A DNA stretch of 64,000 nucleotides, taken from the NCBI GenBank assembly GCA_963204975.1, contig CAUJJC010000272.1, positions 32,402 through 96,401 of the forward strand. The letters are read 5' to 3'. This document shows, in pieces, positions 1 through 64,000 of this stretch (position 1 is its first letter; the number at the start of each line of letters is the position of its first letter). The notes below the pieces were generated by a model that ran no database searches, had not been told where the DNA came from, and was given only the letters and a program-made list of their open reading frames with translations. The DNA comes from Verrucomicrobiota bacterium. GTDB lineage: Bacteria > Verrucomicrobiota > Verrucomicrobiia > Verrucomicrobiales > Verrucomicrobiaceae. Both the position numbers and the translations under genes were made by a program.

Positions 1-155
1 ACGTTCTTATGGTAGTCGGAGCCCTCGTCGCCGACGAGCTTGTCATACCACGAGGCCACCTGGTCCCAACCCTGCCCCGGACGTGGCTGGGGATTGGAAC
101 CGTGCGGCCCGGAGGGCCGACGACCATGGCTAGGTTTGCGGAAGGGTGCGGGCAC
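1..155 (-). CDS. N-terminal fragment of a possible class I SAM-dependent methyltransferase, running off the window start
   Basis: Minus-strand frame from a GTG at 155 reads VPAPFRKPSHGRRPSGPHGSNPQPRPGQGWDQVASWYDKLVGDEGSDYHKN and stays open to the edge; 'VASWYDKLVGDEGSDYH' resembles methyltransferase N-termini. Not in the ORF list. Confidence 0.4.
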   Translation of the reverse strand, partial: MPAPFRKPSHGRRPSGPHGSNPQPRPGQGWDQVASWYDKLVGDEGSDYHKN

Positions 156-160
156 GGGCC

Positions 161-1234
161 TTATTTGTTGTCAGCGTGCTCGGCCTTGTAGTGTTCGGCG
201 AGGATGTCGCGTCCGAAGTCACCATCGAAGTCGCGCCACACGCTGTGGACGTGGTTCGCGCCGTTCTGCACGTTGTCGTATTCCAGGAGGAAGGTCTTGC
301 CTTGGACGCGGTAGTAGTGGGGCTCGCCGCGTTCCTTGCCACCGGCCCAGCCGAAGAAGATCGGGCCGCTCTTCTCGATGCGCTGCCAGGCTTCATCGGC
401 GATCTCGGGGCGCAGGCGTTCGAGGTATTCGCGGACGATGAGGTGCAGCTGGGCTTTCTGCTCGGCGGTGAGATCAGAATCCGCGATGCCATCGGGCTTG
501 AGCGGGTTCACCTTGTGCTCGGCGGCGGTGATCATTTCCTTCGGGGCCTCGGGGGCGACGACCGCCTTTTTCCACTGCTCGTCGTTGAGGCTCTTCACCA
601 GCGTGCGGCCCAGCTCTTCTTCGTTGTGCATGACGCGCAGGCCTTTCATCGGGCCGACCATGACTTCGCCGGGGTTGGAGCCGAAGAACGAAGGTGTCGC
701 ACGGAGGAACTGGCCATCCTTGATCGTGAAATTCATCGCGAGGTGGTGCCCTTCGATGCGCCAGCCCCAGGTGCCGGTGGGGTTTGGGGTGCCGAAGATG
801 CTCACGTAATACTTGCTCGGGTCGCGCTTTTCACGCGTGGCGGAGCGCTTCGATTCATCGGCGGCGGACTCCATTTCATAGAGCACTTCTTCGAGGCTCA
901 TGATCGTCTCTGCCTTCATCATGCCGCGATAGCCGAGGCCGCTGGCCATCAAGGCGTGGGCCAGGAGGCGCTGCTGGTCGGTCATTTCCTTCATCGGCAA
1001 CCCCTTGCGCTCGCGGGGGATGAAGTGCCAGTTCTCGCGCTCCTCGTCCTCGAACTTGAACACGGCCTTGGCGCGCTGTTCCTCCTTGAGCGAGCCGAGG
1101 AAGGCATTGGCAAACTCTGCCATCTGCGCGTCCGCATCATGGGCGCGGACAGGCATGGTGGGCAGAAGGAGGGCGGCGAGGAGGAGGAGACAGCGAGCGA
1201 TGGATTTCATGAGCGTCGGTTTAGGCGATGCCAC
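161..1234 (-). CDS. DUF3500 domain-containing secreted protein
   Basis: 357 aa ORF, signal peptide-like N-terminus, DUF3500-like body (YYVSIFGTPNPTGTWGWRIEGHHLAMNFT...). Confidence 0.8.
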   Translation of the reverse strand: MASPKPTLMKSIARCLLLLAALLLPTMPVRAHDADAQMAEFANAFLGSLKEEQRAKAVFKFEDEERENWHFIPRERKGLPMKEMTDQQRLLAHALMASGLGYRGMMKAETIMSLEEVLYEMESAADESKRSATREKRDPSKYYVSIFGTPNPTGTWGWRIEGHHLAMNFTIKDGQFLRATPSFFGSNPGEVMVGPMKGLRVMHNEEELGRTLVKSLNDEQWKKAVVAPEAPKEMITAAEHKVNPLKPDGIADSDLTAEQKAQLHLIVREYLERLRPEIADEAWQRIEKSGPIFFGWAGGKERGEPHYYRVQGKTFLLEYDNVQNGANHVHSVWRDFDGDFGRDILAEHYKAEHADNK

Positions 1235-1352
1235 TGAACGCGCAGAGCGCCAGCGGTTTGTCAGCGGGAAGAATCCAGGTGCTCATGGCACTTTCCCTGA
1301 TGAAAGACCAGAGGCGTCGTCACGTTTTAGCGGCCCCCTACCCCCTATTGCC

Positions 1353-3653
1353 ATGATAAAGAACCTCCTCCGCCTTGCCAGCCTGGGCTTGATTGCTGCC
1401 TGCACCCTCGGACAGGGACTCGCGGCCAGCATCGACCTCAAGGCCACCGCGTCCAAGATCGATCAGCTCGTTGCCGCCGATCTGGCCAAGCACAAACTCC
1501 AGCCCAATGCTCTCACCACGGACGAAGTCTTCGTGCGCCGCGTGTATCTCGACGTCGTGGGCCGCATCCCCACGCTGAAGGAGACCAACGAATTCCTCCA
1601 GAGCACCGACAAGGACAAGCGCTCCAAGTTGATCGACACCCTCATCGGCAGCGAAGGCTATGTTCAGAACTTCTTCAACTACTGGAGCGATGTGCTCCGC
1701 CTCAAGTCCCAGATGATCGGTGGCGGCCAGAGCGCCTCGGCGGCCTATGCTTATCAAAACTGGCTCAAAGACAGCCTGCGTGACAACAAGCCCTTCGACA
1801 AGATGGTGCGGGAAATGGTCACCGCCGATGGCAAGACGTATGAGAATGGCGCGGTCGGCTTCTACATTCGCGACTACAACATGCCGCTCGATAACATGGC
1901 GGTGACCACGCAAATCTTCCTCGGCACCAGCATGGTCTGCGCCCAGTGCCACAATCATCCCTTCGATAAGTGGACGATGATGGACTACTACCAGATGGCC
2001 GCTCACACCTATGGCATGACGGGCACCAATGGCCTCACCAATCCTCTCCTCGCCCAGGCGATGTATGGCGGCGGCGCTCCGAAGAGCAAGAAGGCCAAGT
2101 CCGCCCAAACAGTGTCCAAGATGGACCTCCCCGACGGCATGCAACGCAAAGACATCGGTCGCGCCATGAGCGAGATCCTCCGCCCCCTGCGCTACAACAC
2201 CGTCCTCGACGAATCCCATCGCCGCGCGCTCAAGCTCCCGCAGGACTACAAGTATGACGATGCCAAGCCCAAGGCCACCATCGAGCCCGTGATCCCCGCC
2301 GCCTTCTCCAAGGACGGCAAGATCGTCAAAGGCACAGATTCCCCCGTCGATGCCTACGCCTCCTGGATGACCAGCAAGAGCAACCCACGCTTTACCACCG
2401 TGATCGCCAACCGCCTCTGGCGCAAAGTGATGGGCCTTGGCCTGATCGAGCCCGTGGACGAGATCACGGATTCCACGGTGCCTAGCAATCCCCAGCTCAT
2501 GACCTTTCTGGAAGAGACCATGAAGAGCGTGAACTACGACATGAAGGAATACCTCCGCGTCGTGCTCAACAGCGAAACCTACCAACGTGCCGCACACAAC
2601 AAAGACGTGGAGCTGTCCGAGCCCTACCACTTCCAAGGTCCCGTCCTCCGCCGCATGTCCGCTGAGCAAATCTGGGACAGCATGGTCGCCCTCTACAAGC
2701 CCAGCCCTGATCAACCGAGCGTCGCTCAAAAAATCGCAGGCGAGACGGCACTCCGCCGCATCGAGTGGATGGATCGCGCTCTTAACAGCCTCCCTCCTGA
2801 AGAACTCAAAGCCTGCGCTGTAAAAGTAGCCCAGAAGCAACGCGAACTCGCTGATGAAGTTCGCAAGGCACAGGAAACCCTCACTGAAGCGAACAAGAAC
2901 AAGGACGAGGATGCCATTCGCGCTGCGAAGAGAGCCGTGAGCAGCCAGCGCAAGCGTCTTGATGAAGCCGTCGAAGAAATCGTCTATGACACGGGCTTCA
3001 AGCGCTTCGCTGAACTCGCGCGCCAGGGCAAGCTGGATGAGTTCAGCAAGGATGAGGAGTTCGCTCGTGAAGTCGCCGCCGTCGTGAAGGCCAAGAATGG
3101 CAAGGACCTCCACATCGACGAGGCGCTCGGCATTCTCGCCAAGCAGCAACGCACCCGCGCCGAGGAAATCGCCAAGCAACGCAAGAAAGCCGACGCCGAG
3201 CGTTTCAACGTGAAGCTCAAGAGCGCCGACAACGCCAAGCAGTCACTCGCCTCGTGGGAATCGTTCCGCGACACCATCTACGTTCGCGCTTCAGACATCC
3301 GCAGCCCCGCCCCGAACGGCCACTTCCTCCGCGAGTTCGGCCAGAGCGACCGCGAGATTGTCGAAAACGCCAGTGAAGATGCCAGCGTGGGTCAGGCTCT
3401 CATGCTGCTCAATGGCAAGACCTTCAGCCACCTGATGAACCCCTACACCGCCGTCGCCCGCGCCATGGCCGGAGCCAAGGAAAAAGGCAGCGATGCTCTC
3501 ATCGACACCGTCTATCTCGCCCTCATGAGCCGCAAGGCGACCGACGCCGAGAAAGCCGTGCTCCGCCCTGTGGCTGACAACGCGGATGCCACTGATCGTG
3601 GCGACGTGCTCTGGACCGTCCTCAACACCCGCCAGTTCTTCTTCATTCAATAA
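1353..3653 (+). CDS. DUF1549/DUF1553 domain-containing protein
   Basis: ATG at 1353 gives signal peptide MIKNLLRLASLGLIAACTLGQGLAAS; 'RVYLDVVGRIPTLKE', 'CAQCHNHPFDKW', C-terminal DUF1553-like; internal coiled coil. The annotated ORF start at 1005 is too far upstream. Confidence 0.88.
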   Translation: MIKNLLRLASLGLIAACTLGQGLAASIDLKATASKIDQLVAADLAKHKLQPNALTTDEVFVRRVYLDVVGRIPTLKETNEFLQSTDKDKRSKLIDTLIGSEGYVQNFFNYWSDVLRLKSQMIGGGQSASAAYAYQNWLKDSLRDNKPFDKMVREMVTADGKTYENGAVGFYIRDYNMPLDNMAVTTQIFLGTSMVCAQCHNHPFDKWTMMDYYQMAAHTYGMTGTNGLTNPLLAQAMYGGGAPKSKKAKSAQTVSKMDLPDGMQRKDIGRAMSEILRPLRYNTVLDESHRRALKLPQDYKYDDAKPKATIEPVIPAAFSKDGKIVKGTDSPVDAYASWMTSKSNPRFTTVIANRLWRKVMGLGLIEPVDEITDSTVPSNPQLMTFLEETMKSVNYDMKEYLRVVLNSETYQRAAHNKDVELSEPYHFQGPVLRRMSAEQIWDSMVALYKPSPDQPSVAQKIAGETALRRIEWMDRALNSLPPEELKACAVKVAQKQRELADEVRKAQETLTEANKNKDEDAIRAAKRAVSSQRKRLDEAVEEIVYDTGFKRFAELARQGKLDEFSKDEEFAREVAAVVKAKNGKDLHIDEALGILAKQQRTRAEEIAKQRKKADAERFNVKLKSADNAKQSLASWESFRDTIYVRASDIRSPAPNGHFLREFGQSDREIVENASEDASVGQALMLLNGKTFSHLMNPYTAVARAMAGAKEKGSDALIDTVYLALMSRKATDAEKAVLRPVADNADATDRGDVLWTVLNTRQFFFIQ

Positions 3654-3676
3654 CCGGAAACCGAGAACCCATCCCC

Positions 3677-4972
3677 ATGAATCTCATCCAAGACCCCTTC
3701 TCACGCCGCACCTTCGTCAGCGGCGCAGCCAAGTCCTTCCTCGGCGTCAGCGCTATGAGCGTGCTCGGCGGCAAGGCCCTCGCTGTGCCCGGCCAGGATG
3801 CTTCCAAGATCAAGCAAATCGCCACCGCCCACAACGTCATCTACCTCTACATGACCGGTGGCATGAGCCACCTCGACACCTTCGATCCGAAGCCGGAGAA
3901 CAAGGATGTCATGGGCCTGACCAAGACGATCAAGACCAATGCCGACGGCATCCAGCTCTCCGAGAACCTGCCGCTCGTCGCCCGTCAGATGGACAAGGTC
4001 GCGCTCATCCGCAGCATGTTCTCCACCCAGGGCGCGCACGAGCAGGGCCAATACTATCAGCACACCAGCTATACCCTGCGCAGCAGCATTCGCCACCCTT
4101 CCATGGGCGCATGGCTGGAGAAGTTCCAAGGCCGTGGCAATCCCACGCTGCCGGGCTCCGTGATGATCGGCAATGACAGCCGCCACCCAGGTGCTGGCTT
4201 CTTCGAGAGCCGCTTCGCCCCGCTCATGATCAATGACCCCGAGGCTGGCATCAACAACGTGAAGACCAACCAGTGGTTCACCGAGGAGCGCTTTCATGAT
4301 CGCCTCTCGATCGCCAAGCAGCTCGACAAGCAGTTCGCCGAAACCTACAACGTCAAGAACGTGCGCGCCTACGCCGACATGTATGACGATGCTCTCAAGA
4401 TGATGAAGAGCGAAGAGTTGAAGGCCTTCGATCTCGGCAACGAACCCGACGCCTTGCGCGCCAAGTATGGCAATGATCGCTTCGGCCAGGGCTGTCTGCT
4501 TGCCCGCCGCCTCGTCGAGCACGGCGTGCGCTTCGTGGAAGTCAGCTTCGGCAACTGGGACACGCACAATGCCAATTTCACCCGCGTGCCCGAGCTGTGC
4601 GATGAGTTGGATTCCGCGCTCAGCACCTTGCTTCAAGACCTCAGTTCGCGCGGCATGTTGGACAACACACTCGTCGTGCTCGCCACCGAGTTCGGCCGCA
4701 CGCCTGAGGTGAATGCCAATGATGGACGCGACCACCACGCCACTGGCTTCACCTGCCTCATGGCTGGCGGCGGCGTGCGCGGCGGCCAAGTCTATGGCGC
4801 AACGGATGAAGGTGGCAAGAAGGCCATCGACAAGCCCACCAGCATCCCAGACTTCAATGCCACGATCGCCTATGCCCTCGGGCTCCCGCTGGATCAGGTG
4901 CTCTTCTCCCCGAGCAAGCGCCCCTTCACCGTCACAGACAAGGGCAAGCCGATCACCGAAATCTTCGCCTAA
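3677..4972 (+). CDS. DUF1501 domain-containing protein
   Basis: 431 aa, RRTFVSGAAKSFLGVSAMSVLGG twin-arginine-like N-terminus, 'YLYMTGGMSHLDTFDPKPEN' and 'VVLATEFGRTPEVN'; paired with upstream DUF1549/1553 gene. Confidence 0.9.
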   Translation: MNLIQDPFSRRTFVSGAAKSFLGVSAMSVLGGKALAVPGQDASKIKQIATAHNVIYLYMTGGMSHLDTFDPKPENKDVMGLTKTIKTNADGIQLSENLPLVARQMDKVALIRSMFSTQGAHEQGQYYQHTSYTLRSSIRHPSMGAWLEKFQGRGNPTLPGSVMIGNDSRHPGAGFFESRFAPLMINDPEAGINNVKTNQWFTEERFHDRLSIAKQLDKQFAETYNVKNVRAYADMYDDALKMMKSEELKAFDLGNEPDALRAKYGNDRFGQGCLLARRLVEHGVRFVEVSFGNWDTHNANFTRVPELCDELDSALSTLLQDLSSRGMLDNTLVVLATEFGRTPEVNANDGRDHHATGFTCLMAGGGVRGGQVYGATDEGGKKAIDKPTSIPDFNATIAYALGLPLDQVLFSPSKRPFTVTDKGKPITEIFA

Positions 4973-4995
4973 TCCTCATCACAACCGATCCCTCC

Positions 4996-5032
4996 ATGGC
5001 GCGACCTTCACCGGTCGCGCCATTTTTGTTTT
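4996..5032 (+). terminator. Rho-independent terminator
   Basis: Perfect 11-bp stem ATGGCGCGACC-ttcacc-GGTCGCGCCAT followed by TTTTGTTTT, 23 nt after the DUF1501 stop. Confidence 0.88.
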
Positions 5033-5047
5033 GGAGAGATTGCCCTG

Positions 5048-7270
5048 CTACAGAGACCACCAGGGTTTCACATCTTCCACCGCAGCACTGGCTCGCTGCA
5101 TGATCATCACATAGTCACCACCCATTTCCTCGTTCACCTGGAACTTATGCACGACGTCAAACATCTCTTTGTAGGCCCAGTCGCTGTCTTCGAAGTCCTT
5201 GGTTAGTCGTGCAAAATCTGCCAGCTTGGCACCCACTTCGCCAGCCTGATTGCCCAGCTCGTCGATCCTTCGATCCAGCAAGGTGATCCGCCTCTCCACG
5301 TCAGCTTTGCGAGCCTTCAACGAGTCTGTGATTTCATCGACGTAAAGACGCAGAAGCTTCTCCAATCGGGCTTTTCGTTGCTTCGCTTCGTCGAGTTTGG
5401 CGGCATCAGGAGTCTTGGACTCAGAGAGCACCTCAATGTCCACCTTGCACACCGTCAGTTCGCTGCGGGCATTGAGGTAGTCCATCTCGGACCGCGTGAG
5501 GCCCGCAGGCATCGGTGATGTGGACCCACTATTGGCTGAAGAACTTGCTGGCAGTTCGGCAGCCATGCGACGTTGGGCAATGCTCGCTTCCACGTCTTTC
5601 AGAGACTGTTCGATGTCGGTGAGTTCCAGCAGTAACTGGTTCTTGTCGAGGGTGACCTGCTTGAGAATCTCCACCGTCTGACCCTGGCTGTTCGTGAGCA
5701 CCACGACGTTGTTCGCCTTCTTGAATGCCTCCAGCTTCTCAGCCTTCTCCTTATTCGCTTTTTCACGTTTCACCACATCCTCGGCCATCGCCGTGAGGGC
5801 CTTGTTGCGTTGCTGCTCGCGGATCTGTTCACGGAAGGCACGGAACTCATCCAGAAGCGCGTCGAGAAAGACGCGGGTGAATTTCGGATCTGCGCCGATA
5901 GCGACGACGTTAAAAATGGCGCTGCCTTTGTTTTGCCTGACCTGGATGTCCACGTCGGCCTCTTTGAGGTCGGGGTTCAATGCCCTGACGCGCTCCAACG
6001 CATGGCGGCGCATCTCCGCACTCTCCAGAGTCTCGATAACGGTGCCGTAGAAGTCCTGGAGATACTCTTGATACTGCGGACCGCTCCCGCTGTTGCTCAC
6101 CATTCGACCACCAGCCACCAGCTTGGCGAGACTCATGTATTGAGGGGGCTTGGTCTTGCATCCCACCAGCACCACGGTGCTCATGCTGATCACCATGATG
6201 ACCATCGTGGCAGACGCGAGTGCACCCAGGCGATCACGCCAGGGATTGTTGCCCAGCAGTGAACGCACACGTTGTTCGAGATCGCTGTAGCCAGACATCG
6301 CAATGCCCACACGCATCCCTGGCGTGGCAAGGCATGAGCCACGGGCGATCTGCACGAGAGCCTCCGCGTAGTCCGGCACCGTCAGCGATTGCGTCACCGT
6401 CAGATCGTCAGCGGCATGCTCCGCCTCCGCCTTCATCTTGCGCAGAGCGACCCAGCTCAGGGGCATCCACCACCAAGCACATGCCGCCAGAGTCCCAAGC
6501 GCCTGCCACAGCCCATCTCTGCGTAGGTGATGCGCGCGTTCATGCTGAAAGGCGGCGCGCAGTTTGAGGTCATCCCAGGTGGCAGCTTCGGTGGGAAGCC
6601 AAACGACGGACTTCAGCCAACCGGTGATCACCGGGGAGCGAACGCGAAATGACATGCGGCATCCAAGGCCCACAGGGCAAAGGGCCTGCACGGAGGCAGA
6701 CGGAGCCTCGCCGCTGCGGCCCAGCCACCAGCGGCCCACGAGGCAACCCGCAGCCCTCCAGAACGCCATCAACAAAAATCCGAGCAGCCAGAGGGTCGTC
6801 ACTCGATCATCGAGCCGCCGCAGAAACAATGGCCACCCCTTTGTCACCGCCACCTTCTTCGCCGCCGCAGCCGGCATGGGCGGCACTGGATGTGGCTGCA
6901 CGGTGATCGTTGCATTCTCGCGAGAGGTTCCAAGAGAGCCCGTGGTGGCCGATGTCGTCTCCGCAGAGTTGCGCTTCAGCGTCATCAAAGGCGGGTCCTG
7001 CTTCACCGGCAGATGATCGGCGACATTGATGGCAAAGCCGAAGTCTGCGAGCGGTGCCGGGCGCGCCATCCAGCCCGCAAGCACGAGCAGCATCGCAAGT
7101 GTGAGCCGCCACACCCAGTTGCGGGCACGCGCGGAGCGATGGGCGAGCGTATGCACCACGAACCACGCCAGACTGAATACGGCTGTGGCTTTGAACGCAG
7201 ACGCCAGCACGGCGAAGAAGCCAGGATACCTGGCGTGCAGAGACAATAGAGAGTCGATAAGAGCATTCAT
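5048..7270 (-). CDS. M56 (BlaR1/MecR1-like) metallopeptidase fused to a Wzz/GumC-like periplasmic coiled-coil region
   Basis: HERAHH zinc motif and EAEHAADDLTV in an M56-like N-terminal half; C-terminal half YQEYLQDFYGTVIETLESAEMRRHALERV...FNVVAIGADPKFTRVFLDALLDEFRAFREQ followed by long coiled coil. Confidence 0.8.
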   Translation of the reverse strand: MNALIDSLLSLHARYPGFFAVLASAFKATAVFSLAWFVVHTLAHRSARARNWVWRLTLAMLLVLAGWMARPAPLADFGFAINVADHLPVKQDPPLMTLKRNSAETTSATTGSLGTSRENATITVQPHPVPPMPAAAAKKVAVTKGWPLFLRRLDDRVTTLWLLGFLLMAFWRAAGCLVGRWWLGRSGEAPSASVQALCPVGLGCRMSFRVRSPVITGWLKSVVWLPTEAATWDDLKLRAAFQHERAHHLRRDGLWQALGTLAACAWWWMPLSWVALRKMKAEAEHAADDLTVTQSLTVPDYAEALVQIARGSCLATPGMRVGIAMSGYSDLEQRVRSLLGNNPWRDRLGALASATMVIMVISMSTVVLVGCKTKPPQYMSLAKLVAGGRMVSNSGSGPQYQEYLQDFYGTVIETLESAEMRRHALERVRALNPDLKEADVDIQVRQNKGSAIFNVVAIGADPKFTRVFLDALLDEFRAFREQIREQQRNKALTAMAEDVVKREKANKEKAEKLEAFKKANNVVVLTNSQGQTVEILKQVTLDKNQLLLELTDIEQSLKDVEASIAQRRMAAELPASSSANSGSTSPMPAGLTRSEMDYLNARSELTVCKVDIEVLSESKTPDAAKLDEAKQRKARLEKLLRLYVDEITDSLKARKADVERRITLLDRRIDELGNQAGEVGAKLADFARLTKDFEDSDWAYKEMFDVVHKFQVNEEMGGDYVMIMQRASAAVEDVKPWWSL

Positions 7271-7653
7271 TTTTCGCGGGCCTCCTGGATCAGTTTCATG
7301 AGTTTATCAGCATCCTCGGCGGAGATTCTGGCCTTGCGCTGGCCGAGCAATGCCAGCGCTGCCTCACCGACGGAATTGTCAAAGAAGCGCTCCACCAGAC
7401 TGTGCAGCGCCTTCACTCGTGCCTTGCCCGCCGCGACTGGCAGCCTGAACCAGTCGCGCCCCTCGACGTGCTCCTTGAGCAGGATCTCCTTCTCCACCAG
7501 TAGCCGGAGGATGGATCGCACGGCGGAGTAAGTCGGTGCATCGGGCAGTTCCTCCTCGATCTGACGCCCCGTGCAGCGCCCGTGCTTCATCACAATTTCC
7601 ACGACCTGCCGTTCTCGACGGCTGAGATTTTTGGCTGAATTATCGTCCCACAT
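7267..7653 (-). CDS. BlaI/MecI/CopY family transcriptional repressor
   Basis: Winged-helix-like LSRRERQVVEIVMKHGRCTGRQIEEELPDAPTYSAVRSILRLLVEKEIL; ATG at 7653 preferred over 7689, which lies inside the operators; overlaps the M56 gene by 4 bp. Confidence 0.88.
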   Translation of the reverse strand: MWDDNSAKNLSRRERQVVEIVMKHGRCTGRQIEEELPDAPTYSAVRSILRLLVEKEILLKEHVEGRDWFRLPVAAGKARVKALHSLVERFFDNSVGEAALALLGQRKARISAEDADKLMKLIQEAREK

Positions 7654-7656
7654 GCC

Positions 7657-7713
7657 TGCTGGTTTATCAACATGCTGAAAAATCAGCAAGGCAAATCTGC
7701 TGATTTTTCAACA
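7657..7713. promoter_or_regulatory. Three tandem BlaI-type operator dyads
   Basis: TGCTGGTTTATCAACA (7657-7672), TGCTGAAAAATCAGCA (7673-7688), TGCTGATTTTTCAACA (7698-7713), directly upstream of blaI-like ATG at 7653. Confidence 0.8.
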
Positions 7714-7748
7714 CCCCACCGATAACGCGGCTCACGGCATCGCCTTCT

Positions 7749-8147
7749 TCACTTCACCGTGAATCCCTGTGGCGTTTCACCCACGAAGAAGACATCCCGG
7801 TCAGGCCTCGAGCCCGGTGAGTGGATGTCCAGCATCACGAGTGCATCGTCAGCCGTGATGAAGCCGTGCGTGGTGCCCGGCGGCAGACGAAGAAAGTCGC
7901 CTCGCCTCAGTTCGTAACGCTCGCCATTGAGCAGCGCGATGCCACTGCCTTCGAGCACATAGTAAATCTCTTCCGCCACCTTGTGATAGCTCACCCCCGT
8001 CGTGCTGTGAGGCTCAATGCGGACACGATAAGCAGTGCCTGCCTCCTCATCCTCGCGAGGAATCAAGGACTCGATTTGATAGGGTCCGAGCCTTTGCGGA
8101 GCGGAGACAGGCGCGTCCTCGCGAACGTGAAGAATGCGCAGGCTCAT
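7749..8147 (-). CDS. Cupin domain-containing protein
   Basis: EPHSTTGVSYHKVAEEIYYVLEGSGIALLNGERYELRRGDFLRLPPGTTHGF; start MSLRILHVRED overlaps the rdgB stop (ATGA). Confidence 0.88.
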   Translation of the reverse strand: MSLRILHVREDAPVSAPQRLGPYQIESLIPREDEEAGTAYRVRIEPHSTTGVSYHKVAEEIYYVLEGSGIALLNGERYELRRGDFLRLPPGTTHGFITADDALVMLDIHSPGSRPDRDVFFVGETPQGFTVK

Positions 8148-8734
8148 GGGTTCGTTTTCAACCACTCAATCACTTGGCTCAGCGCGCGTGCACGATGGCT
8201 GAGCTGGTTCTTCACTTCTCCCGGCAGCACTCCGAAGGTCTCAGTGTAGCCATCTGGCACGAACAAGGGATCGTAGCCAAATCCACCGCTGCCCTGCTCG
8301 GTGATGAGGATGCGTCCCTCGACTGCTCCATTGAAAGCCCCAAGCGTCTGGCCATCGCGTGCCAGCACCATGCAGCAACGGAATCGTGCAGTGCTCTCAC
8401 GTCCTGCGAGTTCGCGTTTCACCCGCTCGCGATTGTCCGCGTCCGTGGCCGAAGGTCCGGCATAACGAGCCGAAATCACGCCCGGTGCGCCGCCCAGAGC
8501 ATCCACTTCCAAACCCGAGTCGTCCGACAGCACCAGCACCCCCGGCAGCTCGCGACTGGCACTCTCCGCCTTGATCCTCGCATTGGCTTCAAAGGTAGTG
8601 CCGTTCTCCTCGGGCGAACTCAACTGCGGATGCGCCCGCAAGTCCTCGAGCATCCAATCGGACCCGAGGATGGCAGCGATCTCCTGGGTCTTGTGGGCAT
8701 TGCCGGTGGCGACGAGCAGCGTTCGGGAAGTCAT
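8144..8734 (-). CDS. rdgB: RdgB/HAM1 family non-canonical purine NTP pyrophosphatase
   Basis: MTSRTLLVATGNAHKTQEIAAIL...LSDDSGLEVDALGGAPGVISARYAG...FGYDPLFVPDG; ATG at 8734. Confidence 0.93.
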   Translation of the reverse strand: MTSRTLLVATGNAHKTQEIAAILGSDWMLEDLRAHPQLSSPEENGTTFEANARIKAESASRELPGVLVLSDDSGLEVDALGGAPGVISARYAGPSATDADNRERVKRELAGRESTARFRCCMVLARDGQTLGAFNGAVEGRILITEQGSGGFGYDPLFVPDGYTETFGVLPGEVKNQLSHRARALSQVIEWLKTNP

Positions 8735-8822
8735 GGCCGAAGCCCATAGCATAGTGGGCCGAGCCCGCAATTCGCGGTTGCCGCCGCGCCGATGAAGTCT
8801 ATGATCCCACGCGTTCACGCAA

Positions 8823-8898
<76 letters not shown>

Positions 8899-8943
8899 GA
8901 CTCCCTTCGATCAAAAGTCTGGCAATTTGAATCCCCCATTCCG

Positions 8944-9249
8944 ATGGACTGGAACCGGCTTTTCACACGCATCTTTTTCGGGGAGTGGTTTCAGAACGAC
9001 GAAATCTCGATCCAGATGGCCGAACTACGAAAGAAGGCCGAGTTCGGCGACCCTCAGGCTCAGTATGAACTCGGCAACCGCTACCATAACGGCACGAACG
9101 TCGCCGAGGATCCGGAGGCAGCCGTCCACTGGTGGCAGAAGGCTGCGAACGTTGGGCACAAGGACGCTGCGATGATGCTCAAGTTCAGCGCCGACAATAC
9201 GCTTCCGGCCAAGGTTTTTCGAATCTTGGGCAGCGGCCGTGACGACTAG
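8944..9249 (+). CDS. Sel1-like repeat protein (small)
   Basis: AEFGDPQAQYELGNRYHNGTNVAEDPEAAVHWWQKAANVGHKDAAMML matches Sel1 repeat spacing. Confidence 0.78.
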   Translation: MDWNRLFTRIFFGEWFQNDEISIQMAELRKKAEFGDPQAQYELGNRYHNGTNVAEDPEAAVHWWQKAANVGHKDAAMMLKFSADNTLPAKVFRILGSGRDD

Positions 9250-9257
9250 CGACGGAC

Positions 9258-10799
<1,542 letters not shown>

Positions 10800-10896
10800 G
10801 AGGGGCGCGGATACTAGCCCCGTTGCCACTCCACGCAAGCACTCGCACCCCTCGGGCGATGAAGCCTTTGCACGAAAACGCTGAACCGGATTCAGC

Positions 10897-11685
10897 TTAC
10901 TTGATCGGCGAGAAATCGACCGCCTTCATGAAGACGGACTTCACACCGCCCTCCTTGATCGTCAGCGGACCATCCTTCTCACTCTCCGCCTTGGCCGCGA
11001 TCCACTCGGGGTCCGCGCGGAAGGCACCGAACGAGGCTTGGGCCGCATCGCGACTGGCGTGGGCGAGGACGTAAATCAGCTGCTTCCCGCCGCCCGTCTC
11101 CGCATCCGTGGGCGACCAGTAACCAATGTGCGTCATCCCATGCTTGGAAAACAAGGCCACCGTGTGCTCGCGGAAGCGCTTGTGCAGCGCGTCCAGCTTG
11201 CCGTCGTTGGTCGTGTAGGTGCGCAGCTCAAACACCCGTTCCCCTCCCGTGCCCGGCTGAATCGCACACGAGTAATCCGTCGCCTTCATGAAGATGGACT
11301 CCGGCTTCGAGGCCAGGATCTTGCCATTCAACTCGCTCGCCTTCGCCGCCGCCTTCCAGTCAGGATCAGCCTGGAAGGCCGCCCAGGAGGCCTTCGCCGC
11401 CTCACGGCTCTTGTGCGCGATCACGTAGATCAGCTTGTTGCTCGCGCCATCAGCCTCATCCATCGGCACCCAGTAGCCGATGTTTTCCATCCCGTGCTTT
11501 TCAAAGAGCTTGCATGTGTGATCGCGGAACCGCTTCAGCAGGTCGGGCAGCTTGCCCTCATTCGTCACGTAAATCCGCAGCTCAAAGGTCCGCGCATCTT
11601 CGGCAGCATGAGTGGCAGCAGTGAAACCCAAAGCCAGGGCCAAAGCCGTGGCGATCCAGTGACGACGAGAGAAGAGCGAATTCAT
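10897..11685 (-). CDS. NIPSNAP family protein with two tandem NIPSNAP-like domains
   Basis: Two copies of FELRIY/TYTTNxGKL...LxKRFRxHTxxLFxKHGMxxIGYW in a signal-peptide protein. Confidence 0.88.
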   Translation of the reverse strand: MNSLFSRRHWIATALALALGFTAATHAAEDARTFELRIYVTNEGKLPDLLKRFRDHTCKLFEKHGMENIGYWVPMDEADGASNKLIYVIAHKSREAAKASWAAFQADPDWKAAAKASELNGKILASKPESIFMKATDYSCAIQPGTGGERVFELRTYTTNDGKLDALHKRFREHTVALFSKHGMTHIGYWSPTDAETGGGKQLIYVLAHASRDAAQASFGAFRADPEWIAAKAESEKDGPLTIKEGGVKSVFMKAVDFSPIK

Positions 11686-11829
11686 GAGTGAGCCCGTCAT
11701 AACGTCTGCCAGAACCGAAACTCGCGAGACAATGCTCCCGCATCGCGTCCGTCACTTTCCCCTTGCCTCGATAGCAATCCTGGAACTTGGAAGCCCTCAC
11801 GAGAAACCGCCAACCCCGACGCCCCGCCC

Positions 11830-12399
11830 ATGTCCGATCCCACCCGCTCCGAGCTTCGTTCCATTCTCCTCGCCAAGTCCGTCAAGACGGGCGACTTCAC
11901 CCTTGCCTCCGGTGCCAAAAGCAACCTCTACGTGGACTGCCGCGTCACCACGCTCGATCCCCGCGGTGCCGTGCTCGTCGGCCAGCAGATGCACAAGCTT
12001 GTGCGCAACGAGGAAGCCAGGCGCGGCGTGAAAGTGGACGCTCTCGGCGGACTCACCATGGGTGCCGACCCCATCTCCCTCTCCACTGCCATGACCAGCA
12101 GCATGGCCGGCGATGCCACCCCGATTCGCTGCTTCGTCGTGCGCAAGGAAGCCAAAGGCCACGGCCGCAGCAAGCGCATCGAAGGCAACTTCCAGCCCGG
12201 CGACAGCGTCGTCGTCGTCGATGACGTCATCACCACCGGCGACAGCACGCTCAAAGCCATCGCCGCCGTCGAAGAAGAAGGAGCCAAGGTCGCCTTCGTC
12301 GTCGTCCTCGTCGATCGCGAAGAGGGCGGCCGCGCCAACATCGAAGGCAAAGGCTACCCCGTGGCCGCCTTGTTCACGAAGACGGAGTTGATTGGGTAG
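11830..12399 (+). CDS. pyrE: Orotate phosphoribosyltransferase
   Basis: PRPP motif VVVVDDVITTGDSTLKAI; GDFTLASGAKSNLYVDCR. Confidence 0.94.
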   Translation: MSDPTRSELRSILLAKSVKTGDFTLASGAKSNLYVDCRVTTLDPRGAVLVGQQMHKLVRNEEARRGVKVDALGGLTMGADPISLSTAMTSSMAGDATPIRCFVVRKEAKGHGRSKRIEGNFQPGDSVVVVDDVITTGDSTLKAIAAVEEEGAKVAFVVVLVDREEGGRANIEGKGYPVAALFTKTELIG

Positions 12400-12530
12400 G
12401 GCACACTACCGGTTGCCCACCTGGTAAATGCCAGGCTCACGTTTGGTGTGTAACATTTAGTCATTCGTCATTCGCCAATCGTCATTTGGCGGGCATTTTA
12501 CGCACCCCTCACCCACGTCCTATTTGCCCC

Positions 12531-13886
12531 ATGCCCCGTGTTTTCATCAAGACCTACGGCTGCCAGATGAACGAGCGCGACTCCGAGCAGGTGTCGCAGA
12601 TGTTCATCGAGCGCGGCTACACGATGACGCGCACAGAGCACGATGCGGACGTGGTGCTGATCAATACCTGCTCCGTGCGCGATCAGGCCGAGCAGAAGGC
12701 GATTGGCAAGATGGGCATGGTGCGGCGTCGGCGCGTGCCGCTGGTCACGGGTTTCATGGGTTGCATGGCACAGAGCCGCGGGGCGGAGCTGCTGGACACG
12801 AAGGTGGACCTGGTGGTCGGCACGCAGAAGTATCATCGCGTGGTGGAATACGTGGAGCAGGTGATCCGCGCGAAGGAAGCGAAGCAGATGGACGACGAGC
12901 GTTTCAGCATCGTCGATGTGGAGGAGGAAACGGAGTCGCAGAACGCGATCCGCGACCATCAGCTCAAGGAGAAGCAAGCCAGCGCCTTCGTCAGCATCAT
13001 GCAGGGCTGCAACATGAAGTGCACCTTCTGCATCGTGCCTTACACACGCGGCGGCGAGCGTGGCCGGCCCATTGCAGACATCGTGGACGAGGTGAAACGC
13101 CTCGCGGATCGCGGTGTGAAGGAAGTCACGTTGCTCGGTCAGATCGTGAATCTGTATGGCCGTCACGAGTTCCCCGTCGTGGATGGCAAGTCGCCGTTCG
13201 TGCAGTTGCTCGAGGCCGTGCATGAGGTCGATGGCATTCAGCGCATCCGCTTCACCAGCCCGCATCCCATTGGCTACAAGAAGGACCTCATCGCTGCCTT
13301 CACGTATCTGCCGAAGCTGTGCGAGCACGTTCACCTTCCGCTGCAAAGCGGTAGCGATGCGATTCTGAAGAAGATGCACCGCCCCTACTCGACGGCGAAG
13401 TTCGAAGAACTCGTCGCGAGCATTCGCGAGGCCCGGCCGGACATCGCGGTGACCACGGACATCATCGTCGGCTTCCCCGGCGAGACGGATGAGCTGTATC
13501 AAGAGACCCGCGCGCTGTGCGAACGTGTGCGTTTTGATAACGCCTTCATCTTCCGCTACTCGAAGCGTCGCGGCACGCCCGCAGCGGAGATGGATGACGA
13601 GCTTCAGCTCAGCGAGCAGGTGAAGGAAGCGCGCAATCAAGACCTGCTCTCCGTGATCAACGAGATCTCGCTGGAAGGCTACGCGAAGCTGGTGGGCACG
13701 AACGTGGAGATCCTCTGTGAAGGCCCGAGCAAGACCAATCCCGACCGCCTCACGGGCCGCACGCGCACGAACAAGATCGTCATCATCGAAGGCAACGATC
13801 AGCGGCACGTCGGCGAGATCTTTGACGTGCGCATCGACCACTGGGAGAACTTCACCCTTTACGGCGATCCGGCACTCTCCGTGTGA
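12531..13886 (+). CDS. miaB: tRNA-2-methylthio-N6-dimethylallyladenosine synthase
   Basis: KTYGCQMNERDSE N-terminus, radical-SAM CNMKCTFCIVPYTRG, C-terminal TRAM-like region; ATG at 12531. Confidence 0.95.
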   Translation: MPRVFIKTYGCQMNERDSEQVSQMFIERGYTMTRTEHDADVVLINTCSVRDQAEQKAIGKMGMVRRRRVPLVTGFMGCMAQSRGAELLDTKVDLVVGTQKYHRVVEYVEQVIRAKEAKQMDDERFSIVDVEEETESQNAIRDHQLKEKQASAFVSIMQGCNMKCTFCIVPYTRGGERGRPIADIVDEVKRLADRGVKEVTLLGQIVNLYGRHEFPVVDGKSPFVQLLEAVHEVDGIQRIRFTSPHPIGYKKDLIAAFTYLPKLCEHVHLPLQSGSDAILKKMHRPYSTAKFEELVASIREARPDIAVTTDIIVGFPGETDELYQETRALCERVRFDNAFIFRYSKRRGTPAAEMDDELQLSEQVKEARNQDLLSVINEISLEGYAKLVGTNVEILCEGPSKTNPDRLTGRTRTNKIVIIEGNDQRHVGEIFDVRIDHWENFTLYGDPALSV

Positions 13887-13889
13887 TTC

Positions 13890-14915
13890 ATGCAGCGCTG
13901 GTGGTCACGACTTCTCTGGTGGAGCTGGGCGCTGATCGTGGTGCTGGTGCTGGCGATGCATCTCTTCGGCCAGCGTTGGTGGTTGGTCGGTGGGCTGGTT
14001 TATGCACCACCGCTGATGTGGATCTGGTTCCTGGCCATCATCGGCCTCGCCTCATGGTGGATGGAGCGAAAACTCGCCTGGGTGTGCCTCGCGACGATGG
14101 GCATTCTGATGGGACCGCTCTGGGAATGGCGCACCCATCGTCCGGTATTCCATCGGTCGGTCTGGCAGAGCCCGCGCACGCTTCGAGTGCTCACCGCGAA
14201 TCGCGGTGACCACCATGGGCACTCGATGGCGGACTTTGTGATCCAGCAGAAGCCCGATGTCATCGCCATCCAGGATGCCATCTACCGGCAAGCCTATGTG
14301 CCCGGCAGCCCTGAATACGCAGGCCTGATCAATCAGAGTCGCGTGGGCGAGTTTCTCCTGCTGAGCCGTTACCCCATTGTCAAAACTCAGCTCCTCCTCA
14401 CCTCGCTGCCTCCCACGCCGGAACGTCCGCGCAATCTCCAGTTCAAGGCTGCCCGCTTCGAGATTGACTGGCATGGGCAGCCGGTCGCGATCTACAGCGC
14501 TCACCTGCCGTCACCACGGCAGTATATTCGAAAAGTGGTTCGAGAACCTTCGCCACTCCATCTTGCCCAGTTGAAACGTCATTGGGCCGAGCATGAAGCC
14601 ATCATCGCTGATCTCACCGAACGAATTGAGGCGGACAACCTTCCGGTCATCGTTCTCGGCGACTGGAACCAGCCCCCCATCGGCCCCAACTACCGACAGC
14701 TCATTCGCAAGCTGCAAGACGCCCACACGCAGGCAGGCCTCGGCTACGGCGCGTCGTTCCCAGGCGACTGGTGGAATCCCTTCACCCTGGGTCGTGTATG
14801 GATGCGCCTCGATTTGATTCTGTGCTCTCGCCAGTGGCGAGTCCTGCGCAGCGAGGCGGAACCTGAAAGCGAAACCCAACACTGCGCCGTCAGCGCCGTG
14901 TTGCAACTGAGGTGA
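13890..14915 (+). CDS. Endonuclease/exonuclease/phosphatase family protein with N-terminal transmembrane helices
   Basis: RVLTANRGDH..., VIVLGDWNQPPIGPNYRQL, multi-TM N-terminus. Confidence 0.82.
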   Translation: MQRWWSRLLWWSWALIVVLVLAMHLFGQRWWLVGGLVYAPPLMWIWFLAIIGLASWWMERKLAWVCLATMGILMGPLWEWRTHRPVFHRSVWQSPRTLRVLTANRGDHHGHSMADFVIQQKPDVIAIQDAIYRQAYVPGSPEYAGLINQSRVGEFLLLSRYPIVKTQLLLTSLPPTPERPRNLQFKAARFEIDWHGQPVAIYSAHLPSPRQYIRKVVREPSPLHLAQLKRHWAEHEAIIADLTERIEADNLPVIVLGDWNQPPIGPNYRQLIRKLQDAHTQAGLGYGASFPGDWWNPFTLGRVWMRLDLILCSRQWRVLRSEAEPESETQHCAVSAVLQLR

Positions 14916-14948
14916 TCCGACGCAAGGCCCGATCATCCGGCGCTGTAA

Positions 14949-17900
14949 TTGTTCCTTGTGATCCCCGCCCTCATCATCGCCGCTGCTGCTGCCACCACCT
15001 CGCCCGACTTCGTCCGCGAGGTGAAGCCGATCTTTGAGAAGCACTGCTACGAATGCCACGGTGCTGAGAAGCAAAAAGGTGGGCTCAGACTTGATGCCAA
15101 GGCCCATGCGCTCAAGGGCGGCGAGGAGCACAAGCCGCTTTGGCTTGCTGGCAAGAGCACCGAGAGCGTGATCGTGCGGTTCGTGTCCGGTCAGGAGCCG
15201 GACATGCAAATGCCGCCGAAGGGCGAGAAGCTCAGCACTGCCGAGATCGAAACCTTGCGCCGCTGGATCGACGCGGGCGCGCACTGGCCAGACGACGGCG
15301 TGGTGCTAAACGATCCGCTCAAGACGCACTGGGCTTTCCAACCGCTCGCGGTCAAGCAGCAGGCAGCACGGAGCATGGATGACTTTGTTCGCGAGAAGCT
15401 CAAGGCGAGCGGTCTCGCGATGTCCGCACCGGCGGATGCGCGCACGTTGATTCGACGGCTGTATCTCGATCTGACTGGATTACCGCCAACACCCGAGCAA
15501 GTCGCCGAGTTTGTCACCGCCCACGACCAGCATCCAGAATCGAGCATCCAGAATCTAGTCACCAAACTCCTCGACTCCCCTCGCTACGGCGAGCGCTGGG
15601 CGCGGCACTGGCTGGATGTGGTGCGCTTCGCGGAGACGGATGGGTTTGAAAAGAACGTCGAGCGACCCAACGCCTGGCGCTACCGCGACTACGTCATTCG
15701 CGCGCTGAACGAGGACAAGCCCTTCGATGCCTTCGTGCGCGATCAGATCGCAGGCGATCAAACCGGTGAAGACACAGCGATGGGTTTCATCGTGGGCGGT
15801 CCGTGGGATGAAGTGAAGAGCCCCGATCCCGTGCTCACCGCACAGCAACGCGCCGATGAACTCAACGACATGGTCGCGACCACGGGCACCGCGTTCCTCG
15901 GCCTCACGCTGCAATGCGCGCGCTGCCACAATCACAAGTTCGATCCCGTGCCGCAGACGGACTACTACAGCATGGCAGCGGTGTTCTCTGGCGTGCTGCA
16001 TGGCGAACGCCCGATCAAGTCCGGCAACAGCGCCGAGCAACTCGCGAAGGCGGCGAAGTTGCGCGAAGAACTGAAACCCATCGAGACCGCGCTCGCGACC
16101 TATGAGCCCAAGGCATCCGCTTTGCGCACGGTGGTGATCAAGCCCGACGATGCCGAGCACACGCAGAAACTCCGTCCCGCGAACACGAAGCGCACCGAGT
16201 ATGAAAAAGGCATCGCGAAGGGGGAGGCCGACTTCGCGGGCACGGCGACGGACATGCCGACGATTGCCGACGGTTACTGGGTCTGGCTCAACGGCAACAA
16301 CGTGGATGATGTCTTCGCGTGGCTGCCGCAGACGGCGGGCAAGTTCCGCGTGTGGGTCTCTTGGGGCAGCGGCTTCCGCTCGCACGATCAGGATGCGCGT
16401 TACGTGCTCGATCTGGACGGTGACTTGAACACCAAGAACGACCAGCGCGAGATCGGCGAGGCGGATCATCGCAAGTTCGCCAACGGCACCGGCGCGATGC
16501 CGAATCGCAAGCTGTGGAGCGGCTTCAAGGACTTGGGCGTGCATGAGGTCGGCGCGAAGTCGAAGCTGCTGCTGCGCGTCGTGGGCGAGGGCTTCCCGAC
16601 GGCGGACATGCTGGTGCTGCAAGAAGATGCGGGCACCGCGAAGCAACCTCATCTGCGCACACCGGTCACGCGCGACGCGAACCGTGAGCGCTTCGATCCG
16701 ACTGAGGCGAAGTTCGTTCGCTTCAGCATCGACGACACCTCTGGTGGCCAGGCGTGCATTGATGAACTCGAGGTTTTCGCCAAGGGAGCGAACGTCGCGC
16801 GTGGAGCGAAGCCATCGACCTCGGGCACGTTGCCGGGCCACGCGATTCATCAGCTCGCGCACATCAACGACGGTCTTTACGGCAACGCGCACAGCTGGAT
16901 CGCCAGCGAACGTCGCAATGCCTGGGTGCAGCTCGAACTCGCGAAGCCGGAGCGCATCGATCACATCGTGTGGAGCCGTGATCGCGGCGACGCACAGCGT
17001 TTTAATGATCGCGTCGCGACGAAGTATCGCATCGAAGCCTCACTCGACGGCAAGGCCTGGCGCACCGTGGCGAGCGGCGATGACCGACTTCCGTATGAAG
17101 CCAAGCCGACGAAGTCCGTGCGCCTGATTAGCAGCGAAGGACTGGCGGCTAGTGAAGCGCAGAAGTTCAGCGAGCTGCGCTCAAAGCAGAAGCAACTCAG
17201 CGAAGCCATCGCCGCAGCAGAGGTGACGCCCGCCGCGTATGCGGGCAAGCTGACCGAGCCGAAGGAAATCCATCGCCTCAATCGCGGCGAGGTGATGCAG
17301 CCAAAGGAAGTCGTGGGCCCTGGCGTGCTGTCGAACTTCGGCCACGCTGTGAAGCTCAGCGACAAGGCAACCGATGCGGAGCGTCGCAAAGCGCTCGCCG
17401 ATTGGATCGCTGATCCGCGCAACCCGCTGACTGCGCGCGTGATCGTCAATCGTGTGTGGGCATGGCACTTCGGCGAGGGCATCGTGGGCACGCCGAGCGA
17501 CTTCGGTGTGAATGGCGCAAAGCCCACGCATCCTGAACTACTCGACTGGCTGGCGCGCGAGTTCATCGCCAGTGGCTGGAGCTTGAAGAAGCTGCACCGC
17601 CTCATCTGCTCCAGCGCGACCTATCAGCAGGCCAGCACGCCGAACGCTGCCGCGATGAAGGTGGATGCGCAGTCGCGATTACTCTGGCGCTTCCCGCCGC
17701 GTCGCCTGGAGGCCGAGCCGCTGCGCGATTGCATCCTCGCCGTGACGGGCAAGCTCGACATCACGATGGGCGGCCCCGGCTTCAGCTTGTTCGAGGCGAA
17801 CAAGAACTACGTGCGCGTCTATAACCCGAAGACCGAGTTCGAGACCGGCGACTTCCGCCGCATGATCTACTGGTCCAAGCCGCGCATGAGACTCGACGAC

Positions 17901-18212
17901 ACGTTCGGTGTCTTCGACTGCCCCGACGCCGGCCAGGTGCAGCCGAAGCGCACACGCTCGACCACACCGCTGCAAGCGCTCAGCCTGCTCAACAGCCCCT
18001 TCCTCGTGCAGCAATCGGAGGCGTTCGCCGAACGCGTGAAGCACGAGCGCAGTGATGTCTCGTCACAAGTCGCACGCGCGTTTGAGCTGGTCTTCCAGCG
18101 CCAGCCAACCGCTGAGGAACAGAGCAGCGCCTTAGCTCTGGTAAAGAACGACAGCCTGGAAACGCTGTGCCGCGCGCTGCTCAATGCGAACGAGTTCCTT
18201 TATGTGTTTTGA
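14949..18212 (+). CDS. DUF1549/DUF1553 protein with N-terminal PVC-type cytochrome (CxxCH) and internal discoidin (F5/8 C)-like domain
   Basis: CYECHGAEKQKGGLRLD; LYLDLTGLPPTPEQVAEF; CARCHNHKFDPVPQTDYY; discoidin-like ARGAKPSTSG...NAWVQLELAKPERIDHIVWSRD...YRIEASLDGKAWRTVAS. Confidence 0.9.
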   Translation: MFLVIPALIIAAAAATTSPDFVREVKPIFEKHCYECHGAEKQKGGLRLDAKAHALKGGEEHKPLWLAGKSTESVIVRFVSGQEPDMQMPPKGEKLSTAEIETLRRWIDAGAHWPDDGVVLNDPLKTHWAFQPLAVKQQAARSMDDFVREKLKASGLAMSAPADARTLIRRLYLDLTGLPPTPEQVAEFVTAHDQHPESSIQNLVTKLLDSPRYGERWARHWLDVVRFAETDGFEKNVERPNAWRYRDYVIRALNEDKPFDAFVRDQIAGDQTGEDTAMGFIVGGPWDEVKSPDPVLTAQQRADELNDMVATTGTAFLGLTLQCARCHNHKFDPVPQTDYYSMAAVFSGVLHGERPIKSGNSAEQLAKAAKLREELKPIETALATYEPKASALRTVVIKPDDAEHTQKLRPANTKRTEYEKGIAKGEADFAGTATDMPTIADGYWVWLNGNNVDDVFAWLPQTAGKFRVWVSWGSGFRSHDQDARYVLDLDGDLNTKNDQREIGEADHRKFANGTGAMPNRKLWSGFKDLGVHEVGAKSKLLLRVVGEGFPTADMLVLQEDAGTAKQPHLRTPVTRDANRERFDPTEAKFVRFSIDDTSGGQACIDELEVFAKGANVARGAKPSTSGTLPGHAIHQLAHINDGLYGNAHSWIASERRNAWVQLELAKPERIDHIVWSRDRGDAQRFNDRVATKYRIEASLDGKAWRTVASGDDRLPYEAKPTKSVRLISSEGLAASEAQKFSELRSKQKQLSEAIAAAEVTPAAYAGKLTEPKEIHRLNRGEVMQPKEVVGPGVLSNFGHAVKLSDKATDAERRKALADWIADPRNPLTARVIVNRVWAWHFGEGIVGTPSDFGVNGAKPTHPELLDWLAREFIASGWSLKKLHRLICSSATYQQASTPNAAAMKVDAQSRLLWRFPPRRLEAEPLRDCILAVTGKLDITMGGPGFSLFEANKNYVRVYNPKTEFETGDFRRMIYWSKPRMRLDDTFGVFDCPDAGQVQPKRTRSTTPLQALSLLNSPFLVQQSEAFAERVKHERSDVSSQVARAFELVFQRQPTAEEQSSALALVKNDSLETLCRALLNANEFLYVF

Positions 18213-18300
18213 GCTATGAACAAGCCCGTCATCCAACCATCCAGGTTCTTGTCGAGCGTCATCGAGTGCGCCATCGGGCGACGATCAGGTGCGACTTCAG

Positions 18301-18508
18301 TCCTGAAAGGACGCGATAACAAAGCCCAGGGTAAGCGAGGCACGAGCGCAACCCTGGGTCACACGAGCAATGATCGGGGAGCACTGAAAGTGCGAGACAA
18401 CCTTTCGAACTCGACTGCGTTTGTCTCGCCCCTTCAGGGCTCAACACTGGTTTGCGCCATACCCAGGGTTTCACCCTGGGCTTTGTTGTCTCGTCCTTTC
18501 AGGACTCC
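18301..18508. repeat. Inverted pair of intergenic hairpin repeats
   Basis: Plus copy TCCTGAAAGGACGCGATAACAAAGCCCAGGGT...ACCCTGGGT...GCACTGAAAGTGCGAGACAA (18301-18401); minus copy from 18419 reads TCCTGAAAGGACGAGACAACAAAGCCCAGGGTGAAACCCTGGGT...GCCCTGAAGGGGCGAGACAA on the complementary strand. Confidence 0.85.
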
Positions 18509-18556
18509 ATCGTTGAAAACTCTGGCAATGCGGTCTCAGCGCAACAGTTCCCAGTC

Positions 18557-20017
18557 ATGAACCGCTTCCAACTTCTCAATCGCCGACACTTCCTGCAGCA
18601 TGCCGTCAGCGGCATGAGCGGCATGGCACTGGCGCAGTTGCTAAATGGTGACGGCTTGCTGAACGCGAACACTTTGCCCGTGCGCCCGAGCATTGATCCC
18701 TCGCAGCCGAATGCGCCACGTGTGCCGCACCTCAGGCCACGGGCGAAGCAGGTGCTGTGCATCTTCTGCTCCGGCGCGCTGAGCCACGTCGATACCTGGG
18801 ACTACAAGCCCGAACTCGTGAAGCGCCACGGCCAGCCGATGCCGGGCTCGGACAAGCTCGTCACCTTCCAAGGCGAGCAGGGGATGCTGACGAAGCCGCT
18901 GTGGGACTTCAAGCCACGCGGCCAGTGCGGCAAGATGATCTCCGACCTGCTGCCCAACATCGCCGAACTCGCCGACGAGATGTGCTTCGTCCACTCGCTC
19001 ACCGCGAAGTCGAACACGCACGGCCCCGCCGAGAACCAGATGAGCACGGGCAGCACGCTCGATGGCTATCCCGGCATGGGCACCTGGGTCACGTATGCCC
19101 TGGGCAGCGAGAACCAGAACCTGCCTGCCTTCGTCGCGATCCCCGATCCGCGCGGCGTGCCGCAAGTCGGCCCCAACCACTGGAACAGCGCGTTCCTGCC
19201 CGCCGTGTTCCAAGGCACCGCCTTCAACGCCGACAAGGCGATCCCGCATCTGCAACGTCCGCCCGCGATCAGCGCGAAGTCCGACGTGGCCGCGCGCGAC
19301 TTCTTGCGGTTCCTCAACGACAAGCACCTCGAGCAATTCCCCGGCGACACCGAACTAGCCGCCCGCATCGCGAGCTATGAACTCGCCGCGCACATGCAGA
19401 TCGAAGCCGCCGAGGTCTCTGATTTGAAACGCGAGTCCGCGATCACGCACAGGCTCTACGGCACCGACGATCCCGATCCGAACCGTTCCGGCTTCGCGCG
19501 CAATTGCTTGCTCGCACGTCGCCTCATCGAGAAGGGCGTGCGCTTCGTGCAGCTCTTCAACGGCGCTTATGCCATGGGCGAAGGCGTGGGCAACTGGGAC
19601 GGTCACAAGACCATCGCCACGCAGTATGCGGTGCATGGTCCGATCCTCGACCGCCCCGTGGCCGCGCTGATTCGCGACATGAAAGCCCGCGGCCTGCTAG
19701 AGGACACCGTCATCATGTTCGTCACCGAGTTCGGCCGCATGCCCACCTTCCAGAAGGGAGCCAACGGTCGCGACCACAATCCGAAGGGCTTCACCGCTTG
19801 GTTCGCCGGCGCCGGAGTGAAGAAGGGCTTCAGCTACGGAGCCACCGACGACTTCGGCTACCAGGCCGTCGATCGCGTCAGCAGCATCTACGAACTCCAC
19901 GGCACCCTGCTCCACCTCCTCGGCCTCGACTTCGACCGCCTCAGCTTCTACCACAACGGCCTCGAACGAAAGCTCACCGACGTGCATGGCTCGGTGATTC
20001 ATGACATCATGGCGTGA
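18557..20017 (+). CDS. DUF1501 domain-containing protein
   Basis: MNRFQLLNRRHFLQHAVSGMSGMALAQLL; CSGALSHVDTWDYKPELVKRHGQPMPG; VTEFGRMPTFQKGANGRDHNPKGF. ATG at 18557, after the repeat. Confidence 0.91.
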   Translation: MNRFQLLNRRHFLQHAVSGMSGMALAQLLNGDGLLNANTLPVRPSIDPSQPNAPRVPHLRPRAKQVLCIFCSGALSHVDTWDYKPELVKRHGQPMPGSDKLVTFQGEQGMLTKPLWDFKPRGQCGKMISDLLPNIAELADEMCFVHSLTAKSNTHGPAENQMSTGSTLDGYPGMGTWVTYALGSENQNLPAFVAIPDPRGVPQVGPNHWNSAFLPAVFQGTAFNADKAIPHLQRPPAISAKSDVAARDFLRFLNDKHLEQFPGDTELAARIASYELAAHMQIEAAEVSDLKRESAITHRLYGTDDPDPNRSGFARNCLLARRLIEKGVRFVQLFNGAYAMGEGVGNWDGHKTIATQYAVHGPILDRPVAALIRDMKARGLLEDTVIMFVTEFGRMPTFQKGANGRDHNPKGFTAWFAGAGVKKGFSYGATDDFGYQAVDRVSSIYELHGTLLHLLGLDFDRLSFYHNGLERKLTDVHGSVIHDIMA

Positions 20018-20103
20018 GGAGCCGGTCCGCCTTCACACGACCTTCACTGACAATTCACCGTCGAAGGCTCGCCAGCGTGGGCGCGGCCCCCTAGCGTTCC
20101 TGC

Positions 20104-20616
20104 ATGAACGCATCGAACTTTTCTCAGCCATCCAGGCTCTTCAGACGCATCACGAAGCGCGGCCTCATCCTTGTCGCCGCGCTCGGTCTGCTGGCGCAAA
20201 TCATCGCCTTTGCCTGGTATCGTGGGTTCATTCCTTGCTTCGGAGGGGAGGAGCGCGCTTGTCTGCGCGATGCGTTGAACGTTTGGGCGCTGCCTTCCGG
20301 CCTCACGATCATTGCCTCGGGCATCGACGACAGTTCCATACGTCGCTACGCTTTCGATGCAGAGATCGAATTCCCACCGCAGGCAATGGCAGGACTTTTG
20401 AGGGGGCGAATCTTTACGAGGGAGGGATGGTCTGGCGGGACGAAAAGCATTGGCTGTTCGCGAACGATCCTTCACTACCAAGGCTTCCCAGCCACCGAGG
20501 GCTATTCGTGGCAAAGCCTACCAGGATCGACTCCGTGGGACAGGCCCACCTTGACCTGCACGATTTATCTCAACTCGACACATGATCGCGCTTTGGTTCA
20601 GTTTGTCGCGGAGTGA
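20104..20616 (+). CDS. Hypothetical membrane-anchored protein
   Basis: 170 aa ORF with one N-terminal TM segment (GLILVAALGLLAQIIAFAWY); no family recognised. Confidence 0.55.
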   Translation: MNASNFSQPSRLFRRITKRGLILVAALGLLAQIIAFAWYRGFIPCFGGEERACLRDALNVWALPSGLTIIASGIDDSSIRRYAFDAEIEFPPQAMAGLLRGRIFTREGWSGGTKSIGCSRTILHYQGFPATEGYSWQSLPGSTPWDRPTLTCTIYLNSTHDRALVQFVAE

Positions 20617-20671
20617 ACCACGTTCCGGTCGCCTCACCTGCGCACTTTCAAAGCGATGACTTCTGCCTTCA

Positions 20672-21328
20672 ATGCCTGCGATGAACGACTCGACTCAGCC
20701 GCCCGATAAGTTTGCGCACATCAAGCGCGAGTATCAGCCCTTGCTCCATCCGACCAAGGAAAGCTGGGCTGCGGCTCAGGAAGAAATCACCGCCCTGGAA
20801 AAGGAGCAGCGCAGGCGGCTGGAGGCTCAGACTCCAGTGGTGCGATGGGTAAGCGTCTTTGATGAGGATGTGCCTGAAAATGAGATGAGCGATTTCGCCA
20901 CTGCGAATCGAGCGAAGGAGCGGCTGACGGCGGCAGGGATCGCCTGGAAGGAGCGCTACACCTCCCGCGACTGCGAACGGATGGTGGCCGATCCTGAGAG
21001 CCCTGGTGGTTGGTGCTTGGATTTCGGCAGTGTGACCTCACTCGTGATCGAGGTGCCAGAAGCGGACGCGCAGCGGGCCAAACAAGTGATGTCCGAGAAG
21101 GCACCGCCACCAGCCGAACCGCCTGCGCCCATCCAGCGAGAGTTCCGGCCACGGGTTATTCCCTCCCGAGAATCCGTGATCGCGGCACGCGAAGAGATGA
21201 CGGCCTTGGAGCGGGAGATCGGCGAAAACAGCCGGGCAGAGAGCGCTAAGCCTGCAACTGAAAAGCCCGCCGAGGCGGCACCCAAGGCGTGGCGCAACTA
21301 TGGCGGCGAGGACGGCTGGGGCAGCTAG
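20672..21328 (+). CDS. Hypothetical protein with duplicated flanking segments and a possible DUF2007-like middle region
   Basis: Start may be ATG 20672 or 20681; internal REYQP...ESWAAAQEEITALE / REFRP...ESVIAAREEMTALE duplication. Confidence 0.6.
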   Translation: MPAMNDSTQPPDKFAHIKREYQPLLHPTKESWAAAQEEITALEKEQRRRLEAQTPVVRWVSVFDEDVPENEMSDFATANRAKERLTAAGIAWKERYTSRDCERMVADPESPGGWCLDFGSVTSLVIEVPEADAQRAKQVMSEKAPPPAEPPAPIQREFRPRVIPSRESVIAAREEMTALEREIGENSRAESAKPATEKPAEAAPKAWRNYGGEDGWGS

Positions 21329-21407
21329 ACCCGAGACAACTCCATTCATCAAGGTATTAGCCTGAGAGTCCTTGCGCACTTCGCCCTCCCCGAAATAGTG
21401 CGCGGTC

Positions 21408-22943
21408 ATGATAGCCCGCACTTACTCCGCAACGCTCGTTGGGGTCAACGCCGTTGAAGTCGAGATCGAGACCCACCAAGGCGGAGGCGATTTCATGATG
21501 GTGGTGGTCGGGCTGCCGGATGCGGCGGTCAAAGAAAGCCGTGATCGCGTGATCACGGCGCTAACAACGAATGGATTGTTCCTCGGCGATGGGCGGCTGA
21601 CGGTGAATCTGGCTCCGGCGGATCTGAAGAAGGAAGGGCCGGCCTTTGACCTGCCAATCGCGATCGCGCTGGTGGCGAAGATGACGGGCATACCGATGGA
21701 GCTGCTGCGTGAGACGAGCATGGCGGGTGAGCTGGCGCTGAACGGTGAACTGCGGCCTGTGCGTGGTGTGCTGGCGATTGCGCTCGAAGCGCGGGCGAAA
21801 GGCCGCAAGCGTCTGCTCGTGCCGAAGCGCGTGGCCGCTGAGGCGAGTGTGGTGGCGGGCATCGACATCATCGGCGTGTCGCATCTGCGCGAGGCCGTCG
21901 ATTACTTGTCGGGCAAGCAGGAGATCAAACCGGAGCCGTGTCGCGCGGCGGAGTTCTTTGCCGCCGCGAGCAGTTACAGCATCGACTTCGCCGACGTGAA
22001 GGGCCAGCCGCACGCGAAGCGCGCCATCGAAGTCGCGGTGAGCGGCGGGCACAACATCCTCATGGTCGGGCCGCCCGGCACGGGCAAGTCGATGCTCTCC
22101 AAGCGTGTCGCGACCATCATGCCGGGCATGAGCGAGGAGGAGGCTATCGAGACGACGAAGATTCACAGCGCGGGCGGCTTGCTCAGCGAGCAGCAGGCGT
22201 TCATCGCGACGCGTCCGTTCCGTGCGCCGCATCATACGATCAGCGATGCGGGCCTGCTTGGTGGCGGATCGAATCCGGGACCTGGCGAAGTGAGTCTCGC
22301 GCACAACGGCGTGCTGTTTCTCGATGAGCTGCCAGAGTTCCGTCGCAGCACGCTGGAGGTGATGCGACAGCCATTGGAGGATGGCAAGGTGACCATCGCT
22401 CGCGCAGCAGCGACCGTTACCTTCCCCGCGTCGTTCATGCTGGTGGCGGCGATGAACCCGTGCCCGTGCGGCTACTACGGCGACCTCAAACGCGAGTGCC
22501 GCTGCGGTGCGCCCGTGGTGCAGAAGTATCGCCAGCGCATCAGCGGTCCCTTGCTCGATCGCATCGATTTGCATGTGGATGTGCCCACGGTGGAATACAA
22601 AGAACTGTCCTCCGGCGCAGCGGGTGAATCATCGGCTGACATTCGCGAGCGCGTGGTGCGCTGCCGCAACATCCAGGCCGAGCGCTTCAAGAAGGACGCC
22701 GGCATTCACACCAACAGCGCGATGACCTCGCGCCTGATGAAGAAGCACTGCGAACTCGAGGCCGAGGGCGCGCACTTCCTGGAGCATCAGATGGGCGAGA
22801 TGAACTTCTCCGCCCGCGCCCATGATCGCATTCTCAAGGTCGCCCGCACGCTCGCCGACCTCGGCGGTCGCGAGATGATCTCGTGCGATGACGTGATGGA
22901 AGCCGTGCAGTATCGCACGCTTGATCGGAAGCTGTGGGTGTGA
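21408..22943 (+). CDS. comM: YifB/ComM family Mg-chelatase-like AAA ATPase
   Basis: Walker A VGPPGTGKSMLSKR, FRAPHHTISDAGLLGGG, MNPCPCGYYGD, C-terminal SARAHDRILKVARTLADL. Confidence 0.94.
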   Translation: MIARTYSATLVGVNAVEVEIETHQGGGDFMMVVVGLPDAAVKESRDRVITALTTNGLFLGDGRLTVNLAPADLKKEGPAFDLPIAIALVAKMTGIPMELLRETSMAGELALNGELRPVRGVLAIALEARAKGRKRLLVPKRVAAEASVVAGIDIIGVSHLREAVDYLSGKQEIKPEPCRAAEFFAAASSYSIDFADVKGQPHAKRAIEVAVSGGHNILMVGPPGTGKSMLSKRVATIMPGMSEEEAIETTKIHSAGGLLSEQQAFIATRPFRAPHHTISDAGLLGGGSNPGPGEVSLAHNGVLFLDELPEFRRSTLEVMRQPLEDGKVTIARAAATVTFPASFMLVAAMNPCPCGYYGDLKRECRCGAPVVQKYRQRISGPLLDRIDLHVDVPTVEYKELSSGAAGESSADIRERVVRCRNIQAERFKKDAGIHTNSAMTSRLMKKHCELEAEGAHFLEHQMGEMNFSARAHDRILKVARTLADLGGREMISCDDVMEAVQYRTLDRKLWV

Positions 22944-22957
22944 GCATTCCGTTAGGC

Positions 22958-25357
22958 TCACGGCTTCGCCCGTGCCAGCTTTTGCAAGTCTGGGAGCTGA
23001 AGCTGGAGGGTTTTCATTAACTGCTCGCTCTCTGATGTGTGTCGGCGTTCAGACCCGAGAGTATTTAAGTCGGCAATCGCACGCTCGATCTCCCTCAGCA
23101 GCCTTTGTCCCGTCTCGGGTGGCGGCACGGTTGTGGCATAAGCCTGGAGCGTCTCGGTCACGTAGTGCTGACGAAGGCGGGCCGCCTCCACCACGGCGGC
23201 AGCGGCTTCTGTCTGGAGCTGCGACAGAGCCGGATAGTCGCGTGCCAATTCGAGGGCGGACTGCGCTGCCGCATCGCCCCACTGGATGGCCTTTTCAAAA
23301 GCCGCCGTGGCGGATTGGGCGCTGCCTTTTCCCAAGCTGGCGGCGGTCGATGCCAGCGTGCGACCATTGAGGCTGAGCGAGCGCCGCAGACGGACATCCA
23401 AGGGGCTGGACGCGAGCATTTGCTCCAGCAGGCGGCGCTCTTGCAAAAGGCCCTCCTGCGCCTCTTTCCATTGCCCCAGGTCACCGCGTGCCGAGGCCTG
23501 CTTGGCGAGGCTGCCAGCGAGATGCCGCGAAGACCGCTTTCCATCTGCCAATCGAAGCCAGAGGGCGACCGCTGCGGAGTAATTCGGCAAGGCCAACGCG
23601 GGCTGCGCTTCGTGCATGGCCACGTCCCCAAGACGCTCGTGGGCGATGGCGAGCAGGTCCGGTGGTGCCTCGCGAGCCTGTAACAGATCGAAGGCAGATT
23701 GATACCATGCCTTGGCCTTGGGCCAGTCCTCCAGGAGTTGATACGCCAGCCCGATGCGGTCCTTGGCCTGAGCCAGATCGCTATGGACGGAAGCAACGCC
23801 AGGATATTTTTCCGCGCGCTTTTCGAGATGGCGGTGGAACTCGGTGAAGAGCTTGAGCGCCTTGGCATAATCGCCCTCGGCCACGGCGATCAGGCCCGCA
23901 TTGTGATAGGCGGCTGCGCGGTTCCTTTGCTGCTCATCGGTGTCCTGGCGTTCGTCGAGTTTTTCGAAATAGCTGATGGCTTGCTCGGCGGGATGCTTGA
24001 GCACGCCTGCTTGATTCACGGCATCAAGGCGGTCCCGCAGATCATAGATGATGTCGTTGATCAAACCCTCGGCGGTGAGGCGGGCGGTGTCGGCAGTCTT
24101 CCGCGCTGCCTCGGCCGCCAGACGAGCCTGGGACTCGGCATCGCGTGCAGCCAGGGCTTTTTGTTTTTCCTGCTCGGCGAGCTGGCGTTGAGCGGATGCT
24201 TCATCGCGAGCGGCTTCGGCGGCGGACTTCTGCTGAAGGGCTGCGTTGCGTTGCTCGCGAGCGTCATCGCGGGCAAGCTCGGCTTCGTGCCGAGCCACCA
24301 CTGCTTCCTGGCGCTGCCAGATGGCTAGGATGCTGCCGCTGACAATTGAGATGAGCAGCAAAACCACGAGCCAGTGGCGCTGCACGAACCGAGTGGCGGC
24401 GTAGCCGAGGGTGTAGGGTCGGGCCTCCACGCACTGCCGGGCAAGGAAGCGGCGCAAGTCGCGAGCGAGGCTGGCTGCGGATTCATAGCGAGCATCGGGC
24501 TGGCGTTGCAGCGTGCGTCGGATGATCCAGTCCAAGTCGGTTCCTGTGCTGGTGCTCGGCGCAGGCTCGTCAGCACTGGTGGCTTCGGGCGGCATCGCCC
24601 CGGCGACCATCTTGTAAAGCATCACGCCGAGTGAGAACACATCGGACGGGGCCAGGACTTCGCGCCCTGCCATTTGCTCGGGGCTGGCGTAGCCACGGGA
24701 GTAGCCCACCAAGTAGGGCGTGCCAGGTGCCAGCGATGCGGAGTCGCTGATGTCGCGCGCGATTCCCCAGTCGATGATCTTCACTGCGGGACTGGCATCG
24801 GGCAAGGTGGTGACCAGCACGTTGGCAGGTTTGAGATCGCGATGAACGACGAGACGAGCGTGTGCAAAAGCGAGGCCGTGGCAGACCTGGATGAAGGGCT
24901 CCAGCTTGTCCGGCCAACGACTTTTTTGGGCGCACCAGTCCGTTATGTGAATGCCGTTCTCCACATACTCCATCGCATACCAGGGGACGCCGTCCTCATC
25001 GCCACCATCGAAGTAGGCGACGATGGCGGCGTGGCCGTGGAGCTTGCGGAGGAAGTCCCGTTCTTTGGTAAACCGCGCGACAATCAGATCCGTCTCCGCA
25101 CCTGCTCCGCGCTGAGGGCATTTGATAACGACACGCACGCCATACTTCAAATGCCGGGCGAGGCGCACCACGCCCATGCCGCCCTGCTGCTCCTCGGACA
25201 AGGGCGCGGACTCGTCCCACTCGTATCGATCTGCGAGACGGCTGAAGTCTAGCATAGGAACCACCAGCCGCTGCATCTCGGACGACGGATGGTGAGCACG
25301 CATGGCGCGGAGTTCATCCGTCCCATACTTCGTGGTTGGTCGATCCGTCTCGTTCAT
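22958..25357 (-). CDS. Ser/Thr protein kinase with TM helix, long coiled coil and TPR-like C-terminus
   Basis: GGMGVVRLA...VVIK, VVHRDLKPANVLV, KIIDWGIARD, GYASPEQMAG, TM HWLVVLLLISIVSGSILAIW, TPR-like tail. Confidence 0.93.
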   Translation of the reverse strand: MNETDRPTTKYGTDELRAMRAHHPSSEMQRLVVPMLDFSRLADRYEWDESAPLSEEQQGGMGVVRLARHLKYGVRVVIKCPQRGAGAETDLIVARFTKERDFLRKLHGHAAIVAYFDGGDEDGVPWYAMEYVENGIHITDWCAQKSRWPDKLEPFIQVCHGLAFAHARLVVHRDLKPANVLVTTLPDASPAVKIIDWGIARDISDSASLAPGTPYLVGYSRGYASPEQMAGREVLAPSDVFSLGVMLYKMVAGAMPPEATSADEPAPSTSTGTDLDWIIRRTLQRQPDARYESAASLARDLRRFLARQCVEARPYTLGYAATRFVQRHWLVVLLLISIVSGSILAIWQRQEAVVARHEAELARDDAREQRNAALQQKSAAEAARDEASAQRQLAEQEKQKALAARDAESQARLAAEAARKTADTARLTAEGLINDIIYDLRDRLDAVNQAGVLKHPAEQAISYFEKLDERQDTDEQQRNRAAAYHNAGLIAVAEGDYAKALKLFTEFHRHLEKRAEKYPGVASVHSDLAQAKDRIGLAYQLLEDWPKAKAWYQSAFDLLQAREAPPDLLAIAHERLGDVAMHEAQPALALPNYSAAVALWLRLADGKRSSRHLAGSLAKQASARGDLGQWKEAQEGLLQERRLLEQMLASSPLDVRLRRSLSLNGRTLASTAASLGKGSAQSATAAFEKAIQWGDAAAQSALELARDYPALSQLQTEAAAAVVEAARLRQHYVTETLQAYATTVPPPETGQRLLREIERAIADLNTLGSERRHTSESEQLMKTLQLQLPDLQKLARAKP

Positions 25358-25368
25358 GCGTCGGCGGC

Positions 25369-26040
25369 TTAACGAGGCAACACGACAGGTGCCATGTCCA
25401 GCAGTGCCGCCGTGGAGGTGCGCCTGCCGAGGCTGATGGGTGCGAGGGCATCTGGATCAATGCTGCCAGGGATGGTGATGCGGGCGTCCTTGGGCAAACT
25501 CGCCGCAGGCACATCGAGATCGAAGGTGCTGCGGGCAACGTGCGCACCCTCCGCAGACAAGCGGCCGAACGTGACGCTGGGAGGCTCCGAAGGGCTGCGC
25601 ACGACCACGGCCACCTTGTCCCAGGCTTTGAGAATCGAGGCCACGGCCTCACGGCGCTCTGCTTCATCGAGAAGGCGCGCGGCCCGTGCGGCGGCGGCAC
25701 GATCAGGCATGGCGGCAATCGCCTTGCGCTGTGGTTCGTGCAGGGCGCGCAGGCGCACGAGTTCGATGGATACGAGAGCATCGAACTTTCGCCGCAGGGC
25801 AAGTGCGATGAGGTCCCTCTCGGCATCCTGAAGCGTGCGGCGCGTGCGGATCACTTTGGCCACAGCCACGACATCGCTCAGCCGGAGTGGCTGTGAGGGT
25901 GAGAGATGAACGGCGGTCACTTCGTCACGACCAAACATGGGCTGATCGAGATCTTCTTCACTCAATGGTGTCACCACGCATCCCGACAGGCCGCACGCCG
26001 CGCCGATCAGCCAGAGGTGCGATGGCAGTCGCGTGATCAT
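25369..26040 (-). CDS. Hypothetical lipoprotein
   Basis: LIGAACGLSGC lipobox; 4-bp overlap with sigma-FHA gene; 12 bp before the kinase gene. Confidence 0.7.
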   Translation of the reverse strand: MITRLPSHLWLIGAACGLSGCVVTPLSEEDLDQPMFGRDEVTAVHLSPSQPLRLSDVVAVAKVIRTRRTLQDAERDLIALALRRKFDALVSIELVRLRALHEPQRKAIAAMPDRAAAARAARLLDEAERREAVASILKAWDKVAVVVRSPSEPPSVTFGRLSAEGAHVARSTFDLDVPAASLPKDARITIPGSIDPDALAPISLGRRTSTAALLDMAPVVLPR

Positions 26041-27164
26041 TCGCCTGAGGCATCCAGAAACACGAACTCGGCCACACCAGCGCGGATGACGTCGCCATTG
26101 ACGAGCAGCCTGGACTGAACGGCTCCGAGATCATTGACCTCCACGGGATTGGTCGCACTCCGGTTCGTGAGGAGGAGGAATTCGCCTTCGGGTGCCACCT
26201 GGAAGTGCTCGCGGCTCACCCCCGACAGGCCCATCACCTGCCAGGCAGCCTGGGCACCGCGGCCCACCGTCCAGCCGGAATCAATCACCCGGCACTCCAC
26301 GCTGCGATCACGGAGCAGCACCAGCACGGGCTTGTCATGCAGAGCGGGATCGATCTGGTAGCGCAGCCTCTCGATCATGAGGAGACGATCCTGGACGCCC
26401 CGGAGATCGGGCTGCTGAATATCGCCCGCATCAGGATAGGCACGGAGTTTTCGCACCAGGGCTTCGTTGGCCTCGGCACCCGAGGGCTGGAAGACCGTGG
26501 TATCGCTCGCCTCTCTCGCATAATGATCAGCGCTGATCACGAGGATGGCACGCCGGAGCTGCTCCAGGAAACGATCACGCCTCTGGTAGGCTACATTGAG
26601 GTTGGTGTGAAACACCTTGGCCACATAGGCGGCTTCGTAGCGATCCAGCACATAGCCATGCAGCGCATCGAACTCCGCGTGGCTGTATTTGCTGCGCACG
26701 CGGTCGAGGGCCACATCGAGCACAGCCAGCTCCAGCCGAGCTTCATCGGCATCCTTCATCACCGCTTCTTCAAGATCGAGTTCCGGGATGGAAAGAAAGT
26801 CCGAAAGGCAACGCCCGTCCGCGCCGGGAATCGGTGCATCGAGGGACTCGCCGAGGCGCTTGGCATTGCTCGCGCGGCGGCGGAAGGCACGATGAATTTC
26901 GAAGCGCACGATGGAGAACACCCAGGTCCTGAACTTCACGCCATCGCGGCGATGATACATCCCGGTGGCGAGCATTTCGAAGACCTTGGACATGGTCTCC
27001 TGCACCACGTCCATGGCCTCACTTTCATCCAGCCCGTGACGCCGGGCAAAGGCGATGATCTGAGGTGCCAGCCACACGTAGAGATCGTGGCAGTCGCGGC
27101 GGCTCTGGTCTCTGCCGCGCAAGCGGTCCACCAAGGTGTAGCGAGTGTTGTTGTCGGCGCTCAT
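26037..27164 (-). CDS. Sigma-70/ECF-type sigma factor with C-terminal FHA domain
   Basis: Region 2-like LAPQIIAFARRHGLDESEAMDVVQETMSKVFEML...KFRTWVFSIVRFEIHRAFRRR; region-4-like part; C-terminal WTVGRG...GVSREHFQVAPEGEFLLLTNRSATNPVEVND...LLVNGDVIRAGVAEFVFL fits FHA. Confidence 0.85.
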   Translation of the reverse strand: MSADNNTRYTLVDRLRGRDQSRRDCHDLYVWLAPQIIAFARRHGLDESEAMDVVQETMSKVFEMLATGMYHRRDGVKFRTWVFSIVRFEIHRAFRRRASNAKRLGESLDAPIPGADGRCLSDFLSIPELDLEEAVMKDADEARLELAVLDVALDRVRSKYSHAEFDALHGYVLDRYEAAYVAKVFHTNLNVAYQRRDRFLEQLRRAILVISADHYAREASDTTVFQPSGAEANEALVRKLRAYPDAGDIQQPDLRGVQDRLLMIERLRYQIDPALHDKPVLVLLRDRSVECRVIDSGWTVGRGAQAAWQVMGLSGVSREHFQVAPEGEFLLLTNRSATNPVEVNDLGAVQSRLLVNGDVIRAGVAEFVFLDASGE

Positions 27165-27204
27165 GATGCAGAACCGGCCAGGGTCACGGGTTTTAGGACA
27201 GGAA

Positions 27205-28209
27205 TCATGGGGCTGAGTGCGAGGGGTTGTAAAGTGAGGAAGCCGCGAAGGTGATATTCTCCACCGAGGCCTCCAGCGACTGACGGAGCAAAGGATCGCC
27301 TGCCATTTGAGCGGTGGCCAGGAGCCGTTCGCGCAAGATGGGAGACCGGATCTCGCGCAAGGCCTTCAGCACGGGCTGCACTTGTTCAGGCGTGGCCTCT
27401 GGAAGGGTGGCATGGTGCAGCAGCGCATCGAGGCTGGACTCATCACCGATGCTGGCTAGGCCGGAGGCGGCAGCGGCCCGGAGGTCTGCATCCTGCTGTC
27501 CGGCGTCCAGCAAGCGCACCAGTGCCGGAGCGGCGGCAGAGGTGCCCACGGTTCTGATGGTGTGCATGAGACGTTCGCGGGCATCTGCCTGAATCGCGGG
27601 ATCGTGCAGCAGTTCCTGCAGGTGCAGAATCGTGTCCTCATCAGCGCTGCGAGCAATCGCATCACTCGCAGCATTGACGAGCACCGCATCACCACCGAGG
27701 GCGATCAAGGAGGTAACCAATTCGCGCCCCTCACGATCCACGCCGACATAGCCTTTGAGCGCAGCGGCGATGAGTTGCCGAGTCTCCGCATCCTTCGTCT
27801 GATGGAAGGCATCAGACAGCGCCTGAAAGGCATCGGCATGATCCATCGCGACCAAGGAGACGGCGAGTGTCTGCCTCTGCTCAGCGGTGCCGCGCTGAAT
27901 CTGATGAACGATTTCGCGGAGCTTCGTGGATCGCTCCTGGTCGTTCATTTCGCGAATCAAGCCCGGCATGTGCGGTGTGTCATGCTGCGCTGGATTTTCA
28001 GAGTGATCACTCGATGCGCCCACCTGCTCACCCATGACCACTCCGCTCGACATTGCCACGGGAGAACCCGAAGCCGTGGAGGGAGCCGCACGGGGAGGAA
28101 TCACCGGGGTCATCTCAAGCCGTGGGCCACTGTCAAACACCTGCCAACCAATGGCAAAGATGACGGGGAGGGCGGCTGAGAAACCAAGGATTGCCGTGCG
28201 AGTGGTCAT
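27205..28209 (-). CDS. HEAT-repeat-like protein with N-terminal TM segment
   Basis: Start MTTRTAILGFSAALPVIFAIGWQVF at 28209; alpha-helical repeats such as APALVRLLDAGQQDADLRAAAASGLASIGDESSLDALL. Confidence 0.7.
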   Translation of the reverse strand: MTTRTAILGFSAALPVIFAIGWQVFDSGPRLEMTPVIPPRAAPSTASGSPVAMSSGVVMGEQVGASSDHSENPAQHDTPHMPGLIREMNDQERSTKLREIVHQIQRGTAEQRQTLAVSLVAMDHADAFQALSDAFHQTKDAETRQLIAAALKGYVGVDREGRELVTSLIALGGDAVLVNAASDAIARSADEDTILHLQELLHDPAIQADARERLMHTIRTVGTSAAAPALVRLLDAGQQDADLRAAAASGLASIGDESSLDALLHHATLPEATPEQVQPVLKALREIRSPILRERLLATAQMAGDPLLRQSLEASVENITFAASSLYNPSHSAP

Positions 28210-28234
28210 GGGAAGCAAAGGGGTGGAAGGTGAA

Positions 28235-28675
28235 TCACTGAATGGTAAGAGCGGCGTAGGGGAGCGGCTGGGCAAACATGTTGTTCCCCGTGAACTCGGC
28301 GATCACGATATTCCGCCCTGCGGTGGCCCAGGTGCTGACCAAGAATTTGCACCGCGCATAACCATTGGCATCTGTGTAAACAGAAGTGCCCACACGGGAA
28401 TTCGGATACGTGGGCGTTCCGAAGTAGAAGGAGATAGCGGCAGTCTGAACGCCCGCGCCATTGTCCAGACGTGTGAGCCGTGCGGTGGCAGTGACATACG
28501 TGCCCCTTCGAGCGGTCGTGGTGGAGAGTGATAGAGACATCTGCGTGGGGATCTGGTTGAGCCAGTAGGCAGCCTCAGCGGATGAGGCCGCACCTAGACC
28601 CAGGGCACCGCTAACGATGGCGGCGACGGCATTGCGGCGATTGACTGGAAGGGAGGTATCGGTGTCGGTTTTCAT
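28235..28675 (-). CDS. Secreted Ig-like domain protein with twin-arginine-like signal
   Basis: NRRNAVAAIVSGALGLGAASSAEA signal; body SLSLSTTTARRGTYVTATARLTRLDNGAGVQTAAISFYF resembles bacterial Ig-like folds. Confidence 0.65.
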   Translation of the reverse strand: MKTDTDTSLPVNRRNAVAAIVSGALGLGAASSAEAAYWLNQIPTQMSLSLSTTTARRGTYVTATARLTRLDNGAGVQTAAISFYFGTPTYPNSRVGTSVYTDANGYARCKFLVSTWATAGRNIVIAEFTGNNMFAQPLPYAALTIQ

Positions 28676-28714
28676 ATAGGATTGAAGTGAAGGGTGATGG
28701 AGAGGCCTTGATGG

Positions 28715-28745
28715 TTCAGGCCAGGAAGTGGGAGTTTCTTATGGG
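28715..28745 (-). promoter_or_regulatory. Shared upstream motif, copy 1 (upstream of the secreted Ig-like/HEAT/sigma-FHA/lipoprotein/kinase unit)
   Basis: Plus-strand TTCAGGCCAGGAAGTGGGAGTTTCTTATGGG; minus-strand CATAAGAAACT...CTGGCCTGAA, 39 nt before ATG at 28675. Confidence 0.6.
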
Positions 28746-28750
28746 CTGGA

Positions 28751-28803
28751 GAAGAAAAATCGTCGTCTCCCCGGCGGCATGCCTGCCGCCAAGGAGCGAC
28801 GAT
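28751..28803 (-). terminator. Rho-independent terminator after the S8 peptidase gene
   Basis: Minus-strand stem ATCGTCGCTCCttGGCGGCAggcaTGCCGCCggGGAGaCGACGAT followed by TTTTTCTTC; begins 6 nt after the stop at 28809. Confidence 0.85.
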
Positions 28804-28808
28804 CAGAG

Positions 28809-30794
28809 CTAGAATTTCACGACGAGCTTGTAGGCTCCAGGACCGCCTCCGTAGGAGCGCACGCGGATGAAGTAGTAGCCACGGTCCACCTTGATCCGGC
28901 AGCGGAAGTTGCCATTGCCCGCACTGTCGTTGTTTTCAGTGAGGAGCTTGTAGTTGCTACTCGCACCACCGTAAATGTGACCATAGGTGTTGGTGCTGCC
29001 AGAGGTGTAGCAATCGAGATAGCCACTGGTCGGGCAGTAAACGCGGAAGATGTCATTGTCCCGCTCATACTCGAGGGAGCCATTGGTGGTAGAGTTCAGA
29101 GAAAGCGCCTTGTAGTTCGGAACTTCATTGGGAGCATCATCGGCGGTGATAATGCCAGTGCCTTGGACCTTGAACGTCATCGTGGGCACGCCTGGATCGC
29201 TTGTGGTGAATTTCACCAAACAGCTGTGGGTGCCCTCGCGAATGCCTGCGTAACGAATGGTCAGTGTGGTGGACTGCCCTGGGCTGAGGAGGGCCGCATT
29301 GCGAGTGACAATGGTGAAACGATCAGGATGGTCACCACTGAGATTGGCCAGGCCAAGATTGAGCCCGGAGCCGCCTTGATTCTTGATGGTGAAACTGCGG
29401 GTGATCCCTGGTGAATTGACCACCGAGATGCTGCCGAAGTCCGTGCTGTCTCCGGTCCAGGGAGTGAGGTCATTATTGGCAATCTGATTGTTATTGCCGA
29501 AGACGGCGAGCTTGGCAGGGGCTGGTTGTCCGCCCAGTGCCTTCGCCAGATTGAGGCGTCCGCCCGTCGCAGTGCGGCCATTGAACGCAGCCACTTTGTC
29601 CACCGTGGAGAGGATGCGTTGCCTGATATTCTGCCATGACTCGGCTGGAGATACGGCCCAGATCAGAGCGACCGCACCGGCGACGTGAGGTGCCGCCATC
29701 GAAGTGCCACTGATGGTGTGATAGGTGCCGCCAAGCCAAGTTGAGATGATGTCTTGCCCAGGCGCGACAAGGTCCACATCCGCACCGTAGTTGGAGAACC
29801 AAGCGAGCGTGTCCTGACGATTGGAAGCACCCACGCTGATGATGTTGGCATTGGGAAACGAGGCAGGGTAGCTCGGGCTGGTGCCAGTGTTTTTCGCATC
29901 ATTGCCAGCGGCTGCGCAGACTATGATGCCAGCGCCTTCGAGCGCATTCATCTGTGCTTCGAGGAAGGACGAGCGTCCAGTGCTGCCCCATGAGGCATTG
30001 ATGACTTTGGCTCCCATTTTTTGCGCATACTTGAGCACTTCAATGGCGTCACTGATGGACCCGCCACCGGAGGCATCAAGGAACTTGAGGTGCATGATGC
30101 GCGCCAGATGGCTGACTCCTGCACAGCCGATGCCATTGCCGCCCTGGGCTCCAATGGTGCCTGCAGTGTGTGTGCCGTGGCCATTGTCATCCAGCGGAGG
30201 ACGGGAACGATTCACCACATTGATGCCGTGAATATCATCCACGTAGCCATTGCCATCATCATCGAGATTGTTGCCCGCAATCTCACCGTGGTTGATCCAA
30301 CGATTATTCACCAGGTCGGGATGAGTGAGGTCACCTCCAGTGTCGGTATTGGCGATGACAATGGAACGGGAATCCCTGGCAACATTCCAGGCCTCGGGTG
30401 CATCAATGTCGATGTCGTTAGTCTGATGCATACCCCATTGCTGGGCGAACAACTGGTCGTTCGGAATAGCCGACGCCGTAACAAGGTAGTCCGGCTCAAC
30501 CGCATCGTAGAGACCGCTGGCGCGGTATTCTGCGATTACTTTGTCGATCACCGCCGTGGGTTTGACCTTGACCCTAACAAAGCCCACCGTGCCAAACGAT
30601 TCCACCGCGAGAGCGGCAGATCTTGTGTGAGTGCCTTGGAGAGCGGCAGCCGAAGCTGTGGCCTTAGGTTTGAGCAGGACGCGACCAGCGATGCACTTGG
30701 CACCGTTGACAGTCACGATGGCAGTTTGACTGCGCACCGAGGAGAGCGGCGCAATGGCCGCCAGTAGGATAGCGAGAGCTGTGGGGAGCTTCAT
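28809..30794 (-). CDS. Secreted S8 family (subtilisin-like) serine peptidase with C-terminal PPC-like domain
   Basis: Catalytic IVIANTDTGGDLTHPDL, DDNGHGTHTAGTIG, SGTSMAAPHVAGAVALI; C-terminal NSTTNGSLEYERDNDIFRVYCPTSGYLDCYTSGSTNTYGHIYG. Confidence 0.93.
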   Translation of the reverse strand: MKLPTALAILLAAIAPLSSVRSQTAIVTVNGAKCIAGRVLLKPKATASAAALQGTHTRSAALAVESFGTVGFVRVKVKPTAVIDKVIAEYRASGLYDAVEPDYLVTASAIPNDQLFAQQWGMHQTNDIDIDAPEAWNVARDSRSIVIANTDTGGDLTHPDLVNNRWINHGEIAGNNLDDDGNGYVDDIHGINVVNRSRPPLDDNGHGTHTAGTIGAQGGNGIGCAGVSHLARIMHLKFLDASGGGSISDAIEVLKYAQKMGAKVINASWGSTGRSSFLEAQMNALEGAGIIVCAAAGNDAKNTGTSPSYPASFPNANIISVGASNRQDTLAWFSNYGADVDLVAPGQDIISTWLGGTYHTISGTSMAAPHVAGAVALIWAVSPAESWQNIRQRILSTVDKVAAFNGRTATGGRLNLAKALGGQPAPAKLAVFGNNNQIANNDLTPWTGDSTDFGSISVVNSPGITRSFTIKNQGGSGLNLGLANLSGDHPDRFTIVTRNAALLSPGQSTTLTIRYAGIREGTHSCLVKFTTSDPGVPTMTFKVQGTGIITADDAPNEVPNYKALSLNSTTNGSLEYERDNDIFRVYCPTSGYLDCYTSGSTNTYGHIYGGASSNYKLLTENNDSAGNGNFRCRIKVDRGYYFIRVRSYGGGPGAYKLVVKF

Positions 30795-30872
30795 GGGAGT
30801 AGTATGTTTGGAGTGATGAAGCCCGGCGCTGTGAGGGCGTTGTTACCAGCGTCAGCACCGGGGCTTGTGAAT

Positions 30873-30903
30873 TCATGCCGGTGCCCCAGAGGTTCTTATG
30901 CTT
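30873..30903 (-). promoter_or_regulatory. Shared upstream motif, copy 2 (upstream of S8 peptidase gene)
   Basis: Plus-strand TTCATGCCGGTGCCCCAGAGGTTCTTATGCT; minus-strand CATAAGAACCT...CCGGCATGAA, 78 nt before ATG at 30794. Confidence 0.65.
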
Positions 30904-31068
30904 TGCAGGAAAAGTTTTTCTCGTGCCTGCATTCACACCGTTTCAGCCAGTGATGGCGCGTCCCATGACAGCACATCATCCACCATGAACGCGCTCCATC
31001 CGCAGCCTTGAGACAGGCATGGCTATGATGATCTAGCCGAACACTTTTACGAGACTAACAATCCAACG

Positions 31069-34000
31069 CTAAGGCGACGGGCTGATCGTTGCCAGACCAG
31101 AAGTGGAGGGCATCCACACTGCCGTATTGCCAGCAGGCGGAACATCTGGCGTGAGATGGAATCCACGCGCCACTTGACCCGATGGTGCCTGAACCAGCAC
31201 GCCTCGAAAACTCGAAACCAGCGAGACTTCACCTGTTTGATTCAAGTTCTGGCGTCGCGTGGTCAGCGTCCCAAAGAACACACCATTCGCCGGCGTGAAG
31301 GTGAAGGTCACGGCTTGTGTGGAGCCCATCGTTGCCGTCGGACCTGGCAGCCCTCCAGCTTTCAGGGTCAGCAGTGCTTTCGCTGGTGTGAGGAAGCTGG
31401 AATGCGTGAGTTCGAGCGTGGCATTGAAGGGCTTGTCAGCGAGGCCCAGCACCCATTCGGTGGCGGCTGGCTTCGTGTATCGTGCGCCCGTGCAGCTCAA
31501 GCCCAGCGGTCCGAAGCCCTGGTAATGAACAAGCGAGTTCGTGAACCATTGCGGAATGCGCTTCCAGTGAAGATAGCCGCTCAGCGATTGATCAGAGGCA
31601 ACCGTCAGTCTGCCTGCAACAGCATCCGCCAAGGCCGACGAGTGGTAGATCGCCACCTCCCCACCAGGGCCGATGTGCGTGGTGCCGGTATAGACGACGC
31701 CGTCAGCCAGGCAGCCGCTGATCGTGACGATGCCCGCAACCGATGTGCTCAGCGTGACATAACCTTCGCCTTTGGGGCCAGGGCTCGTCAGTTCACTGCG
31801 TGCGAACGTTCCTGTGAAGAGCCCGTCACGGCCACCCGCAGTCGGCATCTTGGGCCATAGCATGAAGGACGCCTCGCTGCTTCCGAGGTTCACATGGCCG
31901 AACAAATGCACATTCCCATTCGCCCCAAAATCGAACGCAATCGTCAGAGGCACATCGCTGTAGGGCAATGTGATCGTCGCCGTCCCGATGACGATCGAAC
32001 TGCCTCGGGAGGCCATCACCCATCCGCTCACTGAATAGGAGTAGTAGCCCAAGTAGAGCTTCCCTGTCCATGACCCTGTGGGAGTGATGGTGACGTCAAA
32101 GCGTCCACCCACGCCGTTATTGATGTCCTCATCAGGATCGACGGTGCCTGTGAAAGTGCCTGCGGCTCCCGAGGGAAGGGCATCAATGGTGAAGTGCAAA
32201 TACGTGCTCACCTTCCCAGCAATATTCGCACCCGTCATTCGGCAGACCAATGGCGTGGTGATTGCCTGGAGCGGGCGTCCGGTGATCCTTCCCGTAACGG
32301 CGTTGAGCTTCAGCCCAGATGGCAGGCGGTCGATACTATAGGATGAAGGACGCACGGCCTGGGACTGATCGAAAGGTGGTGCCAGATCTGTCTCCTGACC
32401 CATCATCAAATTGACCGCTGTAGGCACAGCCGAAAGAGGCAGCGGCAAACGCATGATACGAAGGCTGTGGATGGCAGTCGGAAACGTGCCAGCCGCACAG
32501 GTCACCTCACAGGTGTAGTCAGCCTCATCTCCAGGAGCCAGCTTCCGAACGATTAACGATGCCGAAGTCGCTCCCGTGATCCGGGCATCCGTGGTGACCG
32601 GCACGCCGCCACGCATCCAACGAAACGACAGTCCTGGACCCGCCGCAGGCACGGTCATGATCACCGTTGCGCCCGGCAGTGCGGACCAGCTCCTGGCTCC
32701 CAGATCAGCCACCACCACGGGCACTTCCTGGCCCAGCGTGGTGCCAGCGCTACCCGTTACCCGCAGTCGATAAGTGCCCGCGTGAGACACGAGTGCGCTT
32801 GGGACGCCATAGGCCTGACCGATAGCGCCAGCGATGGCGAGATTGTTCTTGAGCCATTGGTAAGCAGCAGATTGTTCGGTCAACACAGGCGCTTGCAGCA
32901 GCAGCGGACGCCCGGCTTGAATCATCATCGCTGATGGCTGCGATGCGAACTGGACCTCATCATCGACAATCCGAATCACATGCTGCCGCCGGGAGCCAAG
33001 GATCGCTCCGGTGGACGGATCGCCCAAACGAAGCGTGATGCTCTCCCGGCGCTCTATCTCCATGTCCGCCGTCAGCTTGATCGCGATGACGGCTGTGACC
33101 TGGCCACGAGCAAACGAGATCGTGCCAGATGTCGTGGTCGTGTAGTCCACACCCAAGGTGGCAGGCCCTTCGAAAGTGATGGGAACCGAAAAGGCTACGG
33201 CAGGCGCAGGCGATGCCGTGACATAGACATTCACCGTGCCTGCGGACTCTGCTTTGCTCGTCTCCACCTGGGTGAACTGCACTTGCGTGACTAGCTTCAG
33301 TTGGCTGGAGATGACGTTGCTCACCGCACCCGCCTCATTCGAGCCTTTCCGCCGGATGCGGAGGCGCATCCACTGCGTGGGTGAGGTGTCGATCACGGCT
33401 GTCGAAGCCACCTCGATCAACTCCGCAGTATCGACGAGTGTCGCGGTGTCGGGTTCGCCGCTGCGCCAGTTCACAAGGTCATTTGAAACTTCCACGATGT
33501 AATCCAGATCGCTGCGCTGGCCTTGATAAAGGCGCACGCTGAGCACCAGATGGCGTCCGCCGGGTGTGAGATCACCTTCGTTGCCGACCGAAAACAAGCC
33601 GGTGCTGCTGGTGCCGGTCGTGATGGTGTCGATGCGGGCCACTGGTTGCGCACCCGTGTTGCGCACGAGTGGAGCCGTGCCGATGGCGTATTCCAGAAGG
33701 TTGCACAAACCATCGCCATCGGGATCAGCGAAGGAATCGGTGTAGAGCGGACTGGATTGCTGGCTGATGCCGAACTGCGACAACTGCCACGAGCTGGAGG
33801 CCAGCGTGGTATCATAGGACGACACGCTCATCGCCACTCCACCGAATCCGGCGACGGTGATGGGAATCGCGCTGCTGATCTCGCCATTGCCCAGCCCACC
33901 ATGCCAGTTATCCCCCCAAGCGAAGACTTCCCCTGTGTCCGAGAGCGCATACATGCAGGAAGGACTGGCGGACAGTTGCGTGATGCGAGGCAGTCCGACG

Positions 34001-37000
34001 ACGAGCGCTGCCTTGAACGGAGGCACCTGCACTGACGGTGGCAGCGCACGCCCAAGGATTCGTGGCGAATCGCCCCAGGCCCAGACGCGGCCCAGCGAGT
34101 CTAGCGCGAAGACCGCATCATTGGCGATGAACACCGACGAAATGAACGGCAGACCTGCCACCTTGCGCGGCACGGAGATGGCCTTGGCGTAGTCGTAGTT
34201 GGCCTGAGCGGCCCAGTCCACATGACCGAATTCCCATACGGAACCATCGGCGAGGAGCACCACACTTGTCGCATCACCAGCAGCTAGCTGGACCGCACCC
34301 GAGATGCTAGTCACTGGCACTGGAGTGAGACGGTCCACGATGGTGCCGTCACCGAGCTGGCCACGGCTGTTCCGTCCCCAGGCATACACGGTGCCATTCC
34401 GAGTGCGCGCCAGCGTGTGGGCACCTCCGGCGGCGACTTCAACAACGTCGGCCAATCCGTTGACGGTCACCGGCAGGCGACGGTCCGTCGTCGTGCCATC
34501 GCCCACCTGGCCGCGATGATTGCGGCCCCAGGCTTGCACCGTGCCATCGGCCAACGCTGCCACGGCATGATGCGTCATATCAGAGAGTTCGTCTTCGCCG
34601 CTGCTGGCGGAATAGGAAACGACGGTGCCTGCCACGGGCACTTGTCCAGCGAGTTCCGGTGAGGAGGGGCCAGTGCCGAGTTCCTCCACTGGCAGACCGA
34701 GTTCGCCATACCGATTCCAGCCCCAGGCCCAGAGGGTGCCATCGGGCTTTCGAGCGAGCGTGAAGGGCGTGTTCCGATGGGCGGCCACGGCCGACTCCAT
34801 GGCTGGGAATCCAGTGAACGGCTGTGGTTTCATCTCCTCGGGGCTGTTGCCCTCCCAGGCTCCGCCCCACGTCACCCAGGTGCCGTCGGTCTTGCGTGCC
34901 ATGCCGTTCCAGAGCGGGGCCATCCGGTCGATTTGGCTCAGCCCTTCGATCCGCGCAGGTATGGCCCGAGTGCTGGAGACGCCGTTGCCAAGCTCTCCAG
35001 CCACGTTCCTGCCCCAGGTCATGATTTGGCCGCTTCCGGTTGTTAGGACGGTGGAGAAGCGATTGCAGGCGAAGGAGCCCACGCCCTCGGTGAAGTCATA
35101 GGGCAGACGCTCCGGCGCGATCCAGGATGGGTTCGGACCCCTGCCCAGACTGCCGAAGAGATCGTCTCCCCAGGTCCAGATGTCTCCTGAGGCATCCATC
35201 GCGACGGCGAACAACTCACCAGCGGAGATGTAAACGATGTCACTCAGCGCCTCGAACTGACGGGGCTCACGAGCTTCTTCAGGCCAGTGACTGGAAGGCC
35301 CCGCCCCCATGCCACCCCAATACCACACCGTGCCGTCTTCACGCACAAAGTAGGCCGTGTGTCTGTCTTCATACGGCGAGAGGGTGCTGGCGATGAAGGT
35401 CACCTCGGTCAGGTTGGGAATGGGCTGCGGCACCGTCACTGGCATATCGGTGAACTGGTCGTTGCCCCACCACAGGACCGTTCCATCAGCCCGAATCGCA
35501 AAGGATCGGTAGTGCCCCGCAAAGACCATCACGGCATCCGTGATGCCCTGCACTTTGACAGGTGTCCGGGATGAAATAGTGGTGCCATTGCCCAACTGTC
35601 CTTCTTCGTTCTTGCCCCACGCATAGACACTGCCGTCCTGATTGGCGATGACGACGTGACCATCGGCCGCAGCAATCCAGATCGCCTGCGGTTGTGATCC
35701 TGAATCCCACAGACCTGTCACTTGCACGGGCTGACCACTCTGTCCAAAACCGCCATACAGGCTGCCACCAAAGCCCCACACCGTGCCGTTGCTGCGAAGC
35801 ACATAGGAGGCATCTCCCTGGGCGGCCACCATGATGGCATCGTCGATGCCGGGCACGATCACAGGCAAAGGGCTCTCCGCTTCGGGCCATCCATAAGGGC
35901 CAGCCTTCGGGCCGTTCGGGCCGAGCTGTCCATGTCGATTGCTGCCCCAGGCGAAGACCTGCCCTCCATAAATCGCCAGCGTGTAGTCGTTGCCTTTGGC
36001 CACCCGTCCGGCCATCCCCTGCCCGATGGCCATCGCACGCGTCGTCTCCCCCACACCACCGGTGCTGCCGCCGCTGCCCACGAGGTTAGGGGCGTAGAGG
36101 CGGTCCATCACCTTGGCCAAATCCAGTCGCCCGCCAGACAGGCACTTGCCCTTCAGCTTGGTCGATGGCAGCGCCTGCTCGATGATGATCTGGCGTGCCT
36201 GCCGCTCATCGAGGTCTGGTGCCCACATGCGAAGCAAGACCGCTGCACCGCTGACGAAAGGTGCCGCGCCGCTCGTGCCATTGCGTGCCTCATACGTGGT
36301 GCCGCCTGCGCGTGCGCCCCAGATGGTGGTGCCACCCGCAAAGATGTCCACGGTCAGAGCCCCGTAATTGGTCCCGGCTCCTCCCCAGACACTGGGTGCA
36401 TCGGTGGCATCACAGGCACCCACGCTCAAGACGTAGCCACTAGGCACGCAAGCTGGGAAGACGGGGAAACGATCACAATTGGCCTTCGAGTTTCCGGCAG
36501 CAGCCACATGAAGCACTTTGTAGGAGACAGGTTCCACCGGGTTGGAAAACGTCAGCGGCGTCGCCGTGCGGGCGAGGGTGGTGTAGTTGCTCAGTGTGAT
36601 GCTGTTGCTGCCGAGGAGCGTGATCACCGTCTTCGCGGGAATCCCGCTGCCTGTCACCGTCATGCCCACGCGCAGCTTGGCGAGTTCCATGGCACTGCCT
36701 TGGGCGATAATGACATTCTTGTCCTTGGCGAAGGTGGAGGTCAGCCCAGACGGCAGCGGGTCGAGGGTGAGGCGGGAATTGTTGATCACATTGAAGAGCG
36801 CCCGTGAGTAGCCCTGCCCTCCCCAGCTATGATTGCACACGGCCACCTGCTGGCTCTGGAGGTTGAGGCGCTGCACGCAGTTCAGGGCACCGATGGCCGC
36901 GTCATAGGTTCCGTAGGTGCCCACGAGCCTTTTCGTTTTCAGATCGTAGAGGCCTTTGATGATCTTGAGCGGAAACAGCTTCACATTCCAGGCCACGCCG

Positions 37001-38223
37001 GTGAGGCCCAGGCCGTTGTTGCCCTTGGCTCCAATGATGCTGGCCACCCAGGTGCCGTGCCCCACATCGTCCGTGATGAGACTGTTGCCATCCAGGAAGT
37101 TGAACCCACGCACATTGTCCACCGCGCCATCCTGGTCGTTATCCAGGCCATCCGATTCACGGCCCTCGCCGGACTCACCGGGATTGATCCACCATTGGCT
37201 GGCCAGATCAGGATGATTGAGATCGCCGCCCGTGTCCAAGACCACCACAACGTGGCTGTTGGCCATCGCTTGATCCGTATGACCACGAAAAACATCCCAG
37301 CCCTTCTCCGCTCCCATCTTTTTCAGGAACCACTGCGGTCCGGGATTGGTGCCCGCGTAGCCAGGGTCATTGGGAACGGTGGCACTGCCAGCGGTCAGAT
37401 AGTTCGGCTCGGCAAAGGCCACCTCCTCCAGGCTCTCGAACATGGACCGGGCGGACTCGACTTCCAGGCCGAGACTGCGCTCCCATTTCACGAGGTAGAG
37501 CCCCTGCAACGACAAAGGCCGCGCGACCTGCACGCCCGGCGGTAGCACCTTCGCCAGACGCTCCTGCGTTACTCCTGCCTCGGCCTGCACCATCATGCAG
37601 TCCATGGCCAGGGCGTTTTGCCAGAGCTTTCGCGACGAGGGCGATGACGAGGAGGAAGGCGAATCCTGGGGAGCAGACGCACTCGCTAGGACCACCGGAT
37701 CCGCTTGTTCCGACGAGGGAGTGCTGAGGGCGCTGCTAGCCTGCGGTGCAACTACCGCTACAGGTGAAGATGCTTCGAAAATCTCATCCACGCGGACGTA
37801 GGGCACGCTGAATCCAGGAATCGCATAAACCGAGCGCACACGGCGCAACGGAGTGGTCTCAGGAAGATCAAATCCGGCGCGCACATCGGGCTCGCCCGCC
37901 ATGGGCAGGTAGCTCAACTCCTCGCGGCGCTCCAGCCTGCCCGCCCTCGCAATGCCATCGAAGGGCATCGCCGCCACTTCTATCGGTTCTGTCGGCAACG
38001 AACTCGCAGCCGCAACGGCAGGCGAGGCCGAACGTTCATCTGCATCCAACAGACGAACGACTGTCGATTTGACGGCACGATCCTGGTTCGTGCTCTTCAC
38101 CTTCGTGGTGTGAGATGGCGAAGCGCCCGTCAGGTTCCAGAAGACGAGACTCACCACGACTAGCCCCAGGACAAGCAGGACTCGCCGAAGCACAAGAGGT
38201 AGCTTTGCAGGTGTTGCAGACAT
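31069..38223 (-). CDS. Giant secreted/surface S8 serine peptidase with RCC1 repeats, Calx-beta-like and Ig-like domains
   Basis: 2384 aa; N-terminal TM; catalytic VVVLDTGGDLNHPDL, DVGHGTWVASIIG, NGTSGAAPFVSGAAVLL; about 10-12 RCC1-like units (e.g. VYAWGKNEEGQLGNGTTISSRTPVKV). Confidence 0.92.
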   Translation of the reverse strand: MSATPAKLPLVLRRVLLVLGLVVVSLVFWNLTGASPSHTTKVKSTNQDRAVKSTVVRLLDADERSASPAVAAASSLPTEPIEVAAMPFDGIARAGRLERREELSYLPMAGEPDVRAGFDLPETTPLRRVRSVYAIPGFSVPYVRVDEIFEASSPVAVVAPQASSALSTPSSEQADPVVLASASAPQDSPSSSSSPSSRKLWQNALAMDCMMVQAEAGVTQERLAKVLPPGVQVARPLSLQGLYLVKWERSLGLEVESARSMFESLEEVAFAEPNYLTAGSATVPNDPGYAGTNPGPQWFLKKMGAEKGWDVFRGHTDQAMANSHVVVVLDTGGDLNHPDLASQWWINPGESGEGRESDGLDNDQDGAVDNVRGFNFLDGNSLITDDVGHGTWVASIIGAKGNNGLGLTGVAWNVKLFPLKIIKGLYDLKTKRLVGTYGTYDAAIGALNCVQRLNLQSQQVAVCNHSWGGQGYSRALFNVINNSRLTLDPLPSGLTSTFAKDKNVIIAQGSAMELAKLRVGMTVTGSGIPAKTVITLLGSNSITLSNYTTLARTATPLTFSNPVEPVSYKVLHVAAAGNSKANCDRFPVFPACVPSGYVLSVGACDATDAPSVWGGAGTNYGALTVDIFAGGTTIWGARAGGTTYEARNGTSGAAPFVSGAAVLLRMWAPDLDERQARQIIIEQALPSTKLKGKCLSGGRLDLAKVMDRLYAPNLVGSGGSTGGVGETTRAMAIGQGMAGRVAKGNDYTLAIYGGQVFAWGSNRHGQLGPNGPKAGPYGWPEAESPLPVIVPGIDDAIMVAAQGDASYVLRSNGTVWGFGGSLYGGFGQSGQPVQVTGLWDSGSQPQAIWIAAADGHVVIANQDGSVYAWGKNEEGQLGNGTTISSRTPVKVQGITDAVMVFAGHYRSFAIRADGTVLWWGNDQFTDMPVTVPQPIPNLTEVTFIASTLSPYEDRHTAYFVREDGTVWYWGGMGAGPSSHWPEEAREPRQFEALSDIVYISAGELFAVAMDASGDIWTWGDDLFGSLGRGPNPSWIAPERLPYDFTEGVGSFACNRFSTVLTTGSGQIMTWGRNVAGELGNGVSSTRAIPARIEGLSQIDRMAPLWNGMARKTDGTWVTWGGAWEGNSPEEMKPQPFTGFPAMESAVAAHRNTPFTLARKPDGTLWAWGWNRYGELGLPVEELGTGPSSPELAGQVPVAGTVVSYSASSGEDELSDMTHHAVAALADGTVQAWGRNHRGQVGDGTTTDRRLPVTVNGLADVVEVAAGGAHTLARTRNGTVYAWGRNSRGQLGDGTIVDRLTPVPVTSISGAVQLAAGDATSVVLLADGSVWEFGHVDWAAQANYDYAKAISVPRKVAGLPFISSVFIANDAVFALDSLGRVWAWGDSPRILGRALPPSVQVPPFKAALVVGLPRITQLSASPSCMYALSDTGEVFAWGDNWHGGLGNGEISSAIPITVAGFGGVAMSVSSYDTTLASSSWQLSQFGISQQSSPLYTDSFADPDGDGLCNLLEYAIGTAPLVRNTGAQPVARIDTITTGTSSTGLFSVGNEGDLTPGGRHLVLSVRLYQGQRSDLDYIVEVSNDLVNWRSGEPDTATLVDTAELIEVASTAVIDTSPTQWMRLRIRRKGSNEAGAVSNVISSQLKLVTQVQFTQVETSKAESAGTVNVYVTASPAPAVAFSVPITFEGPATLGVDYTTTTSGTISFARGQVTAVIAIKLTADMEIERRESITLRLGDPSTGAILGSRRQHVIRIVDDEVQFASQPSAMMIQAGRPLLLQAPVLTEQSAAYQWLKNNLAIAGAIGQAYGVPSALVSHAGTYRLRVTGSAGTTLGQEVPVVVADLGARSWSALPGATVIMTVPAAGPGLSFRWMRGGVPVTTDARITGATSASLIVRKLAPGDEADYTCEVTCAAGTFPTAIHSLRIMRLPLPLSAVPTAVNLMMGQETDLAPPFDQSQAVRPSSYSIDRLPSGLKLNAVTGRITGRPLQAITTPLVCRMTGANIAGKVSTYLHFTIDALPSGAAGTFTGTVDPDEDINNGVGGRFDVTITPTGSWTGKLYLGYYSYSVSGWVMASRGSSIVIGTATITLPYSDVPLTIAFDFGANGNVHLFGHVNLGSSEASFMLWPKMPTAGGRDGLFTGTFARSELTSPGPKGEGYVTLSTSVAGIVTISGCLADGVVYTGTTHIGPGGEVAIYHSSALADAVAGRLTVASDQSLSGYLHWKRIPQWFTNSLVHYQGFGPLGLSCTGARYTKPAATEWVLGLADKPFNATLELTHSSFLTPAKALLTLKAGGLPGPTATMGSTQAVTFTFTPANGVFFGTLTTRRQNLNQTGEVSLVSSFRGVLVQAPSGQVARGFHLTPDVPPAGNTAVWMPSTSGLATISPSP

Positions 38224-38226
38224 GGC

Positions 38227-40032
38227 TTAGAACGCAGGACGCGTGTTGTAAGGATGCTGGGTCAGGCCACCGCCCGTCGTGAGTGTGCCGTGGGTTCCAT
38301 TATTGTATTGGTGCTGGTTCGAGTGGACGCTGGCGCTGCCCGACACGCTCACCTGGCTGCCCGTATTCACGCGCACCTTGTCCCCGGAGATCACCGCGTG
38401 AGGAGTGGTCAACTGCACCTGGCCGTCGAACACGACAGCGCCCGCGCCCTCGGCATACAGGCGCATCTGCACGTCAGCATCGTAACTGCCACCACGAATG
38501 AACAAGGCATCGCCCGCACCGGCCCAGCCACGCACTCGCAGCACGCGTGCCGACATCGTGGCGTCGAGCAGAGTCACCTTTCCACTACTCACTCCATCAC
38601 CGGCCAAGGCGTCGATGGTGAGCGTGCCTTTGTCGGCACGCAGAGTCGAGGCCGACACCAGCACATCGCCCCCTCCTGAAGCGAGACTCACATGCTCGAT
38701 CAAGGACAGCAGTTGTGACGACTGCTCAATGGTGATGCTGGTGGGCACGGTGATCTCGCCCACGCTCAACCGACGGTTCGCTGTGACCTCGCTGGCGGAG
38801 ATGTGGACCGCTTGCGGTGCAGTCGCCGTGGAACTCCCGCCGATGGACACCGTCCCGCCACGCAGGGTGCTGTTCGCAATGATCACGTCACCCGTTGTCG
38901 CGTGCAGGTGCAGCAGCTCACTCACGTCCAGTGCATCCCCGGCTTTCAAGACGCTGCCCGTCACCTCCAGCGCTGGTGCGATGAACTTGAGCGCCACATC
39001 GGGCGGAGTCAGCACATTCGCCGTGTCCACATCGACGACTGTCACCGAGGAATCGGTGGTGCTGAACTCCAGTGTTCGGTCGGTGCCGCCAAACAGATCG
39101 GCATCCGCGCGCAGGGTGCCGTGAATTCGCGGCTGCATGAGGGTGACGCCATTGTCCACGGCACTCAGCTTCACCCGATAAAGCTGAGTAGCGGCACCAT
39201 CGCGAAAAAATGTGGTGTTGCCCACATCGAAATACCCGATGCCGTCGTCGTGCTCCCTCACGGCAAGCACCGCCTCAGGATTATCCTCACGATTTGTGAC
39301 CGAGAAGATGGTCGCTTCATCGCGCGGCAGCGCTGCGCTTGCAGCGGTGCTCGCAGGAGCCGCAGGGCGAACAAGCGCCAGCTCAGGCGATGCTCCCCGC
39401 ATCAAGAAGGGCGTCATCCGCAGCGAGCCGGAGTCCAAAGCCATCTGCTGGCCCGCGATGGCTGCATCCATCAGCGCCTGGGTGCTGAGCGGCCCCAAGC
39501 CGTTCGTGAGCGTGCTGGTGTCTGCGAGTCGGCCCAGATCGACCTGCACAGGCGAGGGCAGCGCCTTGGCCGTGGGCTGCACCAGCAGTTCATCGCCTGC
39601 CTGCAGAGTCACACTTTCGCCGAGCAAGGACTGGAGCGCGATCTCCACGGTGCCTTCGCGGCAGATGAACTTCACCCACCGCCCTGGAAGGTAGAGCGCC
39701 AGCACGGTCCCTGTTACCCGCATTCGGAAGTTAGGCATCGAGACAGGGATTGATCGACGGCGCGCAGCGGGATCGCTCCCGACCAGCACGAGACCGCGAT
39801 CCAGCGCCACACCTCCGTTCTTTGTCAGGCGCACCTCCGTGTTGGAGCCCGTGATCAGGAAGCCCGCATCGCCTGCGAGCTTGGCCCGGCTCTTTTGTCC
39901 GGTGCTGAATGCTGCGCCCTCGGCCAGATGCGCTCCTGCTCTGGCACTCGCCTTGCCCACGACGCGCTCGACCGTGGCGCTTTGAACGGCACCGGCGACG
40001 ACGAGCAGCAAAAGCTGGAGAACTTTGTTCAT
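38227..40032 (-). CDS. FecR domain-containing protein
   Basis: VERVVGKASARAGAHLAEGAAFSTGQKSRAKLAGDAGFLITGSNTEVRL...MRVTGTVLALYLPGRWVKFICREGTVEI; start MNKVLQLLLL at 40032. Confidence 0.85.
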   Translation of the reverse strand: MNKVLQLLLLVVAGAVQSATVERVVGKASARAGAHLAEGAAFSTGQKSRAKLAGDAGFLITGSNTEVRLTKNGGVALDRGLVLVGSDPAARRRSIPVSMPNFRMRVTGTVLALYLPGRWVKFICREGTVEIALQSLLGESVTLQAGDELLVQPTAKALPSPVQVDLGRLADTSTLTNGLGPLSTQALMDAAIAGQQMALDSGSLRMTPFLMRGASPELALVRPAAPASTAASAALPRDEATIFSVTNREDNPEAVLAVREHDDGIGYFDVGNTTFFRDGAATQLYRVKLSAVDNGVTLMQPRIHGTLRADADLFGGTDRTLEFSTTDSSVTVVDVDTANVLTPPDVALKFIAPALEVTGSVLKAGDALDVSELLHLHATTGDVIIANSTLRGGTVSIGGSSTATAPQAVHISASEVTANRRLSVGEITVPTSITIEQSSQLLSLIEHVSLASGGGDVLVSASTLRADKGTLTIDALAGDGVSSGKVTLLDATMSARVLRVRGWAGAGDALFIRGGSYDADVQMRLYAEGAGAVVFDGQVQLTTPHAVISGDKVRVNTGSQVSVSGSASVHSNQHQYNNGTHGTLTTGGGLTQHPYNTRPAF

Positions 40033-40036
40033 GACT

Positions 40037-40993
40037 CTAGAATCGGGCATTGAAGAACAGACCGCCGCCGGTCACGAGGTTGTCATAGTCAAAGAAGGAA
40101 ACCGATGAGCGGTTGAAGGTCATGCTGCCCATGATGCCCACCTTGGCCCAGGAGGTGACCTCGTAAGCGACGCCCAACTGAACGACGTGATTCCAGTCCT
40201 GGCGGTCCACTTCCCGATAGTGATGCCAGCCCGCGCGGTAGCTGCCCGTGATGGTCAGGCGAGTGCGGAGCCGGAGCCGTGTGCCCGCATAGGCGCTGTA
40301 TTCATCGCGCCCAGGCCCAGCGGGCTCGGGAGCGAGGCTGATGTCCGCCATCATCCCGGCGACGAATTCTAGGCCGGACCTGGGTTTCCACAGCTTCTGA
40401 ATCAAGACGCTGGCGAGGTGATCATCGAAGGCGTGGCTGGTGAGATCGGATTGTGAAATGCGATACCAGGACCAGCCCGCGCTGATCATGGTGCGCAACG
40501 CAGGCAGCTCGTAGGTCAGGGCCAGATCGGACCGGGTGAGGTTGAAGTCGAGGGCGCTGAAGCGGTCGTGCAAATACACATGGCTGGCCACGCTGGCATT
40601 CACACTCCAGGGGCCAGCGATGCGGTTGTTGTATTGCGCGGTCACTCCACCTCGAAGGTAGGCATCCCCCAGCTCACCGTCCCTGGCCAGCCCCACGTTG
40701 TCGGTGTAAAAATACTGCGCATCAGCCTCGACGAGCCAGGGCTCCCACTCGGCCTTCACCTGCTTCTTGAGGAACCGCTGCTCGCCGATTTCTTCATCGT
40801 AGCCATGGAGGCCCGCTGCCTCATGGAGTAACGCGGGAGCGCCTTGGGAAGGAAGTTCCTTGGAGGCCGCTTGCAACGAGCGCAGTCCCCTCTCAGCCCG
40901 TGCATTCTCCAGGACGCTGGTCTCCTGGGCAGTCAAGGTGACTGCCAGGCACAACGGCCAAAGTGCTCGGAGAATGGACAGGGCTGATTTCAT
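40037..40993 (-). CDS. Outer-membrane beta-barrel protein
   Basis: Signal peptide, alternating amphipathic strands, C-terminal ...GGGLFFNARF ending in F. Confidence 0.75.
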   Translation of the reverse strand: MKSALSILRALWPLCLAVTLTAQETSVLENARAERGLRSLQAASKELPSQGAPALLHEAAGLHGYDEEIGEQRFLKKQVKAEWEPWLVEADAQYFYTDNVGLARDGELGDAYLRGGVTAQYNNRIAGPWSVNASVASHVYLHDRFSALDFNLTRSDLALTYELPALRTMISAGWSWYRISQSDLTSHAFDDHLASVLIQKLWKPRSGLEFVAGMMADISLAPEPAGPGRDEYSAYAGTRLRLRTRLTITGSYRAGWHHYREVDRQDWNHVVQLGVAYEVTSWAKVGIMGSMTFNRSSVSFFDYDNLVTGGGLFFNARF

Positions 40994-41000
40994 CGACTTG

Positions 41001-42062
41001 TCATGGTTCCAGCAACGAGCGGGTCTGGCTATTCTTTTTGAACCAGTCCATCAAAAGCTGCTTCCGGTCCGTAGTGCCGGGAGCGCGCCAGAGATTATTC
41101 GCACTGGTGCCCACATGCTCGACGGACCAGCCATCCCATTCACGGAAGGCATGGTAGGCCCAGTTCCATCCCTTGGACTCCATGAAGGCGATCACGTCAG
41201 CGAGGTATCGCTTGGCACTATCCCCCGGCGCAAAACACACGGCGCTAAACTCGCCAATGAAGATGCGCGCATTGTTAGCCTTCTGGAAATCCACCACGGG
41301 CTGAAACCACCGGGCGACTGCCGCCGCATCCCAGTAGGCGCTGCCAATCTTCCCAGGATACGAGATTCCCTGTGGCCGCCCATATAGCCCCTGGTGTGTG
41401 AAGATCCCCGGTGCATACATGTGAGCCGAGTAGATGATGCGTGGGAGGGCGATCTTTTTGAGCTGGGTGAATCGGCGGGGATCTCCATACGGGCTTTCAA
41501 CAATGATTCGGCGCGCCGGATCGATGGCCGCAATCAGATGTGCGGTCTTATCTGCTACGGACTGCCACTTGGCCACATACTTGTCATTGCCTGTGCAAGG
41601 CTCATTCAGAAGGTCGAACGCAAACACGGCGGGATGCCCTTTGTAGCGATTGGCGATGATCTTCCAGAAGGTGTAAAAGCAACCCTCTCCCCACGCGGTG
41701 TGAAACATCCGATACGTCGGATAGGCTGAGCGATCACTGAATCCGCCCGGCGGTGTGTGCAAGTCGATCACCACGCCGATGCCACGTTGAGCGAACAGCG
41801 GCAGCATCGTATCCATTTGCGCGATCTGCTGATTGATCCAGCTCTGGTAGGCCTTCAGCGTCATGTTGTCCGCCGTCGCTGCGTCAGGTATCGTCAATTG
41901 CCAACGAGCGAGGTTCGCGCCCATGTCCGCCAGTCCATTGATGGTTGAAGCATCTGGGTTGGGCGGGATCATAGCGCCCCGCCTCGTGGTTTGAGCTTCG
42001 AGAGATGACCGCCCGGCAAACAGCAAGGTCAGGCAAAGGAAAAGGGTGAAGGTGGATTTCAT
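41001..42062 (-). CDS. Glycoside hydrolase family 5 (cellulase-like) secreted protein
   Basis: VFAFDLLNEPCTGND (acid/base NEP) and ARIFIGEFSAVCF (nucleophile) in a TIM-barrel-like sequence with signal peptide. Confidence 0.88.
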   Translation of the reverse strand: MKSTFTLFLCLTLLFAGRSSLEAQTTRRGAMIPPNPDASTINGLADMGANLARWQLTIPDAATADNMTLKAYQSWINQQIAQMDTMLPLFAQRGIGVVIDLHTPPGGFSDRSAYPTYRMFHTAWGEGCFYTFWKIIANRYKGHPAVFAFDLLNEPCTGNDKYVAKWQSVADKTAHLIAAIDPARRIIVESPYGDPRRFTQLKKIALPRIIYSAHMYAPGIFTHQGLYGRPQGISYPGKIGSAYWDAAAVARWFQPVVDFQKANNARIFIGEFSAVCFAPGDSAKRYLADVIAFMESKGWNWAYHAFREWDGWSVEHVGTSANNLWRAPGTTDRKQLLMDWFKKNSQTRSLLEP

Positions 42063-42121
42063 GGCTGGATGGAGGCTTGGATGATGGGGGCTAGGCGGAA
42101 TCTGCTGCCTTCCCTTTTCAG

Positions 42122-42152
42122 TTCATGCCCGGTCCCCGCAGAATCTTATGCT
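42122..42152 (-). promoter_or_regulatory. Shared upstream motif, copy 3 (upstream of the GH5/OMP/FecR/S8-RCC1 operon)
   Basis: Plus-strand TTCATGCCCGGTCCCCGCAGAATCTTATGCT; minus-strand CATAAGATTCT...CCGGGCATGAA, 59 nt before ATG at 42062; 24/31 identical to copy 2. Confidence 0.65.
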
Positions 42153-42261
42153 CTGGTTTGAAATATATTTCCGGCCCCACAAAAACGCCCTTCCAAGCCA
42201 TTCGAGAAGGCGACCGAGCACTTTCCCCGTGCTCGGCCCCGTTCTAGCACTACCTCTTTCC

Positions 42262-42831
42262 ATGCGCACCCTCAGCCCTACCCGACAGATCAGGGAACGA
42301 TCTTCATCACCTCGGCACCGTCGTGGTGCCGAAACCCTGCGCTTTGCGACAGCTCCCACCAGCTTGGGGCTTGTGCTGGTCGCCGCGTCCACCCACGGCG
42401 TCTGTGCGATCCTCATGGGTGACGATGCGAATGCTCTGGTGGATGACCTTCAACAACGGTTCCCCGACGCTTCCCTGCTTCGCGATAATCCGAGCGTTCA
42501 AAGCACCATGAACCAAGTCATTTCGACTATCGAATCGCCGGGCTGCCCATTCGATCTCCCACTGGATCTGCGAGGCACCGCGTTTCAGCAGCGCGTGTGG
42601 CAGGCCCTGACGCGCATTCCTGCGGGCGAGCCGGTCAGCTACACCGAGTTGGCTGAGATGATCGGTTCGCCCCAAGCCGTGCGCGCGGCGGCTGGAGCGT
42701 GTGCTGCCAATGCCCTGGCTGTGGTGATTCCCTGCCACCGAGTGCTGCGCCACGATGGCCGCATCTCAGGCTATCGCTGGGGAGTTGAACGGAAACGACA
42801 ACTGCTCGCTCGCGAAGCCGCTCGTGCATGA
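42262..42831 (+). CDS. Methylated-DNA--[protein]-cysteine S-methyltransferase (Ada C-terminal-like)
   Basis: RGTAFQQRVWQALTRIPAGEPVSYTELAEMIGSPQAVRAAAGACAANALAVVIPCHRVLRHDGRISGYRWGVERKRQLL. Confidence 0.95.
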   Translation: MRTLSPTRQIRERSSSPRHRRGAETLRFATAPTSLGLVLVAASTHGVCAILMGDDANALVDDLQQRFPDASLLRDNPSVQSTMNQVISTIESPGCPFDLPLDLRGTAFQQRVWQALTRIPAGEPVSYTELAEMIGSPQAVRAAAGACAANALAVVIPCHRVLRHDGRISGYRWGVERKRQLLAREAARA

Positions 42832-43433
42832 ACTTGTTTGCTCCCGATCCCTCGCTCAACCTTCTGCCTCGTGATGGCGAGGTCGTTTATCATGGGCCAG
42901 TCCTCTCGCCAAGCGAGGCATCGCGCTGCTTCGACTCATTGAAGGCCGAAGTGCCGTGGCAAAACGATGAAGTGGTGATCTTTGGCAAACGCTTCGTGAC
43001 CGCTCGCAAGGTGGCCTGGTATGGCGACGACGCCTTTGCCTACACCTACTCAGGCACTACCCGACACGCGTTGCCGTGGACGGCGGAGTTGCTCAGGCTC
43101 AAGGCCAAGGTGGAGCTGATCGCGGGAACGACCTTCAACTCCTGCCTGATCAATCTCTACCACCACGGCGAGGAAGGCATGTCGTGGCACAGCGATGATG
43201 AGCCCACACTCGTTCGAGGTGAGACGATTGCGTCCATGAGTCTCGGAGCCGAACGAAAGTTCGCCTTCAAGCACAAGCGCGAACCAGGGCTCACCGCATC
43301 CATCATGCTGGAGCACGGCAGCCTTTTGCTGATGAAAGGAGCCACGCAAGAGCACTGGCTCCATGCCTTGCCAAAGACCAAGCGCGTCACCACACCACGC
43401 ATCAATCTGACGTTTCGTGTGATGGTGCGATGA
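42828..43433 (+). CDS. AlkB-like 2OG-Fe(II) dioxygenase
   Basis: NSCLINLYHHGEEGMSWHSDDEPTLVRGETIASMSLGAERKFAFKHK...HWLHALPKTKRVTTPRINLTFR; 4-bp ATGA overlap with preceding gene. Confidence 0.93.
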   Translation: MNLFAPDPSLNLLPRDGEVVYHGPVLSPSEASRCFDSLKAEVPWQNDEVVIFGKRFVTARKVAWYGDDAFAYTYSGTTRHALPWTAELLRLKAKVELIAGTTFNSCLINLYHHGEEGMSWHSDDEPTLVRGETIASMSLGAERKFAFKHKREPGLTASIMLEHGSLLLMKGATQEHWLHALPKTKRVTTPRINLTFRVMVR

Positions 43434-43470
43434 TTCGCGCATCGAGCCCGAGGGCCTGGAGTGCGCAGAC

Positions 43471-44772
43471 TCAATGCACCGCGAAGGTCACCGCTGGCGG
43501 CACGTCCTTCACCATGTGCTGGCAGAGGAAGCGGAGGAAGCCCTGGCTGTAGCGGGAACGTGTTTTTCCTCCGCTGGCCATGGCGGCGATCTGGAAATTC
43601 GCATGGCGCTCGAGCAATCGCACCCAATGCCACCTGGCATACGTGCGGCTGAGCTGCTGCCCACCTTGGTAGGCGCGGAAGATCTCGCCATTGTAGAAAT
43701 ACTCCACCAGGCTCATCCAGGCGTTGTGCCACTCGACGACATTCTTCGAGTAGATCTCCAGGGCGTGTTTGAGTGCCGTGGGCTGTTTGAGGATGGAAGT
43801 GCCCTTGGCAAAGACGTGCTCGTCGAGCAGGCGTGCGCCTTCGAGGGCCATGAAGAGACCCGGTGAGAGCATGGGATCAACGAAACCAAAAGCATCACCC
43901 AGCAAGATCCAGCCAGGGCCATAGCCGCGCTCGGAGAGGAGCTGATAGTTGGTGTAGGTCATCACGTCCGTCACACGTCGTGCGTTGGCACCTTTGTCGC
44001 GCAGCAAGGGCTCGCGCTTGATGATGTTCTCCAGGCGTTCTTCGGGAGTGTCGCCCAGGTCCTTCAGGTGCTCCTTGTTGATGACCACGCCGACGCTTAG
44101 CCGACCAGGCAAGGGGATGCGCCAGCTCCAGCCCTGCGTCAGCACGGAGATGATGATTTGACCCTCCGGCACCTCGTCGTGAGCGAAGTTCTCATAGTGC
44201 GCGAAGTAGGCCACGTCGTTGCGCTTGCCCTTCACGGAGGGGATGTCCATGAGCTTCGAAAAGGTGCGAGCACGTCCGCTGGAATCAATCAACAAGGGAT
44301 CATGCTCCTCTGGCAGGCCTGCGACCGAACGACTCTGCGCACTGAGTCGCACCGAGGGTTCGCCATTTTGATCGCAGCGCTCGAGTTCGGCTCTTGCCTT
44401 CACAAAACGTGCGCCCAGTTCCTCGGCGCGCGTGCGCAACAAGTTGTCGAGTTCCGGGCGCGGAGCGTTGTAGGAATACGGTGGCAGGTAACCCTTCACG
44501 GACATGAAGTTGAAGTGCAGCTTGTCACCTGCCGTGGTGAAGAACGAGGCACCGGGCTTGTATTGGCAGAACTGCTTCACCCGGTCCTCAATGTCGAGGT
44601 GGCGGAAGACATTGACCACCGCCGGAATGAGCGACTCACCCACTAGCAGATCGGGGCGTTTCTCGTCATCAAACACGAGCACCGGGATGCCGCGCTTGGC
44701 AATCATCGCCGCCAGCGTGCATCCAGCCGGGCCGGCGCCAACGATAACGACTTCGGGGAGTGGTGGGTTCAT
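43471..44772 (-). CDS. FAD-dependent oxidoreductase (halogenase/geranylgeranyl-reductase-like)
   Basis: VVIVGAGPAGCTLAAMIAKRGIPVLVFD; GDAFGFVDPMLSPGLFMALEGARLL. Confidence 0.85.
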   Translation of the reverse strand: MNPPLPEVVIVGAGPAGCTLAAMIAKRGIPVLVFDDEKRPDLLVGESLIPAVVNVFRHLDIEDRVKQFCQYKPGASFFTTAGDKLHFNFMSVKGYLPPYSYNAPRPELDNLLRTRAEELGARFVKARAELERCDQNGEPSVRLSAQSRSVAGLPEEHDPLLIDSSGRARTFSKLMDIPSVKGKRNDVAYFAHYENFAHDEVPEGQIIISVLTQGWSWRIPLPGRLSVGVVINKEHLKDLGDTPEERLENIIKREPLLRDKGANARRVTDVMTYTNYQLLSERGYGPGWILLGDAFGFVDPMLSPGLFMALEGARLLDEHVFAKGTSILKQPTALKHALEIYSKNVVEWHNAWMSLVEYFYNGEIFRAYQGGQQLSRTYARWHWVRLLERHANFQIAAMASGGKTRSRYSQGFLRFLCQHMVKDVPPAVTFAVH

Positions 44773-46157
44773 GAGTCAGAGGAAGGGGTGCGGCGCAGGA
44801 GCTTGCCACTGGCCGTCGTGGGCAGAGATGTTACGACGCTGAAAATGAGCGGGATTTTATAGCTGGCCAGATGTTCGCGGCAATGAGCACGCAGTTCCGC
44901 AAGTGTGGGCGCAGGAGCCCCGGGAATATAACGAGCTACGGGCACTTCGCCAAAAAGCGGATGGGCGCGGGCTTCGACGAACGAACGCTGCACCTTCGGA
45001 TGCGCATCGAGCACACGCTCCACCTCCTCGGGAAAGACCTTCATCCCACCCACATTGATGACGCTCTTGCGCCGCCCACAGAGGAAGATGCGCCCTTCGG
45101 CATCGCGACGTGCGAGATCACCCGTGGCAAACCACCCTTCCTCATCCAGCACGCTCGCTCGCGGTTGCCAGGGATCGAGGTAGGCATCGAACATGCCGGG
45201 ACCACGCAGGCACAGTTCGCCCACGCCTTCGTGCTCATCGCGGAGCTGGCACTGGTAGGCGGGCAACGGCATGCCAATCGCTTCGGCGCAGTCCGCAGGT
45301 GCATCGAGATTGAGCAACGGCAGTCCGACCTCGATGATGCCAAGCCCTTGCACGAGCGGCTGATGAAACCTCCGCTGGAACTTGTCGGCGGTCTTTTGAT
45401 CCAAGGCAGCGGCGGTGCTCACGGCGAGTCACAAGTCCGACCACGGGACATCGCCGGGTGCGTCAGCGAGCTGTCGATAATGCACCGGGCTGCCATACAT
45501 CACGGTCGCCCGATGCTCGCTGCCCGCGCGCAGCAGATCCTCGCCCAGATGGTGCTCTTCGATGATCGTCGTCGCGCCGTGATAAAGGTAGAGCACGATG
45601 GACACGGCGAAGTGGTGAGCCATCGGCAGCACCCAGAGCACGCGATCCGCTGGACCCATGCGCAGGCCTTCATTGGCACCTCGAATGCGATCGAGCAGCG
45701 ACTCGTGCGAGAGCACCACACCCTTCGATTTGCCCGTCGTGCCCGAGCTGAACCGGATGAACGCAGGATTCAACGCCGCGAAGGCATCGAGCGGAAAAGA
45801 TGGAGCAACAGGATCGAGGAGCTTGCATTGAAAACCATCATCGCTGCCGATGATGAGCGCGTTCAAGGCAGTGCGTTGGGTGAGTTCGGCACGTTCGGCG
45901 GGTGCGAGTTCATCGGGCACGGGCACAAAGCAATGCCGTGCGGCCAGCACGGCCATCGCGAGCGGCACGTAGTCGATGCCGCTCGGAAACTGAACGCCCA
46001 CACGGAGGGGAGCCTCGCTCTTCGGCAACGAGGTGGCGATGGCATCGCAACGATCCAGCAGCTCGCGATAGGTCAGCGTGCGAGCGCCTTGCACCAAAGC
46101 CACCGCGTTCAAATCGGCGCGCTCGCGAATCGCCTCAATGATATTGAAGCGGGCCAT
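44769..46157 (-). pseudogene. Acyl-CoA synthetase / AMP-dependent ligase interrupted by a single in-frame TGA (45429-45431)
   Basis: N-terminal half (45429-46157) has FIRFSSGTTGKSKGVVLSH; C-terminal half (44769-45422) has GELCLRGPGMF...GWFATGDLARRDAEGRIFLCGRRKSVINVGGMKVFPEEVE...LPTTASGKLLRR; both in the same frame, junction TTG-TGA-CTC-GCC-GTG. Confidence 0.85.
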
Positions 46158-46160
46158 TCC

Positions 46161-46778
46161 TCAGAACTTCCACGAAGCACCCACCGTGAAGCCCACGGCA
46201 TCAATGCCAGGATTCGGGCTCGTGGCACCGCCGTTCGACATGTGCTGGAACATCGTGCCCACCCGCAGCGTGAGGCTGTCATTGATCACGCGCTGAAGAC
46301 CCAGATGACCGAACCAGTTCAACGTGAAGTCCTGGCCCTGACCACCCTCGACACCCTGCGAATCAATCCAGCCAAAACCACCACCAGCGCCTGCATACAC
46401 GGACCACGTTTGCGCCTTGTTCCAATACTCGATGGAAGGCGAAAGCATGAAGCCGAAGTAGTGGCTCTCTGGGCCATTCTCCACCCAGGTGCCGAGCAGC
46501 GCGGCTCGGTGGCGCACGCTGATGGAGGCACCGTTGTCGAGATCGAGCCCGAACCAACGCGGCGAGCGCCAGGCGAACTGCGTGGGCACGAGGCGATAGT
46601 CGATTTCGGTGTAATTGCCCACCTGCCAGAGCATGCCCGTTTCGATGTCAAAGGCGTGCTCGCGGTAAATCGGTGTCGGGGCTGGATTTGGAAGGTTACC
46701 AACGGTTGGCTGTCCCGCGAGGGCAGCACTGAGGGAAGAGGCAACGAAAGCCGCAATGGCTAGGGATCGGATCGTCAT
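46161..46778 (-). CDS. PagL-like acyloxyacyl hydrolase / lipid A deacylase-like outer membrane protein
   Basis: Signal peptide MTIRSLAIAAFVASSLSAALA; C-terminal LRVGTMFQHMSNGGATSPNPGIDAVGFTVGASWKF with HxSN pattern. ATG at 46778. Confidence 0.72.
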   Translation of the reverse strand: MTIRSLAIAAFVASSLSAALAGQPTVGNLPNPAPTPIYREHAFDIETGMLWQVGNYTEIDYRLVPTQFAWRSPRWFGLDLDNGASISVRHRAALLGTWVENGPESHYFGFMLSPSIEYWNKAQTWSVYAGAGGGFGWIDSQGVEGGQGQDFTLNWFGHLGLQRVINDSLTLRVGTMFQHMSNGGATSPNPGIDAVGFTVGASWKF

Positions 46779-47395
46779 GGAGAGGGAGTGAGTTGGAGCT
46801 GGGTCTTGTCGTTGGCGGAAATGTCTTCGGGGCGCGAGAAGGCCATGAGCATGGTGGAGTCGTCGGACTGCACCATCTGGATCTGGCGCAGGTGCTTGGT
46901 CTTGGGATCGATCTGGAGGTCGATCTGCTTGAGGTGCTTTTTCACCATGAAGCCCTTGGGCTGGAGCGCCACCGTGATCAGCTCCGGTGTGTCGCCCGTG
47001 ATGGTGGCGGTGAAGTCCTTGGCCATCTGCTCGGCATTGAGATCCTTGCTGTTGAGGAAGTGCATCCACATCCTCATGCGCCCTTCGTTGGGGCTCAGCG
47101 TCTGCCACTTCTGCGAGTCGTCGAGGAGGTGCAGGTCTTTGTTATCAAACATCAGCACCATCGTCGTCGGCTTGCCCAGCTCCCATCGGAAGCGACCATC
47201 CGCCAGCCGCCAGAAGCGACCTTCGTTCGTGATGGGTTCCTTCATCGTGGGCAGCGTGCGGATCATTTTGAAGCCCACCTTGATGTCGCCCATCTGCTGC
47301 TGTGCGGCGATCCAGTCGTTCATCACAGCGGCAGGCTCCACTGCATGAAGACAGGTGGAGACAAGCAAAGTGAACGCGAGGAGGGCGGCGCGCAT
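46775..47395 (-). CDS. LolA-like outer membrane lipoprotein carrier family protein
   Basis: Signal peptide MRAALLAFTLLVSTCLHA; GRFWRLADGRFRWELGKPTTMVLMFDNKDLHLLDDSQKWQTL. ATG at 47395. Confidence 0.75.
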   Translation of the reverse strand: MRAALLAFTLLVSTCLHAVEPAAVMNDWIAAQQQMGDIKVGFKMIRTLPTMKEPITNEGRFWRLADGRFRWELGKPTTMVLMFDNKDLHLLDDSQKWQTLSPNEGRMRMWMHFLNSKDLNAEQMAKDFTATITGDTPELITVALQPKGFMVKKHLKQIDLQIDPKTKHLRQIQMVQSDDSTMLMAFSRPEDISANDKTQLQLTPSP

Positions 47396-47448
47396 GGTCG
47401 TGCAAGTAAACACTGCGCACGAACGGCGAACAAGCAGAACGACGAAGA

Positions 47449-49029
47449 TCACGCTCTCGTCGTCGCCGCACCCGGCTCCATGGTCGTGGCGCTGCTTGCA
47501 GCCATCTCCTTGCGAGGGCTCGCCAGGACTGTGGAGATCTCGGCTTTGATCCAGACCTTGATGCCTTGCCACAGCAGTTTGAATGACCCGAAGTTGGGCG
47601 CGAAGTTTTCCTTCAAGAGGTAGCTGTGGTGCAGGTTGTTCATGCCGTAGATACCCTTGGCGATGCGCTTGGTAGCAATGGCTTTGAGGCGTCCGTTGTA
47701 AAAGGCCATGAACTGGGCGAAGAACTTCCCAGCAGGGCCATCGTAGGGCAGGCGCGTCCATTCGTAGCTGGGATTGGAATACACGAGGCGCACGGGGCCA
47801 ATGAAATACGTGGCCAAGTCCATGAGGAAGGCGGCCCACATCAGTTCGGCGTCGCCCATGTAGTGATACTTGCCTTTGTAGAGCGCCTCGAACCAGTAGC
47901 GATAGCTGCGGCCATACGCACCCGCACCCAGGTAGGCCTTCTCGGCCGCGATGCACTCGCCGCGGAAGTCCTTCTTCAGCATTGAGGTGACCGCATAAAC
48001 GGTGTGCCCGCTGTAGTCGAGCCCCTGGCTGTAAAGCGGATCATTGAAGCCTGCTGCGTCGCCGAGCAAGGCCCAGCGGTGGCCGCACATCGACTCGTTG
48101 TAATACGAGAGGTTCTTGTAGTAGTAGAGGTCGTCCTCCACCTGCTCCGCGTGCTCGAACATCAGCTTGCCCACCGGATGGCTGAGCAGATGCGCATGCA
48201 GTCGCGCGGCCATGTTTTCACCCGGCGGCAGATCGTAGAGCGTGCGATCCCACACGATGCCGGCGCTCAGCGTGCCATCGGACAAAGGGATGAGCCAGCA
48301 CCACCAGCCGCGGCCCATGAGGTGATTCGTGGCGACGGAGCGTGCGGCCCAGACACGCGCGCTCCATTCATCGTGACCCGCGCGCACGGCGGCGCTGTCC
48401 ACGTCAGTCACGTTGCGATAGCGCGTCCACACGGATGAGGTGGGATGCTCGTCGCCGAGCTGCTGCACGGTGCCGAGCTGCTTGCCGAGCAAGGTCGCCT
48501 TGCCCGAGGCATCGAGCAGCCAGCGGCAAGTCGCGCGTTTCACCTCGCCACTCTCCAGCGTGATCTCCACGCTGTGCGGCGCGTCATTGTCGTTCAAGAC
48601 GATGTTCCGCACGGTGGCCGGGCGATGCAGGTCGCAGCCGAGCTTCAAAGCCTCAGCGAGGATGTGCTCGTCGAGCGTGGACCGGTCGAGCTGATACGTG
48701 GGCAGGCGCGACTGGAAGCGCGGCCCCAGCTCTGTGCACTCGTAGGGCGAGTCGTTGCGGTCATTGCAGAACCACATGCGCAGGCCGTGCTTGTTGATGT
48801 GGTGCGCGCTCAGGTAGCTGGACAGATTCAGCACGCGGGTGAGGAAGCTGCCGCCGACTTCGGAGGTGCTTTCGCCCACCTTCTTGTCGAACTCGGCTTT
48901 GCGCTCGACGATCAGGATGCGCAGGTCGGGCAGGTCGCGCTTCAGCAGCAAAGCGGCGGCGGCACCCGAAAAAGATCCGCCTGCGATGATCACATCGTAG
49001 TCAGCCTGGGAGGTGGGGGAGGAGGTCAT
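47449..49029 (-). CDS. Flavin-dependent halogenase/oxidoreductase-like protein
   Basis: YDVIIAGGSFSGAAAALLLKRDLPDLRILIVERKAEFDKKVGESTSEVGGSFL; GDAAGFNDPLYSQGLDYSGHTVYAV. Start MTSSPTSQ at 49029 preferred. Confidence 0.85.
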   Translation of the reverse strand: MTSSPTSQADYDVIIAGGSFSGAAAALLLKRDLPDLRILIVERKAEFDKKVGESTSEVGGSFLTRVLNLSSYLSAHHINKHGLRMWFCNDRNDSPYECTELGPRFQSRLPTYQLDRSTLDEHILAEALKLGCDLHRPATVRNIVLNDNDAPHSVEITLESGEVKRATCRWLLDASGKATLLGKQLGTVQQLGDEHPTSSVWTRYRNVTDVDSAAVRAGHDEWSARVWAARSVATNHLMGRGWWCWLIPLSDGTLSAGIVWDRTLYDLPPGENMAARLHAHLLSHPVGKLMFEHAEQVEDDLYYYKNLSYYNESMCGHRWALLGDAAGFNDPLYSQGLDYSGHTVYAVTSMLKKDFRGECIAAEKAYLGAGAYGRSYRYWFEALYKGKYHYMGDAELMWAAFLMDLATYFIGPVRLVYSNPSYEWTRLPYDGPAGKFFAQFMAFYNGRLKAIATKRIAKGIYGMNNLHHSYLLKENFAPNFGSFKLLWQGIKVWIKAEISTVLASPRKEMAASSATTMEPGAATTRA

Positions 49030-49117
49030 GGAAGTTTGGGCTCGCATCACTGAACGATTCGGCTTCTATCCGGGGCGCTTCGAATCCGCCATAGGCGGGC
49101 CATGAGGCGAACTCCCC

Positions 49118-50056
49118 ATGCCCCGCGAAGCAACGTCAGAAAGCCATCCAACGCAAGCACAGTCCCCTGAGTGCGGAGGATTGCATCATGCCTTTTGGAC
49201 GCGGTTTTTGCTCGGGTGGATGCGCATCTTGCCGCGATGGTTGTGCGTGCTCCTCACGGGACCCGTGGTGTTTGTGATTTACCACCTCGCCCATCCGCAA
49301 CGGCGCGGCATCATCGCGAATCTCGAAGCCCTGCGCCCTGAAGATGGTCCGCTGCTGCACTGGTGGGGAGGCTACCTTGTTTTCCGGCAGTTCGCCCTGA
49401 CCTACCTCGACCGCCTCTGGCACATCCATTTCGGACACGAGGTGAAGTGGGAAGCCGAGGGCGAGGAAAATATGCAAGCCCTGAGGGCCGAACCCGGCGG
49501 CGCTCTGGTCTTCACCATCCATGCAGGCAACTACGACCTGGGCTCCGCGCTCTTCGCCAGCAAGCTGGGCCGCGCCTTGCACACCGTGCGCACTCCCGAG
49601 CAGACCAGCTCGCTGCAAGCTCTACGCAAAAAGGAGTTCGACGACCAAAAGGATCAGCACCCGAACCTCCACGTTCACTACAACGAGAGCTACAGCCACC
49701 TCGGCCTCCAGCTCTGCAACCTGCTCACGCAAGGCCAGCTCGTGGGCATCCAGGGAGATCGGGTGGTGATGGACGTCTCGCCCATGAATGCACGCATCGG
49801 CCCGCTGGAGTTCCGCCTGCCACGTGGTCCGCTGGTGCTCGCAGAGATGACGCGGGTGCCGTGCTACCCTGTGTTTCTCCACCGCACGGGCGTGCTCTCG
49901 TATCGTGCGCAGATCGGTGCGCCCTTCGTGGCTGCGGGTGAACTCCTCCCGGTGGATCAGCTCGCTGATCGCTGGCTCAAGGTCATGCACGCGTTCCTGG
50001 TGGAGCACTGGGACCAGTGGTTCGTCTTTGAGCATCTCGTTACCCGCGTGGCATGA
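49118..50056 (+). CDS. LpxL/HtrB-like lysophospholipid acyltransferase
   Basis: FTIHAGNYDLGSALFASKLGRALHTV...LVGIQGDRVVMDVSPMNARIGPLEFRLPRGPLVLAEMTRVPCYPVFL. Confidence 0.82.
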   Translation: MPREATSESHPTQAQSPECGGLHHAFWTRFLLGWMRILPRWLCVLLTGPVVFVIYHLAHPQRRGIIANLEALRPEDGPLLHWWGGYLVFRQFALTYLDRLWHIHFGHEVKWEAEGEENMQALRAEPGGALVFTIHAGNYDLGSALFASKLGRALHTVRTPEQTSSLQALRKKEFDDQKDQHPNLHVHYNESYSHLGLQLCNLLTQGQLVGIQGDRVVMDVSPMNARIGPLEFRLPRGPLVLAEMTRVPCYPVFLHRTGVLSYRAQIGAPFVAAGELLPVDQLADRWLKVMHAFLVEHWDQWFVFEHLVTRVA

Positions 50057-50823
50057 ATGCTCTGCCTAACGAGTATGTGCGACGCACTTCCTGGCGGCTG
50101 CTGCTTCGGATTCTCCCTGCCATCGGCGTCGGGGTGCTCTGGTTCTACGGGCAGCCCACCGCAGCGATGGCTCTGTTCGCCTCCGTCTTCTGCACCATCG
50201 GCTACCTCACACTCTCGCCCACGACGCGACTGCTCGGTCCGGTAACAACCCACTGGCAGGGCGATGCTCTGCTGCTCACCCTTGATGACGGCCCGCACCC
50301 AGACTCCACACCTGCATTGCTCGACCTGCTCGATCGCCACGGAGTGAAGGCTGTGTTTTTCGTGATTGGTGATCGTGTAAACCAATGGCCCGACCTTGCC
50401 CGCGAGATCGTTCGTCGTGGCCACACCATCGGCAATCATAGCCAGACGCATCCTTCGGGTCGGTTCTGGATCCTCGGACCTCGCGGCACCTGGCGGGAAG
50501 TCGCTGGATGTCAGCAGACGCTGCGCGAGATCACCGGCGAATCGCCCCAGTGGTTCCGTGCGCCCGTGGGGCACTACGGTGCCTTCACGCATCCAGCCCT
50601 GGACGAACTGGGCCTACGTCTGATGTCCTGGTCATGCCGCGGTTTTGACACCGTTGATCCCGACGTGCCACGCGTGCTGCGAAGAATGGCCAGCAACGTC
50701 AAACCTGGTGCCATCGTGCTGCTACACGAAGCCATTCCGACGAGCGTCGAACTCGTGGAAGGCATCCTGGAACTCGCGCGCTCCAAAGGCCTTCGCTGGG
50801 CCGATCCGACTTCGCTTCAGTAG
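50053..50823 (+). CDS. Polysaccharide deacetylase family protein
   Basis: LLLTLDDGPHPDSTPALLDLLDRHGVKAVFFVIGDR, HTIGNHSQTHPSGRF (NodB-like); ATGA overlap with preceding gene. Confidence 0.93.
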   Translation: MNALPNEYVRRTSWRLLLRILPAIGVGVLWFYGQPTAAMALFASVFCTIGYLTLSPTTRLLGPVTTHWQGDALLLTLDDGPHPDSTPALLDLLDRHGVKAVFFVIGDRVNQWPDLAREIVRRGHTIGNHSQTHPSGRFWILGPRGTWREVAGCQQTLREITGESPQWFRAPVGHYGAFTHPALDELGLRLMSWSCRGFDTVDPDVPRVLRRMASNVKPGAIVLLHEAIPTSVELVEGILELARSKGLRWADPTSLQ

Positions 50824-50837
50824 CAAGGCCTTTGGGC

Positions 50838-53800
50838 TTACCGTGCCTCCAGCTTCACGTAGTCGATGCCCACCATGTAGCTCTTCACCGCCTGTGGGTT
50901 GATGCCCTTGATGGAGAAGGTGAGCTTGTGTTCGCCCGCGGTGAGATCGTGCGTGCCAAGGTCGAGTTCGTCGGTGACGACGACGGCCGGATAGTTGTAG
51001 CCATCGAAACCGGTGAGCACTGTCTTGCCATCGAGGGCGATGTCGCAGATGGCGTAGTCGCGCGCCTTCGTGAGCACGGTCTTCAGGGCGAACTTGCCAG
51101 TCTTCTCGACTGGCAACGCGAGCGTGAGCGCGTCGTTTGGTTTCGCGCCAACCCACCAGAGCTGGGAGCCGCCGCTCCACTTGTTGCCGAAGCCGCCCAT
51201 GCCTTGCGGTCGGGTGCTGCCGCCGGTCTTGGACAAGACCGTCATCGTCTCGGCTTCGAGAGCGCCTTCGACTTTGATAGCGGGACCGCTTCTTCCGGAG
51301 TCGGCCTTCGCGGGCGTCGCGTTGGTTTGGAGATAAGCCACCAGCTGACGGAGCTGCTCCACGGGCAGCGCATCGAACAATCCCTCGGGCATGGTGCTGA
51401 CTTTGGAGACCGTGCGCTTCTTGATCTCGCTCGTCGTGATCGTCTGCTCCAGACCGCCGGGCATCGCGATGCGCACGGCGCTGGGAGAGTCTTCCTTCAC
51501 GACGCCGCTGGCCACGCGTCCGTCCTTCAGCTCGAAGATGTTGAGCTGGTAGTCCTTGCCGATCACCGCGTTGGGATCGAGCACGTTGTCGAGCAGGTAG
51601 TCGAGGTTGCCGCGATTTGAGCCCGTGAGGTCAGGGCCGACCTTCTGGCCTTCGCCAAACATCGCGTGGCACTGACCGCACACGGCGCTGAACAAGACTT
51701 TTCCTTTGGCCTTGTCGGCGGCGGCGAGATCGCCCTTCGTCAGCAACGCTCGAAACTTCTTCTTCCGCTCTTCCAGATCAGCCTTCGGCGCGTTGAGATC
51801 GCCGAACGTGTCCTTCAGCAAGGCGGACACGTCGACGTTGTTCAAAGCCGCGAGTTGACGCGCTAGGAAGGGTGAGAGCATCGTGCTCGGGATCGACTTC
51901 GCCTTCACGGCGGTGAGTAGTGCTTTCGCTCCCGAAGCTGTGGTGGCCAGGGTGTTCACGGCGTCGAGCTGCGTGCTGGCATCGAAGGCTTTGAACTTGG
52001 CCACGAGCACTTCGGCCATCTCGGGATGCGCGAGGGTCGCAAGTCCTTGCACGGCGTGACGCGTGAGCACTTTATCGTCCGACTTGATGAGGCTGACGAG
52101 AGTGGGCGCTGAGGCGATGTCGCGAACATTGAGGAGCAAGGTCAGTGCGGCCAGACGTTCGCTAGCATTGGCAGACGCGTTGGTGAGCAGAGCGCGGAAG
52201 TGTTGCTTCGCTTCCTCGATGCCCATGAAGGCTTCGAGTTCGAGGAGAGTGGCTTCGACTTGAGTCGAAGGCTCTTTGGATTCGGCTAAAGCCGAAACCA
52301 CTTTGGCACGGAGCGCTACCCAGTTCTCGGGCTTGCGGATCTTGTTCCCACCGCGCGCTGACTTCAGCACCGTGTCGAGCATGGCATCGCGCACAGCCGC
52401 ATCCTTGGTCTCGGCAGCTAGCGTGAGCAAGCCGGTGCGGCCCGACTCCTCCGCTCCCATGCGGCGGAAGATGAACTCAGTGACCTTCGGCATCTTCGAC
52501 ACCTTCGCGAGTTCCAGTCCCGCCTTCGGGTCCGCGCCGACGAGTGGTTCGATGCCATACCAGATCAGGAGCGGGATGTAGGGATCGTCTTTGTCTTCGC
52601 CGTGGGCGAGCAGGGCGCGGGCTATGGGGAGAACGCGAGCTGGAACCGCACGCCTCAGTTCTGACGCCAACTCTCTTCGAACCAGCGCTGACGGATCGTT
52701 CGTGGCAAGTTTCTCGAACGAATCATACAAATAGTCAGGTCCGATTCCATCTGACCTCAGCACTCGAATGGCGGCGGCGCGCTCACGGTCGCTGGCGGAC
52801 TTGAGTTTCTGGCTAGCCGCCACTCCCCATTGATTGAAAGAGAAGCACCCAAGTGTCCAAAGTGCTCGCAGTCTGCCTGTCTCTGATGATGCGCTTTCTG
52901 AGAGGTCATTGAGTGATCTTTCGGCCTCATATCCTTTGAGCCTACCTTCAACGCTTCGCTCCATCAACACCCTTCGCGCCTGCCTTGAGAACCACTCGTT
53001 CTCCGTCTGCACGGCGAGCTTCGCGAGCGTCTCATCGCTTTCTTTGGCGAGATCGAACGGGGCGGTTGGAGTTGAGCCTTTAGGCGATTTGGGGGCGGCT
53101 GGCGTATTCGGTGCGCGCTTCGGATCGGCTGAAGCCTCGACTCCAACTTTCGCTGCGGCAGTCTGGTGCCCCACATAGCTCACCTTGTAAATCCGTCCGT
53201 TGCTGCGATCCCAGATCTCCACGGCGCCGCTGCCGCGATGGCAGACTTGTTTGTCGCTCCAATCACTGACATAGAGCGAGCCATCGGGGCCGACCTTCTG
53301 CGTGACGGGGATGAAATTCATGTCGTTGCTGCGCATGAAGTCGCTGCCGTGCTTGCCGATGTAGGTGCTGCCGTGCGGGTCGAGGTAGTCCGTCACGAGA
53401 CGATGGCCGTGCAGGTTGCCAAAGATGAGCCGGTTCCGATAGGTCGCAGGGAACTGGCTGCTCTGATAGATCGCGAGGCCGCAGTGCGCGTGGCCACCGC
53501 CAGCAGCGTTGGTATCGTCTTGCACGAGGCTTCCGTGATCGCGGCCGCCCCAATGCGCGTTGTCTCGGATGCTGCCAGCGTAGTGCGCGTGGTCGGCGAT
53601 GGTTTCGATGTCCTTGTAAGTGTAGGGATTGAAATGCTGCCCGCCCTGCCGGTGATAGCGTGCCCCAGGGACGATGTGATAGAGATGCGGGATGACGCAG
53701 GCGGTGACGAAGAACTCACCATTCTGATCATAGTCGAGCCCCCAGGGATTCGAGGTGCCGTGAGCAAAGACTTCGAAGACGTGCCTAACAGGATGGTAGC

Positions 53801-55652
53801 GCCAAACGCCCGCATTGATGGGTGTGCGCTGATCCTCAGGTGTGCCGGGCTTGCCGACCTTCGAATGCGTGAACACGCCGTGGCAGCCGTAGAGCCAGCC
53901 ATCGGGTCCCCAGAGGAAGGAGTTGAGTGTCTCGTGCGTGTCCTGGGAGCCCCAACCGTCGAGCAGGGCGTAGGCGGTGAAGGAAAGGCCGGGAACGGTG
54001 GGCAATTTGAGATCTGAGATCTGAGATTTCAGATCTGCCGGAGCAGGCTTATCACCCTCGCGAGGAATGAACATCAAATACGGTGCCGCCCCCACCCACA
54101 CGCCGCCGAAACCGACCTCGATGCCGCTGGCGAGGTTGAGGCCTTCGCAGAAGGTCTTCTTCGTCTCGTAGGTGCCGTCTCCGTCGCTGTCTTCGAGGAT
54201 GCGGATACGGTCCTTGCCAGCGCCGACCTCGCGGGGCTGCGGGTAGCTGTTGCCCTCGACGACCCATATCCGACCGCGCTCGTCGAAGCAGAAGGCGATG
54301 GGTTGCACGATGTCGGGCTCGGCAGCGATGAGGTCGGCTTTGAAGCCGGTGGGGAGTTGCAGATTCTTGAGTGCGTCCTGCGGCGACTGGCCGCGGGCAT
54401 ACTCGATCTGCGGCTTCAAGCCGGGGCCATACATCTTCACGGGCTTCACTTCGGCGGTCGTGTCCGTGCGCTTCTGCGTGAGGATAAAGACACCGCTTTT
54501 GTTGGCGGAGACGATGTCGGGCAAGCCATCGCCATTCACATCGCCCACGGTCACATCGACGCCGACGCTACTGACGGCATCGACGAGGTGCGGGATGAAA
54601 TCGACACCGCCCTTGCCGTCGCGCTTGGTTTCATACCAATACACGACGCGAGCACCGCGTTCGTCGGGGTCGTGGCCGTTGTGAGCCCAGTAGCGCTTAC
54701 CGGTGACAATGTCCTGGATGCCGTCACCATTGATATCCGCGAGCGCCGCAGCGTGCGGCTGCGAGAAGACGATGCCGTAGTCGTTGTCCGCCGGGTGTTC
54801 GCTGGCGAGCATGATTTGTTTCCACGTCGGCTGATTGGGCGCGGGCTTGTTCTGCAAATACACCGCCACGCCGTAGCGATGGGCTGCGAGGGATGTGAAG
54901 ACATCGTTGGTGCCATTGCCATCGAAGTCATACGCGAACATCTGCGCGCCACCGCCGACACCGGCGGCGAAGTTGTGCTGAGTCCAGTTCTCGGTTCTCG
55001 GTTCGCCGTTCCTGGTTGAGTTTTGCCACCAGCGCCGCGCTTCGAGCAGATCGAGTTTGCCATCGCCATTCACATCGCCCACGCCGAGGCCATGCGTGAA
55101 CTTCGCCACCTTCATGTCCTCGCTGATCGCGACGAAGGGCCACTTCTCCGTCGGCTTGTCCCAGTTCGGCGCGAACCAGCCAAACCGGCCTGCCGTGCTG
55201 CACACGATCTCGGGTTTGCCATCGCCGGTGATGTCGGTGAAGACGGGCGACTCGTTATCCACCACGTCGGCGACGATGTGCATGGGCCACGACTTGTCAT
55301 CGTGAACGCCGGGGTTCAGGTAGAGGCGCGCCTCCTTGCCAGGGAAGCCGAGGATGAGAATGTCGTTCTTCTTGTCGGCGTTGAAGTCGTGAACGTAGGC
55401 GAAGAAGTTGTCCGAGTAGCCATTGATGCTGAAGATCTTCGGCTCGTAGTAGGCATGCTTCACGGTGAAGGCCGGGCCTTCCCACCAAAACGGACCTGCC
55501 ACGATGTCAGGCTTGCCGTCGCCATTGATGTCGCCAATGCCAGCTCCTTCGGAATAGAAGTCGCCGTGGAGTTGCTGGCGCTGCCAAGTGATGTCGGTGG
55601 CGGCTTGCAGGGTGGAAGCAAGAAGCAGGACGAGAAGCGGGAGGCGGTGCAT
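50838..55652 (-). CDS. PVC-type heme-binding CxxCH protein with FG-GAP/VCBS propeller N-terminus
   Basis: DINGDGKPDIVAGPFWWEG repeats; second propeller DRGRIWVVEGNSYPQPREVGAGKDRIRILEDSDGDG; VLFSAVCGQCHAMFGEGQKVGPDLTGSNRGNLDYLLDNVLDPNAVI; ATG at 55652. Confidence 0.93.
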   Translation of the reverse strand: MHRLPLLVLLLASTLQAATDITWQRQQLHGDFYSEGAGIGDINGDGKPDIVAGPFWWEGPAFTVKHAYYEPKIFSINGYSDNFFAYVHDFNADKKNDILILGFPGKEARLYLNPGVHDDKSWPMHIVADVVDNESPVFTDITGDGKPEIVCSTAGRFGWFAPNWDKPTEKWPFVAISEDMKVAKFTHGLGVGDVNGDGKLDLLEARRWWQNSTRNGEPRTENWTQHNFAAGVGGGAQMFAYDFDGNGTNDVFTSLAAHRYGVAVYLQNKPAPNQPTWKQIMLASEHPADNDYGIVFSQPHAAALADINGDGIQDIVTGKRYWAHNGHDPDERGARVVYWYETKRDGKGGVDFIPHLVDAVSSVGVDVTVGDVNGDGLPDIVSANKSGVFILTQKRTDTTAEVKPVKMYGPGLKPQIEYARGQSPQDALKNLQLPTGFKADLIAAEPDIVQPIAFCFDERGRIWVVEGNSYPQPREVGAGKDRIRILEDSDGDGTYETKKTFCEGLNLASGIEVGFGGVWVGAAPYLMFIPREGDKPAPADLKSQISDLKLPTVPGLSFTAYALLDGWGSQDTHETLNSFLWGPDGWLYGCHGVFTHSKVGKPGTPEDQRTPINAGVWRYHPVRHVFEVFAHGTSNPWGLDYDQNGEFFVTACVIPHLYHIVPGARYHRQGGQHFNPYTYKDIETIADHAHYAGSIRDNAHWGGRDHGSLVQDDTNAAGGGHAHCGLAIYQSSQFPATYRNRLIFGNLHGHRLVTDYLDPHGSTYIGKHGSDFMRSNDMNFIPVTQKVGPDGSLYVSDWSDKQVCHRGSGAVEIWDRSNGRIYKVSYVGHQTAAAKVGVEASADPKRAPNTPAAPKSPKGSTPTAPFDLAKESDETLAKLAVQTENEWFSRQARRVLMERSVEGRLKGYEAERSLNDLSESASSETGRLRALWTLGCFSFNQWGVAASQKLKSASDRERAAAIRVLRSDGIGPDYLYDSFEKLATNDPSALVRRELASELRRAVPARVLPIARALLAHGEDKDDPYIPLLIWYGIEPLVGADPKAGLELAKVSKMPKVTEFIFRRMGAEESGRTGLLTLAAETKDAAVRDAMLDTVLKSARGGNKIRKPENWVALRAKVVSALAESKEPSTQVEATLLELEAFMGIEEAKQHFRALLTNASANASERLAALTLLLNVRDIASAPTLVSLIKSDDKVLTRHAVQGLATLAHPEMAEVLVAKFKAFDASTQLDAVNTLATTASGAKALLTAVKAKSIPSTMLSPFLARQLAALNNVDVSALLKDTFGDLNAPKADLEERKKKFRALLTKGDLAAADKAKGKVLFSAVCGQCHAMFGEGQKVGPDLTGSNRGNLDYLLDNVLDPNAVIGKDYQLNIFELKDGRVASGVVKEDSPSAVRIAMPGGLEQTITTSEIKKRTVSKVSTMPEGLFDALPVEQLRQLVAYLQTNATPAKADSGRSGPAIKVEGALEAETMTVLSKTGGSTRPQGMGGFGNKWSGGSQLWWVGAKPNDALTLALPVEKTGKFALKTVLTKARDYAICDIALDGKTVLTGFDGYNYPAVVVTDELDLGTHDLTAGEHKLTFSIKGINPQAVKSYMVGIDYVKLEAR

Positions 55653-55802
55653 GACGGGCGATGAATTGACGATGGCAGACGCTAACAGACGCAAGCGTCC
55701 TGAGACAAGCTTTGTGCGCAGGGTGCTGCGAGCTAAGCAGCGTTGGGCTCTCAAAACTATGCACCAACGAGTCGCGTGAGTTACACGACCAACAGGCACA
55801 CC

Positions 55803-56714
55803 CTACTGAACGTGCCAATCGCGCATCTTTGACATCGTAGCTGTAAACTCAGCATGGACCACATGGCTGGCGCTGGCGATGAGGCGGCCCGCCTTGCCGA
55901 AGGTCCACTCGACGGCGTAGCTGAGGCTGGTCCAGCCGTCCATCCAGGTGATCTTGTCGGAGGCGATGATCAGCATCGCGGCGACGATGTAGAGATTGCA
56001 CAGCATGATGAGCCAGCCGGAGAACGAAGTGCCGTTGCGCTTCAAGTCGCTCTGCTCAATGCGCAGGGTGCGCAGGGTGTAGCTGAGGTGAAACCACCAG
56101 GTGAAGCCGATCAGAAAGCAGAGCGTCTTCAGTGAATCGAACGGGATGGAAAATGAGCCGATCTGAATCTGCTGGATCGCTTCCAAGTTACCGAACAAAC
56201 CAGCAATGCCATACGCGACGATCACCATCACGGTGTAGGCCGGTATCAGGTAGGGCGCGAGGGAGATGAAGGTATTGCTTTTGTTCGTATCGACCCAACC
56301 GCCGTCGTGGCCGACGTGCCAGTCATAAACCACGGCCCCACAGAGCTTGGCAGCGATGATGTGCGACCACTCGTGACCGAAGACGTAAGCGATCATAAAG
56401 GTGTGCCGAGCAAAGGCGAAGATGGCCAGCCAGACGAGCCCGCCGAAACCGAACCAAACAAACTCCGTGGTCGCCAGCAGGGCTCCTCCGCGACTGGCCT
56501 GCAGCAGCAGCTCGGCGAAGCTAAAAATGCTGATCACCGCCAAGGGCAGCAGGAACAACCAGCCGACGAGGGTCTTGCAATCGAGGATGAACTCGTGCCA
56601 GTCCGCTCCCGTGCGGCGACGTGTGTCCAGCCGTGAACGGTCGTCCTTGCGCTGTTTCTGATCAGCGTGGGGCTTGTTGGAGCGCCGGGCGGCACGTTGG
56701 AGAGCGATGGCCAT
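55803..56714 (-). CDS. M50-like membrane zinc metallopeptidase
   Basis: HEWSH motif in a multi-TM context (VFGHEWSHIIAAKLCGAVVYDWHVGHDGGWV). Confidence 0.7.
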   Translation of the reverse strand: MAIALQRAARRSNKPHADQKQRKDDRSRLDTRRRTGADWHEFILDCKTLVGWLFLLPLAVISIFSFAELLLQASRGGALLATTEFVWFGFGGLVWLAIFAFARHTFMIAYVFGHEWSHIIAAKLCGAVVYDWHVGHDGGWVDTNKSNTFISLAPYLIPAYTVMVIVAYGIAGLFGNLEAIQQIQIGSFSIPFDSLKTLCFLIGFTWWFHLSYTLRTLRIEQSDLKRNGTSFSGWLIMLCNLYIVAAMLIIASDKITWMDGWTSLSYAVEWTFGKAGRLIASASHVVHAEFTATMSKMRDWHVQ

Positions 56715-56720
56715 GTGTTG

Positions 56721-56743
56721 TTCACATTGTTAACAAATGTGAA
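56721..56743. promoter_or_regulatory. 23-bp near-perfect palindrome, candidate regulator site
   Basis: TTCACATTGTTAACAAATGTGAA, 6 bp upstream of the M50-like ATG at 56714. Confidence 0.5.
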
Positions 56744-56790
56744 GTATTTTGCCAACAACGTTCCGTGACGTTTTTTGTGACTGCCGCCGC

Positions 56791-57897
56791 CTAATCGAGC
56801 TGCTCCTTCGGCGCGGCAATCTCCACCCGCTGCACCGGCGCATTGACGGGCGGCGGAGTGAAGGGCGAAATGGTGACGCCAGGGAGCCGCATCGCGTAGA
56901 AATCCTGGGCATAAATCTGCCAGCCCACGGGCACGCCCACAGCATCCGCCACTTCGCGGGCCGTGAGGTAGGTCTCCACAGAGTCCTTCACCACGTAGAG
57001 CCAGACGATTTTGTTGGGCTCCGTCTTGAGCTTGCGCATGTAGCGCTGGAAAAAGGAAGCCGGGTTGCGCAGATCCTGGGCGGTCTCACCAGCGCCCTCC
57101 TGCGGAATCAAATTGAGGTTCATCACAGGGGCCGTGGCGACGGGCACCAGCTTGGCCTGAATGGATCGATCACCGATGCGCGCGCGGTCGAAGTAGGCGA
57201 GGAGCTTGTCCTTGGAATACGTGATCTGGGCCGCCGGGGTGGTGGAAGTGACCTTGGGATGATTGGGCGAGAGCAAAGTATCACGGTTCTTGGCGACTTC
57301 CTTCTGCACAATGTCGAGGAATGACCGGTCATTGAGGTAGAGCACGCGTCCTTTGGCGACGAGGAAGTTCTCACGCACGGCCCCCTGCGGAACGGGGCGC
57401 GGATTGGGAATGCGAACGTATTGAGGAGGCGGGGGCTTGAAGACAGGAGTGTCATCGAGGAGTTTCTTCAGGCGCTCGAGTTCGGCGAAGAGCTTGTCGA
57501 GTTCCTTCTTGTCCTTGTCGCGATCATACTTGGCGCGCTCGATTTTTTTGCGCAGTTCGTCCAGGTCCATGAACTTCACCTGGTTCTGCACCTCGGTGAG
57601 GTCGATGGTCTTCAGTTGTTCGGTGGTGAGCTTGATCTTCTGCTCGGACTCCACAATTTTTTTGTTCACTTCATCAGGCTCGTTTTCGGGCTTGGGCAGA
57701 GCGTTGACCTTGGCCAGCAGTTCATCGTGTTGTTGCTGGGTAACGGGCGGGAGATCAGAGAGCACCCTGTTGATCGACTGCGCGATATTCAGGCTGACCA
57801 TGATGAAGACGATCATGAGCACGCCGACCACGTTGGTCACGGTGTCCATGAGGGAATCGAGGTTCAGCTCGGAGCTGTCAGCTTTGCGCTTGGCCAT
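56791..57897 (-). CDS. ExbD/TolR/MotB-like single-TM protein with periplasmic coiled coil
   Basis: MAKRKADSSELNLDSLMDTVTNVVGVLMIVFIMVSLN: Asp at the start of the TM, ExbD-like; then coiled coil. Confidence 0.6.
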   Translation of the reverse strand: MAKRKADSSELNLDSLMDTVTNVVGVLMIVFIMVSLNIAQSINRVLSDLPPVTQQQHDELLAKVNALPKPENEPDEVNKKIVESEQKIKLTTEQLKTIDLTEVQNQVKFMDLDELRKKIERAKYDRDKDKKELDKLFAELERLKKLLDDTPVFKPPPPQYVRIPNPRPVPQGAVRENFLVAKGRVLYLNDRSFLDIVQKEVAKNRDTLLSPNHPKVTSTTPAAQITYSKDKLLAYFDRARIGDRSIQAKLVPVATAPVMNLNLIPQEGAGETAQDLRNPASFFQRYMRKLKTEPNKIVWLYVVKDSVETYLTAREVADAVGVPVGWQIYAQDFYAMRLPGVTISPFTPPPVNAPVQRVEIAAPKEQLD

Positions 57898-57903
57898 GAG
57901 TCG

Positions 57904-58797
57904 TTAGGGCGCTTTGGGTTCCGGTGGAGGAGGTGGCTGGTAGTCCGCAGGCACGGAGCCCACCTTCCCCTCTTTCTCACCGAAGAGGGAGGTGTCGATG
58001 TCGCCACGGCCTGGGATGAGCAGTCGGCTGACCTTGATGCCGTATTTGCTCTGCGCCCAGCCGCCACCGCGATTGTAGGCTGTGGTGCCATCGTCACGGA
58101 GCAGGAAAACAAGCTGGGCGTTGTCGCGCTCGCGTGACACCTGGGTGAGGAAGTAATTGAAGGGAGCGCTGGCGATAATGGTCGGCTCGGTGGCGGCCAG
58201 CGTTTCGGTTTTGTCGCCCACCTTGAAGGTGAGCTTGGCACCGCTGGCTTCGACAAAGAAGAGCTTGGCGGCTCCGGTCCCAGAGCCGCTGGGCTGGACG
58301 ACGACGGGCGGTGGCTTCTTGTCAGGCGGGATCTGCCGTTTCTTGATCTCCTCTGTCAGCTTGGCGATTTCCACCTTGGTCTCGGTGGCCTGCTTTTTGA
58401 GGCCTTCGATTTCGAGCAGCAGATTGTCCAGTTCCTTGAGCAAGGCCTGGCTCATCGCCTTGTTCTGTTCCTGAATATCCTTGGAGGAGGTCATCAGCTT
58501 GCGCAGCTTGGCAAGGCGGTCCTCTTTCTCTTTCTGATCCTGCTGGAGAGCGGCGAGGCGTCTCTTGAGTTCTTCCAGGAGCTTCGCGTAGTCCTCGCGG
58601 ATCTTGAGTTCGCGGAGCATCTGCTGGTAGGACTTGGCCAGCTCCACTTCCGCCTTGGTGCGCCCATCGCCCTGCTTGGCCTGTGAGACGCACATGACGA
58701 CGATGATCATGATCAGCGCACCAATGAGGCAGGCGAGGATGCTCAGGAAGGGAAAGAGCGAGACCTCGTCACCGGAAGATGAGCGTCGTTTGGCCAT
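57904..58797 (-). CDS. Second ExbD-like single-TM coiled-coil protein
   Basis: MAKRRSSSGDEVSLFPFLSILACLIGALIMIIVVMCVS then coiled coil; adjacent to and co-directional with ExbB-like gene. Confidence 0.58.
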   Translation of the reverse strand: MAKRRSSSGDEVSLFPFLSILACLIGALIMIIVVMCVSQAKQGDGRTKAEVELAKSYQQMLRELKIREDYAKLLEELKRRLAALQQDQKEKEDRLAKLRKLMTSSKDIQEQNKAMSQALLKELDNLLLEIEGLKKQATETKVEIAKLTEEIKKRQIPPDKKPPPVVVQPSGSGTGAAKLFFVEASGAKLTFKVGDKTETLAATEPTIIASAPFNYFLTQVSRERDNAQLVFLLRDDGTTAYNRGGGWAQSKYGIKVSRLLIPGRGDIDTSLFGEKEGKVGSVPADYQPPPPPEPKAP

Positions 58798-58854
58798 GCG
58801 AAGAGATGGGGCGGAGGAAGGGCGGGAATGCCGGGGCTTTGAAGAATTGGGCGG

Positions 58855-60291
58855 TTAGCTTCCGAACCAGCTCTTCTTTTTCACCTGCTGGATCAGCACC
58901 TGTTTTTCGCCGAGTTCCTTCAGCACGTTGTTGAGCCCCTGGAGGCCGCTGGCGAGGGTGCGAATGTAATCGGAGGCACGGGTGGTGGAATCGGTGATGC
59001 TGCCGGTCACATCCTCGCGCATCTTCATCATCGTTTTGCTGAACTCGGTGGCGACGAGGTTGGCGTGGGCGTCAGCGCGTTTATCGAGGTTGGTCGCCTG
59101 CTCGCCGATCTTGGCTGTGACCGCTTTGAGATCCTCAATGAGTTCCTGCTGGGCGCGGGTGATGGCTTTGGACAGGTTTTCGACAAAGGCTCCCATCTCG
59201 CCACCGCCGAACATGCCAGCCAGTTCGGAGCCGGCTCCGTCATTCAGGCGAGGCATGAGCACTTCGGTGCAGTAGGCGTCGATGTCGTTGAGATTGTCAT
59301 CCTCCGCCTTGGCAAGCGTGGCCATGGGGAAATTCAGGAACATCGCGAGCACAAGGCCAAGCAGGGTGGTATCGAACGCGGTGCCCAGGCCGCTGGTGAC
59401 CTTGCTGATGGAGGCGATGATCTTTTCCACATCGGCGGCATTCGTCAGGTCCATGCTGCCAATGGCCTGCGAGAGACCGAGCACGGTGCCGATGAAGCCA
59501 AGGATGGGAATCGCCCAGAGGAACACCTTGATCAAAGCATAGCTACCGCCGATGCGGGCGCTGTCGATATTGGACTGGGAGTCCATCATGCTGGAGACCT
59601 CGCCGTTGTTGGTGCGCACCTCGAAGAGTTCGAGCGCTTTGCGCATACGGTTCACGATCATGCTGTCGCGCAGGCGGACGGGGAAGGAATACAAGCGGTC
59701 GATAAACTCGGCGACGTTGTCCTTATTGATCTCCTGGCTGATCTCGTGAGGCAAGATTTCAATGAGGAAGGCTGTGCGCTGGTGGCGTAGCTTCTGCCAC
59801 TTGAGATAGAGCATCGCGAGAGCCCAAAAGAAGAACCACGTCTCCATGTAGTTCACCCAGGTGCGCTCGTAGAACAGGTCGTGAATGTAGTCGGCTGCAT
59901 TCATCGGCGAGGTGCCATAAGCACCGGAACCCAAAGGAAAAAGAAGGGCATACCAGCCAATGGCAGCCACGGTGCCAATCACGACGCTGAGCAAAATATT
60001 GGGATTGGCCGGATCAGCTTCCGCCCAGCCGCTGCGCTGTGGCTTGGTGGCACTGGAGTAACCGGCTGCCGATTGCGCGCCTCCTTCCATCTCGTGCTGC
60101 TTCTCCCCTGCCCATGCCTGACTGATGTCCGTTGGCTGAGGAATGCCTCCCGCATCTACCTCAGGGGCAGGTGCCGGTCCGAAATCAGGGATTTGCAACT
60201 TGGTATCGCAACCAGGACAGCGGACCGTTTTGCCGACCATGTCTGGCTCGGCTTGGAGAGTCATGCTGCAGGATGGGCATTTGAATTTCAC
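58855..60291 (-). CDS. MotA/TolQ/ExbB proton-channel family protein with N-terminal zinc ribbon
   Basis: CPSCSMTLQAEPDMVGKTVRCPGC zinc ribbon; IPILGFIGTVLGLSQAIGSM...GLGTAFDTTLLGLVLAMFLNFPMATLAKAED (ExbB-like). Confidence 0.9.
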   Translation of the reverse strand: MKFKCPSCSMTLQAEPDMVGKTVRCPGCDTKLQIPDFGPAPAPEVDAGGIPQPTDISQAWAGEKQHEMEGGAQSAAGYSSATKPQRSGWAEADPANPNILLSVVIGTVAAIGWYALLFPLGSGAYGTSPMNAADYIHDLFYERTWVNYMETWFFFWALAMLYLKWQKLRHQRTAFLIEILPHEISQEINKDNVAEFIDRLYSFPVRLRDSMIVNRMRKALELFEVRTNNGEVSSMMDSQSNIDSARIGGSYALIKVFLWAIPILGFIGTVLGLSQAIGSMDLTNAADVEKIIASISKVTSGLGTAFDTTLLGLVLAMFLNFPMATLAKAEDDNLNDIDAYCTEVLMPRLNDGAGSELAGMFGGGEMGAFVENLSKAITRAQQELIEDLKAVTAKIGEQATNLDKRADAHANLVATEFSKTMMKMREDVTGSITDSTTRASDYIRTLASGLQGLNNVLKELGEKQVLIQQVKKKSWFGS

Positions 60292-60597
60292 GGTTGGGAA
60301 TCCTCCGGGTGTAAGTGATGAGCGTGGTAAGGGGAAATGAAGGGCAAAACAAAGCGTCCTTTGTCAGGGCGTTTTTTCACGACGATTGATGTCCGCCAAG
60401 GGAGACGACATCAACCTCGTTTTCTTGGAACGAGTGCAACGAAGTTCTTCACGGTGGCGAACTCATGCGATGAGATCACGGAACCATCTACGAGGCGAGC
60501 CCAGAATCTGGACGTTTTTCCGCCTTCGAAGTCGAGTGCCCGTTGCGGTGGGCCATTTCGAAAGTCCCGTCGTTGTGATCAATCCATCCCACGAGTG

Positions 60598-60634
60598 CAA
60601 AAACAAAGCGCGAAGGCCTCTCGACCTCCGCGCT
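60598..60634 (-). terminator. Rho-independent terminator downstream of rplQ
   Basis: Minus-strand AGCGCGgAGGtcgagagGCCTtCGCGCT followed by TTGTTTTTG. Confidence 0.8.
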
Positions 60635-60672
60635 CAGGGTTGGGTTGGAACTGTTATCGGACAGCGACCGGG

Positions 60673-61236
60673 CTATTCCTCCGCCTTCGGAGCCTTGGCC
60701 TTGCGTGTGCGCTTCTTGGGAGCTGCATCCGAAGCTGCTTCTTCAGCAGCCGGAGCGGATGCAGGAGCTTCTTCAGCCACGACTTCGGCTTCCGCAGGAG
60801 CGGCAGCTTCGAAGACCTTCAGCGGCTTCGGCGTATCCATCCACTCGATGTAGGCCATCGGAGCAGCGTCTGAGCGGCGCTGGCCGAGCTTGGTGATGCG
60901 AGTGTAGCCACCTGCACGGTCCTTGTGAGCCGGAGCAATCTCGGAAAAGAGAATGCGCACGGCTTTCACATTGTTGTCCAGCTTGGCGATCGCCAGACGG
61001 CGATAGTGCAGTGCCTTGGGAGTGTCGTTGGTCAGGTCTGAACGGCCTTCATTGGCCACGAGGGCCTTCTTGCCGAGGGTCAGCATCTTTTCTGCCAGCG
61101 GACGCACAGCCTTGGCCTTGGCCACGGTGGTGCGAATGCGGCGATGTTCGATCAGGCTGACGATCAGGTTCGACAACAGCGCCTTACGATGGGCTGGCCG
61201 ACGCTGAAGTTTAGTTGTCTTGAGTCTATGTCTCAT
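60673..61236 (-). CDS. rplQ: 50S ribosomal protein L17 with Ala/Glu/Lys-rich C-terminal extension
   Basis: MRHRLKTTKLQRRPAHRKALLSNLIVSLIEHRRIRTTVAKAKAVRPLAEKMLTLGKK. Confidence 0.97.
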   Translation of the reverse strand: MRHRLKTTKLQRRPAHRKALLSNLIVSLIEHRRIRTTVAKAKAVRPLAEKMLTLGKKALVANEGRSDLTNDTPKALHYRRLAIAKLDNNVKAVRILFSEIAPAHKDRAGGYTRITKLGQRRSDAAPMAYIEWMDTPKPLKVFEAAAPAEAEVVAEEAPASAPAAEEAASDAAPKKRTRKAKAPKAEE

Positions 61237-61262
61237 ATCCTTGTTCTCCGGTCGATAGTGTT

Positions 61263-62384
61263 TTAGTCGTCGTCGCCTTCGTCATCACTCATGCTGGCGC
61301 CGATCAGTTTGGCGAAGTCCTCGGCATTGGCTTCGTCTTCATCATCCTCCTTGAAGGTGGTGCTGCGGGCGAGCAGCGAGACACCGCCGGGGTTTGGATC
61401 AAGCAGCGTGCTGTCGAACTTCATGCCGAGAGACAGGCCCAGCTCGGCGAGCTTTTCCTTGATCTCGGTGAGGGACTTCTTGCCGAAGTTGCGGTAGCGC
61501 AGCATCTCGGCCTCGGTCTTCATGGCCAACTGGCCGACGGAGGTGATGTTGGCGTTGTTGAGGCAGTTCGCGGCGCGGACGGAGAGTTCGATCTCGTTCA
61601 CGCTCATGTTGAGCAGCTTGCGCAACTCGCTGTTCTCTTCGGACTGGGCTTCCGGTGCGGCCTCGAATTCGATCTGGCTGTCGTCGTAATTGACGAACAC
61701 ATCGAAGTGGTGGCGCAGGATGGCGGAGGACTGGGTGAGGGCGTCGCTCGGGGAAATGCGTCCGTCGGTCCAGACATCGAGCACCAGCTTGTCATAGTCA
61801 GTGTTCTGGCCCACACGAGTGGCTTCCACGCCATACTTCACGCGGGTGACTGGCGAGAAGATGGAGTCGATGGGGATCACGCCAATCGGGGTGTCCGGGC
61901 GCTTGTTTTCTTCCCAGGAGGAATAGCCGCGGCCCACGCGGACTTCGAATTCAGCTTCGAACTTGGCTTTGCGGTCCAGCGTGCAGATGATCTGGTCCTT
62001 GTTCACCACGCTGTAGCGATGGTCTTCCTTAATGTCGGCGGCGGTGACCACGCCTTCCTTGTCCACCGTGATGGAGAGCAGGGCGGCTTCCTTGTTGTCG
62101 CCGTGGCTGAATTTCACCTTCTTGAGGTTCAGCACGATCTGCGTGACGTCTTCGAGCACGCCGGGCAGGACAGAGAATTCATGTTCAGCTCCGCGAATTT
62201 TCACGGAGGTGATGGAGGCACCTTCCAAAGAGGAAAGCAGGACGCGGCGCAGGGAGTTGCCGATGGTGTGACCGAATCCGCGGTCAAAGGGCTCGGCGAC
62301 GAACTGTGCGTAGGTATCGGTGGCCGTCGCTTCGTTGCGAACGAGGCGATTCGGCATTTCGAATCGTGCTAGACGTGTGGGCAT
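61263..62384 (-). CDS. rpoA: DNA-directed RNA polymerase subunit alpha
   Basis: GFGHTIGNSLRRVLLSSLEGASITSVKIRGAEHEFSVLPGVLEDV; C-terminal LSVRAANCLNNANITSVGQLAMKTEAEMLRYRNFGKKSLTEIKEKL. Confidence 0.98.
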   Translation of the reverse strand: MPTRLARFEMPNRLVRNEATATDTYAQFVAEPFDRGFGHTIGNSLRRVLLSSLEGASITSVKIRGAEHEFSVLPGVLEDVTQIVLNLKKVKFSHGDNKEAALLSITVDKEGVVTAADIKEDHRYSVVNKDQIICTLDRKAKFEAEFEVRVGRGYSSWEENKRPDTPIGVIPIDSIFSPVTRVKYGVEATRVGQNTDYDKLVLDVWTDGRISPSDALTQSSAILRHHFDVFVNYDDSQIEFEAAPEAQSEENSELRKLLNMSVNEIELSVRAANCLNNANITSVGQLAMKTEAEMLRYRNFGKKSLTEIKEKLAELGLSLGMKFDSTLLDPNPGGVSLLARSTTFKEDDEDEANAEDFAKLIGASMSDDEGDDD

Positions 62385-62529
62385 GTGTATTTGATGTGGC
62401 CGGGTTACCGCTGGGGCGAGTCCCTGAATTCATCGTGAGATGGTTCAGGCCCAGAGACCGACGGCGATTGACGTAGCTCGCGAGGGGCGGGGATTAGACA
62501 CCACCCGCCTTTTTTTGCAACCGGGAATT

Positions 62530-64000
62530 CTAGCGGCTCAAAGCGGTGGAAACCGTGTCCACCGAGAGCAGTTCCGGCAGGATCACCGGCTCCTTCTCGC
62601 CTGGGGCGTAATACACATTCACCGGCACGGCGGCCTTCTTGTATTCATCGCGCAGCACGGTGGTGATGCGGTCGTCGTAGTTAGTCCAGTCGGCTTTGAG
62701 CAACTGGATGCCTTTGTCGTGGATCAGCTTCTGGAGCGATTCGTTGTGATAGACGCGCTTGTTGACCTGGCACGTCGCGCACCAGCGGGCGGTGAAGTCG
62801 ATATACACCGGCTTGCCCGCGTCGCGCAGTTGCTTCACCAACTCCGGCGACCACGCCTGCCACGTCATGTCCTGTGCCGAGCCTTTGGCAGGTGCCGCCT
62901 GCGGCCAGCCGAGATACAAGCCAGAGGCCATCGCGAGCACCGCAAAGCCCAGGCCAAGCGTGCGCGCCTTCGCCGACTTGTGCGGCAGATACCAGCGGCC
63001 ATAGATCCAGCACGCCAGCGAGACGAGCACCAAGCCAAAGATGGTCATCAGCAAGTGCCACTCATCGACCAGCCCGCCCAAGGTCCACAGCATGTAGCCC
63101 ACGGTGCCGAAGATGAGAAAGCTCATGCCCTGCTTGAAGCTCTCCATCCATGCGCCGGGGCGCGGTAGCTTCTTCACCAATCCGGGAGCCAGCGACAGAA
63201 TGAGATATGGCGAGGACAAGCCGAGGCCGATCACCGTGAACACACCCAACGCCAGCGCCGTGGGCAGCGACACCGCATAGGTCAAGGCGGTGCCGAGGAA
63301 CGGTGCCGAGCACGGCGTGGCCACCACCGTGGCGAGCAACCCGGAGAAGAACGAGCCCTGCAAGCCGCTCTTGTTTTGCAGCCCCTGACCCACGCCGACC
63401 GCCGACGTGCCGATCTCAAATACGCCCGCCATGTTCAGGCCGAAGGCCATGAAGAAGTAGCACAGCGCCAGCACGAACAGCGGCGACTGTAGCTGCGCGC
63501 CCCAGCCCTTGCCTAGCGTGATCACGAACAGCGCCAGCGCCCAAAAGCACACCAGCACGCCCAGCGTGTAGGCCGCACCGTGCAGGAAGATCTTTTTCCG
63601 GTCCTGCCCCGCCTGCTGCACGAAGCCCATGATCTTGATCCCCAGCACCGGGAACACGCACGGCATCACATTCAAAATCAGCCCGCCGATGAAGGCGAAG
63701 AGCAGCAGCGTCGGGATGCTGTATTGCTGCGCGGGTGAGAGGGCAGCGGCGTTCGTGCTCGTTCTTGTCAAGTTGGAAGCCGGAGCCGCCTGGCTCGCCG
63801 CAACCGCAGGCTGAATCGGCAGCTTCACTGCGAAGGCCTTCGTGTTCGCATCGCCGTCCAGCCATCCGTCCTCGGAGACGAGCAAGCCTTCGAGCGCTTC
63901 CTTCGGTGGATTGTCCTCGGTCGGCGGCAGACTCAGCACCCAGCGGTCGCCATCCTTCTTCAACTCCTGCGGCTTCTGCGAGTCGATGTCCTGATCGGGA
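62530..64000 (-). CDS. DsbD-like thiol:disulfide interchange protein (N-terminus beyond the window)
   Basis: FIGGLILNVMPCVFPVLGIKIMGFV (CcdA/DsbD core) and C-terminal thioredoxin YIDFTARWCATCQVNKRVY; frame remains open to 64000. Confidence 0.9.
   Translation of the reverse strand, partial: PDQDIDSQKPQELKKDGDRWVLSLPPTEDNPPKEALEGLLVSEDGWLDGDANTKAFAVKLPIQPAVAASQAAPASNLTRTSTNAAALSPAQQYSIPTLLLFAFIGGLILNVMPCVFPVLGIKIMGFVQQAGQDRKKIFLHGAAYTLGVLVCFWALALFVITLGKGWGAQLQSPLFVLALCYFFMAFGLNMAGVFEIGTSAVGVGQGLQNKSGLQGSFFSGLLATVVATPCSAPFLGTALTYAVSLPTALALGVFTVIGLGLSSPYLILSLAPGLVKKLPRPGAWMESFKQGMSFLIFGTVGYMLWTLGGLVDEWHLLMTIFGLVLVSLACWIYGRWYLPHKSAKARTLGLGFAVLAMASGLYLGWPQAAPAKGSAQDMTWQAWSPELVKQLRDAGKPVYIDFTARWCATCQVNKRVYHNESLQKLIHDKGIQLLKADWTNYDDRITTVLRDEYKKAAVPVNVYYAPGEKEPVILPELLSVDTVSTALSR

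Follow-up and report, generated by a model that had tools for sequence, protein, structure and literature searches.

A predicted autoregulated ECF sigma factor fused to an FHA domain and encoded with a Ser/Thr kinase in a Verrucomicrobiota bacterium

Introduction

Many ECF sigma factors are encoded beside Ser/Thr kinases, yet to our knowledge the phospho-switch of ECF43 is the only mechanism known to link the two. In the STPK-associated ECFs (ECF43 EcfP/PknT, EcfK/PknS, and other predicted groups; PMC8999054, PMC13147305), a transmembrane Hanks-type kinase adjoins the sigma factor and no gene for an anti-sigma factor lies next to it. For EcfP and EcfK, it is the kinase that activates the sigma factor (PMC8999054). 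A different arrangement is found in EmbR-PknH of Mycobacterium tuberculosis (PDB 2fez/2ff4; PMC4601284), where a transcription regulator of cell-envelope genes has a C-terminal FHA domain and is coupled to a membrane Ser/Thr kinase. The FHA domain is required for EmbR to interact with PknH (PMC4601284). Finally, ECF41 with SnoaL, ECF42 with TPR, and the CorE-type sigma factors carry a regulatory domain behind region 4 (PMC3426412, PMC8999054).

Here, we describe a locus of a Verrucomicrobiota bacterium (GenBank assembly GCA_963204975.1, 6.18 Mb) that shares features with each of these systems. It was studied in a window, the whole stretch of DNA analysed, of 64,000 nucleotides (contig CAUJJC010000272.1, positions 32,402 to 96,401). 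As in the STPK-associated ECFs, a transmembrane Hanks-type kinase is encoded next to an ECF sigma factor, with a lipoprotein gene in between, and no anti-sigma gene is adjacent. Unlike in those systems, an FHA domain is fused to the sigma factor, region 2.2 has no STTA-type phospho-switch, a lipoprotein partner is present, and the whole detected regulon lies within one 20-kb locus. The position of the extra domain behind region 4 recalls ECF41, ECF42, and the CorE-type factors, but here the fused domain is FHA, an extension that the two ECF reviews we searched do not mention. EmbR-PknH is, by analogy, the closest working parallel. The window system would work like EmbR without being a member of its family, since it has sigma regions instead of the OmpR-type DNA-binding and BTA domains of EmbR, and the DNA-reading parts of the two proteins are not homologous.

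Results

The five genes of the unit occupy positions 28675 to 22958, all on the minus strand (Table 1), and are separated in order by 25 bp, 40 bp, a 4-bp overlap, and 11 bp. The ORF coordinates thus agree with the original prediction, made from the sequence alone, of five same-strand genes with tight junctions. Downstream, a convergent plus-strand gene stops at 22943. Upstream, the strong terminator that had been proposed to separate the unit from the preceding S8 gene is borne out by folding: none of 200 shuffled sequences was as stable, UUUUU lies directly 3' of the stem, and in G084, the single congener of the host, the equivalent place holds a terminator whose stem differs in sequence (z -4.6). 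We infer that the five genes are co-transcribed as one operon. Against this stands a weak sigma-70-like match (9/12) just 5' of the sigma gene at 27233-27204; such matches in the region do not clearly outnumber those expected by chance. No Rfam families were found in the region and there were no plasmid relatives. A role in anti-phage defence was considered and rejected, as the PADLOC matches were to generic kinase and subtilase profiles only.

Table 1. Features of the sigma-FHA locus and of its predicted regulon, in window positions
Feature	Position	Strand	Basis or remark
Gene 1, small exported protein, 146 aa	28235..28675	-	NRR twin-arginine-like signal; predicted beta-rich
Gene 2, HEAT-repeat protein, 334 aa from ATG	27205..28209	-	Pfam HEAT_2 4.9e-08
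Gene 3, ECF sigma factor with C-terminal FHA, 375 aa	26037..27164	-	Sigma70_r2 4e-11
Gene 4, lipoprotein, lipobox LSGC, 223 aa	25369..26040	-	Conserved family, no Pfam entry
Gene 5, Hanks-type Ser/Thr kinase, 799 aa	22958..25357	-	Pkinase 1.7e-31
Intrinsic terminator of upstream S8 gene	28751..28804	-	Fold -39.1 kcal/mol, z -6.2
Motif copy 1, predicted ECF-type promoter, CATAAGAA-N13-GGCCTGAA	28715..28743	-	40 bp before gene 1
Motif copy 2	30872..30900	-	78 bp before S8 protease gene
Motif copy 3	42122..42150	-	60 bp before GH5-barrel-FecR-giant S8 unit
Secreted S8 protease, choice-of-anchor-D and PPC domains, predicted regulon member	28809..30794	-	Domain matches
GH5 cellulase-family exported protein, predicted regulon member	41001..42062	-	Pfam Cellulase 6.3e-27
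Outer-membrane beta-barrel (BBP2_2), predicted regulon member	40037..40993	-	Adjoins FecR in several other genomes
Exported FecR-domain protein, predicted regulon member	38227..40050	-	Weak Pfam FecR
2384-aa S8 protease-RCC1-Calx-beta-Ig surface protein, predicted regulon member	31069..38223	-	Homologs behind barrel-FecR elsewhere

Gene 3 encodes sigma regions 2 and 4 and no region 3. Its identity as a sigma factor, part of the original prediction, follows from the Pfam match to region 2 and from the alignment of the region 4 helix-turn-helix, and the sigma family profile spans solved ECF sigmas through region 4 (for example 8z6g, profile positions 23-223). The score against TIGR02937 is 40.2, under the cut-off of 42.9, and we therefore consider gene 3 a divergent ECF member. 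Region 2.2 reads EAMD at the DAED position, which in ECF43 is replaced by a Ser/Thr phospho-switch; this acidic stretch has no Ser/Thr at the switch position, which places the protein outside that group. In the linker between the sigma and FHA parts there is a threonine pair, DTTVFQP. The AlphaFold model of the whole protein has a pLDDT of 41, too low to be of use.

The FHA part gives only one Pfam match, to the FHA-like Yop-YscD_cpl model and below its cut-off. However, all five signature residues (G301, R302, S317, H320, and N339) are invariant across five aligned sequences, namely the window protein, its congener copy, and three FHA genes that stand apart from their sigma genes. A profile of the domain matched FHA structures in the PDB down to 6e-14, with EmbR, GarA, and OdhI among the best. 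Judged by its signature and alignment, the C-terminal part is a real FHA domain, as had been predicted, and would bind phosphothreonine.

Is the association of sigma factor and FHA domain restricted to this protein? Distant relatives of the fused protein gave full-length alignments that run across stop codons, and inspection revealed adjacent sigma and then FHA genes in G084 (a second locus, C10), G102, and G367. A search with the split sigma yielded five further pairs, in G064, G653, G400, G434, and G429. Separate adjacent sigma and FHA genes are therefore present at eight loci in six families of Verrucomicrobiia, while the fused form is present in two genomes of one genus. The split genes are homologous to gene 3 and stand in the identical order; they differ from the window locus in being two genes, in having other neighbours (a caspase-PPC protein, etc.), and in that only some have a kinase. 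Among the split systems, a kinase gene is not always next to the FHA gene: G367 has a kinase near the pair, and in G064 the sigma and FHA genes are followed by a gene with both FHA and kinase domains. By these alignments, two genes that neighbour each other elsewhere are fused into one in the window protein, which argues that sigma and FHA function together. In a sigma tree that left out the FHA-linked sigmas L083, L084, and L096, FHA-linked and kinase-linked sigmas cluster (100/98), which gives weak support because long branches meet there.

The product of gene 5 has its kinase domain in the cytosol, one membrane helix at about residue 331, and a coiled-coil/TPR part outside the cytoplasm, in which the TPR match is weak. 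The Pfam match upholds its earlier identification as a Ser/Thr kinase, and the catalytic residues are present (VIK, HRDLKP, and DWG). Of 288 genomes from the order, 13, the host among them, have a homolog of the lipoprotein, and the lipoprotein-kinase pair recurs in six further genomes. In G033, G131, G142, G156, and G200, the lipoprotein gene is immediately 5' of a kinase whose resemblance to gene 5 extends beyond the kinase domain, and in G102 one sigma gene separates the two. A different ECF sigma adjoins the pair in two of the six: besides G102, G156 has the order sigma-lipoprotein-kinase. In G142, a sigma gene is instead found beside the giant-protease unit, ~15 kb from the pair. The sigmas in G156, G102, and G142 are all without FHA, and the lipoprotein-kinase pair thus associates with different ECF sigmas. 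Comparative gene order supports sigma, lipoprotein, and kinase as a conserved association and as the conserved core of the unit.

Neighbourhood conservation of all five genes had been named as a check of the original prediction; it holds for the sigma/lipoprotein/kinase part, whereas tblastn found no relatives of gene 1 or gene 2 in the non-congener loci to which that search was confined. Gene 1 is 91% identical in G084. It was originally called an Ig protein, a label that we do not retain: gene 1 has no match in Pfam at E 0.1 and none among PDB sequences below E 0.09, and its AlphaFold model, all-beta, is of low confidence (pLDDT 39). The protein is probably beta-rich. The HEAT identity of gene 2 is confirmed by Pfam, and its N-terminus is a hydrophobic, signal- or anchor-like stretch. 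The split pair in G084 also has a HEAT-like protein encoded beside it, which was considered as shared content and rejected, being unrelated to the window HEAT protein (E 1.4).

A motif common to three units was part of the original prediction, and the genome-wide search agrees with it. CATAAGA-N18-TGAA, a pattern taken from the window alone, matches exactly at three sites there, each on the minus strand and at the start of a unit. With one mismatch allowed, four matches were found in the window versus 0.25 expected by chance. The host genome has no exact copies beyond these three, and the reversed pattern gave one match in it. A refined motif, CATAAGR-N14-GGCMTSAA, has three matches in the host genome (G000) and three in G084, all at orthologous unit starts, although these counts are partly circular because the motif was built from the same six sites. 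Among 66 other genomes of the family there were five stray matches to the refined motif. Its reversed control had no match. Lengthening the spacer by 1 bp, with a slightly different core, gave no match in the host genome or the congener. One extra match, at C6:84861 of G084, has no GGC core and fails the refined motif, and was treated as chance. The motif is known from only two genomes, both of one genus.

The G084 locus is syntenic with that of the host, with identities of 93% for the kinase, 96% for the lipoprotein, and 91% for the sigma-FHA protein. Between the two genomes, the motif core is identical at 15/15, 13/15, and 15/15 positions for copies 1, 2, and 3, and the ungapped flanks at 29/60, 48/60, and 25/60. 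All that is left of the GH5 gene in G084 is a remnant frame with its start and end retained, and motif copy 3 still heads the unit, now before barrel-FecR-giant S8. Conservation of the core between diverged flanks and retention of the motif after loss of GH5 are what would be expected of a promoter under selection. The predicted promoter-like behaviour of the shared motif has held: the motif is unique to these sites in the genome, has a fixed spacing, is conserved at all three units of G084, and was kept after gene loss. On this sequence evidence, the assignment of the motif as a promoter is well supported; its recognition by the sigma factor of gene 3, which the original prediction also assumed, is less well supported than that.

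Discussion

How might the kinase, the FHA domain, and the sigma factor work together? We propose that they form a relay from kinase through FHA to sigma that is positively autoregulated and serves a local regulon of three units, a reading to which we assign a probability of roughly 0.6. The single-pass kinase, with the lipoprotein as its envelope partner, would sense an extracytoplasmic signal and, once activated, autophosphorylate on threonine. The FHA domain of gene 3 would then bind the phosphorylated kinase, and docking, followed by phosphorylation or release, would alter sigma activity. The sigma factor would read CATAAGR-N14-GGCMTSAA and thereby transcribe its own operon, giving positive feedback, as well as the S8 protease gene and the GH5-barrel-FecR-giant S8/RCC1 unit. 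Reading of the motif by this sigma factor, docking of the FHA domain on the kinase, and phospho-control of the sigma factor are parts of this scheme that we infer.

Several other explanations have to be weighed against the relay. Besides gene 3, the host has several ECF sigma genes, and each of their products is a candidate reader of the motif. The motif might thus be a promoter or operator for one of these sigmas, or for a DNA-binding factor, with the sigma-FHA gene being a target whose product acts elsewhere. However, the motif is restricted to this locus, and to the two genomes that have the fused sigma, and regulons centred on the locus of the sigma factor itself usually indicate an autoregulated ECF sigma. 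We consider the involvement of another regulator unlikely. It is very improbable that the locus is an ordinary gene cluster with vegetative promoters and the motif a chance or merely inherited sequence: the host and G084 are of recent common ancestry, which would suit inheritance, but the clustering, spacing, and selective conservation of the motif speak against this reading.

The remaining alternatives concern how the sigma factor is controlled. Rather than docking on the kinase, the FHA domain could bind phosphothreonine within its own protein and render the sigma factor inactive, as in GarA and OdhI, making the kinase an off switch. We think this unlikely, although GarA and OdhI are among the best PDB relatives of the domain as well as EmbR, and the threonine pair in the linker provides candidate phosphosites. 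Alternatively, the motif could be the promoter of this sigma factor, with control exerted by direct phosphorylation of region 2.2, as in ECF43 and EcfP/EcfK, and the FHA domain serving for docking only or being irrelevant. The adjoining Ser/Thr kinase and the lack of an adjacent anti-sigma gene would fit such control. The chance of it is slim, however, given an EAMD sequence that offers no residue to phosphorylate at the switch position and the linkage of FHA to sigma genes in several families.

Beyond this locus, the relay may represent an ECF class of Verrucomicrobiia that has not been described. In members of such a class, an FHA domain beside or fused to the sigma factor would read phosphothreonine on a membrane kinase and so connect envelope sensing directly to the sigma factor, with neither an anti-sigma factor nor a region 2.2 phospho-switch involved; the window system would have a tiny autoregulated regulon made up of secreted proteases and surface proteins. 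We put this forward tentatively, at somewhat under even odds. No description of a sigma-FHA fusion or of sigma-FHA gene pairs was found in the literature searched, which did not cover the ECF reclassification. The fusion of a sigma factor to a domain of phosphothreonine-binding type, found in split form across the class, would offer a concrete second mechanism for linking kinases to sigma factors, and the three-copy motif makes this mechanism directly testable by reporter.

The proposal also supplies a candidate regulator for a conserved and undescribed set of Verrucomicrobia proteins, namely giant surface proteases together with barrel/FecR proteins. The FecR-domain protein has relatives in 45 of 288 genomes. 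It is exported and encoded in a unit other than that of the sigma factor; its FecR match is below the cut-off, and no anti-sigma domain was seen. Nearly the same genomes carry the barrel-FecR-giant-protease unit and the lipoprotein-kinase pair.

Lipoprotein and sigma gene neighborhoods in other genomes

The lipoprotein family carries an LDxPMFG motif across the loci L071-L077 of other genomes and has no Pfam entry. A Ser/Thr kinase gene directly follows the lipoprotein gene at these loci, except in G102, where the kinase gene is nearby, and a surface protein of 2000-3000 aa often precedes the lipoprotein. The non-FHA sigma genes of two further genomes, G156 and G142, have an upstream block in common, which is a possible promoter of this sigma type there.

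Features of the window and of the congener

At a second locus, the congeneric genome G084 also has sigma and FHA as a split gene pair; divergent from this pair lies the gene of a caspase (C14) protein that is exported and bears PPC domains. A hairpin with z -3.5 lies in the S8 protease leader; it seems to be retained in the congener, where the stem carries base changes. Internal deletion has left the congener's GH5 gene as a short frame in which the first and last residues of GH5 are preserved. Judging only from sequence motifs, one of the two genes divergent from the GH5 unit in the window resembles O6-alkylguanine-DNA methyltransferase (PCHRV motif), and the second looks AlkB-like.

Coordinates of the features described
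Feature	Location	Strand	Context
Putative DNA alkylation repair gene pair	window 42148-43433	+	divergent from GH5 unit
S8 protease leader hairpin	window 30866-30810	-	5' leader
Split sigma/FHA pair	G084:C10, L028:7349-8857 and 9007-10155		
GH5 short frame	G084:C40, about 232800-232970 (L027)		
Block TTACACTTGATNTTC ... CTTGACTC	L077 upstream of 6132; L076 upstream of 3827		non-FHA sigma genes, G156 and G142

Follow-up and report, generated by a model that had tools for sequence, protein, structure and literature searches.

Three repeated sites in a Verrucomicrobiota gene cluster as probable promoters of an FHA-fused ECF-type sigma factor

ECF41 sigma factors carry a fused C-terminal regulatory domain and have few local targets; their promoters, TGTCACA-N16-CGTC, are bipartite, have a spacing of 16 ± 1 and lie upstream of genes in the same cluster (PMC3426412). 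ECF43 factors, exemplified by EcfP/PknT and EcfK/PknS (PMC8999054, PMC13147305), are encoded beside a Ser/Thr kinase and have lost the acidic DxxD motif of region 2.2. Kinase-linked ECF sigma factors beyond ECF43 are hardly characterised, and work on them has been called for (PMC8999054). GarA and OdhI are FHA regulators that are phosphorylated by Ser/Thr kinases and regulate metabolic enzymes.

The locus described here lies in a 64,000-nucleotide stretch of a Verrucomicrobiota genome (the window). A minus-strand gene at 26037–27164 encodes an ECF-type sigma factor of 375 residues whose C-terminal part is a fused FHA domain resembling GarA (sigma-FHA), and three repeated sites in the surrounding cluster are very probably autoregulated, cluster-specific promoters of this factor. 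The overall plan is that of ECF41, with a fused C-terminal domain, few local targets and a bipartite promoter of similar spacing ahead of cluster genes. However, the fused domain is an FHA domain here and a SnoaL-like extension in ECF41 (PMC8999054), the promoter elements are CRTAAGA (−35) and CMTGAA or CAATA (−10) instead of TGTCACA and CGTC, and the protein does not fall within ECF41. As in ECF43, the sigma factor gene stands beside a Ser/Thr kinase gene, here within the same operon, and an anti-sigma factor was not recognised nearby. By contrast with ECF43, the acidic region 2.2 motif is retained (EAMDVVQE, within EAMDVVQET, which fits DxxDxxQE) and an FHA domain is carried, so activation probably differs between the two. 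The likeness to GarA and OdhI is one of FHA fold, as judged by profile comparison, whereas the FHA domain here goes with a sigma factor, to which it is joined or next to which it is encoded. Our literature search found no description of FHA-fused ECF factors or of the motif; the main ECF classification lay outside that search and may already number the group.

Assignment of the protein rests on several matches of unequal strength. Sigma region 2 is clear (PF04542, 4e-11; 43 bits against a cut-off of 24), and region 4 is rated a weak match because TIGR02937, which covers residues 25–206, scores 40.2 against its cut-off of 42.9. The protein has region 2 and a region 4-like part without regions 1.1 and 3, the composition of ECF (group 4) factors. 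A profile of the sigma-FHA family compared with the PDB matches the FHA domains of GarA/OdhI (1.6e-17) as well as ECF sigma factors, and the FHA hallmark residues (G-R, S-x-x-H and N) appear in the alignment as VGR, SREH and N. The Pfam match of the FHA part, to Yop-YscD_cpl, stays under its cut-off, and a structure predicted from a two-sequence input (pLDDT 41.7) was too poor for use.

The sigma factor gene is part of a tight operon behind site 1, all on the minus strand: an Ig-like protein with a Tat-like signal (28235–28675; signal judged from sequence, no Pfam match), a HEAT-repeat protein with an N-terminal membrane segment (27205–28209), sigma-FHA, a predicted lipoprotein (25369–26040, overlapping the sigma gene by 4 nt) and a Ser/Thr protein kinase with a transmembrane segment and TPR repeats (22958–25357). 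Matches of this kinase in a defence library were dismissed as generic kinase matches. Site 2 precedes a secreted S8 subtilase with a PPC domain (28809–30794, minus strand). Site 3 heads a four-gene operon on the same strand, consisting of a GH5 glycoside hydrolase (41001–42062), a BBP2-like outer-membrane beta-barrel protein (40037–40993), a FecR-like secreted protein (38227–40050; a weak Pfam match, below cut-off) and, at its end, a giant S8 subtilase of 2384 residues with RCC1, Calx-beta and Ig domains (31069–38223). Divergent from site 3, at 42148–43433 on the plus strand, lies an apparent alkylation-repair pair of tandem genes, one O6-methylguanine methyltransferase-like and the other for an AlkB-like 2OG-Fe(II) oxygenase. 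Further along, at 43471–46157 on the minus strand, a FAD-dependent halogenase-like gene stands beside two adjoining pieces of an AMP-binding enzyme (44769–45422 and 45429–46157), possibly a split or frameshifted gene.

The initial annotation had reported three gapless minus-strand 31-mers, and these were found again in the window sequence, at 28715–28745, 30872–30902 and 42122–42152, with 17 positions invariant in all three and 24/31 identical between copies 2 and 3. The positions originally given for sites 1 and 3 are exact; that of site 2 was one base off, and the site lies 77 rather than 78 nt from its ATG. The distances to the ATG are thus 39, 77 and 59 nt for sites 1, 2 and 3. The core promoter sites read CATAAGA-N14-GGCCTGAA at site 1 (28715–28743, with the ATG at 28675) and CATAAGA-N14-GGCATGAA at sites 2 (30872–30900) and 3 (42122–42150). 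When the 43 regions upstream of genes in the window were searched without gaps and without prior knowledge of the motif, the highest-scoring triple (17/31) consisted of precisely these sites; the best scores in Markov simulations of the same search were 13–16, and 17/31 was never reached (0/60). The pattern itself, chosen post hoc, matches three times in the window against 0.04 expected.

Each site pairs two short blocks at a spacing of about 16 nt, CATAAGA-N16-CMTGAA, placed 39–77 nt from the ATG, as is characteristic of ECF-type promoters. CATAAGA would be the −35 element and GGC(A/C)TGAA would contain the −10 element, with 16 nt from the −35 block to the CMTGAA core; sigma-FHA would recognise the sites directly, and transcription is predicted to start just downstream, a few nucleotides beyond the −10. 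A CGTC-like −10, which is typical of ECF promoters without being universal, is absent from the three sites, which have CMTGAA (CAATA in the wider family). A strong intrinsic terminator hairpin (28757–28804, minus strand; −38.7 kcal/mol, followed by a U-tract) separates site 1 from the S8 gene that precedes it, and the sigma operon therefore needs a promoter of its own there. The A/T-rich tract upstream of site 1 (28750–28760, minus strand) doubles as the U-tail of this terminator. The suggestion of an alternative-sigma promoter, made in the initial annotation, is strongly supported by the ECF-FHA gene behind site 1, the ECF-like geometry and the related motif at distant sigma-FHA loci.

Were the sites instead operators of an activator or repressor, with the housekeeping sigma factor carrying out transcription, their conserved bipartite form and the A/T palindrome near sites 2 and 3 would be accounted for; we regard this as improbable. 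The two blocks are asymmetric, and their spacing is fixed at 14 nt here and held to 12–15 nt family-wide. A search for a sigma-70-like promoter near the three sites found none, and in distant genomes the motif goes along with sigma-FHA genes. Inspection of the three sites also gave no match to the sigma-54 promoter TGGCAC-N5-TTGC. Sites 2 and 3 do have the palindromes noted earlier, but in the sister species (G003) their exact symmetry is lost while A/T-richness is kept, and the palindromic operator reading was rejected on that ground. These boxes, GAAAAACTTTTC upstream of site 2 (30909–30920, minus strand) and GAAATATATTTC upstream of site 3 (42160–42171, minus strand), are better read as UP-like tracts, and would probably act as UP-like promoter elements.

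Recognition by another sigma factor is still less likely. The genome does hold several further ECF genes that are broadly of this type, yet the sites are confined to the sigma-FHA cluster, and the related motif is absent at the loci of other ECF factors. In a scan of the 6.18-Mb genome, these three sites were the only perfect matches and no further match had fewer than two mismatches; the remaining matches were scattered, the next best with two mismatches and the others with three. The three sites are real, and they are local rather than markers of a genome-wide regulon; the secreted-protein regulon proposed at the outset is not borne out on the genome scale.

The sister species, of the same genus (sigma factor 91% identical), has the same cluster with all three sites at orthologous places. 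Mismatches to the pattern number one at site 1, two at site 2 and one at site 3. Pooled over the sites, the invariant positions are conserved in 47/51 cases, against 239/338 aligned flanking positions (Fisher p = 4e-4). Site 3 leaves the clearest footprint, its motif and A/T tract standing out from diverged flanks. The GH5 gene behind it has been internally deleted in this species, leaving two end remnants (L039/L040, G003:C40 at about 232.8–233.0 kb), and the site has been kept before the barrel–FecR–S8 operon although the middle of GH5 is lost. Chance likeness, or common ancestry of duplicated upstream regions, might be entertained since the genome has only three copies and S8 peptidases are encoded in two of the regulated units, but it is scarcely credible given the simulations, the retention in the sister species despite diverged flanks, and upstream regions that are little alike outside the motif and the A/T tract.

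The sigma-FHA arrangement constitutes a family, in which the two parts are fused, as here and in some distant genomes, or encoded by two adjacent genes. Many relatives in Verrucomicrobiota adjoin a related motif, CRTAAGA-N12-15-GSCAAT(A), which in many cases is preceded at a short distance by an A/T tract; control ECF/kinase loci lacked the motif. The −10 forms differ (GGCMTGAA here, GSCAATA in the family), so the link to the family motif rests on the shared −35, the spacing and the gene context. The expression [CG][AG]TAAGA-N12-14-G[GC]CAATA has 10 matches in the sigma-FHA loci (194 kb) and none in the loci of other ECF factors used as controls (173 kb; simulation: 0 expected). Since some of the loci counted had served to refine the expression, the count is circular in part. 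A scan of 385 genomes of the class is a fairer test. It gave 14 hits, a total no higher than that of reversed-pattern controls, so that only the clustering of hits is informative; at least three copies occur in just two genomes, G231 and G225, each of which has a sigma-FHA pair. The family pattern had been supplied by G231, whereas G225 was not known beforehand to hold a sigma-FHA pair; the pair was recognised after the scan pointed there, with one site at the sigma/FHA junction. The six hits elsewhere all fall within predicted coding sequence. With a stricter pattern, 390 genomes of the phylum gave 11 hits, eight of them in G231 and G225, again the only two with at least three sites. Recognisable sites were not found at the sigma-FHA loci of G384, G193, G196 and G302, and only imperfect ones were found in G158 and G195. 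A shorter pattern, GCATAAGA-N12-15-SCAAT, was too loose to discriminate across the family.

Elsewhere in this bacterial family, genes preceded by the motif encode an S8+PPC subtilase in G019 and, at a second locus of G003, a PPC+caspase-like protein, echoing the S8+PPC target here. At L041:7350–8858 (minus strand), a family promoter is followed by the gene for a caspase-like protein that has two PPC domains and is predicted to be secreted, and in G231 the motif stands ahead of predicted secreted or lipoprotein genes. In three relatives of the class (L055, L119 and L051), a conserved family of secreted proteins of about 320 residues, 35–50% identical and in part LPP20-like, is encoded after the sigma-FHA pair. 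Within the neighbourhoods examined, a kinase gene accompanies this cluster, its ortholog and 4/13 other loci; its presence near sigma-FHA is recurrent, not universal.

Autoregulation of a sigma factor gene is usual in ECF systems. Site 1 would drive the operon of sigma-FHA itself, including the Ser/Thr kinase, in a feedback loop, and the adjacent units behind sites 2 and 3, which encode secreted peptidases, a glycoside hydrolase and an outer-membrane barrel, would be transcribed from those sites. The pairing of kinase and FHA domain suggests that the kinase may control the sigma factor through binding of phosphothreonine by the FHA domain. Ahead of that domain, sigma-FHA has the sequence TTVF, which we take to resemble the phosphorylated N-terminal motif of GarA and OdhI. 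TTVF is not conserved across the family, so phosphothreonine-dependent control is a point that we infer.

We put forward, tentatively and at rather less than even confidence, that these proteins form an undescribed ECF group of Verrucomicrobiota whose regulator is a GarA-like FHA domain, either fused to the sigma factor or encoded beside it. A Ser/Thr kinase would switch the factor through phosphothreonine–FHA binding, and the factor would activate CRTAAGA-type promoters of secreted proteases and of its own gene. The locus offers a concrete prediction of the genes that a little-studied type of regulator would switch on. The family supplies natural variants, with the FHA domain fused or split and the −10 element of two types. 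With sigma factor, FHA domain, kinase, motif and targets in hand alongside these variants, promoter specificity is directly testable, and so is what the FHA domain does.
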